Part shown: one piece after another, positions 1 through 40,096 of the stretch
Layout: every line of letters begins with the position of its first letter
How positions within the stretch are numbered: the stretch's first letter is position 1
Source of the DNA: Calditrichota bacterium
Lineage (GTDB): Bacteria > Zhuqueibacterota > Zhuqueibacteria > Thermofontimicrobiales > Thermofontimicrobiaceae
Length of the DNA stretch: 40,096 nucleotides
Reading direction: 5' to 3'
Assembly (NCBI GenBank): GCA_013152715.1
Contig: JAADFU010000207.1
Span: 1-40,096 of the forward strand
The notes under the pieces: generated by a model
What the model saw: the letters and a program-made list of their open reading frames with translations, nothing else
What the model was told of the DNA's origin: nothing
The model's database searches: none
Translations under genes and position numbers: made by a program

Positions 1-662
1 GCGATCAGCGGAATGTCTTCCCGTCGATCTCGCAGTGGCGGCACATTGATGGTGACCACATTCAGCCGGTAATACAAATCCGCGCGAAAATTTCCTTTTT
101 CAATTTCTTTCCACAGGTCTTTATTCGACGCCGTTAGAATGCGTGCATCCACGCGAACGGTTTTGTTGCCGCCGATTCGCGTGAACTCCTGATCTTGCAG
201 GACGCGAAGAATTTTCGCCTGCGTGAAAATATTCATGTCGCCAATTTCGTCTAAAAACAGCGTGCCTTGATGCGCTTGCTCAAATTTGCCGATTCGTTTC
301 TGGTACGCCCCTGTGAAAGCGCCTTTTTCGTGCCCAAACAGCTCGCTTTCTAACAGACTTTCCGGCAAGGCGGCGCAGTTGACTTTAATGAAAGGTTTCT
401 CGTGACGAAGGCTGATAAATTGAATCAGGCTGGCAATAAGTTCCTTGCCGGTCCCGGTCTCGCCCTGAATCAGGATGCTGGCGTTGCTTTTTGCCACTTT
501 TTTGATTAATTTCAAAATTTGCTTTATCTTCGGGCTTCGACTCACTAACGGATAATAATAATCGAAACCTAAATTTTTACCCCAACTTCTGGACAAATTG
601 TCCGAAGTATCCAAGCTGGTCTCGGCCCAGCTCAGGTCCAATTCCTCTGCAAAGTTGTTCAT
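1..662 (-). CDS. Sigma-54-dependent transcriptional activator, AAA+ domain (partial, runs off window start)
   Basis: This is the N-terminal ~220 residues of an NtrC-family activator, which uses ATP hydrolysis to open sigma-54 RNA polymerase promoters. The frame is open from an ATG at 662 to the window edge. Visible in order are a short N-terminus of about 45 residues, Walker A GETGTGKE (about residue 67), the sigma-54-contacting loop GAFTGA (about 114), Walker B GTLFLDEIGD (about 134), and the downstream motif RADLYYRLNV. There is no receiver, GAF or PAS domain before the AAA+ core, so the architecture is PspF-like at the N-terminus; the DNA-binding end lies outside the window. An AGGG sits about 7 nt before the ATG. 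The family assignment is certain; the target genes are unknown. Confidence 0.93.
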   Translation of the reverse strand, partial: MNNFAEELDLSWAETSLDTSDNLSRSWGKNLGFDYYYPLVSRSPKIKQILKLIKKVAKSNASILIQGETGTGKELIASLIQFISLRHEKPFIKVNCAALPESLLESELFGHEKGAFTGAYQKRIGKFEQAHQGTLFLDEIGDMNIFTQAKILRVLQDQEFTRIGGNKTVRVDARILTASNKDLWKEIEKGNFRADLYYRLNVVTINVPPLRDRREDIPLI

Positions 663-714
663 GGTTGCCCTGTGATCGTTTTGGTTACCTTCTTCATTTA
701 ATTAATAAAAATGG

Positions 715-782
715 ACAACCCCAACCAGGTTTAGGCTGCAAATTCCCGGTTGTCGTGCTAAAAAAAACCTCGTTGGGGTTGT
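715..782. repeat. Long interrupted inverted repeat in the leader of the sigma-54 activator
   Basis: Arm 715-725 (ACAACCCCAAC) pairs perfectly with 772-782. After a single mismatch, 727-732 (AGGTTT) pairs with 765-770. The result is a 17-bp stem with one mismatch around a 32-nt loop. It lies 53-120 nt before the activator's start codon, between that start and the candidate promoter. No U-run follows on the minus strand, so it is not an obvious terminator; it may be an RNA leader structure or a protein-binding site. Confidence 0.6.
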
Positions 783-872
783 TAAGTTGTCAAATCAAAG
801 TTGCCTGTGCTTTTTCTCTAAAATTTTTTGAAGAAGACCATGGTCGGAAAGAATCATTTTGTCATTCTTATT

Positions 873-889
873 TACAAAATCTGTGCCAA
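873..889 (-). promoter_or_regulatory. Candidate sigma-54 (-24/-12) promoter
   Basis: Read on the minus strand the site is TTGGCACAGATTTTGTA. It matches the -24 half (TTGGCAC) fully, and the spacing from the GG to the -12 dinucleotide is exactly 10 nt. The one important deviation is GT instead of GC at -12. It points towards the sigma-54 activator gene, 211 bp upstream of its ATG, which would suit autoregulation. This is a motif match only; chance matches in AT-rich DNA are possible. Confidence 0.4.
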
Positions 890-1351
890 CTCCCAAAATA
901 AAACCTCAAAATTCGTTTTGTTCAGTGAAAAAAGACGAAACTTGCCCGGATTTTACATGGATAATTATCTGTTTTTTCATCTATTAGCGACTTTTTCCTG
1001 CTATCGCCATTAATCTAAAGAAAAGTATCGCTAACAACCAAACAAAACCATTTTTATTTATTTTTGCTTAATCCGTGGTCGGAAAATGAACAAAATTTAG
1101 GCACTTTTAAAATTTTTATTAAAAATTCACCGAGCAATACCAAAAATAAAATTTTAAAAGCAAAAAGAGCCCTCATTAATAAAAATAAATTTTTTCAATG
1201 CGATTCATGATTATTGGGTTGTAAAATTGTGGCTTTTTCGAGGCAGAAAAGTAAATTTTGATGAGAATTAAAACAAAAAAAATCAGCGTGCGTGCAAATG
1301 AAAAGTTGTTATTTCGAACAGGCCAACAAATTTGCTAACAGCTTCTCTTGC

Positions 1352-1365
1352 AGGGGGTTACCCCT
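1352..1365. repeat. Small GTAG-type palindrome downstream of ecfA2
   Basis: On the minus strand this reads AGGGGTAACCCCCT, giving a 5-bp stem with a TAAC loop inside the longer string GTAGGGGTAACCCCCTG. It lies 29 bp after the stop of the ECF ATPase gene. It shares the GTAGRGR edge with the palindromes at 32835-32872 and 39015-39048. It could act as a weak transcription stop, but no clear U-run follows. Confidence 0.45.
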
Positions 1366-1393
1366 ACGATAAAATTCAATCAAAAACGGTGTT

Positions 1394-2248
1394 TTATTTT
1401 TTAAAATTTTTGGCAAGCTGCAATTGCGCTTTCAACTTTTCAGAATTAAAAATCTTCCAATCAGGAATAATTCCCTGAGTATGCAAATAACGAGAAAGTC
1501 GAACGATGGCAGGAATTTTCAGGTGAGCCAATTGGAATTTATCCGGATTTTCAATCGCCTCTTCTTTGCTGCCGTCAAAAACAATTTTTCCGTTGACCAG
1601 AATAATCACGCGCATAGCTGCCTGCAGCGCCAAATCAAGCTGATGCGTGATCATCACAATTGTTACGCCCTGGTCGTTCAATAGCTGCAAAATTTCCATG
1701 ATGCGCTTGCTTCCGGCAGAATCCAAGCCAGCCGTGGGCTCGTCCAAAATCAGCGCTTGCGGCGCCATGGCAAGCACTCCGGCGAGGGCCACACGTCTTT
1801 TTTCACCGCCGCTCAAATTATGAGGGGATCGATTTTTTATTTCATCGAAATTCATCCCCACTAAATTTAGCGCTTCTCGCACACGATTTTCTACTTCCTC
1901 TTCTGATAGCCGCAAATTTCGCGGGCCAAAAGCCACATCATCAAAAACAGTCTCGTCGAAAAGTTGAATCTCCGGAAATTGAAAAACCAAACCAATGCGC
2001 CGGCGCAAAATGTCACGCGGATATTTCTTTTCCCAAATATTTTTGCCATCCGCATAAACCTTTCCCGCTGTGGGCTTTAGCAGCCCAGTAATCTGCTGTA
2101 ACAAAGTAGTCTTTCCGGCGCCGGAAGGCCCAATGATAGCAACAAATTCGCCGTCCTGAATTTTAAAACTTACATTTTCTAATACTCTATGCGCTTTCGG
2201 TGCTAATTGTTTATATGCGTAGCTCACATTTTCAAGTTCAATGGTCAT
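1394..2248 (-). CDS. ecfA2: Energy-coupling factor (ECF) transporter ATPase, EcfA2-like
   Basis: 284 aa, the normal length for an EcfA/CbiO ATPase that powers vitamin or metal uptake together with EcfT and an S component. Visible motifs are Walker A GPSGAGKTT (40-48), Q-loop VFQFPEIQLF (Gln90), signature LSGGEKRR (145-152), Walker B ALILDEPTAGLD (Asp169, Glu170) and switch His202 in ITHQLD. The strings QLFDETVFDDVAFGPRN and LSEEEV resemble EcfA2 more than EcfA1. The start ATG overlaps the stop of the upstream dGTPase-like gene by 4 nt (ATGA), so the two are translationally coupled. No EcfA1, EcfT or S component is in the window, so the partners must be elsewhere or the ATPase serves another exporter or importer. 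Confidence 0.88.
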   Translation of the reverse strand: MTIELENVSYAYKQLAPKAHRVLENVSFKIQDGEFVAIIGPSGAGKTTLLQQITGLLKPTAGKVYADGKNIWEKKYPRDILRRRIGLVFQFPEIQLFDETVFDDVAFGPRNLRLSEEEVENRVREALNLVGMNFDEIKNRSPHNLSGGEKRRVALAGVLAMAPQALILDEPTAGLDSAGSKRIMEILQLLNDQGVTIVMITHQLDLALQAAMRVIILVNGKIVFDGSKEEAIENPDKFQLAHLKIPAIVRLSRYLHTQGIIPDWKIFNSEKLKAQLQLAKNFKK

Positions 2249-3519
2249 CTTTCGTTTCCAATTTCCAATTTTTTCACCTCCGATGTTGCGTAACTGTCCG
2301 TCATTCCTGCGACGTGGTCAGCGACAATGCGAACAAATCTTTCGTTTTGAATAAAATCTTTTCTCTTTAAATTCAGGAAATCAATTTTAAAATTTCTTTT
2401 CAGCCGTTCAATGATATATGATGGCAATAGTTCCGGTCTTTTTAAATATCCCATAAAAATCTTTCGCAGAATTTCTTTGTTGGCATTTTTCATTTCACTG
2501 CCGGCACATTTGAAGATGATTTCCTGGTAAATAAAATGGTTCAATTCCATTTGCAGGGGGTCGACCGCTTCGCTGAATTGGACAATTACCTCGTCAAAAA
2601 AATGAAACCGCTTCTTTTTCCGATGAAAAGTTTTCAGATTTTGCAGTGTTTTATTAATCACATCGTCCACTAAAAAATTAATCAACGCCCGAATAATCCG
2701 ATTTCGGTAGCCGTAGCGGTCTTTCGACAGCATTGATTTCAAATTCAAACTATCTTCGATTTTTCTCATTATTGCTATTTTTCTCACTTGTTCCAGCTCG
2801 ACAAGTCCGGCGCGAATCCCGTCCTCAAGATCATGAGTGCGTTGGGCTATTTCATCGCAAATGGCGACAACTTGCCCCTCGAGTGTCATGGCGTGATCAA
2901 GTTCAAAATAGAGTCCTTCGTATTGAAAATCGGGATATTGATATTCTTCCCGCAAAAGGCGCGTGTGTTTCAAAATACCCTCGCGCACAAAAGCCGTTAG
3001 ATTTAACCCATCAAAGTCGATATATTTTTTTTCAATAAAATCCAGCACGCGCAGACTCTGATAGTTGTGCTTAAAGCCGCCCAGATTTTTTCCGGTCAAT
3101 AAGCTATCCAAATTATCCGTTCCGTCCAAAATCTGATTCAGCACAACTTCCCCGACATGACCAAAAGGAGTATGTCCCAAATCGTGCCCCAGAGCAATTG
3201 CCTCTACGAGTAACTCATTGAGTCCCAATGCTCTAGATAGAGTTCGCGACAATTGCGACACTTCAAGCGTGTGCGTGAGGCGAGTCCGGTAGTGATCACC
3301 CTCGCTAATGAGAAACACTTGCTGTTTATGCTTCAACCGGCGAAATGCTCGGGAATGAATTATTCGATCCCGATCTCGGTGAAAAGCGGTTCGATATGGG
3401 TGTTCCTTTTCCGCGTGCATGCGAGTTTTAACTGCCCCGCGGCTGCGAGTCGCGTAAGGTGCTAAACTTTTCTCCTCTAATTTTTCGTAAAATTCCCGAT
3501 CATACAGCTTAAATTTCAT
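2245..3519 (-). CDS. dgt: dGTPase-like HD-domain deoxynucleotide triphosphohydrolase
   Basis: 424 aa. This family hydrolyses (d)NTPs to the deoxynucleoside and triphosphate, controlling nucleotide pools. Seen are the N-terminal HRDRDRIIHSRAFRRLKHK block (47-65), the HD metal site with His83 in THT, His112-Asp113 in GHDLGHTPFGH, and the later CDEIAQRTHDLEDG, where the Asp is the usual fourth ligand. The C-terminal part is helical and less conserved. The sequence fits the 'dGTPase-like' branch common outside enterobacteria, whose true substrate is often not pure dGTP. The gene sits 49 bp after the TPR/thioredoxin-fold lipoprotein gene and overlaps ecfA2 by 4 nt, so it is an internal member of the 7154-1394 operon. 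Confidence 0.92.
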   Translation of the reverse strand: MKFKLYDREFYEKLEEKSLAPYATRSRGAVKTRMHAEKEHPYRTAFHRDRDRIIHSRAFRRLKHKQQVFLISEGDHYRTRLTHTLEVSQLSRTLSRALGLNELLVEAIALGHDLGHTPFGHVGEVVLNQILDGTDNLDSLLTGKNLGGFKHNYQSLRVLDFIEKKYIDFDGLNLTAFVREGILKHTRLLREEYQYPDFQYEGLYFELDHAMTLEGQVVAICDEIAQRTHDLEDGIRAGLVELEQVRKIAIMRKIEDSLNLKSMLSKDRYGYRNRIIRALINFLVDDVINKTLQNLKTFHRKKKRFHFFDEVIVQFSEAVDPLQMELNHFIYQEIIFKCAGSEMKNANKEILRKIFMGYLKRPELLPSYIIERLKRNFKIDFLNLKRKDFIQNERFVRIVADHVAGMTDSYATSEVKKLEIGNER

Positions 3520-3568
3520 AATCTGCCTTTTCTGCCAAATTTCTCGGCAAAATTCAAGTCAGCGAAAC

Positions 3569-5437
3569 TCAAGAAATATTCTGTTTTTCAGACAACAGCG
3601 AGTTGATTTCACTCTTCAGCATAGTCCGCAAATCACGCGTATAACCGATGTGCTGGTAGCGGATTTTCCCGAACCGGTCAATCAAAAAATGAGACGGAAA
3701 ACCAATCACGCCAAAAGCTTGTTTCGCATCATACCCGGAATGAAAAAGACGAAAATGAAACGGGTTTTCCTTCACGTATCGTTGCACAGAAACCGGCGTC
3801 TCAATGGAAACCCCTAAAAATTCCACTTCCGAGTCGCTCGGAAAATCCTTCATCAGTTGATTTAATTGGTAAATCTCCTGCCGCGAGGCATCGCTCCAGA
3901 TGTCCCAGAATGACACTAAAACCACTTTTCCTTTGAAATCTGAAATTTTCACACTGTTACCGCCTAACTCTTTCAACAGACAATCTGGCGCTTGCCGCGA
4001 CATTGATTTTAATTGTTCTTGAACTTTTTGCTGCAAATAATCAGTAAAATTTTTCCTATTTCCGCCGTCACCCAAAAATAGCCGCTGTGCTTTATTCATG
4101 GCGCTCTGCTGATTTTTATTAATCGCAATCGCGCGGCAGTAAGCAGTGAAAGCGCTGTCCTTTGCGCCCATCTGGCGGTATGTGTCGCCAATCTTTTCCC
4201 ACTCAAACGCCGGAAAAAGCGAACCTTTGTCGATGCTTTCCCTTCTGCTCCTGATGGCGCCGCCAAAGTCGCCTTTTTTGTAAAAAACATCCGCCTGCGT
4301 GGAAAGAATATGGCACAAATTAAACGCCATTTCCCCGGTTCGCTCCGTCGGTCGCATCCAGGGATTACTTTGCAAATAATGAGCCGCATTGTTCTCTTTT
4401 TTTGCCTTTTCAATGAGCGCCTGACTCTCATCAATTTTTCCGGATTTCAAAGATAACGTTGCCAGCGTCAGCAAAACAGGAATATCATCAGGCGCGATTT
4501 CTAAATATTGGCGATAAAATTGGATTGCCCTGTTCGTATGCTGCCCTCGCTGATATTCGTCACCTAATCTGCGAAGGGCGATTTTGCGATATTCGTCATA
4601 AGGCGTATTTTTGGCGAAATTTTCTAAATTCGATAAAATAGCGTCTCTTTTGCCATTTCCGAGCAGGAAAGCCAGGGTATAACGAGCCCGCTCTGCTTCT
4701 TTTGAATGATTTTGACTGTTTATCATTTCTTTCCCTGCCACCAGAGCACGCGGCAGATCGTTCAGGAGTCTGAACGCCGTATCAAATTCCAAAAGGGATA
4801 CGGAAAAATTATTTTTTACCGATCTTTTCAAGCTATCCAGTTTGCGAATGATCTCCTTCTTTTTCTGTTCTGCATTTATGGCGGTGGCAAGTTCAGATTG
4901 CCACAATGCAAATAATGCGCGATAATTTTCCGGATAAAGACTCAATTCTTTTCCCAGCACCTGCTTTGCTCTTTCAAAATCAGGTCTGGCGCCGGCATGA
5001 CCTTCGCCCAGATAAATTTTCCCTTTCCTAAAATAGCCATTTTTCTTTGGGGTTCGTTTGTCTTTATCGTACAAAACAAAATTCCAGCCCCACTGATTGT
5101 TATCTTCCACTCTGCCACGCGCATCTTCAAATTTTACGCTGAGCAAGCAGTGCGCCGTGTCGGTCTGCAATTCTGCCTGCCAGATATCGCCCTTCAAATC
5201 CATCGGGACAATAATATTTTTTTCTGAATCGCCTCCATTAAGTTGTGCGATCATAATTATTTTTTGATCTTTTTTGTTTTTTGAAACAAGGCGGCGGGGC
5301 TTAAATTGTACTGTAATCTTTTCTCCGGCGATAGGCTTTTCCGGCTTCAGGCTCACGGTAACGTTCGGCGCTTTGCCACACGAGCCGACTATTGTGACAA
5401 GCACCAATACGACCAACCACATCTTCTGAGTTCTCAT
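3569..5437 (-). CDS. TPR lipoprotein with TlpA/ResA-like thioredoxin-fold domain lacking the CXXC cysteines
   Basis: 622 aa, secreted and lipid-anchored: a hydrophobic N-terminus ends in the lipobox VGSC (Cys20). An early beta-rich segment (about 25-135) is followed by TPR-like helical repeats (about 150-470) and a TlpA/ResA-type thioredoxin fold (about 485-615) with the KGKVVLVSFW strand and the cis-Pro loop GFPSHFLID (Pro581). Where the family has WCxxC, this protein has W-S515-D-A-S518, so both redox cysteines are serine and the usual disulfide chemistry is not possible. It may be a scaffold or binding domain. A very strong ribosome-binding site (GGGAGGTAA) overlaps the stop of the upstream hisK gene, with 1 bp between the genes. 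The overall role is unknown. Confidence 0.85.
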   Translation of the reverse strand: MRTQKMWLVVLVLVTIVGSCGKAPNVTVSLKPEKPIAGEKITVQFKPRRLVSKNKKDQKIIMIAQLNGGDSEKNIIVPMDLKGDIWQAELQTDTAHCLLSVKFEDARGRVEDNNQWGWNFVLYDKDKRTPKKNGYFRKGKIYLGEGHAGARPDFERAKQVLGKELSLYPENYRALFALWQSELATAINAEQKKKEIIRKLDSLKRSVKNNFSVSLLEFDTAFRLLNDLPRALVAGKEMINSQNHSKEAERARYTLAFLLGNGKRDAILSNLENFAKNTPYDEYRKIALRRLGDEYQRGQHTNRAIQFYRQYLEIAPDDIPVLLTLATLSLKSGKIDESQALIEKAKKENNAAHYLQSNPWMRPTERTGEMAFNLCHILSTQADVFYKKGDFGGAIRSRRESIDKGSLFPAFEWEKIGDTYRQMGAKDSAFTAYCRAIAINKNQQSAMNKAQRLFLGDGGNRKNFTDYLQQKVQEQLKSMSRQAPDCLLKELGGNSVKISDFKGKVVLVSFWDIWSDASRQEIYQLNQLMKDFPSDSEVEFLGVSIETPVSVQRYVKENPFHFRLFHSGYDAKQAFGVIGFPSHFLIDRFGKIRYQHIGYTRDLRTMLKSEINSLLSEKQNIS

Positions 5438-5438
5438 T

Positions 5439-6251
5439 TTACCTCCCTGAATCTATTGAAATTTCAAATCGTTTTCTTTTGTCAAAAGAAATAACATTTT
5501 TGATTTCAGCTTCCTTTAAAATTATGAGCGCCTCTGCGAAATGGCTTCCGACATCGGCAGGCGCGTGCGAGTCAGACCCCAAAACGAAGGGGATTTCCTT
5601 TTCTTTCGCCATTTGGACGATCCCTTTTCCGGGAAACGATTCATCCACGCCATTGGTTCTCAAACCGGAAGTGTTAATTTCCAGCGCCAATCCCTGTTGC
5701 GCAATTGTTTCCAGTGCCCTTTCTGCCAGGCGAAATTCTTCATTTCTCATTTCCCCCCAGAATTTTTTGGGCAAATCAAAATGAGCCACGACATCGAACA
5801 AACCGCTCCGCGCAGCTTGCTTAATTTTTTCAAAATACAAAGGAAAATACTTTTTTCGTTCCGTGCCCGGAAGTTCACTCAAGTAAACATATTCACCATT
5901 AACCGGACTCAACAAATAGTGCACGCTTCCGATGATGTAATCAAAAGGATAGCGGTCGATAAAATTCTGTAAAAATTTTTCTTCCTCGCTCAGATAATCT
6001 AATTCAATGCCCATTTTGACATCAATTTTTTCCTTGAATCTCTCGCGCAATGCAGAAATGCTCCGAACATAAATTTCCATTTCACGATCTGACATGCGAA
6101 AACGATTTTCGTAAACAGGCAGAAGCGGATTGTGATCGGAAAAGCCCAACGAAGCGAGTCCCACGCGGATGCCAGAGCGGACATATTCAATCATAGCGCC
6201 GGAAGCATGGTTGCAAAGAGAAGTGTGAATGTGAAGATCATGAAATTCCAT
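5439..6251 (-). CDS. hisK: Histidinol-phosphatase, PHP family (HisK/HisJ type)
   Basis: 270 aa, typical for the PHP-type enzyme that removes phosphate from L-histidinol phosphate in histidine biosynthesis. The metal-binding motifs are all visible: HDLHIHTSLCNHA near the N-terminus, GFSDHN, GIELDY, IGSVHYL, VAHFDLPKK, LEINTSGLR and GSDSHAP. The active site is therefore intact. It is not next to other his genes: upstream is a DUF2520 protein and downstream the thioredoxin-fold lipoprotein. Other PHP phosphoesterases share these motifs, so a different phosphate ester is possible, but IGSVHYL and LEINTSG favour histidinol phosphatase. Confidence 0.85.
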   Translation of the reverse strand: MEFHDLHIHTSLCNHASGAMIEYVRSGIRVGLASLGFSDHNPLLPVYENRFRMSDREMEIYVRSISALRERFKEKIDVKMGIELDYLSEEEKFLQNFIDRYPFDYIIGSVHYLLSPVNGEYVYLSELPGTERKKYFPLYFEKIKQAARSGLFDVVAHFDLPKKFWGEMRNEEFRLAERALETIAQQGLALEINTSGLRTNGVDESFPGKGIVQMAKEKEIPFVLGSDSHAPADVGSHFAEALIILKEAEIKNVISFDKRKRFEISIDSGR

Positions 6252-6260
6252 GAGAGATTT

Positions 6261-7154
6261 TTATTGGTTGAATAATTCTTTCATTCGCTGGATCACATTT
6301 TTCTCCAGCCTGTTCATGACACTGGGATATTCAAAAATTCTTCCCCCCAATTTTTTGTAAATAATCTCAAATTCAGGAAATTGTTCGGATAGAATTTTCA
6401 GATGTTTTTCGATAGTTCCCAGGTCTCCACGAGCGGCAGGCCCTGTCAACGATTCCTGCAAGCCTCTTTTTCCGATGTTTTCAATTGTCGTCTTCACCAA
6501 CGGCATAATCAATTTTTGCGCACTTTCTTCATCGACGCCAAGTTCTCGATAAAGTTCAACCACTATTGACAACAAAAAATTCACATAATTGGAAGCGAAA
6601 GTACATGCCAGATGATGGAGCGGCTTGGCTGATTTTGGTAAGACAATAAATTCTCCCTGCAAACGACGAATGAGCGACTTCGCCGCCGACAACGCCAGTT
6701 CATCGCCCTCAACCGCCCAGAAAATACCCCGCAGTTTTTTGTTGTCATCCTCTGCGCCGGAAAAAGTCCCCACCGGATGCATACTGCCAATTTTTACTCC
6801 GTATTTTGACAGCGGCTGCAAAACATCAGCGGACAACGATCCCGAACAATGGAAGGCAAACTGGACCAGCTTTTTCTCTGCAAACATTTGCGCCAGCTGC
6901 CGAGCGACAACGCGAATCCGATCATCGGAAACGCAGATAAAAATTGCGTCGCCCGAGGTCAAATCATCCAACTTGACGGAATATTTTTCCGCGATATCTT
7001 GCCTTTTCGCCCATTCCAATCTTTCCGGATCTCGGTCAAACAGCCCCAAGATTGAAAACCCACCCTCAGCGAGAGCCTTTGCTAAAGCAAAACCAACTCG
7101 TCCGGAACCGACGATAGAAATTCTGTTGATTTCTTTCATTCTTTCAAACTGCAC
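6261..7154 (-). CDS. Rossmann-fold and DUF2520 domain protein, NAD(P)-dependent oxidoreductase-like
   Basis: 297 aa. An N-terminal Rossmann fold with the dinucleotide motif VGSGRVGFALAKAL (about 15-28) and FDRDPERLEWA after strand 2 is followed by the DUF2520 helical domain with its conserved GSMHPVGTFSG and the stretch HHLACTFASNYVN. Related proteins resemble F420/NADP oxidoreductases and 6-phosphogluconate dehydrogenase; no substrate is established for the family. The listed start is GTG without a clear ribosome-binding site. An in-frame ATG five codons later (7139) sits immediately before the Rossmann strand and could be the true start. It is first in the minus-strand operon through hisK, the lipoprotein, dgt and ecfA2. 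Confidence 0.82.
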   Translation of the reverse strand: MQFERMKEINRISIVGSGRVGFALAKALAEGGFSILGLFDRDPERLEWAKRQDIAEKYSVKLDDLTSGDAIFICVSDDRIRVVARQLAQMFAEKKLVQFAFHCSGSLSADVLQPLSKYGVKIGSMHPVGTFSGAEDDNKKLRGIFWAVEGDELALSAAKSLIRRLQGEFIVLPKSAKPLHHLACTFASNYVNFLLSIVVELYRELGVDEESAQKLIMPLVKTTIENIGKRGLQESLTGPAARGDLGTIEKHLKILSEQFPEFEIIYKKLGGRIFEYPSVMNRLEKNVIQRMKELFNQ

Positions 7155-7303
7155 CGTCAGGGTAATTTAATTTCACACGAGAAAAAACTGCCAAACTATC
7201 CGATTGAATCAATATCTTTTCAACTGCGCAAGATAGCAGAAAGTTCGGATTCGATCCGGCGCCACAAACCACTTACACGCTCATCGGAAGCAAAAACGAA
7301 AAA

Positions 7304-7346
7304 GGGCATAAAAAAAGGAGAGATGTTACTCTCTCCTTTATGCCCC
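7304..7346 (-). terminator. Rho-independent terminator after the small lipoprotein gene
   Basis: Outer stem 7304-7309 (GGGCAT) pairs with 7340-7345. Inner stem 7317-7323 (GGAGAGA) pairs with 7330-7336 around a 6-nt loop, with an A-rich bulge between. On the minus strand the stem is followed by TTTTTCG, as expected for a terminator of the gene ending at 7366. Confidence 0.8.
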
Positions 7347-7365
7347 ATTTGAAAAAATTGAAGCG

Positions 7366-7581
7366 TTACTTAGATGTTGTCTGTTGAGGCGTTTGCTGTG
7401 TTTCTGGTTCTTCGGCCGCTTGCTGTGCCGGGGTTTGTGCCGCTGTGTCAGCCGGGGCTTGTTGCATTTGCTCAGTTTCAGGAGCCTTCTCGGCTTCTTT
7501 TTTCTTTGCGCAGCCCATCACAAACAACGCCAACATAGAAATGGTGAGTACGAAGACGACCAGCACTTTCAAAGCTTTCAT
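7366..7581 (-). CDS. Small Gln/Pro/Ala/Glu-rich lipoprotein
   Basis: 71 aa. A lysine-containing N-terminus and hydrophobic segment end in the lipobox VMGC (Cys24). The mature part is only about 48 residues: a KKKEAEKAPE start followed by a low-complexity run rich in Gln, Ala, Pro, Glu and Thr with no fold signature. A strong ribosome-binding site (GGGAGGAG) lies 8 nt before the ATG, a near-consensus promoter is upstream, and a terminator follows, so it is a monocistronic and probably well-expressed gene. It is likely an abundant envelope lipoprotein, perhaps comparable to Lpp-like spacers in role, but no homology is visible. Confidence 0.8.
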   Translation of the reverse strand: MKALKVLVVFVLTISMLALFVMGCAKKKEAEKAPETEQMQQAPADTAAQTPAQQAAEEPETQQTPQQTTSK

Positions 7582-7668
7582 CGGATTTCTCCTCCCTTAA
7601 ATAATTAGTGGTTCATATTTTACGCTTTGGCCCCATTTTATTTTCAGCCCAAAGACAACGTACCTAAT

Positions 7669-7696
7669 AATATAACATTTTATTAATATTTGTCAA
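7669..7696 (-). promoter_or_regulatory. Strong sigma-70-type promoter for the small lipoprotein
   Basis: On the minus strand the -35 is a perfect TTGACA (7691-7696) and the -10 is TATATT (7669-7674), with a 16-bp AT-rich spacer. The transcript would begin about 80 nt before the lipoprotein ATG at 7581. The promoter lies just past the stop of the 8.5-kb CHAT gene. Confidence 0.7.
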
Positions 7697-7721
7697 GAAA
7701 AAAATGATTTAAATCGTTATT

Positions 7722-10700
7722 TTATCTAAAATCACCCGTAATATTGAACGCCGACCAGTACAAAGGGTGCGCATTAATGTTGTTTTTCACAAATAACACA
7801 GCTTGTTGCAATGCGCGTGCCCGCGAATAACCCTGATGCAAATATCTGAAAAATCGCTTTATCGTCACTGCCGTCGCCAGATCGTCCACTTTCCACAAAC
7901 TGGACAGCAACGAAGACGCCCCGGCGTAAATGAAACTTCGCGACAAACCAACCACCTCATCGCCGACGCCGACTTTCGACAAACCAGTTTCGCACGCGCT
8001 CATTGCCACGAGATAGGCGTGGATGTCCAGACCAAATATTTCGTGAGCTTCCAGCCTGCCATCATTCTTGTCATCCGGCGCCAAAAGCAACGCCGAAAAA
8101 AGCGGATTCAAGGGATCAAATTCGCCATGGCAGGAGAAAAGCAACAAATTCGCATTTGCGCTCAATTCCTTGGCTTTCGTCTCCTGCGCTTCTTTTCCCA
8201 GAAACGCCTGTACATGAGGGTAAATCAACTCAATACTCTCAATCTCTTTCTTTGCAAAAGGCAAATCGTAGCGGGCATCTCCGACATCCGGATTTCCCAG
8301 CGCTAAAATATTCGGCTGCCAGTTTTTATTTGTGACAAACTCATCGCCCTTGTCCATACACGTCGCCCAGACCATGGCGCTCGGGCTCAGCGAAATAGTG
8401 TGTTTCTCAATCAAATATTTATTTTCTTCATCCAGCAAAGCGCTAAAAGGAAGGTAGTGAAGCACGCCGTGAGGAATAATGACCAAATGCGAATTTTCGT
8501 TCAGCGATTTTTCCACCGGCGAAAGCAAAAGACGATACAAATTTTTAAGAAGATTTTGTACCAATAATTGCTTCTGGATGGACTTTCTCAAAGTATCCAC
8601 CAAAGCGTACAATTTCCGTTCGCTGATTTTTTGTTGCACAGCAAGCACGCGCCCATTGGAAATTGCCCACAAATACAACTTTTCCGCTGTGGTGAAATAT
8701 TCCAACAGCAGCACACTATCCGGCAGCATTTTTTGAAAATATTCTATCGACTTCGGCTCTACTGAAATCATCGACGCCAATTCTGGATTCTGTTCTTTCA
8801 AATCCAAAAGAAACTGCTGATAAGCCGCTCGGAGAGAATCCAATTGTTGCGTCAACGCAGTTAATTTTTTCTTCTTTCCGGGCATATTCTGTAATCCAGA
8901 CAATTTGAGCAGGCCCATCTCATTTTGCAACTGACTCATTGCTTCTTCAATGCGCCGCTTTTTGACGAAATCTTCTTCTTTCACTGCTCCGCGAAAATCG
9001 ATTTTTTTGTTCGCCAGCAAGTCGGCAAAATTGCGCGATTTAGCGCGTTCAGCGATTTCAAATGCCTTTTTTTGTTGGTTTGAAGCCAGATAAAAATCGA
9101 TCAGCGCGTAATACACGTCCAGTTTGTCATCGATGAAGCCAGACTTGTATTCTTCAATTTTAATTTTTGAACGCATCGTCTCAATGGTGGACATGGCACG
9201 CAAAAATGAACTCTCAGCCAATTGAGTTTTTCCCTGATCGCGATAAATTTTTGCTAAAGCAAAATAGGCGCGCCACGACACTTCCGGCACGAAGAGCTGC
9301 TCCGCCATTCCTCCGGCTAAACTGAGTGTGTCCTCTGCCGCTGCCATGTCCTGCATTTTTTGATGATACAAACCAATTTCGTACAAAGTCTGCACGAAAT
9401 TTCTTCCGTCCAAAATTTTCTGGCTCAAACTCAGCGCTTTGTGCAAATTGGCGTAAGCATCGGCATAAAGAGATTGCGACAGTTGAATAGTTCCCAGATC
9501 GCGATAGTCATAACTCAAACCGCGCAATGCGCCGGATTTCTCGTCCAATTTGATCGCTTCCCGCAAATGAAAACTCGCCTCATCCATGCGCTTTGCGGTT
9601 CTGAACATCATGCTCAAATTTTTGTGTATCGTCGCCTGATCGATCAAAGATCCTGTTTCTTCTGCCAGCGACAATGCCTGCGTTTCAAATTCGATTGCTT
9701 TTTCCAGATCGCCCAGGCTCATGTGAATCAAGCCTTTCGTCGACAAAGCCACGGACTGGAATTTTTTATTTTCTAATTTTTTGAACAATGCCATAGCCTT
9801 TTTCTGGTATTGCAGCGCTTTTTGGTAATCCGCCATCTTCCAGTAAATATTTGCCAGATACTGCAAAGACAGCCCAATCCACTGGTTGGATTTCAATTTT
9901 TTCGCCAACTCATAGCCTTGCTGCTGCAACTCCAAAGCTTTCTGGTAATTTGCCAGTCTTTCGTGGCTCATTCCCAAATTTTGCAGCAGTTCCATTGAAT
10001 TAGCGACATCACCGAAATTTTGAAAAATGTGCAGCGCCGCTTCCTGATCGTTAATGGCACGCGCGTATTGATCAAGATAAAGCAAAAATATTCTGCCGCG
10101 GTTTTTGAGACATTCCGCCACTTTCAGGCTATCCCCCAGAGCGCGGTATTCCTGAACTGCCTTACTGAAATTTTCCACAGCAGCGCTGTAGTCTCGGCTC
10201 TGTTCATAGACCAGTCCCAATCTGCGGTAGGAATCAGCAGCTTCTTCTTTCTGATGATATTTTTCAGCAATTTGCAAGTACTGTTTTTGATAGGAGATTG
10301 CCTTGTCGTAATCTTTATTTTGCGTGTAAAAATAAATCAAATAGCGCATTTGTTCGATGAGTTGCTCCCCGTCTCCGCTGTCTTTGGCGCGATCGACCAA
10401 TTCTTTCTGGTAAAGAATCGCCCGCTCCCACATTTCTCCTTTTGCCGCAGAGTAAATGATCAATTGGTACAAATTAGCGATAGCATTTTGATCGCCCTGC
10501 TTTTTCGCCATCACCAGCGCCTGCTCGTAAGCATTCAGCGCGTCTCTCCATTTTTCTTCTTCGTAATATTGATTCCCCACCATGACTTTCGCCATAAATC
10601 TTTGCCGTGCGAATTCTTCCTCCTGCGCATTGGTCATTCCCTCAAATCCGACGGTCTGAAAAAACGCGTACGCAGAAGGCGGATATTTTTCCGCAGCCAT

Positions 10701-13700
10701 CATTCGCTGAGCGCGAAAAAGCGCATCGGCCGGGGGATAATCAAAAAGGTAATCATAAAAATATTCCAAAAATTTTCCTGTGGTTTCAGTTTCTCTTCCC
10801 AAAATCAAACTGGGAACCCCGGCATAAATGAGCGATCTTTCAAATAACAATCGCGTGATTTCTGACTGAAAATTCCTTTTCAAAAGAAAGGCTGCCACCG
10901 ACCCCTTGAAATTAATTTCGAAAATATCGCGCAAAAACACATCTGCATTTGATGTCTTCCCTGACAAAATTTTTGACATTAACGGATCGGAACGATTTTC
11001 CTCCATTTGAGAAGCAACAGCCATGAAATCCACAGAGGACATTTTCTCCAACAATGCTGCTGTCGTCTGATTTTTTTTCTTGTCCTCGCTGACATTGTAG
11101 CCCAATTCGGCAACAAGGTAAGTGTAATTCGGCTCATTTGCCCAGAAATAGTCCCCTTTGATTTTCCTATTGAGAAAGCTGTAATAGTATCCGGCAAAAT
11201 CAGGCGCCACGACCACATTTCTCACCGCAGGAAACAATGGCACAGAGAATCGAATGAAATAATTGAAAGGAAGCTCAGCGAGGAAGGCATCCGGGACAAA
11301 AATCAATGTCCGGTAATTTTCTAACGCTGTCGCAATGGGATCGATCAAAATTTTTCGCAAATCACGGGCATAAATTTCCGCCTCAGCGCTGTCGATGTTT
11401 TGGATGTAATTTTTTATTTTTAATTTCACCTTCGCCGGTTCAATTTCCACCTGCGCCATCGCCACAGAATCTTCATTGATCACCCAGATATTGAGCTTTT
11501 TCCCAGTGAAAAAATAATCAACGATTACACGCGAGCCCCCTAAAATGCGTTGAACTTCTCCCGTGGACACCGGGTCGGGACTGATCAGCGCCTCTAATTC
11601 AGGATCTTCGCTTTTTAAGTCTTTCAACAATTTCGCGTACTCATCTTCGTAATTTTTTTTCTGCTTTGTCCACATCACCAAATCTTGCTGCGACGCGTTT
11701 CCCACTTCACGCGCGCGGCGCAATTTCTCATCCAGCGCGGTAATTTCCCGAGACAAATAGCGCGCATTGCCGAGAAAAATTTTGTGTCGCTCTTTCTTAA
11801 GACGCAGGCGGTGATTGCTGATCAGGCTCAGAAAATTCACACCGCGATATTTTTCTGCAAGCTGCAGTGCCGCCTCTGTTTTTCTTTTATCCAATTGAAA
11901 ACGAATCGCCGCTTCAAATAATTGGCGCACTTTGTCCAAATAAATCGGCGAAATGCGATATTTTTTGGCACTTAAAATCGAACGATCAAGGGATTCAATC
12001 GCTTCAGTGAAATAGAAATCCGCACTTTTAATCCGCAGATCATTTTTACCTTTATAAATTTGCGCTAATTTCGCCAGAGAAAAATCAATCTCCCAGAGCT
12101 TCTGATAACCGTTCGTCTGATAAGCTAATTTTCTGGCATCGGTCAATTTTTTCAATGCCGGTTCTATTTCGCCAAGGCGGGAGCTAATTGCGGACAGGTT
12201 CTGATCGGCGTAGATTTTCAGATTGTCCAATCCGTTTTCGCTGCACAAATTCTCCGCCTGACGATAACAGCTATCCGCTATTGCCCACTTTTCCCAGATG
12301 CGCAGGTTTTCAGACAATAAATTTTCCAAATCACTATCGCGGTTAACTAATTGGGACGCTGTGGATTGCAGAAAATGCAAATTACCGGCTAAAATGTAAA
12401 GTTGGGCTAAATCGCGTTTGAAACCGTAAGTCAATTTTTCAATTTTCGGAATGACCGCCTGGGTTATCTCCAGGCTGCGGATCAATCGCCGTTCTGCTTT
12501 TTCATCCACCTCAATGTTTGTGGTGTCCGGCAATAATTTCAATTTATTCACCACAACGGCCAGCGCGCTCAAATTCACCGCATTCATCACCTGCCCGGGC
12601 AATATTTCTTCCTTGCGACAAATTTGATAGGAATGATAAAATTGGTCCCACGATTCGGAATAGTCCGCTTTGAGATAATACAAATAGCCAATGTTGTTTA
12701 AAAAAATCGCCTCGGCGACCTTGTCTTTTTTTTGCTGGTAGATTTTCAACTTCTGCTTCAGATAACTGATTGCATGATCCACATTGCGCTGTCCCAGGGC
12801 AGCATTTCCCAAAATCGAATAAATCAACGCGATTTCCTCGTCGGTGGTAAAACCTCCGGCTGCTGTTGATTGGCCGGCGCTAATTTGTCCCAGGTTGTAA
12901 ACCGGAATTTCCCAGCCAAGAATGCCGATTTTTATCCAATTGGGCTCGGCATTAATGCGTTTGACCTTTCCTGATTGAATCAATCCGATGGCTAACTTCG
13001 CGTAGCGCACCGCCTCTTCCTCGTCATTGAGCAGCAAAAAATTGTAAGCAATACTGCGATAATCAGTTTCCAACTGATTGTAACGACGATGTTTCCTGTC
13101 AAATTTCGCCGCTTGTTTGAAATATTCAATGGAAAGATCGTAATCGCCGGCTAATTGATAGAGCAGCGCCAGTCTTTTTGTGGAAATATTCGCTGCTTTC
13201 TGGTCGCCGAGATCAATCAATAATTTTATCGCTCTTTTGAGAAAATAGGGTCCTTTTTCAAAATCTTCAACAACCAAAGCACAATGTCCCATTTTGCGAA
13301 AAACTTCCGCCTCAACGCGCTCATTGACAAAAGTCGAATCATATTTCAGTTTTATTTGATAATAATGATACGCTTTTTCAAAACCAAATTCTTTCAGATT
13401 ATAAAAATTCGACGCCAAATTTAGCGCTAACTCGCTCTCTAACTTGGGATTAGCATTTTCGTCATTTAGCGCAATCGCCGTCGTCAAGGCGTCAATTGCC
13501 TTTTCGTAGTAACGTTTCTGGCCTTTTTCCTTTTGAAAAGTGATGGTTTGAAAAATCGACTTCACCGGCGCGATTGCCGCATCGAACGCGCGCTCGAAAA
13601 ATGATTTCTGCAAACTTGCTTTTGCGGCACCATATTTTTCCAGCGTCTCGTAGTTAAAACTCAGTGTCAAGTAAGCTTGTATCATGCGATAGTCTTTGGA

Positions 13701-16172
13701 AAGAGCTTTCTCGATAAGCTGCACTGATTTTTCCATCAACTCAGGGTTCAAATCCAGCGCCTGTCCCGTGCGATCCCTTTTTTCGGTCGCCTGGTAGGAG
13801 TAACATAGCCCCAACAAATACAAATATTTTTCCTGAAAAGGATATTTTTCAAGACGATTTTCATAAAAACGAATCGCATCATCGATACGACCCAGTTGGT
13901 AAAGCGAAGCCACCATGCCGCGATTTGCGTCCAGATGAGTTGGCATCAGCGCGACTGCTTGACGAAACCGATTATAGGCAGCATTCACTTCTCCGTAACG
14001 TTGAAAATTTGACCCCGTCTCCAGATATAGATTGAAAAGCCGCTCCTCTGCCTCGATGCCAAATTTTCCGTTTTCAACAGAAATATATTTTGCCGCAACT
14101 TCCTTGTAAGCCCTGATGGCGCCGATGTCATCATCTCGAATCAGCAAAATTTTTCCCAGGAATAAAAGCGCCCTGGCTGTTTCTGCCGGCAATTCGGAAA
14201 AATCAGACTGTAGGGCACGCAGTTCTTGCACCGCGGCGGCGTAATCTTTTTGCTGATAAAAAATTTCTGCGATGCGATAGCGCGCTCTGGCGCCGAGACG
14301 AGGGTAATCGGAATAATTTTGAATGAGTAGCCGCAGAGACGAAATTGTCTGATAGGGGTCGTCTTCCTCAGCGAGAGCCAAAATTTTATCCAGCGCCTGA
14401 TTGACAAAGTTTGTTTCGGACGGATAAAATTGAGGCACTTTCAGATAAACGGAAATTACTTCCTCTTTCTGACCGAAAAGCGAAAAAACATCACCAATTA
14501 AAAGTTGGGCTTGGGCGCAACGCGCGATCTCGTGCGGATACGAGGAAATCAATTTTTCTAATTTCTGAATCGCTGTTGTATATTTTTTTTTCAAAAAATA
14601 AAGTTCAGCCAGATACAATTGTGCTTCCGCTTCGACGGGGCTAATGCCCGCTGCCTGCTTTTTAATTTTCTCTAATTTTTCCACTTGCGCCTGAAAAGAA
14701 TCAATCTTTTTTGCACGATCCAATTCAAATAACCGTAAACTTGCCCTGCCGACTAATTCACGATTTTGCGGAAATAATTTGATAATTTCTTCCAAATAAG
14801 ACCTGGCAACCAACGTGTCGCCCATGAAAGCGTACGTTCTCGCCAACTCGTAATAGGTTTCGCCGAAACGCGCGTGTTGTTCCGGGAAAAAATCAAACAC
14901 CCGTTGAAAAGCCAACAAACGATAGGCTAACTCCGTGGGAGACAATGAATTACTTCGACCGAACAGTAAATCTGTTTCTGGCAAAGGAAAATATGATTTG
15001 GCAAATTGAAACTGAACAAAGGCATCGTCAAACCGGGGAATTGCGCCGTCTTCGCTGACGCTGAAAATATCTTCTGCACCGCCCCGGCGAGACACAAAAT
15101 AAATCATGGAATCCGGCGAACCGACAGCATAAAAATCGTATTCAAGCGCGGGAATTAATTTGATCTCTTGAAAAGATAAAATCTGTTGCGGCTCCCGCTG
15201 CCGAACATGAAAATCAGACAGCGCAGAACCCGGGGGACTCGTCTGATTTTGTCGAAAATTTGAGGTCAAAATCGAGCGCCAGTTTAGTTGCACTTTCCAC
15301 AATTCAGGCTGATCGTCAGGCGTGAGCAAACCATCCCTGTCGGTATCGTTCGCGTAACGTGTGAAAAAGATTTCGTTTCTTTGGGGATGCCAGCGAGGAA
15401 AGGCGTCGTTCGTTCTGCCGTCAGTGACTGGTTGCACAGATTTAATTTCAATATTTGTCCCGGAAAAATCAATTTCTCCGATGAAAATTTGTCCGTAATT
15501 TTTCGGCGGAAGGAATGCGGCAAAACACAGATATTTCCCGTCCGGCGACCAGCTCGGATGCGTTGCTTTCATGGGCGAAAGCTGAAAAATCTGCCAATCC
15601 CTCATGCGAATCAGATAGAGCCGAAAAGTGCCGTCCCTGTCTGACGAGAAAGCAATGTATTTTCCGTTTGGCGAAAATGAGGGGTAGAGATCAGCGCCCA
15701 GATATTTGGTAATTCGAAGCGGGGCGCCATGAGGAAAAACGCCATATTTTCGTACTTTTATCGGGACGATCCACAAATCACCCTGCGCATCCTCGCGATA
15801 AGAGACAAACACCAAATTTTTCCCGTCAGGCGCCCAACAGGGCATAATGTCATCGGATTTGTGTTTTGTGATTTGAATTGCCGAACCGCCGGCGACGGGC
15901 TTCACCCAAATGTCCATATTGCCGCTGCGTTTAGAGGCAAAAGCGACCCATTTTCCATCTGGCGAAACAGCGGGAAACATATCCGTTTCCGGATGCGTGG
16001 TAATTTGCTCATAAATTTGCGTCAGATCAAAACCCGTGGAGCTTCTTGCACGCGCCGTTTTTTTGGGCTGTTCAAAGAAAAAATTCTTGTAATGAGCGCA
16101 CGAGAGAAAAATGGCGCTCGCGAGCAAAATTTGTAGGAACAAACGCGGTAAGATAGACTTGATTATTTTCAT
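7722..16172 (-). CDS. Giant lipoprotein: TolB-like propeller, TPRs, degenerate CHAT domain, TPRs, active-type CHAT protease domain
   Basis: 2816 aa. The N-terminus ends in the lipobox FLSC (Cys25), so it is an envelope lipoprotein. Residues about 60-375 hold six PD40/TolB-type repeats with the SPDGK core, enough for a six-bladed propeller. Helical TPR repeats fill about 400-1460. A first CHAT-like domain (about 1520-1860) has Met1723 near the expected His and no Cys near 1763. A second TPR block (about 1860-2380) leads to a second CHAT domain (about 2460-2816) with His2682 in FSCHGEFD and Cys2727 in SACETG, the normal caspase-like pair 45 residues apart. CHAT domains are caspase-related proteases, often gated by TPR-bound partners. 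Its substrate is unknown. It has its own spacing from the upstream operon, with a terminator-like hairpin only 30 bp before the ATG. Confidence 0.9.
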   Translation of the reverse strand: MKIIKSILPRLFLQILLASAIFLSCAHYKNFFFEQPKKTARARSSTGFDLTQIYEQITTHPETDMFPAVSPDGKWVAFASKRSGNMDIWVKPVAGGSAIQITKHKSDDIMPCWAPDGKNLVFVSYREDAQGDLWIVPIKVRKYGVFPHGAPLRITKYLGADLYPSFSPNGKYIAFSSDRDGTFRLYLIRMRDWQIFQLSPMKATHPSWSPDGKYLCFAAFLPPKNYGQIFIGEIDFSGTNIEIKSVQPVTDGRTNDAFPRWHPQRNEIFFTRYANDTDRDGLLTPDDQPELWKVQLNWRSILTSNFRQNQTSPPGSALSDFHVRQREPQQILSFQEIKLIPALEYDFYAVGSPDSMIYFVSRRGGAEDIFSVSEDGAIPRFDDAFVQFQFAKSYFPLPETDLLFGRSNSLSPTELAYRLLAFQRVFDFFPEQHARFGETYYELARTYAFMGDTLVARSYLEEIIKLFPQNRELVGRASLRLFELDRAKKIDSFQAQVEKLEKIKKQAAGISPVEAEAQLYLAELYFLKKKYTTAIQKLEKLISSYPHEIARCAQAQLLIGDVFSLFGQKEEVISVYLKVPQFYPSETNFVNQALDKILALAEEDDPYQTISSLRLLIQNYSDYPRLGARARYRIAEIFYQQKDYAAAVQELRALQSDFSELPAETARALLFLGKILLIRDDDIGAIRAYKEVAAKYISVENGKFGIEAEERLFNLYLETGSNFQRYGEVNAAYNRFRQAVALMPTHLDANRGMVASLYQLGRIDDAIRFYENRLEKYPFQEKYLYLLGLCYSYQATEKRDRTGQALDLNPELMEKSVQLIEKALSKDYRMIQAYLTLSFNYETLEKYGAAKASLQKSFFERAFDAAIAPVKSIFQTITFQKEKGQKRYYEKAIDALTTAIALNDENANPKLESELALNLASNFYNLKEFGFEKAYHYYQIKLKYDSTFVNERVEAEVFRKMGHCALVVEDFEKGPYFLKRAIKLLIDLGDQKAANISTKRLALLYQLAGDYDLSIEYFKQAAKFDRKHRRYNQLETDYRSIAYNFLLLNDEEEAVRYAKLAIGLIQSGKVKRINAEPNWIKIGILGWEIPVYNLGQISAGQSTAAGGFTTDEEIALIYSILGNAALGQRNVDHAISYLKQKLKIYQQKKDKVAEAIFLNNIGYLYYLKADYSESWDQFYHSYQICRKEEILPGQVMNAVNLSALAVVVNKLKLLPDTTNIEVDEKAERRLIRSLEITQAVIPKIEKLTYGFKRDLAQLYILAGNLHFLQSTASQLVNRDSDLENLLSENLRIWEKWAIADSCYRQAENLCSENGLDNLKIYADQNLSAISSRLGEIEPALKKLTDARKLAYQTNGYQKLWEIDFSLAKLAQIYKGKNDLRIKSADFYFTEAIESLDRSILSAKKYRISPIYLDKVRQLFEAAIRFQLDKRKTEAALQLAEKYRGVNFLSLISNHRLRLKKERHKIFLGNARYLSREITALDEKLRRAREVGNASQQDLVMWTKQKKNYEDEYAKLLKDLKSEDPELEALISPDPVSTGEVQRILGGSRVIVDYFFTGKKLNIWVINEDSVAMAQVEIEPAKVKLKIKNYIQNIDSAEAEIYARDLRKILIDPIATALENYRTLIFVPDAFLAELPFNYFIRFSVPLFPAVRNVVVAPDFAGYYYSFLNRKIKGDYFWANEPNYTYLVAELGYNVSEDKKKNQTTAALLEKMSSVDFMAVASQMEENRSDPLMSKILSGKTSNADVFLRDIFEINFKGSVAAFLLKRNFQSEITRLLFERSLIYAGVPSLILGRETETTGKFLEYFYDYLFDYPPADALFRAQRMMAAEKYPPSAYAFFQTVGFEGMTNAQEEEFARQRFMAKVMVGNQYYEEEKWRDALNAYEQALVMAKKQGDQNAIANLYQLIIYSAAKGEMWERAILYQKELVDRAKDSGDGEQLIEQMRYLIYFYTQNKDYDKAISYQKQYLQIAEKYHQKEEAADSYRRLGLVYEQSRDYSAAVENFSKAVQEYRALGDSLKVAECLKNRGRIFLLYLDQYARAINDQEAALHIFQNFGDVANSMELLQNLGMSHERLANYQKALELQQQGYELAKKLKSNQWIGLSLQYLANIYWKMADYQKALQYQKKAMALFKKLENKKFQSVALSTKGLIHMSLGDLEKAIEFETQALSLAEETGSLIDQATIHKNLSMMFRTAKRMDEASFHLREAIKLDEKSGALRGLSYDYRDLGTIQLSQSLYADAYANLHKALSLSQKILDGRNFVQTLYEIGLYHQKMQDMAAAEDTLSLAGGMAEQLFVPEVSWRAYFALAKIYRDQGKTQLAESSFLRAMSTIETMRSKIKIEEYKSGFIDDKLDVYYALIDFYLASNQQKKAFEIAERAKSRNFADLLANKKIDFRGAVKEEDFVKKRRIEEAMSQLQNEMGLLKLSGLQNMPGKKKKLTALTQQLDSLRAAYQQFLLDLKEQNPELASMISVEPKSIEYFQKMLPDSVLLLEYFTTAEKLYLWAISNGRVLAVQQKISERKLYALVDTLRKSIQKQLLVQNLLKNLYRLLLSPVEKSLNENSHLVIIPHGVLHYLPFSALLDEENKYLIEKHTISLSPSAMVWATCMDKGDEFVTNKNWQPNILALGNPDVGDARYDLPFAKKEIESIELIYPHVQAFLGKEAQETKAKELSANANLLLFSCHGEFDPLNPLFSALLLAPDDKNDGRLEAHEIFGLDIHAYLVAMSACETGLSKVGVGDEVVGLSRSFIYAGASSLLSSLWKVDDLATAVTIKRFFRYLHQGYSRARALQQAVLFVKNNINAHPLYWSAFNITGDFR

Positions 16173-16202
16173 CGCTCGGCTTCAGTTAAAATGAACCCCA
16201 CA

Positions 16203-16247
16203 AATAAAAAGATCATGTCATGGCAAGCCAGGCATGATCTTTTTATT
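16203..16247. terminator. Bidirectional terminator hairpin between the DUF1318 gene and the giant CHAT gene
   Basis: A perfect 15-bp stem (16203-16217 with 16233-16247) around a 15-nt loop, with A-run and T-run at the outer ends. On the minus strand it ends in TTTTTATT, as expected for a stop after the DUF1318 gene. It also lies only 30 bp upstream of the giant gene's start codon, so that gene either has a promoter overlapping this element or depends on read-through. Confidence 0.8.
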
Positions 16248-16268
16248 GCTCTGATTCATTCATTCGCT

Positions 16269-16847
16269 TTATTTTTTCTCAGCTTGTTTTTGCACCCATT
16301 CGCCGCTGTCCAATTGAATCCAGGAGCCGGACGCAACATTGTCCTGATTCATTTTCGCGAAAATATGCCCGACATTTTGTTCGCCGGCTTTGGCAGCATC
16401 TTCGTTCAAAACAATAATGCGATCCATGATAATTTTTCGGTATTCATTTTCCGACTGGACTATTTTTTCCACGCGATTTTTCAACGTCTCGTCACTGCCG
16501 ATTTTCTCGGGATGAATAATCTCCAAAAAGCCGCGATTATTTTCGCCGACAATACCGGCTTTCAAAAATTCGTCCACATCGTCTTTATTAAATTTTCTTC
16601 CCTGAACCGCCTCTAAAACTTTCTTTTTATTTTCCGACATTTTGGGTTGAGGCGCCGTGTTGCCCACCGACCTCACCGAAGTCAATGTCCAGACATCTTC
16701 TTCAATCTGTTCGTACGTTCCGATGACCTGATTTTCCAGCGCCGTTTTTTCTCCGGTAACACTGACTTCCGGCGCCTTCACGCTGCAATACACCAACAGC
16801 AGCACCAACGCCAGACTCCAAACGAGGATTTTTTTTCTGTGAATCAT
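16269..16847 (-). CDS. YdbL/DUF1318-family lipoprotein
   Basis: 192 aa from the chosen ATG at 16847, which has an AGGAGG ribosome-binding site 6 nt upstream. A longer frame starts with TTG at 16874 and has none. The N-terminus is a hydrophobic helix ending LLVYC (Cys21), an acceptable though not ideal lipobox. The body carries DUF1318 hallmarks: VTGEKTALENQVIGTYEQI, then a GRKFNKDDVDEFLKAGIVGE block (about 95-115) and a FLEI segment. In other bacteria this family (YdbL) is found with outer-membrane and AsmA-like proteins; no biochemical role is firmly assigned. It is last of three in the YtxH-DUF948-DUF1318 operon. Confidence 0.78.
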   Translation of the reverse strand: MIHRKKILVWSLALVLLLVYCSVKAPEVSVTGEKTALENQVIGTYEQIEEDVWTLTSVRSVGNTAPQPKMSENKKKVLEAVQGRKFNKDDVDEFLKAGIVGENNRGFLEIIHPEKIGSDETLKNRVEKIVQSENEYRKIIMDRIIVLNEDAAKAGEQNVGHIFAKMNQDNVASGSWIQLDSGEWVQKQAEKK

Positions 16848-16879
16848 TTTTGCCTCCTGACGTGCAATTTTCAAAAAAA

Positions 16880-17260
16880 TTATTTCCGCATAAACTCAAA
16901 AAAAGTGCGCAGCGCTCGCGATACAGCAGATAGTAAAGTAGCAAATTCCACAAACGGTTGACTAACTCGTTCGTTGAGCGTTTTTTCAATTTGAGTAATC
17001 CGCGCCACGGTTTCTTTGATATTTCCGACGCCCTGTTCGACCATCCCCACTTGCTTTTGTACCGACTGAACGATACGCTTGACATCATTCACGACAATCG
17101 TCAAATCGTGGGAAATCGGTACGATTTGCTGGCGCGTCACTTCCATGAGTTTTTCGGCTTCGCGGGCGGTGCGTCGAATCTGCGCCAGTGCAACCAACAG
17201 ACCGATCACAAAAATCACAATAAAAACCGCGATCACAACAATGCTAATTTCAACAAGCAT
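16880..17260 (-). CDS. DUF948-family membrane protein with coiled-coil tail
   Basis: 126 aa. One transmembrane helix occupies about residues 5-28 (IVVIAVFIVIFVIGLLVAL), followed by a long heptad-like helical region of about 80 residues with regularly spaced Val/Ile and polar positions. This is the layout of the DUF948 family, uncharacterised proteins often beside YtxH. A strong GGAGG ribosome-binding site lies about 5 nt before the ATG. It is 19 bp downstream of the ytxH-like gene and 32 bp upstream of the DUF1318 gene, so all three are co-transcribed. Likely a structural or adaptor protein at the inner membrane; function unknown. Confidence 0.78.
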   Translation of the reverse strand: MLVEISIVVIAVFIVIFVIGLLVALAQIRRTAREAEKLMEVTRQQIVPISHDLTIVVNDVKRIVQSVQKQVGMVEQGVGNIKETVARITQIEKTLNERVSQPFVEFATLLSAVSRALRTFFEFMRK

Positions 17261-17280
17261 ATTTTCCTCCGCCCGAATTT

Positions 17281-17745
17281 TTATTTTTTGTCTTTTGTCA
17301 TTTCATCGTCAAACGCCTGCTTGCTGGCTTCGATCGCTTTGGAAATTTTTCCGCGCTTTTTGGGCGAAGCTTTTTTCTTTTCTCCCTCTTCTGGCTCAAC
17401 GTCTTTCTCCGGAGACATCTTTTTCTTCAAATCGTCAGCCACTCTTTTGCTTTCAGCCAAAATTTGTTCGTATTTTGTTCTGGCTTCTTCAAATTTTTTC
17501 TCCGCTTCCTGGCGAAGTTGTTCGGCTCTCTTCAAAGCGTCGGCGAATTTTTCTTCGGAAAAACTTCTGGCATCGGAATAAAATTTTTCCGCATCGCCCA
17601 ACAACTCATCTGATTTTTCTCTCAAATCTTTGCGCAATTCATCGCCTTTTTTGGGCGCGTACAACAGAGCTAATCCGGCGCCAATTAATCCGCCGAAAAC
17701 CAACCCTTTGAAAAATGACCCGCCGTCAGATTTTTCGTCGCTCAT
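17281..17745 (-). CDS. YtxH-domain protein with charged helical tail
   Basis: 154 aa from the ATG at 17745, chosen because AAGGAG lies 6 nt upstream; the open frame runs 24 codons further but without a start signal. The YtxH signature is clear: GSFFKGLVFGGLIGAGLALLYAPKKGDELRKDL (about 9-41), a glycine-rich membrane helix followed by the APKKG turn. The remainder is a highly charged Lys/Glu-rich helix, probably a coiled coil, with a KKKASPKKRGK basic stretch. YtxH proteins are general-stress-associated in Bacillus, but no mechanism is known. First gene of the three-gene operon, transcribed away from the patatin operon. Confidence 0.8.
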   Translation of the reverse strand: MSDEKSDGGSFFKGLVFGGLIGAGLALLYAPKKGDELRKDLREKSDELLGDAEKFYSDARSFSEEKFADALKRAEQLRQEAEKKFEEARTKYEQILAESKRVADDLKKKMSPEKDVEPEEGEKKKASPKKRGKISKAIEASKQAFDDEMTKDKK

Positions 17746-18030
17746 GGGGCACTCCTTAATTTTTTTTGTCCGAGTTTCTTTATATTTCAAATTACTACAA
17801 AAATCATTGAAAATCAAGGGATTTTTGCATTCCCCGAAATCTCACTGTTTTAATTTTCCATATTGAAAGAGTATCTTTGTTTGTTTTGATCTTCGCAATG
17901 AAACTACCTACCTTTTGTTACGTAAAGGAACTTTAAACTGTTCCTTGTTAAATTTATTATTTTTTAAAAAATGTGTTGATTTTTTTAATTAAAACCCTTA
18001 ATTTCATTTTTAATAGAATAACGGGGCTCT
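17746..18030. promoter_or_regulatory. Divergent intergenic region between the ytxH operon and the patatin operon
   Basis: 285 bp of AT-rich sequence that must carry both promoters. A clean inverted repeat lies at 17925-17946: AAGGAAC, 8-nt spacer, GTTCCTT. It has operator-like size and no adjacent U-run. No single -35/-10 pair stands out; a TTGATT box near 17973-17978 on the plus strand is one weak candidate. Confidence 0.45.
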
Positions 18031-18843
18031 ATGAAACGCAAAAAAATCGGATTAGCACTGAGCGGCGGCGCTGTTTTAGGCATTGCCCATCTCGGCGTCA
18101 TCAAAGCGCTCGAAGAAAAAAATATCACTTTTGACATTATTGCCGGTACCAGCGCCGGATCGCTCGTCGGTGCCTTTCTCGCTGCGGGCTACACTGTCCA
18201 ACAGCTTTATTCCATGACCAAAAATATTTCCTGGGACGTTCTGGGAAAAGTAACCATTCCCACTAAAGGTCTTTTGAACAGCCATGCGCTGCAAGATTTC
18301 ATTGAAAAAGAATTGCACAATGTCGCAATAGAACAATTGCCAAAACCTTTCGCCGCCGTCGGCGTTGATTTGACATCCGGGAAACAGGTCGTTTTTCGCA
18401 GCGGCCCTGTTTCCGAGGCGGTTCGTGCCAGTTGTGCCATTCCCGGCGTTTTTACTCCGCTCATCAGAGACGAAAAAGTCATCGTGGACGGTGGCGTGCT
18501 CAATTTTTTACCCACAGATGTGGCGCGCGACATGGGCGCAGACTATGTCATCGGCGTTAAGCTCACGCCGTCGATCACGCCGAACAAACCGCCGCAAAAT
18601 ATTATCCAGATTCTCGTCAATTCTTTTACGCTGGCGCTCAGTCAAATTGCAGAGCACGCGCCAGCCGGGGACTTTACAATTACCCCGGATTTAGTCGGCC
18701 TCAATCCGCACGATTTCAAGCAGGCGGACGATCTTTTCGAGCGCGGCTATCAGGCGGGACTTCAATCCGCCGACCGCATCGCTGATGAAATCAGCAAATT
18801 AGCAATAATCAAAAAAGTTGTACAGAAAATAAAAAACGACTAA
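18031..18843 (+). CDS. Patatin-like phospholipase, RssA type
   Basis: 270 aa, the normal size for bacterial single-domain patatins that hydrolyse acyl esters of phospholipids. The oxyanion motif SGGAVLGIAHLGV (11-23), nucleophile elbow GTSAGS (Ser41) and catalytic Asp153 in VDGGV are all present, so the Ser-Asp dyad is intact. There is no signal peptide, so it is cytosolic or membrane-associated. It is followed after 14 bp by an ABC ATPase and then its permease, all on one strand and ending at a strong terminator, so they form one operon. Co-transcription with an ABC-2 exporter hints at lipid turnover or membrane stress, which is inference. Confidence 0.9.
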   Translation: MKRKKIGLALSGGAVLGIAHLGVIKALEEKNITFDIIAGTSAGSLVGAFLAAGYTVQQLYSMTKNISWDVLGKVTIPTKGLLNSHALQDFIEKELHNVAIEQLPKPFAAVGVDLTSGKQVVFRSGPVSEAVRASCAIPGVFTPLIRDEKVIVDGGVLNFLPTDVARDMGADYVIGVKLTPSITPNKPPQNIIQILVNSFTLALSQIAEHAPAGDFTITPDLVGLNPHDFKQADDLFERGYQAGLQSADRIADEISKLAIIKKVVQKIKND

Positions 18844-18857
18844 CTCAGGAGGCTGGT

Positions 18858-19751
18858 GTGTCAGTTCTGAAACTGGATCATGTTTACAAATCGTTCAAAG
18901 AAATTCATGCAGTGGACGATTTGAGCCTTGAATTGCCGGAAGGCGTCATTTTTGGGCTTTTGGGTCCCAATGGCGCGGGCAAAACGACTGCGATCCGCAT
19001 GATAATGGAAATCATCATCCCGGATAAGGGTCAAATCTATCTTCTGAATCAACCGAATTCACAAAAGTTGCGCGATAAAGTCGGCTATCTTCCCGAGGAA
19101 CGCGGCTTGTATCGCAAAATGAAAGTCAAAGAGCTGCTCAGTTTTATGGCGGAACTGAAGGGGATGAAATCGTCGGCGGCTCACAAAAAAATCGACTACT
19201 GGCTGGAACGATTTGATCTCGCCGAATGGGGCGCCAAGAAAGCAGAAGAGTTATCCCGCGGTATGCAGCAAAAAGTGCAATTTATCACCACCATCATCCA
19301 CGAGCCGCAACTTATCATCCTGGACGAACCATTTACCGGGCTGGATCCTGTGAATGCGGAGCTGTTGAAAAACGTCATTTTGGAACAAAGAGAACGCGGC
19401 GCGACAATCGTTTTTTCCACGCATTTGATGGAACAGGTGGAAAAGCTCTGTGATTCAATTTGTTTGATCAACGAAGGCAAATCGGTTCTCAAAGGCGACA
19501 TTCGCGAAATCAAGAAAAACTTTCGAAGAAATTCATTGCTATTAGAATTCGAGGGAGAGGCCAGGTTTCTCGACGATAAAAAATTAGTGAAAAAATTCAC
19601 CATGACCGACCATGTCGCTGAAATTTATCCTGCCGAAGGAAAAACAACGCAGGATGTTTTGCGGCAGGCGCTAAATGAAGTTACTGTAAATAAATTTGAA
19701 GTCATGGAACCTTCACTGCGCGAAATATTCATTAACACAGTAACAAATTGA
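18858..19751 (+). CDS. ABC transporter ATP-binding protein, NatA/DUF4162 type
   Basis: 297 aa. It starts at GTG with AGGAGG six nt upstream. Motifs: Walker A GPNGAGKTT (36-44), signature LSRGMQQKV, Walker B LIILDEPFTGLD and switch His in STHLMEQ. The C-terminal ~70 residues after the ATPase core match the DUF4162 extension often seen on NatA-like subunits. It pairs with the following permease, starting 19 bp downstream. Known relatives export sodium, lipids or peptides; the substrate cannot be read from the sequence. Confidence 0.9.
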   Translation: MSVLKLDHVYKSFKEIHAVDDLSLELPEGVIFGLLGPNGAGKTTAIRMIMEIIIPDKGQIYLLNQPNSQKLRDKVGYLPEERGLYRKMKVKELLSFMAELKGMKSSAAHKKIDYWLERFDLAEWGAKKAEELSRGMQQKVQFITTIIHEPQLIILDEPFTGLDPVNAELLKNVILEQRERGATIVFSTHLMEQVEKLCDSICLINEGKSVLKGDIREIKKNFRRNSLLLEFEGEARFLDDKKLVKKFTMTDHVAEIYPAEGKTTQDVLRQALNEVTVNKFEVMEPSLREIFINTVTN

Positions 19752-19770
19752 AAAAACAAGGAGATAAGCT

Positions 19771-21048
19771 GTGAATAAATTTTTGACAATTTTCAAACGC
19801 GAATATCTCTCACGCGTAAAAACCAAGGGCTTCATCATCGGAACAGTTCTCACTCCAATTTTGCTCATCGGTTTAACCCTTGGCCCGGGACTCCTGTTTC
19901 GACTCTCTTCGGAAAAAATCAGACACTACGCTGTGATCGACATGAGCGACATTGTCTATGACGAATTCGTCAAAGCGATGAACGACACCCTTTCCACCGG
20001 CGAGCCGATGTACGTTTTGCAGCGCGTCAACGCCACAAACGAAACACTGGAAGCAGAGAAGGAAAAGTTGGCCAAAGCCGTGGACAGCGACAAATTAGAC
20101 GGCTATTTTGTAATTCCGGCAGATGTCGTCCAATCCAACAAGTCTGAGTATTACGCGAAAAACATGAACGATTTTGAACGAAATATAATGTATCAAAACA
20201 TCATTTCCCGTGTTATCACAAATTACCGGCTCAAGCAGAGTAATCTCGATCCAAAAATAATCAAAAATCTAACCCGACGCATTGATTTGAAAACATTCAA
20301 AATTGAAAAGGGTGGCAAAGAAAAAGAAGACAGGGGCTTTTCTTTTGTGATTACTTTTGTGATGCTCTTTTTTCTGTACATGGCGCTAATCATGTACGGC
20401 GTCTTTGTCATGCGCAGTGTTTACGAGGAAAAAACATCGCGCGTAGTGGAAATGATTGTGTCTTCGTGTCGGCCCTTCCAACTCATGGCGGGAAAAGTGC
20501 TTGGCGTTGGCGCTGTCGGTCTCACTCAATACGCCATCTGGACCGGAGTTGCTGCCTTGCTCACAATTTACGCGGGGAGCATCATCGCCATGGTGGCGCC
20601 TTCGGCGGCAAGCGTGCCCATTCCGACCATACCGATTTCCGTGTTAGTCTATTTTATCATTTTCTTTGTGCTGGGTTACTTGTTATTTGCCACGCTGTAC
20701 GCCATGGTCGGCTCCATGGTCAACTCGGATCAGGACGCGCAACAATTCCAGTTTCCGGTAATGATTTTCATCATTCTCGCTTTCTTTCTGGCATTTTACA
20801 TCATCCGCAATCCGGACACGACCTTGGCGAAGTTCGCTTCGTTTTTTCCGCTCTTTTCGCCAATCACCATGTTCACAAGAATTTCCGTACAGGCGCCGCC
20901 CTTCGGGGAAATTTTGTTGTCCATTGTCATTTTGATTTTAACAATCATATTTTTCATCTGGCTGGCGGCGAAGATTTTCCGGGTAGGGATTTTGATGTAC
21001 GGCAAGAGGCCGACTTTGCCCGAAATTATCAATTGGCTGAAATATTAG
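19771..21048 (+). CDS. ABC-2 family permease, NatB-like
   Basis: 425 aa, GTG start with AAGGAG upstream. One N-terminal transmembrane helix (about 21-41) is followed by a large extracytoplasmic domain of about 150 residues and then five or so helices in the C-terminal half, including YEEKTSRVVEMIVSSCRPFQLMAGKVLGVG, the conserved cytoplasmic coupling stretch of ABC-2 permeases. This matches NatB/YhaP-type permeases. It forms a complex with the preceding ATPase. The terminator at 21065-21098 closes the operon. Confidence 0.88.
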   Translation: MNKFLTIFKREYLSRVKTKGFIIGTVLTPILLIGLTLGPGLLFRLSSEKIRHYAVIDMSDIVYDEFVKAMNDTLSTGEPMYVLQRVNATNETLEAEKEKLAKAVDSDKLDGYFVIPADVVQSNKSEYYAKNMNDFERNIMYQNIISRVITNYRLKQSNLDPKIIKNLTRRIDLKTFKIEKGGKEKEDRGFSFVITFVMLFFLYMALIMYGVFVMRSVYEEKTSRVVEMIVSSCRPFQLMAGKVLGVGAVGLTQYAIWTGVAALLTIYAGSIIAMVAPSAASVPIPTIPISVLVYFIIFFVLGYLLFATLYAMVGSMVNSDQDAQQFQFPVMIFIILAFFLAFYIIRNPDTTLAKFASFFPLFSPITMFTRISVQAPPFGEILLSIVILILTIIFFIWLAAKIFRVGILMYGKRPTLPEIINWLKY

Positions 21049-21064
21049 ATGAGGCCGCGATTTT

Positions 21065-21098
21065 AAAAACCCGATTTCTCAAAGAAATCGGGTTTTTT
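21065..21098. terminator. Strong bidirectional terminator between convergent genes
   Basis: Stem 21065-21079 pairs perfectly over 15 bp with 21083-21097; the loop is CAA. The GC-containing core is ACCCGATTTCT, flanked by an A-run and a T-run, so it terminates the patatin-ABC operon on plus and the subtilase gene (stop at 21100-21102) on minus. Confidence 0.9.
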
Positions 21099-21099
21099 C

Positions 21100-23091
21100 T
21101 TACTTCCTTCTTCCCAAAAACACCATCCGTTTCACAGATGTTTGATTTTTAAATTTTATCTGACAAAAATATATTCCCGCTGCCATTCTCTGCTCAGACG
21201 AATTCAATCCGTCCCAATAGCGCACATAGTGTCCCGCCGAATGAAAATCATCGACGATGGTTTTGACTTTTTGACCGAGAATGTTGTAAATAGTAATTTT
21301 CACATCTCCCGGCTGACCGAGATCGTATTTTATCGCTGTGATGTTTTCAAATGGATTCGGTGCGTTCTGAAATAAAATGAAATCTTCAGGCAGCGGCTTA
21401 TTTTTTCTTGCGCTGGAATCAAATGCCACAAAAGAAAAATAATCCCGCGGAGCAAAATAGGGATGCGTTTTTCGATCGCCAGAGACATCGCGGGCTGAAA
21501 AATACAATTTCACTAACGAGCCATCCGGTTGCGGCGGAATCCAGGCATGATAAGCGTTTTCCTGATCGACTTTTGTCAAAGCCAATTTTTGAAAATGAGA
21601 ATTTTCTTCGGTCAAATAATAGACAAATAATGAGTCGGGAACCAGATCATACTTTGAAAAAATTTTGATGGTCACACCATGTCCCTGCTGGCGGTCGTGG
21701 GTAATTTCCGGCATGTTGCTGAAAAACAGCCCATGATAAAAAATTGCCTCGTAAGCGTCAACAATTCCCCAGCCGATATCGTTGTTCGGATTTTCCGCAT
21801 TGGACGCCGTCTCTCGCAGCGCTTTTGCCACCTGATACGGCGACAGATAAGGATGAGCCTCTAAAATCAGCGCGGCAACTCCGGCGACAAGCGGACAGGA
21901 AAGCGAAGTTCCGCTGGCTCGGCGATAACCATCCACAGTTCCGGCAGTTGCGCCGCGAACGCTCACGCCCATGGCGTCGACATCCGGCTTGATCCTTCCG
22001 TCTGCTGTAGGGCCCCGGGAACTAAAACTTGCTAATTCTCCATCACTGCTTACAGCGCCCACAGAAATTACATCTTCTGCATCGGCAGGTGCAATCATGT
22101 AGTGCCAACTATTGTTGCCTTCGTTTCCCATACTATTGACGACGACAACGCCTTTCTGCGCCGCCATTTCCGCCGCCTGTGTGGTGACGGCAGTCGTGCC
22201 GTCCATGTCTTTGTAAGAATACCAATCCAGATAGCCGAGCGAACTACTCACCACATCGACGCCGTTCCTCTCCAGCCATTCCAGTCCGGCGACCCAGAAA
22301 TCTTCTTCCGCCGGATATTCATTGCTCACATCTTCGGTTTTCGCCAGATAAAATGTCGCGCCGTACGCCGGGCCGATTAATTTTTCCGGCGCAAAACCTC
22401 CGATGGCCGACAGCGTCAGGGTGCCGTGACTTTGCTGCGAGCTGAGATCACCAGCCTCATTTTGCGTCACACTGTCCTGATTAATGAAATCGTACTCACC
22501 AACAACATTGAGATGTAGAAACGCCTCGTGATATTTGTAATCAAAGCCGGTATCCAGCATACCAATGATCACGCCGCTGCCGTCAAATCCCAAATCGTGA
22601 ACGTCGGTGACGCGAATGAGCTCGTTCTGCGTGAGCGAGGGTCCGTAATCCAGACGATGCGACTGAGGCTTGTGCAGAAAAAATTCTTCTGCCGGCAGCG
22701 GTTTTTCTCGCCGGAATTTTGCCACCGGCTGGATTTTTCTCACAAAGCCCAACCGCAAAATTTGTCGCCGCGTATTTTCATTCACTTCCGCACTGACGGC
22801 ATTAAGCCAGCGGGATTGAACGATTGGGTTCACGCCGATATTTTTTAGCGCTAACAGATATTCAGCCGAAATTTCCACATCGCTCTCATCGACGACATCG
22901 CCCATGACGCGCACTTTTTCGCGGCGCTGAAGCGTCCGTGCTGAGAGTTCCTTTTTGACTTGTTCGATCTGGCGAGTAAGTTGGTAGGGCGAGTTACCTT
23001 TGTCCCTGAAAAAAATCCAATACTTCTCCGCCGCAAAGCCTGAAATTGGTATTACAGCACAAACTAACAAGAGAATTATTTTTCGAATCAT
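21100..23091 (-). CDS. Secreted subtilisin-like serine protease (S8) with C-terminal sorting module
   Basis: 663 aa. A signal peptide (about 1-20, ending GFA-A) is followed by an inhibitor-like propeptide (about 22-125) and a peptidase S8 domain with Asp180 in GMLDTGFD, His222 in SHGT, oxyanion Asn323 in MGNEG and Ser396 in SGTSLSCP, so the catalytic set is complete. After a beta-rich linker, the last ~90 residues form a FlgD/type-IX-secretion-style module: QNAPNPFENIT, then YNILGQKVKTI and AGIYFCQIK. This suggests export and cell-surface attachment or release. It shares the terminal module with the genes at 29950 and 31759. It is transcribed divergently from priA and is probably monocistronic. 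Confidence 0.92.
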   Translation of the reverse strand: MIRKIILLLVCAVIPISGFAAEKYWIFFRDKGNSPYQLTRQIEQVKKELSARTLQRREKVRVMGDVVDESDVEISAEYLLALKNIGVNPIVQSRWLNAVSAEVNENTRRQILRLGFVRKIQPVAKFRREKPLPAEEFFLHKPQSHRLDYGPSLTQNELIRVTDVHDLGFDGSGVIIGMLDTGFDYKYHEAFLHLNVVGEYDFINQDSVTQNEAGDLSSQQSHGTLTLSAIGGFAPEKLIGPAYGATFYLAKTEDVSNEYPAEEDFWVAGLEWLERNGVDVVSSSLGYLDWYSYKDMDGTTAVTTQAAEMAAQKGVVVVNSMGNEGNNSWHYMIAPADAEDVISVGAVSSDGELASFSSRGPTADGRIKPDVDAMGVSVRGATAGTVDGYRRASGTSLSCPLVAGVAALILEAHPYLSPYQVAKALRETASNAENPNNDIGWGIVDAYEAIFYHGLFFSNMPEITHDRQQGHGVTIKIFSKYDLVPDSLFVYYLTEENSHFQKLALTKVDQENAYHAWIPPQPDGSLVKLYFSARDVSGDRKTHPYFAPRDYFSFVAFDSSARKNKPLPEDFILFQNAPNPFENITAIKYDLGQPGDVKITIYNILGQKVKTIVDDFHSAGHYVRYWDGLNSSEQRMAAGIYFCQIKFKNQTSVKRMVFLGRRK

Positions 23092-23264
23092 TTCTTCATC
23101 CGTTTTTTTCGCTCATCATTTTTCTATTTTTAACCAGAAAAATGGGCGATGGTTTCAATTGGGTTAAATTTCCGTTGCAAAATAGAGAAAGATTTCATAT
23201 TTTAAAATTGACGAATGTTTGGACGTTGAAAGTTTTCAATAAAAATTCAATAAGGAAATTAGGC

Positions 23265-25745
23265 GTGGCAAAATTTGCCGAAATCGCTGTCCCCATACCG
23301 GTTTTTCAGATTTACACCTATGAAATTCCGGAAATTTTTCAGGAAGTCATCGTTCCGGGCTCACGCGTATTGGTTCCGCTGGGCAAGAGAAAAATGACGG
23401 GTTATGTCATCGCAACAAAGGAAGAATGCAATATCAGCAACCTGAAACTAATCCACGATCTGCTTGATCCCGCTCCTGTCATTTCAGCCGAATTGATCCG
23501 ACTGGCTCAGTGGATTTCAGAATATTACTTGTGCCCGCTGGGCGAAGTCATTCGTGCGATGCTCCCCGGAGGAATTAATCTGGAGACAAAAACCAGAATT
23601 CGACTCCTTGCCTCGCCGGATCAAATTGAAGAATACTTGAAAAACCATCAAGCACCACGTCAGAAAAATATTTTGCAACATCTCCGACAGCAAACTTCAG
23701 TAGCGCTCGTGCAACTGCGACGCAAATTTCGCGGCGCCCAACTCTACTCCGCAATTGACAAATTAGTCGCCGAAGGATTAATCAGCAAAGAAGTAACGCT
23801 TGCTGACGCTCAGACCAAACCCAAAACAGAGCCCTGGTTGAAAATCCGGCCGGAACTGAAATCAGAGAAAAAGTTTCAGAACGTTTTCGACAAATTGCAA
23901 AAAAACGCGCCTGCGCAAGCCACGTGTCTGCATTACATTTTTTCCAAAAAATCCGTTCAACAAAAAGCCCTGCTCAAAGAGCTCGGAACCAGCTCCGCTA
24001 CAGTCAATACGCTCATCGCCAAAGGCTACATTGAAAAATATCAACGCGAAGTTTTTCGATCATATTTTTTGCTGGACGATCATCAACCGCCGCCAAAATT
24101 TACGCTCAACGAATTTCAGACCCGCGCCATTTACCATATCTCCGAAGCCACTTCTAAAGGCGAGTACAAAACATTTCTCGTTCACGGTGTCACCGGCAGC
24201 GGCAAGACGCAGGTTTACATTGAAGCGCTGAAACATATCCGCAAATTGGGAAAAACCGCCATCGTGCTGGTGCCGGAAATTTCTCTCACGCCGCAAACAG
24301 TGCGCCGCTTCGCGCAAAATTTTCCCGGACAAATCGCTGTGCTGCACAGCCGTATGTCTCCGGGAGAAAGGTACGATTTCTGGCGCAAACTCCAGTCCGG
24401 CGATTTAACAATTGCCATCGGCGCGCGCTCTGCGATATTTGCTCCGTTGAAAAATTTGGGACTCATCATTGTGGACGAAGAACATGAGTCATCTTACAAG
24501 CAATACGATTCCCGCCCGCTTTACCACGCGCGCGATGTCGCCGTTTACCGGGGCATGCTCAACAAAGCGGCGGTTATTCTGGGCTCTGCCACGCCGTCGC
24601 TGGAATCCTATTACAACGCCAAAATTGGTAAATTTCATCTGCTTGAACTACCCACAAGAATAGACGACGTTCCCATGCCCGTTGTTAAAATCGTGAATAT
24701 GCTCCAGGAGCGCAAACAGCGTCCGGGACAAAAAGTGGATATTTTTTCATCCGCATTGCAGGAGAAAATGAAAGAAAAGATTAAAAAAGGCGAACAAATC
24801 ATCCTGCTGCAAAACCGGCGCGGTTTTTCCACCTACATTAAATGCAAAGACTGCGGTCATGTGGAGAAATGCGAAAATTGCGACATCACTTTGACTTATC
24901 ACGCCCAGGGACGCTATTTGCAATGCCACTATTGCCATTACACCAAACGGGCGCCGAGCGCTTGTCCGAAATGTGGCGGCAAGGATATTTTATTTCGCGG
25001 TATCGGCACTGAACGTGTGGAAGAAGAAATCCACAAACTTTTTCCCGGGTTCAAAGTCGTGCGCATGGACCTGGACACTACGTCGCGGAAACGCTCCCAC
25101 CATCAAATTCTCAGCGATTTTGCCCGGGGAAAATATCAAATCTTGTTGGGAACACAAATGGTGGCTAAAGGATTGGATTTTCAAAATGTAACGTTGGTTG
25201 GGGTTATTTCAGCCGACACCAGTTTGCTGTTGCCCGATTTTCGTTCAACGGAGCGCACGTTTCAACTGCTAACCCAAGTCGCTGGCCGTGCGGGGAGAAA
25301 GGAACTGCTTGGTGAAGTAGTCATCCAATCTTACTCGCCGGACAATTCTGGCCTGAAATTTGCACAATTTCATAACTTCAAGGGCTTTTTTCTCAGTGAG
25401 TTACCGCTGAGGAAAGAACTGAATTATCCGCCGTTCGGAAGACTGGCGTATATTTTGTTCAGCGGCGAAGAAGAACAGCGCGTGCAAGACACAGCGGTCA
25501 GATTTTTCAATCACTTACGTTTTCCGCCGCAGTACGGCGATATTTTCGGCCCGTTGCCTTCGCCATTATCAAAATTAAAAGGAAAATTTCGTTGGCAAAT
25601 TATCGTCAAATTTAATAAAAATAGGGACCCGGGCGGTAGAATTTTGCACGAACAATTGAAAAATGCATTACAATCATTTAAAGCTGAAAAGCGGCTTTAC
25701 CGCGTGAAGATTCAAATTGATATAGATCCGATTTCGCTGTTGTGA
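23265..25745 (+). CDS. priA: Primosomal replication-restart helicase PriA
   Basis: 826 aa from the GTG at 23265, chosen because AAGGA lies 8 nt upstream and VAKFAEIAVPIPVFQIYTYE is the usual PriA N-terminus; the frame stays open upstream to 23046 but that part is unlike PriA. Order: 3'-DNA-binding domain (about 1-100), winged helix, helicase core with Walker A GVTGSGKT (Lys314) and DEEH (404-407), the zinc-binding insertion beginning at Cys527 with eight cysteines in CxxC pairs, and motif V-VI sequences GTQMVAKGLDF and QVAGRAGR. All parts needed for loading the replicative helicase at stalled forks are present. Normal family length is 730-830 aa. Confidence 0.95.
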   Translation: MAKFAEIAVPIPVFQIYTYEIPEIFQEVIVPGSRVLVPLGKRKMTGYVIATKEECNISNLKLIHDLLDPAPVISAELIRLAQWISEYYLCPLGEVIRAMLPGGINLETKTRIRLLASPDQIEEYLKNHQAPRQKNILQHLRQQTSVALVQLRRKFRGAQLYSAIDKLVAEGLISKEVTLADAQTKPKTEPWLKIRPELKSEKKFQNVFDKLQKNAPAQATCLHYIFSKKSVQQKALLKELGTSSATVNTLIAKGYIEKYQREVFRSYFLLDDHQPPPKFTLNEFQTRAIYHISEATSKGEYKTFLVHGVTGSGKTQVYIEALKHIRKLGKTAIVLVPEISLTPQTVRRFAQNFPGQIAVLHSRMSPGERYDFWRKLQSGDLTIAIGARSAIFAPLKNLGLIIVDEEHESSYKQYDSRPLYHARDVAVYRGMLNKAAVILGSATPSLESYYNAKIGKFHLLELPTRIDDVPMPVVKIVNMLQERKQRPGQKVDIFSSALQEKMKEKIKKGEQIILLQNRRGFSTYIKCKDCGHVEKCENCDITLTYHAQGRYLQCHYCHYTKRAPSACPKCGGKDILFRGIGTERVEEEIHKLFPGFKVVRMDLDTTSRKRSHHQILSDFARGKYQILLGTQMVAKGLDFQNVTLVGVISADTSLLLPDFRSTERTFQLLTQVAGRAGRKELLGEVVIQSYSPDNSGLKFAQFHNFKGFFLSELPLRKELNYPPFGRLAYILFSGEEEQRVQDTAVRFFNHLRFPPQYGDIFGPLPSPLSKLKGKFRWQIIVKFNKNRDPGGRILHEQLKNALQSFKAEKRLYRVKIQIDIDPISLL

Positions 25746-25854
25746 TTAGTAAATAGCAATTATTTTTTTCATCGAAAAAAAATTGGCATCTTTTTCAATA
25801 AAAATCTTGCATTAGCTCAGATTTTATAGTACATTTCATGAGAGGGGAAAACTG

Positions 25855-26583
25855 TTGCGCATCGCTATCGTTTCTGACATTCACGGAAATCTGGAAGCTT
25901 TTGAGGCGGTACTCGCTCAAATTGATGAGGAAAAAATCGACAAGGTCATTTGTCTGGGAGATGTTGTCGGTTACGGACCAAATCCGAATGAGTGCATGAG
26001 TCTGGCGCGCGAGCGCTGCCAGACAATATTGATGGGCAATCACGACTACGCTTGTATTTACAAACCGGAAATGTTTTTTTTCAATCATTTCGCCCGTCAG
26101 GCCATTGAATTCACGCTCTCAATTATCAAAGAAGAGCATCTGGATTTTATCAATCAATTGCCATTTCTGCACAGCGAAAACGATTTGCTTCTTGTGCACG
26201 CAAATCCGCTTCGTCCTGAAGGTTGGGAATACATTTTGTCCATCGATGAAGCGATTTACTATTTCCCCAAATTCTCAGAGAAAATCTGTTTCATCGGCCA
26301 TTCTCATTTGCCGTCCATTTATGTCGAAAGTGAAGAATCAAAATTTTCATTTATTGAGCAGCGGGAGATCGAGCTCGAAAGCAATTGCCGCTACATCATC
26401 AATGTCGGCAGCGTGGGCCAACCCCGCGACGGCAATCCGGCTTCTTCGTTTGGCGTTATTGATTTAGCGCAGCAAACTTTTGAAATTGTACGCGTCGCAT
26501 ACGATATTGAAAAAACGATAGACAGATTTGAGAAAGCCGGGCTTCCAAATTTTTTGGCCCAGCGGCTGCGAATTGGCAAATAG
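25855..26583 (+). CDS. Metallophosphoesterase, YfcE/DevT-like
   Basis: 242 aa with a TTG start; AGAGGGG about 7 nt upstream supports it, and MRIAIVSDIHGN is the normal N-terminus of the family. The calcineurin-like metal motifs are complete: SDIHGN (Asp8, His10), GDVVGYGPNPNE, MGNHD, LLVHANP and FIGHSHLP. Relatives hydrolyse phosphodiesters or phosphomonoesters, and some act on phosphoproteins. It precedes the Roadblock-MglA-Roadblock genes with 39 bp to the next start, so it is probably the first gene of that operon. Its substrate is unknown; a signalling role beside the GTPase is inference. Confidence 0.85.
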   Translation: MRIAIVSDIHGNLEAFEAVLAQIDEEKIDKVICLGDVVGYGPNPNECMSLARERCQTILMGNHDYACIYKPEMFFFNHFARQAIEFTLSIIKEEHLDFINQLPFLHSENDLLLVHANPLRPEGWEYILSIDEAIYYFPKFSEKICFIGHSHLPSIYVESEESKFSFIEQREIELESNCRYIINVGSVGQPRDGNPASSFGVIDLAQQTFEIVRVAYDIEKTIDRFEKAGLPNFLAQRLRIGK

Positions 26584-26622
26584 AAAAGATCAACTTTTTT
26601 TCAAAACAGGAGAATGAACATC

Positions 26623-27132
26623 ATGGTCAACAAACTGGAAAGCAGCGGAACTCCCATTGTGATTTCGGGCGAGCTGTACAAATCGATTTCGGAAATTGTC
26701 GACGATCTCGCCACGAAAATCCGTGCGCGGACGGTCATTTTCGCTGATATGAACGGCCATCCGATCACGCAACGCGGCATCGGAACGGAAATTGATTTGC
26801 CGAATCTCACCGCCCTCGGCGCCGGGTCATTTTCCGCGACTGCTCAAATCGCTAAAATCGTCGGAGAGAAAGATCATTTCCGATTCATTTTTCACGAGGG
26901 GGAGAAATTCAATCTTTTCCTTTCCAACGTGGGCAACAACTTTATTTTGATCACAGTTTTTGACACTTCTTCCGCGCTGGGAATAGTACGAATTTACACA
27001 AAAAGAGCGATTCAAGCAATGGAAGAGATTTTGGGCAAAACAGATACGACCGACGGCGAAGAACATCAATTTTTGGACGTGGAGTTCAGCAAGATTTTGA
27101 ACCAGGAACTGGAAAAAGCTTTCAAACTTTAA
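26623..27132 (+). CDS. Roadblock/LC7-domain protein (MglB-like), first copy
   Basis: 169 aa from the ATG at 26623. An ATG at 26614 in the same frame sits only 1 nt after the AGGAG motif, which is too close, while 26623 has a workable 10-nt spacing. The sequence ARTVIFADMNGHPITQRG, then NLTALGAGSFSATAQIAKIVGE and an FNLFLSNVGNNFILITVFDTSSALGIVRIYTKRA strand-helix pattern fit the Roadblock/LC7 fold. Such proteins bind MglA-type GTPases and can act as GTPase-activating proteins. The C-terminal ~30 residues form an acidic helical extension. It is followed after 33 bp by the MglA gene. Confidence 0.82.
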   Translation: MVNKLESSGTPIVISGELYKSISEIVDDLATKIRARTVIFADMNGHPITQRGIGTEIDLPNLTALGAGSFSATAQIAKIVGEKDHFRFIFHEGEKFNLFLSNVGNNFILITVFDTSSALGIVRIYTKRAIQAMEEILGKTDTTDGEEHQFLDVEFSKILNQELEKAFKL

Positions 27133-27165
27133 AACGCCAACTTCAACAATTTCAGGGAATAGTAG

Positions 27166-27783
27166 ATGTTCATCAATTGGGCGACAAATGAAATTACGTT
27201 AAAAATTGTCTATTACGGACCCGGATTGGGGGGCAAGACAACCAGCCTGCAGCACATTTACCGGCATCTCGATCCGTCGCTGCGCGGCAATTTGGTCACG
27301 CTGAACACACGCGAAGATCGCACTCTGTTTTTCGATTTTTTACAACTCGATTTCGGAAAAATTTTGCATCGCCGGCCGCGGTTTAATCTTTACACTGTCC
27401 CGGGCCAGGTTTACTACTCCGAAAGCCGCCGCATCATCCTGTCCGGCGTGGACGGAATCGTTTTTGTCGCTGACGCCCAAAAAGAGAGAATGGACGATAA
27501 TTTAGAGTCGCTGTTAGACCTTGAGAATAATTTGATCGGCATGGGAAAAACACTGCAACACTTCCCCTGGGTGTTGCAAATTAATAAAGTTGATCTTCCA
27601 AATCGCGAACATCCAAAAATTTTGAGACAAAAATTAAATTATTTTCAGGTGCCTCAAATCGAAAGCATTGCCACCAAGGGAACCGGCGTCATGCAGGCGC
27701 TAAAACTCATTCTGTCAATTGTTGTCAAAAAAATTCAGGCGCAGCCGCAACCTCAGCAAGAAGCAAAAAGGACATACGTATGA
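27166..27783 (+). CDS. mglA: MglA-family small Ras-like GTPase
   Basis: 205 aa. The start MFINWATNEITLKIVYYGPGLGGKTTSL is typical of MglA, with the P-loop GPGLGGKTT. Switch I region LNTREDRTLFFDFL and switch II TVPGQVYYSESR carry the MglA variant TVPGQ in place of DxxGQ. The base-recognition motif is NKVDLP. MglA proteins are polarity switches for motility and cell organisation, hydrolysing GTP with help from Roadblock proteins. Here it is flanked by two Roadblock genes and overlaps the second by 4 nt (ATGA). No pilus or gliding genes lie in the window. The C-terminal tail is Gln/Lys-rich. Confidence 0.93.
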   Translation: MFINWATNEITLKIVYYGPGLGGKTTSLQHIYRHLDPSLRGNLVTLNTREDRTLFFDFLQLDFGKILHRRPRFNLYTVPGQVYYSESRRIILSGVDGIVFVADAQKERMDDNLESLLDLENNLIGMGKTLQHFPWVLQINKVDLPNREHPKILRQKLNYFQVPQIESIATKGTGVMQALKLILSIVVKKIQAQPQPQQEAKRTYV

Positions 27784-28184
27784 GCAAAGAATTATCGCCG
27801 CAGGAACAAATCCAGAAATTCATGTCTGAAATCATCAAAGACGGGAATTACGAGACAGCCTATCTGTTTTCCGAAGAAGGACTCACGTTAGCGCGCACAA
27901 CAAAAGAGCAGCTCATTGAAGAAGACCGCTTTGTGGAAATGTCGATGATTCTGCAAAATATTCAACGCATGGCAGACGTCATGGGCGGCATCAACGACAT
28001 TCGCGAGTTGATCATCGACGGCAACAATCGCCGAAAAATTGTGTTTCGCTTTTTTCACGCCTTTGATCAGGATTTAGTGCTGGCGCTCATCATCCCCCCG
28101 CGCAAACCATACCGTGGTCTGACAAATAAGCTTGTTCGACTGGTACAAAAAATTTCACACGGAGACGCAAAGCCACAAAGTTAA
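27780..28184 (+). CDS. Roadblock/LC7-domain protein, second copy; C-terminus runs into a repeat
   Basis: 134 aa, overlapping mglA by ATGA. The fold pattern is Roadblock-like: a helix (SPQEQIQKFMSEIIKD), YETAYLFSEEGLTLAR, a long helix with MILQNIQRMADVMGG, and RELIIDGNNRRKIVFRFFHAFDQDLVLALIIPP. It is shorter than the first Roadblock protein, as expected for a second, distinct partner. The last nine residues, SHGDAKPQS, and the stop codon are encoded by the left arm of the inverted repeat beginning at 28154, so the original C-terminus was probably different. Confidence 0.8.
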   Translation: MSKELSPQEQIQKFMSEIIKDGNYETAYLFSEEGLTLARTTKEQLIEEDRFVEMSMILQNIQRMADVMGGINDIRELIIDGNNRRKIVFRFFHAFDQDLVLALIIPPRKPYRGLTNKLVRLVQKISHGDAKPQS

Positions 28185-28419
28185 AAAAAATTAGATTCTT
28201 TCTTCGTGGCTCCGCGCCTTGGTGTGAAAAAAATCTCTCACACGGGGACACAAAGCCACAAAGATTTTTAATAAAATAGTCAGTTGAAGCAATCAATAAA
28301 TTACTTTTTTCTTCGTGGCTCCGTGGCTTGGTGTGAAGAAAATCCCTCACACGGGGGCGCAAAGCCACAAAGTTAAAAAAGTTAGATTCTTTCTTTGTGG
28401 GCTCCGTGCCTTGGTGTGA
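28154..28419. repeat. Three tandem inverted-repeat units (TCACACGG...CCGTGTGA type)
   Basis: Units lie at 28154-28228, 28238-28336 and 28347-28419, separated by 9-10 bp. Each has a left arm like TTCACACGGAGACGCAAAGC followed by CACAAAG, and a right arm like CTTCGTGGCTCCG followed by CCTTGGTGTGA, which pair with few mismatches. The inner spacers of units 1 and 3 are nearly identical (TTAGATTCTT shared), while unit 2 has a different, longer spacer. No direct-repeat/spacer order of CRISPR type is present. The array sits in the 3' end of the mglA operon, before its terminator. Confidence 0.85.
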
Positions 28420-28571
28420 GACTAAAAAATATCACATAGAACATAAGTCAAACTTTGCGGCTTTGGTTTGGCAGGTTTTTGAAAGCGGTTTCTCAAATTT
28501 TTGAAGAACCGCTTGTTTTTTTTAGATATTTTTGCTAAATTGAATTTTTCAAATTTCAATAATTTCAAACA
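28185..28571. other. Intergenic region: repeat array, terminator, promoter region of the MFS gene
   Basis: 387 bp without a gene. The first 235 bp are the remainder of the inverted-repeat array, then a hairpin terminator at 28483-28523. The last ~50 bp before the MFS gene are AT-rich; no clear promoter boxes or ribosome-binding site were found there. Confidence 0.7.
28483..28523 (+). terminator. Rho-independent terminator after the mglA operon
   Basis: AAGCGGTT (28483-28490) pairs with AACCGCTT (28507-28514). The stem continues imperfectly inward (TTCTCAA with TTGAAGAA) and is followed by GTTTTTTTT. It lies beyond the inverted-repeat array, so the array is expected to be transcribed as a 3' untranslated region. 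Confidence 0.75.
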
Positions 28572-29900
28572 ATGCATCAGCGAATGAAAAAAGACACCCG
28601 CTTCTCAGAAAATCGACTGGCAACCTATTCCTGGATTCTTTACGATTTTGCCAATACCATCTATTCCATGAACGTCGTTACCATGTATTTTTCTACGTGG
28701 ATCGTTGTGGACCTTGCGCTGGGAGATCAGTACGTTTCTTTCGCCAATTCCATGTCTATGCTCATCGTAGCGTTGACCATGCCGATCTTGGGAGAAATTT
28801 CCGACCGCTACCATCGCCGCATGCCGTTTCTCATCGCCTACACGCTCATTTGCGTCACCTTCACGGCGCTGATTGGCGTCGCCGGCATTGTGAACACCGA
28901 CCCTCGCCAGCGCGTGCAATTGGGCATCCTTTTTTTCATCATCGCCAATTACACCTATCAAGGCGGTCTGGTATTTTACAACGCGCTGCTGCCGACGGTT
29001 ACTTCTCCTCGCAGTCTGGGACGCGTTTCCGGCTACGGCGTTGCCATTGGCTACCTCGGTTCAATTATGGGGCTAATGTTTGTGCTGCCGTTTGTCGAGG
29101 GCGCATTTTTTGGCGTCAAGATTCCGTTCATTCACGCCGGTGGCAGCGTTGCTGCGTTCATTCCTTCGGCGATATTGTTTTTAATCTTTGCGTTGCCCGC
29201 TTTTGTTTTTATCAAAGAAAACACAGCAGCGAAGCCGCGGGAGTCTTTTCGGCTGGATTTACGGACTTCATTCAAAAAAATCTGGGAAGGCATTTCCAAT
29301 ACGCGCAAATATCCCGGCGTCAGGCGATTTCTGATCGCCAAGTTTTTTTACGAGGACGCAATTCAAACAATTATCATCTTCATGGCGGTTTACGCGCAAA
29401 AAGTAATGGGATTTTCCAAGGCGGGAACCACTGAATTTTTTATTGTACTCATTCCGTCGGCGATTGTCGGCTCCGCAATTTTCGGCATTTTAACCGACCA
29501 CTTCGGCCCGCAAAAAACGTTAACCATCGTGCTATTGGGCTGGATCGTCAGCTTGACAATTCTGATCATCACCCACAAATTAATCATTTTCTGGATCACC
29601 GGAGCCTTCATTGGCATTTTCATGGGTTCCACCTGGACAGCGGCGCGGCCGTTACTTATTTCGCTGGTGCCTAAAGAAATGCTGGGCGAATTTTTCGGTC
29701 TCTATTCTTTGTCCGGAAAAATCGCCGCGATCTTCGGCCCTATCGTCTGGGCAACGGCTGTCAATGTTTTTGCCAAATATGGCACAATTTTCAAATACAA
29801 AGCTGCCATTGGCGCGCTCACGGTGATGATTGTGATTGGCCTTATTTTAGTACAAAAAGTACCAAACGTTAAAAAAGAAGTGTTAGCTGAAAAAATCTGA
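28572..29900 (+). CDS. MFS transporter, UMF1 / Atg22-like family
   Basis: 442 aa, about 12 predicted membrane helices. The N-terminal YSWILYDFANTIYSMNVVTMYF is the hallmark of UMF1-type MFS permeases. After helix 2 comes the MFS loop GEISDRYHRRMPFL, and at mid-protein the second such loop GILTDHFGPQKTL. Relatives include fungal vacuolar amino-acid effluxers (Atg22); bacterial substrates are mostly unknown. No good ribosome-binding site precedes either candidate start (28572 or the ATG at 28584), so the start is uncertain. It stands alone between the mglA operon and a convergent secreted-protein gene. Confidence 0.85.
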   Translation: MHQRMKKDTRFSENRLATYSWILYDFANTIYSMNVVTMYFSTWIVVDLALGDQYVSFANSMSMLIVALTMPILGEISDRYHRRMPFLIAYTLICVTFTALIGVAGIVNTDPRQRVQLGILFFIIANYTYQGGLVFYNALLPTVTSPRSLGRVSGYGVAIGYLGSIMGLMFVLPFVEGAFFGVKIPFIHAGGSVAAFIPSAILFLIFALPAFVFIKENTAAKPRESFRLDLRTSFKKIWEGISNTRKYPGVRRFLIAKFFYEDAIQTIIIFMAVYAQKVMGFSKAGTTEFFIVLIPSAIVGSAIFGILTDHFGPQKTLTIVLLGWIVSLTILIITHKLIIFWITGAFIGIFMGSTWTAARPLLISLVPKEMLGEFFGLYSLSGKIAAIFGPIVWATAVNVFAKYGTIFKYKAAIGALTVMIVIGLILVQKVPNVKKEVLAEKI

Positions 29901-29949
29901 TTGCTCAATCTATTTTTACGCAACTGCCAGATTGGTTACTCCCGCCAAA

Positions 29950-31230
29950 CTATTTCAGCAAAAGAATTTTTCGCACCTGTTCTGATTTCTCTGAGCGCAA
30001 ACGGCAAAAATAGGTTCCAGATGAAAATCTTTCCCCGTTCCAGATAATTTCATGGAGTCCGGCAGCGAGGTAACCTGATTCCAGGTTTTCAATTAACCGA
30101 CCATTCAGATCAAAAATATCTAATGAAATGTGCATCGACCTCATCAAAGAAAAACGAACCCGCGTGGTCGCATTAAAAGGATTTGGAAAATTCTGCATTA
30201 GAGCAAATTTCCGAACCAGATTTTTCTTTTCCTCTGCCACGACAGAACTGCTCTCCTGAAATCGATAAACGCCATACATTCCCACACCCCATCCGTTGTA
30301 GCCATTGACAAACTCCAAATCTGAGCCGCCCCGATCAAATTGCTCGATCCACGTTTTGCCGGTATCGCTGCTAAAATAAATCTTTTTCTGATCTGTCATC
30401 CACACATTGGCAGGATTGTCGGGGTCAAATTCGACATCATCTCCCCATTGAGTTTGCGGCGTAGAAAAAGACTCCCAGCTTTCACCGCCGTCAAGAGTGC
30501 GCCAGATTTCATGAGTTTTTGAAATTGCCAATCCGACATTCTCATCAAAAAAGCGAAAAACTTGTAAATAGGTTGGAAAATTCGTTGCCTGCCAGGTGTG
30601 ACCGCCATCGCGGGTTTTGTACAGCCTTTGCGGATTTAATCCCGATGCAAAAAAGTAGCCGACATTAGGGTTGACAAAATCAATGCGGCGCCAGGTATCC
30701 CCGGAATAGCCGCCAAATGCAGAATCATTTACAGACACCCAATTTTGTCCGCCGTCAGTTGTACTCAAAAATATCGCCGGCACATCGGGGTTTGTCATTG
30801 CCGCCGCATTATCGCCCATCGCAATTCCAGTTTGATCGTCAAACATCTCAATATAATTCATAAAGTTGACAAGAGATGTATCTTCGAATTGTTTCACCCA
30901 GAAATCTCCCGCGTTCGGAGTGGAAAAAATTTGCCCGCCGGAAGTGGCAATCCAGATTTTCGCGCTGTCTGGCAGCGCAATATCAACCACGGTTCCCATC
31001 ACATCTTCTGGCGCATTTATTTCTTGCCAGTTTTTTCCCCCGTTCATCGTTCGAAAAATATTTCGATCGCTAGCCAGAACGGCAATTTGTTCGTTTACGG
31101 CGCTGATCACCGCCGCCATGGAAATGCCGGATGGCAGTCCGGCTGTCTGTTTTTCCCACTGCTGTCCCAGAGCGTAGCTCGCACCAAAAACAAGCCACGC
31201 CATGACCAAAATTGATTTTTTCTTTTTCAT
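29950..31230 (-). CDS. Secreted beta-propeller (YCF48/BNR-like) protein with C-terminal sorting module
   Basis: 426 aa from the ATG at 31230, chosen for the GGAGGAG ribosome-binding site 5 nt upstream; an in-frame start at 31245 is less likely. Signal peptide (about 1-22, ending YALG). Residues about 30-330 hold repeats of the BNR/YCF48 kind: TMNGGKNWQEI, STTDGGQNWVSV, KTRDGGHTWQAT, RTLDGGESWESF and SSDTGKTWIEQF, each one blade. The last ~80 residues form the FlgD-like module: MQNFPNPFNATTRVRFSL, then FDLNGRLIENL and GTYFCRLR. Probably an exported surface or secreted protein; ligand unknown. Confidence 0.86.
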   Translation of the reverse strand: MKKKKSILVMAWLVFGASYALGQQWEKQTAGLPSGISMAAVISAVNEQIAVLASDRNIFRTMNGGKNWQEINAPEDVMGTVVDIALPDSAKIWIATSGGQIFSTPNAGDFWVKQFEDTSLVNFMNYIEMFDDQTGIAMGDNAAAMTNPDVPAIFLSTTDGGQNWVSVNDSAFGGYSGDTWRRIDFVNPNVGYFFASGLNPQRLYKTRDGGHTWQATNFPTYLQVFRFFDENVGLAISKTHEIWRTLDGGESWESFSTPQTQWGDDVEFDPDNPANVWMTDQKKIYFSSDTGKTWIEQFDRGGSDLEFVNGYNGWGVGMYGVYRFQESSSVVAEEKKNLVRKFALMQNFPNPFNATTRVRFSLMRSMHISLDIFDLNGRLIENLESGYLAAGLHEIIWNGERFSSGTYFCRLRSEKSEQVRKILLLK

Positions 31231-31758
31231 TTTCTCCTCCACCAAATAGTTTAATCCCCTTAATTTACTACTTTTTTGGTCGGAAATCCAGCATTTTTTA
31301 TTTGCCCACAGATTTTGCTAAAATTATTCTTACTGCAAAAAAACTGGCGTCAGCGTGGCTTGTTAAATTTTCTTCATTTTTTGCTTGCCATTTTCATAAT
31401 AATTTCGTAAAATTTAGTGTTTCTCATTCCGAAGCGCTTTTTGGGCATTTTGAATTCAGATTGATTTTAAAAATATGAATGACAAGTTAGAAAATATTCT
31501 TGTAAATATTACGTTTAAAAACAATGTACTAATTTCAATAAAAATAGTTGATCGTAAAATTTAACTGGTCATTGGTATTAAAAATTAGCTGGTAAAAGGA
31601 GGCGGTACACACAAAAGTCCTTTCGATTGCGATTCCTTTTCTTTCGCTTCTTTCGCATTTCTTCTCTCGCTCGGCAAGCAACCAGTGCACTTATTAATCA
31701 GTGGAAATTTCAAGCAAAACATTCTCCGTTAAATTTCATGTAATTTTTGAGGTGTGCC
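31231..31758. other. 528-bp AT-rich divergent intergenic region
   Basis: The spacer lies between two divergently transcribed secreted-protein genes. It contains a third copy of TGGTCGGAAA (31277-31286), the 13-mer TTTCAATAAAAAT (31533-31545), an SD-like AAAGGAGGCGG near 31596 with no start codon after it, and a pyrimidine-rich tract around 31620-31675. Open frames here lack start signals. No clear promoter was assigned. Confidence 0.6.
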
Positions 31759-32820
31759 ATGTCCAAAAATTTACTTTTCATTCTTCTTTTTCTCTTACGC
31801 GCTCTGGGCGCGCCGGCAGTGGCTCAAGTTCATGTCACTTTGCCGGATACCGCCGTAGGCGCCGACACTGACCTAATTGTGCCGATTATTGTTGACACGC
31901 TGGATCCTTACAATGTTATTTCTCTTGATTTCACGCTGGTTTACGATAGCAACCTCCTGACAGCAAACGATACGCTACTCGCAAATGCTCTGGTAAAACA
32001 ATTCATGTTAATGCAGACAAATTTGTCAAAAGCCGATACCGTATCGTTTGCCGGCTTCGGAATTTTTCCCATTACAGGAGGAGATACGCTCATTAAAATT
32101 TTATTTCACTCGACCAGCAATTCCGGACTTTGTCCGCTCACATTTGCTTCGATCCGTTTCAACGAAGGGGATCCGACGGCAATTATCAGCGACGGCATCG
32201 TTCGCGTCAACCTGGCTCCGATCCCGGTTGAACTGTCGTCTTTTCAGTGCGAAACTCGCGGTCACAAAATTTATCTCAACTGGACGACGCTGTCAGAGAA
32301 AAACAATTACGGCTTTTCAGTACAGCGGGCAATTTGTCAAAATTTGATTTCAGAGCCAGACATCAATTCCTGGAAAAAAATTTCCTTTGTGCCGGGACAT
32401 GGAACGACTGCCGACCGTCACGACTACGAATTTCGTGATGATGCGGAAAATTTTTCAAATTGCTTTTTGTACTATCGTCTGAAACAAATCGACGTCGATG
32501 GCAGTTTTAAATTTTCACCCATTCGCCAGATCCACTTGCTGCCACGCCGATTTTCATTGGCGCAGAATTTTCCCAATCCGTTCAATTCCGCCACCAAAGT
32601 CAAATTTACGACGCCATTCTCCGGCACGGCGAGCGTTCACGTGTACAATGTCCGGGGACAGAAAATATTCACGTTAATCGACAGAAAAACGATGCCAGCC
32701 GGAAGTCACGAATTTAGCATCGATATGAACAGCTATCCGGCGGGGGTTTATTTTTATGAAATAAACTTTGTCGGAGAGCGAAATTTTCATCAGACAAACA
32801 AAATGATTTATCTCAAATAA
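31759..32820 (+). CDS. Secreted protein with cohesin-like domain and C-terminal sorting module
   Basis: 353 aa from the ATG at 31759 (GAGGTG 4 nt upstream); a TTG 12 bp earlier lacks support. Signal peptide about 1-22 (ending AVA-Q). Residues about 25-150 look like a cohesin/carbohydrate-binding-scaffold beta-sandwich: an opening VTLPDTAVGADTDLIVPI, ISLDFTLVYDSNLL and a later SIRFNEGD. A fibronectin-like segment follows (VELSSFQCETRGHKIYLNWT). The C-terminus is the FlgD/type-IX-style module AQNFPNPFNSATKVKF, then YNVRGQKIFTL and AGVYFYEIN. The cohesin assignment rests on pattern only; no dockerin partner is seen. Confidence 0.78.
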   Translation: MSKNLLFILLFLLRALGAPAVAQVHVTLPDTAVGADTDLIVPIIVDTLDPYNVISLDFTLVYDSNLLTANDTLLANALVKQFMLMQTNLSKADTVSFAGFGIFPITGGDTLIKILFHSTSNSGLCPLTFASIRFNEGDPTAIISDGIVRVNLAPIPVELSSFQCETRGHKIYLNWTTLSEKNNYGFSVQRAICQNLISEPDINSWKKISFVPGHGTTADRHDYEFRDDAENFSNCFLYYRLKQIDVDGSFKFSPIRQIHLLPRRFSLAQNFPNPFNSATKVKFTTPFSGTASVHVYNVRGQKIFTLIDRKTMPAGSHEFSIDMNSYPAGVYFYEINFVGERNFHQTNKMIYLK

Positions 32821-32834
32821 AATGATCCGTTGCC

Positions 32835-32872
32835 GAGATGTACCTCACCTGATAGGCGGAGTACGTCTCTAC
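32835..32872. repeat. GTAG-type imperfect palindrome after the cohesin-like gene
   Basis: GAGATGTAC (32835-32843) pairs with GTACGTCTC (32861-32869) over 9 bp with one G-U; on the minus strand the element begins GTAGAGACGTAC. It lies 15 bp after the stop at 32820. It may double as a weak terminator, though no U-run follows. It shares the GTAGRGR edge with the palindromes at 1352-1365 and 39015-39048. Confidence 0.5.
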
Positions 32873-32982
32873 AAATTTCAGGAAAATTATTGCGCATTTC
32901 AAATTTACGCTTGCTTCTTTGAAAAATATTTTTTACATTTTTGTTAAATTCAAAAGCTGCGATTCAAACAAAGGAGCAAGCG

Positions 32983-33279
32983 ATGGGTTGGATTCGACGC
33001 CAGTGGACGCCAAAGGACGCTGACGAATGGCGCAAAGAAGACTGGCTAGCGATTATTCTTTCTGTACTGGCCTTTATTACATTAACCGTTGGGAGCGCGC
33101 TATCATTTTTGCTCATCCCCAGCGGTTTTATTATTTTAGGAATCGGGATTCTCATTTCCGCGCTCATGTACTGGATAATTGACCCAAAACTCCGCACGAT
33201 CTCTACGGAATACGAGAAAAAGCAAAAAAACTATTTATTAGATCTGGAAAAAATTCAAAAATGGGAGGATACCGAATGA
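32983..33279 (+). CDS. Small membrane protein (two helices) heading a symporter cassette
   Basis: 98 aa from the ATG at 32983, selected for AAAGGAG 7 nt upstream; the frame is open 14 codons further back without a start signal. Charged N-terminus (RRQWTPKDADEWRKEDW), two hydrophobic helices (about 22-43 and 45-66, the second GFIILGIGILISALMYWII), then a charged helical tail (EKKQKNYLLDLEKIQKWEDTE). No family was recognised. Its stop overlaps the start of the next small gene (ATGA), and two more genes follow to the symporter, so it is probably part of the transporter operon. Confidence 0.72.
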   Translation: MGWIRRQWTPKDADEWRKEDWLAIILSVLAFITLTVGSALSFLLIPSGFIILGIGILISALMYWIIDPKLRTISTEYEKKQKNYLLDLEKIQKWEDTE

Positions 33280-33413
33280 GCAAAGGATTTGCGGTTGTCA
33301 TCGGGATGAGTATCGCCTACGCCGCATCACTCATCGGCATGATTTTCGCGTACATTTACTACAAGAAAAATAAAGCGCACACTGAGAAAAAACACGAAGG
33401 ACAAAACCAATGA
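33276..33413 (+). CDS. 45-aa single-helix membrane microprotein upstream of symporter
   Basis: MSKGFAVVIGMSIAYAASLI begins the product, which continues with a hydrophobic GMIFAYIYY and a Lys-rich tail ending GQNQ. One membrane helix spans about residues 5-28, with a charged cytoplasmic tail. GGGAGG lies 7 nt before its ATG. It overlaps the upstream gene by ATGA, and its own stop overlaps the next start by ATGA, so it is embedded in a tightly coupled chain. It resembles in size and position the short accessory proteins known beside some sodium:solute symporters; this is inference from context. Confidence 0.7.
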   Translation: MSKGFAVVIGMSIAYAASLIGMIFAYIYYKKNKAHTEKKHEGQNQ

Positions 33414-33556
33414 TCGCTTTACTTGCGCAAACGACAACGCACATTGGCGCTCCCATTCTGGGCGTAATTATTCCGGCTTTCATTTTCGGATTCTCTTTTC
33501 TGGTCACCTATTTGTTAATCCGTCATTTCATGAAACAAAATAACAACAACGACTAA
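33410..33556 (+). CDS. 48-aa single-helix membrane microprotein immediately before symporter
   Basis: The start codon overlaps the previous stop by ATGA. The product begins MIALLAQTTTHIGAPILGVI and continues through IPAFIFGFSFLVTYLLIRHF to MKQNNNND. A hydrophobic helix occupies about residues 14-38, and the tail is Asn-rich. The symporter start follows after 33 bp with its own GGAGGAA site. Like its neighbour it is probably a small transporter subunit; no catalytic motif is present. Conservation elsewhere could not be tested. Confidence 0.68.
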   Translation: MIALLAQTTTHIGAPILGVIIPAFIFGFSFLVTYLLIRHFMKQNNNND

Positions 33557-33589
33557 TATTTTCTCAGCATCCACATCCGGAGGAATTCA

Positions 33590-35512
33590 ATGGTTACATT
33601 TGCATTTCTGGACTGGCTCTGGCTCATTTTGTTCATCATCCTGATGGTCATCTGCGGAATAATTTTTTATCGACTGGGAAAACGATCGCAGTCGGACTTT
33701 TTTCTCGCCGGCAGAGGGTTGCCATGGTGGCTTCCGGCATCTTCGGTTTACGCCACCCACACGGCGACAGACACGCCCATCTGGGTCGCCGGCGTCGTTT
33801 ACAAATACGGACTCGCCGGTCTCTGGTACGCTTTTTTCTGCGCCTGGGCGGCAATCAGCTCTTTTGTTTCCACGCGAATTTTCAGACGATCGTTAGCATA
33901 TAGTCAGGCTGAATGGCAGGGTTTACGCTTCGGCGGACTGGGCGCCGAAATGTTGCGTGGCTGGGTCGCCGGCTGGCAGGTTTTTATGAATATGTTCATT
34001 CTCGGCTGGGTTGGCATCGCCATGGGAAAATTGTGCAGCATGCTGTTCGGCTGGGATCTGTGGGTCGGACTGGTTGTTTTTACCTCAATCGGCGCTATTT
34101 ACGTGCTGTCTTCCGGCTACTGGGGCGTCGTCATGGCTGATTTTCAGCAGGGAGTCATCGCTTTTTTTGTGATTGCGATCGTGTCGATTTGGGGCATGAT
34201 CGCCGCCGGCGGACCGCAGAAAATTATTGCCAAAATGAAAAATTTCAACAGTACGTGCGAATGGACAATTCCTCAAACTGATGAGCCCACACATGCTTTC
34301 ATCCGCATTACAGACCCTGAATCGGGCGACACATTTGTCGAATCAACCGATCCCTTTGTCATTTCTCCCGAAGCCAATGAGCAAAAATATCACGCGACGG
34401 AAAACCGCGTCCACAAACTCGTTGACGACGGCTTACGCCACGAAAAACTGGCTATTTTGTTCCCGTCGCAAGGAGACACTGTTTTCAGCGACGAGGATTA
34501 CAACATTGTCTGGACAGCCGGAAAGACAAAAAAATTAGTCAATGTTGAATATTCACTTGATCAAAAAAACTGGGAAACTATTGCCGAGCACCGTCTTGAC
34601 GGCCAAGGCTGGCGGTTGAACATGTTTAGTTTCACCGGCATGTTCAAAGGGCAATTTCCTGTTTTTTGGTACATCACGATGATGATCATCGCTATCATTG
34701 GCGGCTTCGGCATGGGCACAAATATCGACTGGTACACCGAAGCGCAGCGTGTGCAATCCGCCAAAACCGTGCGCGACGCTTCCTACAGCGTCTGGGCCGG
34801 CACAGTATTAGTTCTGCTGCGAAATTCCATCTGGGCCGCGGCGATTATCGGCTTTTTTGTTCTGTTTCCGCATTTAGCGTCAATGTCGGAATATGAAATG
34901 GCGTGGTACAAAGTCGGTTTCGGATTTTTGCCGGTCGGCATGGTCGGATTTCTTTTTGCCGGCATTTTGGCGATCCACATGTCCACGGTATCCACGCAGC
35001 TCAATTTGGGCGCCATGTACGCGACGCGCGATTTTTACCATCATTACGTCAACCCGCAAGCCAGCGAAAAACGGCTGGTGATTGTGGGCAGAATTTCCAC
35101 GTTCATCATTTTGCTCGGCTCTTTCGCTTTCGGCATTATCATCGGCGAAGAAATCACGCAGTGGCTCATTTTTGCGCTGTGGATCATGGCTGCCGGCGTC
35201 TGGCTGCCCAATATTTTACAAGTTGTCTGGTGGCGATTCAACTCCTGGGGCTACCTCAGCTCCTGGATTGCCAATCTGGGTTTGAGTTGGCTGATCGTCT
35301 GGATCTTGCCGAAATTTGGCGTCATTCCCGCGTTGCCTGATTACCTGCAATTCTGGATTTTAATCGCGCTCAATGCGATGATTTATTTGCCAATCACGTT
35401 TCTGTCAAAACCGGAAAACATGGACCATCTGGTAAAATATTACGTAATGTCCAGACCCATCGGTTTCTGGGGACCTGTCAAAAGAGAAGCGATAAAAAAA
35501 GGCTTGATTTAA
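33590..35512 (+). CDS. Sodium:solute symporter (SSS family) with a periplasmic Ig-like insertion
   Basis: 640 aa, longer than the usual ~500-550. Helices begin at about 8-27; the family core includes RSQSDFFLAGRGLPWWL (32-48), the Ser/Thr-rich helix 1 region SSVYATHTATDTPIWV, and EAQRVQSAKT (about 382-391), equivalent to the Q-R-AAKS stretch after core helix 6. About 130 residues (219-347) are inserted before that helix, in a loop expected to be periplasmic. The insertion contains W-TIP...IRITDPESG...FVI and later NIVWTAG, VEYSLDQKNWETIA, typical of the two halves of an Ig-like module. A GGAGGAATT site precedes the ATG. It forms an operon with three small membrane proteins upstream. The substrate is unknown. 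Confidence 0.9.
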   Translation: MVTFAFLDWLWLILFIILMVICGIIFYRLGKRSQSDFFLAGRGLPWWLPASSVYATHTATDTPIWVAGVVYKYGLAGLWYAFFCAWAAISSFVSTRIFRRSLAYSQAEWQGLRFGGLGAEMLRGWVAGWQVFMNMFILGWVGIAMGKLCSMLFGWDLWVGLVVFTSIGAIYVLSSGYWGVVMADFQQGVIAFFVIAIVSIWGMIAAGGPQKIIAKMKNFNSTCEWTIPQTDEPTHAFIRITDPESGDTFVESTDPFVISPEANEQKYHATENRVHKLVDDGLRHEKLAILFPSQGDTVFSDEDYNIVWTAGKTKKLVNVEYSLDQKNWETIAEHRLDGQGWRLNMFSFTGMFKGQFPVFWYITMMIIAIIGGFGMGTNIDWYTEAQRVQSAKTVRDASYSVWAGTVLVLLRNSIWAAAIIGFFVLFPHLASMSEYEMAWYKVGFGFLPVGMVGFLFAGILAIHMSTVSTQLNLGAMYATRDFYHHYVNPQASEKRLVIVGRISTFIILLGSFAFGIIIGEEITQWLIFALWIMAAGVWLPNILQVVWWRFNSWGYLSSWIANLGLSWLIVWILPKFGVIPALPDYLQFWILIALNAMIYLPITFLSKPENMDHLVKYYVMSRPIGFWGPVKREAIKKGLI

Positions 35513-35536
35513 TATTTTTCCGGTAAATTTTTTCCG

Positions 35537-35569
35537 GCAAGGGCTGTCGTCGCGCATGGCAGCCCTTGC
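35537..35569 (+). terminator. Terminator after the symporter gene
   Basis: GCAAGGGCTG (35537-35546) pairs perfectly with 35560-35569 over 10 bp around a 13-nt loop, followed by TATTTTC. It lies 24 bp after the symporter stop. Confidence 0.75.
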
Positions 35570-35595
35570 TATTTTCAATCAATACAATATTTTTC

Positions 35596-35624
35596 TTGAC
35601 TTTTTGTTGTTAATTAGATAAATT
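35596..35624 (+). promoter_or_regulatory. Sigma-70-type promoter for the phospholipid operon
   Basis: TTGACT (35596-35601), a 17-bp spacer and TAAATT (35619-35624), directed at the plsC-like gene that starts at 35786. The leader would be about 155 nt. A motif match in AT-rich DNA, but it is well placed just after the symporter terminator. Confidence 0.5.
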
Positions 35625-35785
35625 TTTAGATTATTATCTCTGTTGCAGTTAGCTTTTTCCTGTTTTTTGCTCGTCGCTTGACATTTGACGTCAATAATTT
35701 TAACAGCGGCGATTGCACTAAAATAAGTTAAAAAAAATAACAAACCCAATTCGCTTCTCAGACATCAAAAAACACACAGGTAGAA

Positions 35786-36508
35786 ATGGGCGATTTAATT
35801 TCAATTATTCTCTATGTCATTGGCGGGATAAGCTTCTTTTTTGTCGGCATTACCGTCATCGCTTTAACCTACATGCTCAAGCCGCACCAATACGACTCTT
35901 TCGTAAAATGGCTCTGTCGCGCATTTTTGCGCACGATGTTCATTCGCGTTGAGACTATCGGAAAGCAAAAAATTGACCCGCAAAAAACTTATATTTTCAT
36001 GTCCAATCACGTAAATATTTTTGACGCATTTGTTTTGAATGGCTCAATTCCGAACTTTGCTCGCGGCGTGGAATTGGAAAAACATTTCGATTGGCCTATT
36101 TGGGGTCATGTCATCACCAAATTTGGCAACATTCCCATCAGCCAGACGAAATTTTTGAGTGCGGCAAAAAGTCTGGAAAAAGCGGAGCAAGCAATCAAAG
36201 ACGGGACGTCTATCATCATTTTGCCGGAAGGACACAGAACAAGGAACGGCAAATTGCTGCCCTTTATGCGCGGGCCTTTTCTTCTGGCTTTACGCGCCAA
36301 AGCCGATATTGTCCCCATGGCGATGATTGGCTCTTTTGAAATAAAAAAAGTAAAGCAGTCCCGCATTCGACCGGGAAAAATTAAAGTGGTATTCGGCGAC
36401 GCCATTCGCTACGAGGACTTTCACCACCTCAATTCCAAGCAATTGAAAGAACACGTACGACAGGAAATGCAAAAATTAATTGACAGCTTTTCAGCAAAAG
36501 ATCGGTAA
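35786..36508 (+). CDS. plsC: 1-acyl-glycerol-3-phosphate acyltransferase (PlsC)
   Basis: 240 aa, normal length. An N-terminal membrane helix (about 5-30) is followed by the acyltransferase motifs: NHVNIFD (His75, Asp80; the NHX4D site), GNIPISQ, and LPEGHRTRNGK (the glycerophosphate-binding EGTR-type motif, here EGHR), then VPMAMIGS. It acylates lysophosphatidic acid to phosphatidic acid at the inner membrane. It is 2 bp upstream of the fatty-acid kinase fusion and is followed by plsY, so the three form a phospholipid synthesis operon. Confidence 0.92.
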   Translation: MGDLISIILYVIGGISFFFVGITVIALTYMLKPHQYDSFVKWLCRAFLRTMFIRVETIGKQKIDPQKTYIFMSNHVNIFDAFVLNGSIPNFARGVELEKHFDWPIWGHVITKFGNIPISQTKFLSAAKSLEKAEQAIKDGTSIIILPEGHRTRNGKLLPFMRGPFLLALRAKADIVPMAMIGSFEIKKVKQSRIRPGKIKVVFGDAIRYEDFHHLNSKQLKEHVRQEMQKLIDSFSAKDR

Positions 36509-36510
36509 GC

Positions 36511-38331
36511 ATGAAAAAAAACAACAAGAAAATTCACTACATTGACGGCGCTCGACTCAAGAGAGCCATCATCGCCGGCAGTCAAATTGTCTTTCGCAAC
36601 AAAGAACATTTGAATAAAATAAATGTCTTTCCCGTTCCCGACGGCGATACCGGCACCAACCTGGCGCTGACCATGACGCAAGTCAACGAAGATTTGCAGC
36701 AATCTTCGGACAGATCTGTTTCCGATGTTTCCAGAGATCTTGCGGATGCGGCGCTTCGCGGCGCGCAGGGAAATTCCGGAGCAATTTTAGCTCAATTTTT
36801 TCACGGATTCGCCGAGGCTGTCGGCGGAAGAGTCAAACTAACAACCAAACATTTTGCCGAAGCTGTCCAGCACGCAAAAAAATCTGCCCGGGAAGCCATG
36901 TCCGAACCGCGCGAGGGCACAATCATCACGGTTATTTCCGATTGGGCGAATTCCGTTGAAAATATCGCTCACAAAACAGACGATTTTATTGAATTGCTGA
37001 AAAACAGCATGTCCCGCGCCAAGCAGGCGCTGAAAGAAACGCCGCAAAAATTGGACGTCTTAAAAAAAGCCGGCGTTGTTGACGCCGGCGGCCAGGGATT
37101 TGTTAATTTGCTGGAAGGAATTATTCACTTTATTGAAAAAGGCAAAATTAAGGATGCGGCACACTATTCTTCCTTTACAAAAAGCGGCGCCGATTCTCCG
37201 CGAAATGTCTCTGATGACATTCGCTTCCGCTATTGCACAGAATGTGTCTTCGAAGCGGTCAACACGGATCGTAAAAAATTGCAGCGCATTCTTGCTGATT
37301 TCGGCGATTCCATGATCATCGTCGGCGGTCCCAAAAAATTTCGCATTCACATTCATACGAATTATCCGCAAAAAGCATTCAAAACGCTGAACACACTGGG
37401 AGTTGTGACTTCCCCCAAAGTGGACGACATGAAAAAACAACATCGGCGGTCATTTTCCAAAAAGAAAATCAAAAAATTCGGCGTGGTTGTTGACTCTTCC
37501 TGTGATTTGCCAGAGGACTTTCTCGTGAGTAATGACGTGCATATAATTCCCGTACGCCTGACTTTTGGCGAACAAACTTATCGCGACAAATTTGACATCA
37601 CACCCGAAGAATTTTACCAAAAGTTAGCTGAAAGCCCATTCCATCCTAAATCATCACAACCTGTTTACAAGGACGTCAAACAAATTTTAGATGAAATTAT
37701 TCCTGATTATGAGCAGTTGATTGCTATTTTGCTGCCGCGAGCGGTGAGCGGGACTTTTCAGGTCGTCCGGAACGCTGCGAAAAATTACGGCGAGGATAAA
37801 ATAGTTTGCGTTGATGGAAAAACTATTTCCGGTGCGACAGGATTAATCGTCATGGAAGCGATTGAAGCGATCAAACAGGAACTTCCGCTGGAGCAGATAC
37901 TGGAAAAAATAAATTACGCGGTGGAAAACACGCACATTTTCATTTCTGTTCCCACGCTCGAATATCTGGTCAAAGGCGGACGTATCAGCGCGTCCAAAGG
38001 GCTGCTGGGCAAAATATTGAGATTGAGCCCATTGGTTTCATTCAACAACGAGGGCAAACTTGTTCCTATTGGTAAGGCTTTCGGGGAACAAAATTCACTG
38101 AAAAAAATGGTAAAAATGGCTGTGGAAAAAGCCGAAGAATATGAAGAAAGACGCTTCATTGTCGCTCACGCCAACGCACCGGAAAAGGCAAAATGGACAG
38201 TAGAACAAATCCGGCGCTTTTTTATGCCGGAAGAACATATTCCTGTTGTGACAGTGACTCCGGCGCTGGGTGTTCACGCCGGGCCTGGCGCAGTAGGTCT
38301 CGCTTTTTTAGGTAAAAATAAAAAGTCTTAA
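36511..38331 (+). CDS. Fused fatty-acid kinase: FakA-like DhaL/middle domains joined to a DegV/FakB domain
   Basis: 606 aa. Residues about 10-205 are a DhaL/DAK2 kinase domain with the Mg-ATP motif PVPDGDTGTN (Asp44, Asp46), RGAQGNSG and DAGGQGF. Residues 238-311 match the FakA middle domain, with Cys242 in YCTE and His280/His282 in HIHTN, the usual zinc ligands. Residues about 322-604 are a complete DegV/FakB fatty-acid-binding domain: VVDSSCDLP, KSSQPV, SGTF, VKGGRIS and HAGPGAVG. In Gram-positives FakA and FakB are separate proteins; together they phosphorylate exogenous fatty acids to acyl-phosphate. Here DegV occupies the place of the FakA C-terminal domain. Location between plsC and plsY strongly supports this role. 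Confidence 0.88.
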   Translation: MKKNNKKIHYIDGARLKRAIIAGSQIVFRNKEHLNKINVFPVPDGDTGTNLALTMTQVNEDLQQSSDRSVSDVSRDLADAALRGAQGNSGAILAQFFHGFAEAVGGRVKLTTKHFAEAVQHAKKSAREAMSEPREGTIITVISDWANSVENIAHKTDDFIELLKNSMSRAKQALKETPQKLDVLKKAGVVDAGGQGFVNLLEGIIHFIEKGKIKDAAHYSSFTKSGADSPRNVSDDIRFRYCTECVFEAVNTDRKKLQRILADFGDSMIIVGGPKKFRIHIHTNYPQKAFKTLNTLGVVTSPKVDDMKKQHRRSFSKKKIKKFGVVVDSSCDLPEDFLVSNDVHIIPVRLTFGEQTYRDKFDITPEEFYQKLAESPFHPKSSQPVYKDVKQILDEIIPDYEQLIAILLPRAVSGTFQVVRNAAKNYGEDKIVCVDGKTISGATGLIVMEAIEAIKQELPLEQILEKINYAVENTHIFISVPTLEYLVKGGRISASKGLLGKILRLSPLVSFNNEGKLVPIGKAFGEQNSLKKMVKMAVEKAEEYEERRFIVAHANAPEKAKWTVEQIRRFFMPEEHIPVVTVTPALGVHAGPGAVGLAFLGKNKKS

Positions 38332-38351
38332 CTTTCAAAGAAAGGGTTTTT

Positions 38352-38996
38352 ATGCTATCATTGATTGCAATTATTGTGTTGAGCTACCTGGCCGGGTCAA
38401 TTCCGACGAGCATTATTGCCTCCAAATTATTCCGCGGCATCGACATTCGCGATCACGGCAGCGGAAACGCGGGAGCCACGAACGCCTTTCGCGTGCTCGG
38501 CTGGAAAATCGGCTTGCTGGTCGCTTTAATAGACGTCGGCAAAGGCGTTTTTGCCACACTGTTAATTTCAAAATTACGTTTTACCGGCTCGCCCATCGAC
38601 TTTTTAACCACAGATGTCGTCCAAATCATCGCCGGCATGTCCGCGATTTTCGGCCACATCTGGACAATCTTTGCCAGCTTCAAAGGCGGGAAAGGAGTCG
38701 GAACCGCCGCCGGTATGTTATTTTCGCTTTACCCCATCGCCGGCGTCATCTGTCTCGCGGTTTTTGTAATTATGCTTTTCACTTTCGGCTTCGTTTCTCT
38801 GGGATCAATCTCCGCAGCCATCGCCTTTCCGATAGTCGTGGCAGTACTCAAGAACCAACAGGGCTATTCCGACACCCTATTCTATTTTGCCATTTTCATC
38901 GCGCTGCTGATTGTATTTACGCACCGCTCGAATATTCGACGATTGCTTAAAGGTGAGGAGAATAAGGTGCCGTTTAAAAGAAAAAAAGAGAAATGA
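38352..38996 (+). CDS. plsY: Acyl-phosphate:glycerol-3-phosphate acyltransferase (PlsY)
   Basis: 214 aa, typical length, five or six membrane helices. Conserved motifs are intact: GSIPTS near the N-terminus, GSGNAGATNAFR (about 37-48), FKGGKGVGTAAG (about 110-121), and HRSNIRRLLKGEE near the C-terminus. It transfers the acyl group from acyl-phosphate to glycerol-3-phosphate, the first committed step of phospholipid synthesis, and would consume the product of the preceding kinase fusion. It ends 18 bp before the palindrome at 39015-39048. Confidence 0.95.
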   Translation: MLSLIAIIVLSYLAGSIPTSIIASKLFRGIDIRDHGSGNAGATNAFRVLGWKIGLLVALIDVGKGVFATLLISKLRFTGSPIDFLTTDVVQIIAGMSAIFGHIWTIFASFKGGKGVGTAAGMLFSLYPIAGVICLAVFVIMLFTFGFVSLGSISAAIAFPIVVAVLKNQQGYSDTLFYFAIFIALLIVFTHRSNIRRLLKGEENKVPFKRKKEK

Positions 38997-39014
38997 ATTG
39001 AAACGCATCCTAAC

Positions 39015-39048
39015 ACAGTAGGGAATGCAAATTTGCATTCCCTACTGT
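39015..39048. repeat. 34-bp perfect palindrome between convergent genes (GTAGGGAATGC type)
   Basis: Each arm is 17 nt (ACAGTAGGGAATGCAAA and its exact complement) with no loop. It lies between plsY (plus, stop at 38996) and the YhfC-like gene (minus, stop at 39052), so it can act as a terminator for both. Its GTAGGG...CCCTAC ends resemble the elements at 1352-1365 and 32835-32872, suggesting a dispersed repeat family. Confidence 0.75.
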
Positions 39049-39051
39049 TAA

Positions 39052-39795
39052 TTATTCAACCGAATTAACAGAAACCTCTTTCCCTCTGCCAAAAACAAAA
39101 TGCAAAACAATCCATAGAAATAAAAATGAAAACACAAAAAGAGCGACTTCGCCGGCAAATATAAAATCAGAGTCCCCGAAAAATCCTGCTGCAAAGTCCG
39201 CCAATGAATGCAAAAAAATACAGGCGAGCAGCGCCGGAAGAATTTTCTTCTTTTCAATGCCATAGACAATCCACGTTGCGGTTCCGACGTGAAATAACGT
39301 CGCAGAAATTCTTTCCAGGCTGCCTAACATCGCATCCCCAAACGTGAAATCCGACATTCCGGCCTGCCAGCCCATCAAGACGATGAAAACAATTTCCGCT
39401 AACGAAAATCCAAGGCCGAGGTTGATACCGAGATGGGCAAAGGGAGCGACAGGCGAAGATCCCTGTGTTCGTTTCAATTCCAGCAACACGGGCATGCCCT
39501 TAGCGATTTCCTGGCCGATTCCGGCGGCTAAGGCATAATAGATGATTTCCCACAGAGAAAAATGAGCCGCGCCGATATGAGGTACCGGCAGGAAAATTTT
39601 AAATCCGACTTTCCACACCACAACCGGCAAGGCGATTAAACCATGAAGCGCGATGCCAACGAAAAAGAAACTCATGCCATAAGAAAGATAACGCCAGTCA
39701 ATTGCTTTTTTTATCAGACGGAGCAAAATTACTCCGACCAAAAAGCTAATTCCTGAGCTTAAAAGAAGATACGAAAAGATGTTTAACAAAACCAT
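39052..39795 (-). CDS. YhfC/PrsW-like intramembrane metalloprotease-family protein
   Basis: 247 aa, about seven membrane helices. The family pattern is visible: Glu in GIGQEIAKGMPVL (about 93-105), the helix with ATLFHVGTATW (His), and FLHSLADF (His-Ser near the C-terminal helix). In PrsW and related families the Glu and His residues form an intramembrane active site. Similarity is by motif and topology only; it could be a non-catalytic family member. No obvious partner lies next to it. Confidence 0.6.
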   Translation of the reverse strand: MVLLNIFSYLLLSSGISFLVGVILLRLIKKAIDWRYLSYGMSFFFVGIALHGLIALPVVVWKVGFKIFLPVPHIGAAHFSLWEIIYYALAAGIGQEIAKGMPVLLELKRTQGSSPVAPFAHLGINLGLGFSLAEIVFIVLMGWQAGMSDFTFGDAMLGSLERISATLFHVGTATWIVYGIEKKKILPALLACIFLHSLADFAAGFFGDSDFIFAGEVALFVFSFLFLWIVLHFVFGRGKEVSVNSVE

Positions 39796-39850
39796 CGCCT
39801 TTTTCCCGATTCGCAGAGCAGTAAATTAGATGAGTTCTGACAGAAAAAAT

Positions 39851-40036
39851 TTAAAAAAATTTTGCGACCAAAGTAACGATCACAATAATCGCCACCAGCA
39901 CCACAATCGCCAGAGGATGACCAAAATTGATTGTGTAACCCACGCCAAATCGCTTGGGTACAAATATTTTTTTGTTATCGGGATTCCAGTAGATGATGCC
40001 GAAATAATAGTGGGATTTTTCTTTTTCTTCTTCCAT
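39851..40036 (-). CDS. DUF5808-domain small membrane protein
   Basis: 61 aa. YYFGIIYWNPDNKKIFVPKR (9-28) followed by FGVGYTINFGHPLA matches the DUF5808 family signature, in which a W/Y-rich segment is followed by VPKR-G-G-W/Y-T-NFGHP. The remaining ~20 residues form one membrane helix (IVVLVAIIVIVTLVAKFF). AAGGAATT lies upstream of the ATG. The domain commonly occurs as part of larger membrane proteins; here it stands alone. Function unknown. Confidence 0.78.
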   Translation of the reverse strand: MEEEKEKSHYYFGIIYWNPDNKKIFVPKRFGVGYTINFGHPLAIVVLVAIIVIVTLVAKFF

Positions 40037-40047
40037 TTTAGAATTCC

Positions 40048-40096
40048 TTAAAATTGTAGCTCTCGTTCAAAATTATTTAACCATTCAAAGGCTTGG
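40048..40096 (-). CDS. C-terminal tail of an upstream gene (partial)
   Basis: An open frame enters from the window end and stops at a TAA (40048-40050), reading QAFEWLNNFERELQF. The stop is 11 bp before the DUF5808 start, and the AAGGA ribosome-binding site of that gene overlaps it, as in a tight operon. Too short to identify. Confidence 0.35.
   Translation of the reverse strand, partial: QAFEWLNNFERELQF

Follow-up and report, generated by a model that had tools for sequence, protein, structure and literature searches.

Why is a pair of CHAT domains built into a giant protein that carries an export signal, and what could such a protein do in the cell envelope? Most work on CHAT proteases concerns cytosolic effectors that act in immunity or cell death, as in Csx29 and gasdermin activation, and separase is a protease of chromosome segregation. 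The pair described here lies in a predicted exported protein and is vertically inherited, phylum-wide, with genes of an outer-membrane lipid-transport type. We addressed the question in a window of 40,096 nucleotides from a Calditrichota bacterium, the whole stretch of DNA analysed, and in the homologous loci of related genomes.

Architecture and distribution of the giant protein

The giant is encoded by a single open reading frame with 0 internal stops and 0 undetermined bases (N), and the codon-position GC pattern is uniform over the whole gene. Its anatomy, derived from 34 full-length proteins, runs from a signal peptide through a TolB-like propeller, TPR block 1, CHAT-1 and TPR block 2 to CHAT-2 (Table 1). 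Pfam searches matched PD40, TPR families (E-values down to 4e-51) and CHAT (8.5e-68, in two stretches); against the CHAT family PF12770 the protein scored 229 bits, above the Pfam cut-off of 24. In a search of 147 genomes, the giant was found in one frame, at about 2650-2880 aa, throughout the KSB1 phylum, and a profile of the best-conserved TPR part retrieved full-length relatives from several other phyla. Named relatives belong to candidate division KSB1, Calditrichota and Candidatus Delongbacteria.

Table 1 Features of the giant-protein locus, in coordinates of the window
Feature	Position	Strand	Residues	Basis
Giant protein, predicted exported	7722..16172	minus	2816 aa	Single intact ORF; full-length homologues in the phylum and beyond
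Signal peptide with lipobox Cys25	16098..16172	minus	1-25	Sequence
TolB-like PD40 beta-propeller	15075..16013	minus	about 54-366	Pfam PD40 2e-40; TolB structures ~1e-14; kept in nearly all members
TPR block 1, best-conserved stretch	12603..13520	minus	885-1190	Highest column conservation; alignment A3
CHAT-1, predicted pseudo-protease	10563..11915	minus	1420-1870	hhalign to CHAT-2; AF2; Foldseek
TPR block 2	9030..10535	minus	about 1880-2381	Pfam TPR_12 and others; tpr2 profile
CHAT-2, presumed active protease (His2682, Cys2727)	7725..8975	minus	2400-2816	Pfam CHAT 2540-2814; alignment A2; AF2; Foldseek
Spacer with strong hairpin and U-run, possible terminator or attenuator	16173..16268	minus		-30.4 kcal/mol, z -3.75
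Small lipoprotein with YdbL/DUF1318 C-terminal domain	16269..16874	minus		Pfam DUF1318 1e-9; adjoins the giant gene upstream

The great length of the gene and its origin in a metagenome assembly might raise the suspicion that separate genes had been joined, by fusion, frameshift or misassembly, in assembly or annotation. Such an artefact is ruled out for practical purposes, since dozens of independent assemblies contain full-length homologues that read through in one frame with the same architecture, and codon composition is even along the gene. A preliminary description of the locus had proposed a 2816-aa exported protein combining an N-terminal TolB-like propeller, TPR blocks and two CHAT domains. 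As a predicted architecture, this proposal is borne out by the reading frame and the Pfam matches, and the same domain order recurs throughout KSB1 and in several phyla besides. The six propeller repeats it had counted are likewise visible, as PDGK-like blades at about aa 66-366 that match TolB structures; a part for them in sensing an envelope ligand, which it also put forward, is a possibility.

The lipid anchor that had also been proposed fared less uniformly. Cys25 of the window protein lies in a plausible, though not ideal, lipobox (FLS-C), and the Cys is shared with L012, L040 and L022, but it is absent from most of the family, whose other members have ordinary signal peptides, most of them with no clear lipobox Cys. 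The anchor is thus credible for the window protein and its near relatives and is not a general property. The best-conserved stretch of TPR block 1 holds a non-TPR motif, IKIGILGWEIPVYNLGQ...GFTTDEE. Judged from the alignments, the constant core of the family consists of export, propeller and TPR-1, whereas predicted protease activity and lipidation vary.

Neighbouring genes and shared inheritance

In the preliminary description, the neighbours offered no obvious clue to substrate or trigger. The conserved gene order contradicts this, as a YdbL/DUF1318 lipoprotein gene adjoins the giant gene, with an AsmA-superfamily gene ahead of both in relatives. The YdbL domain occupies the C-terminal half of the small lipoprotein, whose profile (A5) aligned with E. 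coli YdbL in hhalign (7e-8). Of 36 KSB1-phylum loci, 33 have the lipoprotein gene just upstream of the giant, often overlapping it or less than 100 nt away, and in 26 the AsmA-superfamily gene (about 1080 aa; AsmA/DUF748 by Pfam) lies upstream of the two. Outside the phylum, 14 genomes were compared: about 6 had the order AsmA, YdbL, giant, with weak AsmA matches in some of them, and the other 8 had neither partner next to the giant.

The genes also occur together. Among 82 genomes of the phylum, 55 had both the giant and YdbL, 2 the giant alone, 3 YdbL alone and 22 neither, and the counts for the giant and AsmA were the same (55/2/3/22). Genomes without any of the three numbered 21 and were spread over several families, and many discordant cases come from incomplete genomes. 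The co-occurrence gave a Fisher p of ~1e-14, a value that ignores phylogeny. The genetic link of the giant with the YdbL and AsmA genes is strong. The window's own order departs from the common arrangement, as AsmA is not adjacent to the giant and is encoded elsewhere in the genome, and the hairpin and U-run that separate the YdbL and giant genes make simple co-transcription doubtful in that order.

The AsmA partner is not supported as an orthologue of E. coli YdbH: the hhalign comparison of the two was not significant, and a search of the PDB with the partner gave no match. We also sought a YnbE homologue in the N-terminal half of the small lipoprotein, where the lipoprotein signal alone aligned. 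In the window's own genome, an ECF sigma factor-like gene and then a zinc-finger anti-sigma-like gene (L161, 3102-7947) follow the unlinked AsmA gene. This pair was considered as a conserved link to a substrate and rejected, as it is not conserved in G005 and G009; there AsmA has a small-channel-like gene as its neighbour instead.

Several other genes of the window may be recorded here. DUF948 and YtxH-like genes (16883-17817) stand ahead of the YdbL-like gene; a Roadblock/LC7 gene, a small Arf/MglA-like GTPase gene and a third small gene are arranged in tandem at 26614-28184; and a sodium:solute symporter (33590-35512) shows an apparent insertion of an additional soluble domain, at about aa 215-350. 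Three proteins, one of them a subtilase, carry type IX secretion C-terminal sorting domains (21100-23091, 29950-31245 and 31747-32820).

A dead and a presumably live CHAT domain

The presence of two CHAT copies, as first described, is backed by profile comparison and by a confident AlphaFold model of each. The CHAT-1 and CHAT-2 profiles aligned over 382 columns with an E-value of 1.3e-60 (hhalign), and this homology points to duplication of a TPR-CHAT unit as the probable origin of the giant. The model of CHAT-1 had a pLDDT of 93.7 and a pTM of 0.91, with Csx29 as its nearest structure in Foldseek (1e-11). At the dyad positions, CHAT-1 has Gln1722 and Lys1765 instead of His and Cys, and no Cys occupies the Cys position in any of the 34 rows of the alignment, which rules out CHAT-1 as a second active protease. 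Judged by these residues, all the members examined have a pseudo-protease as their first CHAT domain.

CHAT-2 has the expected residues, His2682 in the motif LFSCHGEF and Cys2727 in MSACETG. Both are where the preliminary description had placed them, and the dyad, together with 36 columns in all, is invariant in the 28 divergent rows of alignment A2. In the model (pLDDT 88.3, pTM 0.80), very low confidence is confined to the loop after Cys2727, and the two residues are both located at strand ends. The His and Cys segments align with those of Csx29, which was also the nearest structure in Foldseek (4e-16); separase (9e-11), DdvA and gingipain RgpB matched as well. Nearly all members have the dyad, and the H and C are mostly kept in distant phyla too. 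CHAT-2 may be presumed to be an active protease in most lineages.

The dyad has been lost in at least seven members (L058, L059, L060, L064, L073, L075 and L126), six of which retain the gene cassette. Reliable short forms (L069, L070 and L072) stop before CHAT-2, and L072 shows no sign of CHAT-1; the apparent short forms L071 and L138 were excluded, each being located at a contig end or close to one. On a tree of the TPR-1 region, the dead state of CHAT-2 requires at least four changes among the labelled rows. Several lineages retain the remainder of the cassette with a dead CHAT-2 or with none, so it is not proteolysis that is conserved throughout. The idea of a caspase-like CHAT protease, put forward at the outset, stands for most members through the intact dyad of CHAT-2; it does not extend to CHAT-1, which is dead throughout, or to the lineages in which CHAT-2 is dead or missing.

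Proposed role, alternatives and known systems

In E. coli, ydbL is located in the ydbH-ynbE-ydbL locus, and YdbH, YhdP and TamB are redundant, jointly essential AsmA-like proteins that have been proposed to carry phospholipids across the periplasm (PMC8593681). In this transport of lipid, YdbH has the lipoprotein YnbE as its partner (PMC11784454, PMC12977461). The inheritance of the giant with genes of this kind suggests that a putative protease or scaffold is built into envelope lipid transport. We consider it an even prospect that the giant is an exported scaffold or protease serving an AsmA-type intermembrane lipid-transfer module. It would be a subunit of an envelope module whose partners are the AsmA-superfamily protein and the YdbL-domain lipoprotein. 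The AsmA protein would be anchored in the inner membrane; proteins of its class have been proposed to span the periplasm as phospholipid carriers. The giant would be the periplasmic or membrane-anchored partner of the AsmA protein, perhaps at the outer membrane, by analogy with the YdbH-YnbE module. The propeller and TPR block 1, which nearly every member retains, would most likely dock the giant to the AsmA/YdbL module. CHAT-1 would serve as a dead structural or regulatory copy. In most lineages CHAT-2 would be live, a protease of the separase/Csx29 type with a substrate in the envelope, which it would cut under the control of the TPRs and propeller when these sense a change, such as a bridge that is faulty or not needed. 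Such control would resemble the gating of TPR-CHAT in Craspase (PMC9729208).

A conserved gene order and joint vertical descent are no proof that the giant touches its partners. The unlinked AsmA gene and terminator-like hairpin of the window's own order count against the module, as do the 8 outside-phylum genomes in which no partner is adjacent, the non-significant comparison of the AsmA protein with YdbH and the failure to find a YnbE match. Also, the retention of the cassette by six of the members with a dead CHAT-2 implies that protease control is not essential to the module everywhere. We are more tentative about a fuller picture, an envelope machine shared across the phylum in which the giant, as an exported caspase/separase-like protease with a dead copy built in, assembles or switches an intermembrane lipid bridge of the AsmA type, so that the supply of lipid to the outer membrane comes under proteolytic control; this we think clearly less likely than not.

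The same data could be read without any protease function, the propeller and TPR arms assembling an envelope complex and both CHAT domains being mainly structural, with the dyad kept by inertia in many lineages. The propeller and TPR-1 of nearly all members, including the three short forms without CHAT-2, would fit such a scaffold, as would a CHAT-1 that is always dead and a CHAT-2 dyad lost several times while the cassette was retained. We nevertheless regard this as unlikely, because the invariance of the dyad and of 36 CHAT-2 columns in all in A2, with the retention of H and C in most members from distant phyla, indicates strong selection on the active site in most lineages. That the giant is an envelope-sensing caspase-like protease for stress response, programmed death or defence, independent of lipid transport, appears improbable to us. 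Its nearest folds include Csx29, from immunity, and the CHAT-containing anti-sigma factor DdvA, and several further exported TPR-CHAT proteins are encoded in the same genome; but a PADLOC search of the giant returned a generic TPR model alone and no defence CHAT or protease model, the ECF sigma pair beside AsmA is not conserved, and vertical, phylum-wide, syntenic inheritance with envelope genes is unlike that of defence genes.

BAM accessory and T9SS-type machines use lipoproteins with TolB-like propellers and TPRs. The giant might then be an assembly factor for outer-membrane proteins or lipoproteins, with the AsmA/YdbL pair delivering protein and not lipid. In addition to the shared domains and the T9SS sorting domains in the window, the AsmA partner gave a weak match to GspN, which in Acinetobacter has a reported role in lipoprotein transport to the surface (PMC12802150). 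We give this explanation a slim chance, as no secretion or BAM gene was consistently adjacent among the loci examined.

If the lipid-transfer module is the right reading, the giant is a concrete candidate for a dedicated partner of AsmA-type bridges, for which the further members of functional complexes have been described as unclear (PMC12977461). A core that is conserved while its protease domains are variously live, dead or missing would also constitute a natural experiment in the passage from protease to scaffold. A search of the open literature found no paper combining two of DUF1318, AsmA, CHAT domain and KSB1, which is weak evidence of novelty.

Among known systems, the E. coli ydbH-ynbE-ydbL locus resembles that of the giant in that an AsmA-superfamily gene is followed by small envelope genes ending in YdbL/DUF1318. 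It has no giant partner, and in the giant locus the YdbL domain is part of a lipoprotein and the AsmA protein does not match YdbH significantly. TolB shares the PD40 propeller, which in the giant is fused to TPR-CHAT; the TolB model TIGR02800 scored 107.7 bits, below its curated cut-off of 343 and over the propeller part only. Csx29, the TPR-CHAT protein of type III-E CRISPR (Craspase), likewise has a TPR arm followed by a CHAT domain with a His-Cys dyad, and is the best fold and sequence match for CHAT-1 and CHAT-2 alike. However, it is cytosolic, has a single CHAT domain, is bound to Cas7-11 and RNA, and lacks the propeller, the signal peptide and the link to AsmA and YdbL; its model NF041237 scored 64.9 bits against the giant, below the NCBIfam cut-off of 300. 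Separase combines a long helical-repeat arm with a clan CD protease as the giant does, but it is eukaryotic and has no propeller, and in the giant the whole CHAT unit is duplicated with one copy dead. DdvA (PDB 8rot), a transmembrane anti-sigma factor according to the PDB title, is membrane-associated and has a CHAT fold, but is about 990 aa long with one CHAT match and no propeller. Stand-alone TPR-CHAT proteins of 1122-1178 aa from the same genome also have a signal peptide, TPRs and a C-terminal CHAT domain; they are relatives of the C-terminal third of the giant, lack the propeller, have a single CHAT domain and lie at other loci. Three such proteins (L157, 3220-6756; L159, 863-4267; L160, 2281-5649) begin with apparent signal peptides of the ordinary kind, which makes export of CHAT proteases look general in this lineage and not specific to the giant. 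Neither a Csx29 nor a TolB by these comparisons, the giant would work like a TPR-CHAT protease and, through CHAT-2, is a member of the CHAT family.

Follow-up and report, generated by a model that had tools for sequence, protein, structure and literature searches.

A putative circularly permuted Ig-like repeat in the outer TM5-TM6 loop of an SSS-family symporter

Symporters of the SSS/SLC5 family (vSGLT, SGLT1 and SGLT2, NIS, PutP, SiaT) share their fold, the order of their transmembrane (TM) helices and a match to the Pfam SSF model with the protein described here, which is encoded in a stretch of 40,096 nucleotides (hereafter the window) and carries an Ig-like insert between TM5 and TM6. In the LeuT fold, the TM5-TM6 loop is the junction of the two inverted repeats, and in SGLT1 the corresponding loop lies outside. 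The large CBD loop of NCX1 is also found between TM5 and TM6. Its CBD1 and CBD2 resemble our insert in being Ig-fold domains on a large loop after TM5 of an inverted-repeat secondary transporter, but NCX1 belongs to another family, its domains lie on the cytosolic side and bind calcium, and the available part of the source describes no permutation (PMC10550945). In AmTrac and MepTrac a circularly permuted beta domain sits, as in our protein, in the central loop of a transporter, but according to the accessible text these proteins are engineered, the domain is a GFP barrel and the transporter is of a different family (PMC4491562). SSS transporters with an extra module do exist (the sensor kinase fusions CbrA, CrbS and RpuS; SLC5/STAC), but in them the extras are sensor-kinase or signalling domains, whereas here an Ig-like domain interrupts the transporter itself, on its outer side; the portion of the review of prokaryotic SSS proteins open to us describes no Ig-like TM5-TM6 domain, and the word immunoglobulin is absent from the review (PMC7918813). 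Inserted domains have termini that lie closer together than those of other domains (PMC13114784), and strand permutations of Ig-like folds have already been described (PMC12051499), in both cases as stated in the available parts of these papers. The combination of a permuted Ig-like repeat with insertion between TM5 and TM6 of an SSS protein was not found in the open papers searched. Once its order is restored, the insert corresponds column by column to Ig-like repeats that occur in tandem, in the ordinary order, in large proteins of these bacteria (SPNGGE...ITW...YSxDxGxxW...WxVP...RVxD; near Pfam Kre9_KNH and Big_7).

The open reading frame (33590-35512, plus strand) codes for 640 aa with 13 predicted TM helices, and its product is, on the combined weight of sequence and model, an SSS-family symporter with predicted sodium coupling. 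It matches SSF (PF00474) with an E-value of 4.1e-25 and 88.9 bits against a gathering cut-off of 22.8, and its closest solved relatives by sequence are vSGLT and SGLT1. The score against NCBIfam TIGR00813 (103.2 bits) is under the curated cut-off of 184, and this is a trait of the subfamily and not an effect of the insert, because an insert-free relative (L066) is equally low (104.6 bits). When the 640 residues were searched for kinase or STAC domains at E-values up to 10, only SSF and a weak Big_7 match appeared. The full-length AlphaFold2 model, built on an alignment of 56 sequences, has a pLDDT of 84.3 and a pTM of 0.85; Foldseek places SGLT1 first (E 7.6e-14), along with SGLT2 and NIS and also sialic acid symporter structures, and the target-normalised TM-score reaches 0.75 (NIS), in keeping with the LeuT-type fold of SGLT and NIS. 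Using TM limits (TM0-TM12) that we set from the helices of this model, the first transporter part (aa 1-219; 33590-34246, plus strand) comprises TM0-TM5 and a short helix at 209-216, and the second (aa 338-640; 34601-35509, plus strand) TM6-TM12 and a cytoplasmic tail. S465/T466 align on the S-S pair of vSGLT, which we take to bind sodium. With the amino terminus placed outside, the inside loops hold 3, 3, 0, 2, 0, 1 and 7 lysines and arginines and the outside loops 0-1, the insert loop being left out of the count. This positive-inside distribution, together with the alignment to SGLT1 and vSGLT, places the loop between TM5 and TM6 outside, in agreement with a previous reading of the sequence only, which had assigned it to the extracytoplasmic side.

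The sequence-only reading had proposed that residues 219-347 hold an Ig-like module whose halves appear in swapped order. The insertion, its site and the positions of both halves stand, and only the limits have to be drawn more tightly: alignment with insert-free orthologues, from which the limits were taken in preference to the profile, delimits an insert of 118 aa (aa 220-337; 34247-34600, plus strand), with an uncertainty of 1-2 residues. It begins with the C-terminal half of an Ig-like repeat (aa 220-260, NSTCEWTIP...FVI; 34247-34369, plus strand), which covers columns 53-89 of the repeat profile and has strands at 219-226, 234-241, 248-251 and 256-259 in the full-length model. A linker follows (aa 261-287; 34370-34450, plus strand) with a predicted helix at 264-279, bridging the original C-terminus of the repeat to its original N-terminus. 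The N-terminal half (aa 288-337, ILFPSQGDTV...WETIAEHRLD; 34451-34600, plus strand) comes last and covers columns from about 2 to 52.

The swapped order itself could be confirmed by profile matches, by shuffling and by rejoining the halves. Our repeat profile was built from 33 ordinary repeats of 11 non-SSS proteins, which had been found with the insert as query and so bring a mild bias. With this profile, the C-half match lies upstream of the N-half match in 14 of 16 sequences (15 inserted loci plus the window); L061 and L064 give the N-half match only, and none of 65 sequences without an Ig-like insert produced a match at an E-value of 10. Taken by themselves, the C-half matches are of low significance, with E-values from 0.0004 to 0.81 in a set of 81 sequences. 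When the halves are put back in order, the score of the window insert rises from 39.5 bits for the N-half alone to 63.6 bits for both, and the 16 inserts reach 44.8-73.9 bits against 29.3-46.3; in each of them, the window's included, none of 100 shuffled C-halves attained the true score. Profile-profile comparison tells the same story: the native insert alignment does not follow the N-to-C strand order of an ordinary repeat and yields two swapped matches (insert columns 85-142 on repeat columns 1-58, and 3-55 on 40-90), whereas the rotated alignment gives one continuous match of 86 columns and a score of 116 versus 84.6. The seam is gapless in 18 of 18 inserts, the N-half ending at profile column 52 and the C-half starting at 53, and with the order restored the core columns P6, W22, S36, W43, W58 and P61 are each present in all 18, a set from which L041 (truncated) and L059 (unknown residues) are left out. 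The Pfam model Big_7, made independently of this work, also backs the rejoined order and scores it higher than the native one: 23.1 bits (E 1.2e-4; aa 1-65 on columns 5-66) versus 19.0 bits (E 0.0022; columns 4-43), both under the cut-off of 24.1. Kre9_KNH stays below its gathering cut-off as well (20.4 bits versus 24.6, in L062). Rotating the insert in two-residue steps with the linker kept gave modest gains, from 1.4 to 10 bits, and in L064 the best cut fell inside the C-half; these gains are small because the long linker breaks the alignment, and with the linker removed the gain is clear.

From the profiles and the models, we consider that the insert is one complete Ig-like repeat in circularly permuted form: a C-half, a linker of about 27 aa and an N-half. 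The earlier alternatives were a circular permutation or two truncated modules, and the permutation is favoured, as the halves complete each other without loss or repetition of a residue and are predicted to form one sandwich. AlphaFold2 on the insert alone (pTM 0.76) places most strands of either half at a pLDDT of 90-96 and predicts a helix within the linker, and the full-length model repeats sandwich and helix, although the alignments behind both models are shallow (15 and 56 sequences, respectively). The beta-sandwich whose absence would have spoken against an Ig-like module is therefore present in the prediction; it is a confident one made of both halves, and the pTM and pLDDT imply that strands pair across them. 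A fold search of the insert model against solved structures returned only weak Ig-type rows (best Foldseek E 0.078, best VIA-align Z 4.9), a result that weighs on neither side, as a sequential aligner is not likely to trace a permuted chain. Sequence searches of solved structures found nothing below E 0.1 with the insert alignment; the ordinary repeats matched Reelin, sialidases and SorCS2, but just in short segments surrounding the Asp-box motif.

Alternatively, two truncated modules could each pair with the halves of a second molecule to form a domain-swapped dimer. The halves are indeed 23-43 residues apart, and dimers have been described for some SSS structures (8j74, 9j7c). Still, a single chain is predicted to be one compact domain, with the high pLDDT just mentioned, and the halves are exactly complementary, so that we regard such a dimer as improbable. 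In a single permuted domain, the long linker of the 18 inserts, to be compared with the 5 residues between units in three consecutive tandem repeats of L042, is in keeping with a connection that has to span the sandwich from end to end. The break falls in the turn that precedes WTIP (strand F in Ig naming), so that the ends of the insert occupy adjacent positions in the repeat, and the natural ends are joined by the linker and its predicted helix. Since a domain can presumably be inserted only if its ends are close to each other, which those of an ordinary Ig repeat are not, the permutation may be what permits the insertion. Rotation would thus solve the geometry of inserting a domain whose ends are far apart, and the insert looks like a clean example from nature of a domain both circularly permuted and inserted, with the repeat rotated to the exact residue.

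The insert is patchily distributed. In 60 genomes (the window's own and its relatives), insert-bearing full-length orthologues occur in the own genome and, at 69-82% identity, in seven others; a further 12 genomes give strong matches in two blocks, with the insert missing between them. Scanning public genome contigs gave 80 loci, 15 with the insert (L051-L065) and 64 without any; the latter have the same 52-residue loop region without exception. The insertion is therefore not a common feature of SSS transporters; had it been one, the proposal of the sequence-only reading would have been undone by its own terms. In the phylum sample, the full insert is present in 8 of 82 genomes, a ninth (G066) having a truncated copy at a contig end, and among the relatives of outlying genomes full-profile matches were found in 1 of 146, 8 of 150, 1 of 146, 1 of 198 and 1 of 148 genomes, each count including the central genome. 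The full-profile matches taken as loci in other genomes were all inside such symporters (14/14), and the partial ones never were (0/20). A Rhodothermaceae orthologue (L067, 5998-7746) carries an unrelated insert of 53 residues at the same TM5-TM6 site, given which the site may tolerate insertions. One genome (G088) has two different inserted symporters (L131 and L139), and another locus (L075, 5323-8628) two adjacent symporters of this SSS subfamily.

Most of these records are metagenome-assembled and L065 breaks off close to the end of its contig, which could bring to mind an artefact of assembly or gene calling such as chimeric contigs. This is exceedingly improbable: 15 of the 80 loci, among them that of Fodinibius roseus strain DSM 21986, share both the rotated unit and its site, independent assemblies contradict an artefact, and no stop interrupts the matches. 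The record names of the 15 inserted loci cover KSB1, Neomarinimicrobiota/Marinimicrobia, Calditrichota, Aminicenantes, Ignavibacteriales and Acidobacteria, besides Fodinibius roseus.

In a core tree built without the insert columns, and in which the truncated L041 was not placed, 15 inserted rows form one clade (SH-aLRT 100), while L061, L065 and the pair L062 and L064 fall elsewhere. Presence of the insert requires four changes on this tree, at least three of them forced, and a single clade of all 18 inserted rows is rejected (AU p 0.00275, on a quick tree keeping 28 of 74 insert-free rows). L065, with the insert, and L098, without it, are sisters (support 96) and share their upstream genes, a Kdo transferase 82% identical and one of the heptosyltransferase family. 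Because both the rotation point and the host site are the same everywhere, we favour a single origin of the cassette, which calls for later transfers or losses since the inserted transporters are not one clade; the constancy of the insert-free loop disfavours many independent losses. The cassette would have been cut once from a tandem array, from mid-repeat to mid-repeat over one repeat length, and would later have been lost or passed between transporter lineages. The insert tree does not point to a donor of the L061 and L065 inserts, as one clade of the 14 main-clade members is not rejected (AU p 0.387), and the left loop flank of L061 is slightly nearer to the inserted clade by sliding identity (76 versus 69%), too little to build on. 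Microhomology at the host site was considered as a route of insertion and discarded: the 64 insert-free loops average -3.5 bits versus -4.3 for shuffles, and the likeness to the Ig E-F region was seen by eye only.

By sequence comparison, the insert changes more rapidly than the core, yet purifying selection acts on it. The 14 main-clade members have a mean pairwise identity of 82% for the core, 41% for the two halves and 15% for the linker. For the four pairs usable for both, dN/dS ranges over 0.18-0.31 for the insert and over 0.034-0.077 for the core, with core dS saturated in three further pairs. Positions conserved in at least 75% of the inserts are mostly those of ordinary repeats, the insert-specific ones being L4, F5, D10, V21 and, at the junction with TM5, the turn N53-S54, and across the insert alignment no ligand-type residues are conserved beyond the fold core. 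It looks as if the fold is kept while the surface drifts, which is not what a shared small-ligand site would leave. Also, the insert appears to be dispensable, as judged from the 64 of 80 relatives that lack it and from the syntenic pair L065/L098, which differ in it and make its effect on transport directly testable. With so few insert-specific conserved positions and so many orthologues without the insert, the earlier suggestion of an extracellular ligand-binding sensor is not supported.

The reading that we tentatively put first, at somewhat less than even odds, is that of a permuted Ig-like repeat in the TM5-TM6 loop, derived from one cassette and serving as an accessory docking or recognition module on the outer face. 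Its least certain step is the role, which would be the docking or recognition of a protein partner or a polymer, outside the transport cycle, and not the sensing of a small ligand shared by all; the basis for it is twofold, namely the absence of conserved ligand-type residues and dispensability. The patchy presence, the faster evolution and the insert-free syntenic sister would also suit a tolerated decoration that folds without harm to the transporter and serves no function under selection. We find this somewhat unlikely in view of the purifying selection, although avoidance of misfolding alone could give an equal dN/dS, and of the retention of the insert across the main clade, where its distances correlate with those of the core (Mantel r 0.79 over 14 members, a value that none of 2000 permutations reached). 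It is also possible, if unlikely, that the module acts as a regulator or gate coupled to conformation, moved on TM5 and TM6 by the transport cycle and altering transport when a ligand or partner is bound. The insert does lie between the two inverted repeats, a geometry like that of AmTrac, where cpEGFP occupies the central loop of an ammonium transporter (PMC4491562, available part), and in NCX1 the regulatory part on the cytosolic side consists mostly of the Ig-fold CBD domains (PMC10550945, likewise in part). But analogy is no proof of coupling, no ligand-type residues are conserved specifically in the insert, its surface changes fast and many orthologues do without it. By the same analogy, one could speculate about a natural counterpart of the engineered sensors, a permuted domain wired between inverted repeats, moved by transport and tuning it upon binding, in a cassette mobile between symporter lineages; we hold this for doubtful. 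The docking module remains our preferred, if tentative, interpretation.

A scan of neighbouring genes at 12 inserted loci, covering some of the neighbours only, pointed to no consistent substrate. Carbohydrate genes appear at five loci (phosphomannose isomerase at L052, GH88 at L053, GH92 at L054, CBM9 at L056 and GH3 at L057) and lipid genes at three (an acyltransferase in the window and at L051, an acyl-ACP thioesterase at L055). Downstream of the symporter (35786-38996, plus strand), the window encodes a PlsC-type acyltransferase, a protein with DAK2, FakA-middle and DegV domains, and a PlsY-type acyltransferase. By its domains, the second probably unites the fatty acid kinase FakA with FakB in a single chain, and the gene set may represent a compact route from fatty acids to lipids. 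No Rfam family was detected in the window. Farther upstream (7722-16172, minus strand) lies the gene for a protein of 2816 aa that combines PD40 repeats and numerous TPRs with a CHAT protease-like domain at its C-terminus, and in which no Ig-like repeat of the insert's kind was found. The one other match to the ordinary repeat in the same genome (L165; G000:C18:82843-83136, minus strand) is in native order in a large protein, at the end of which a sorting-type tail was named by eye.
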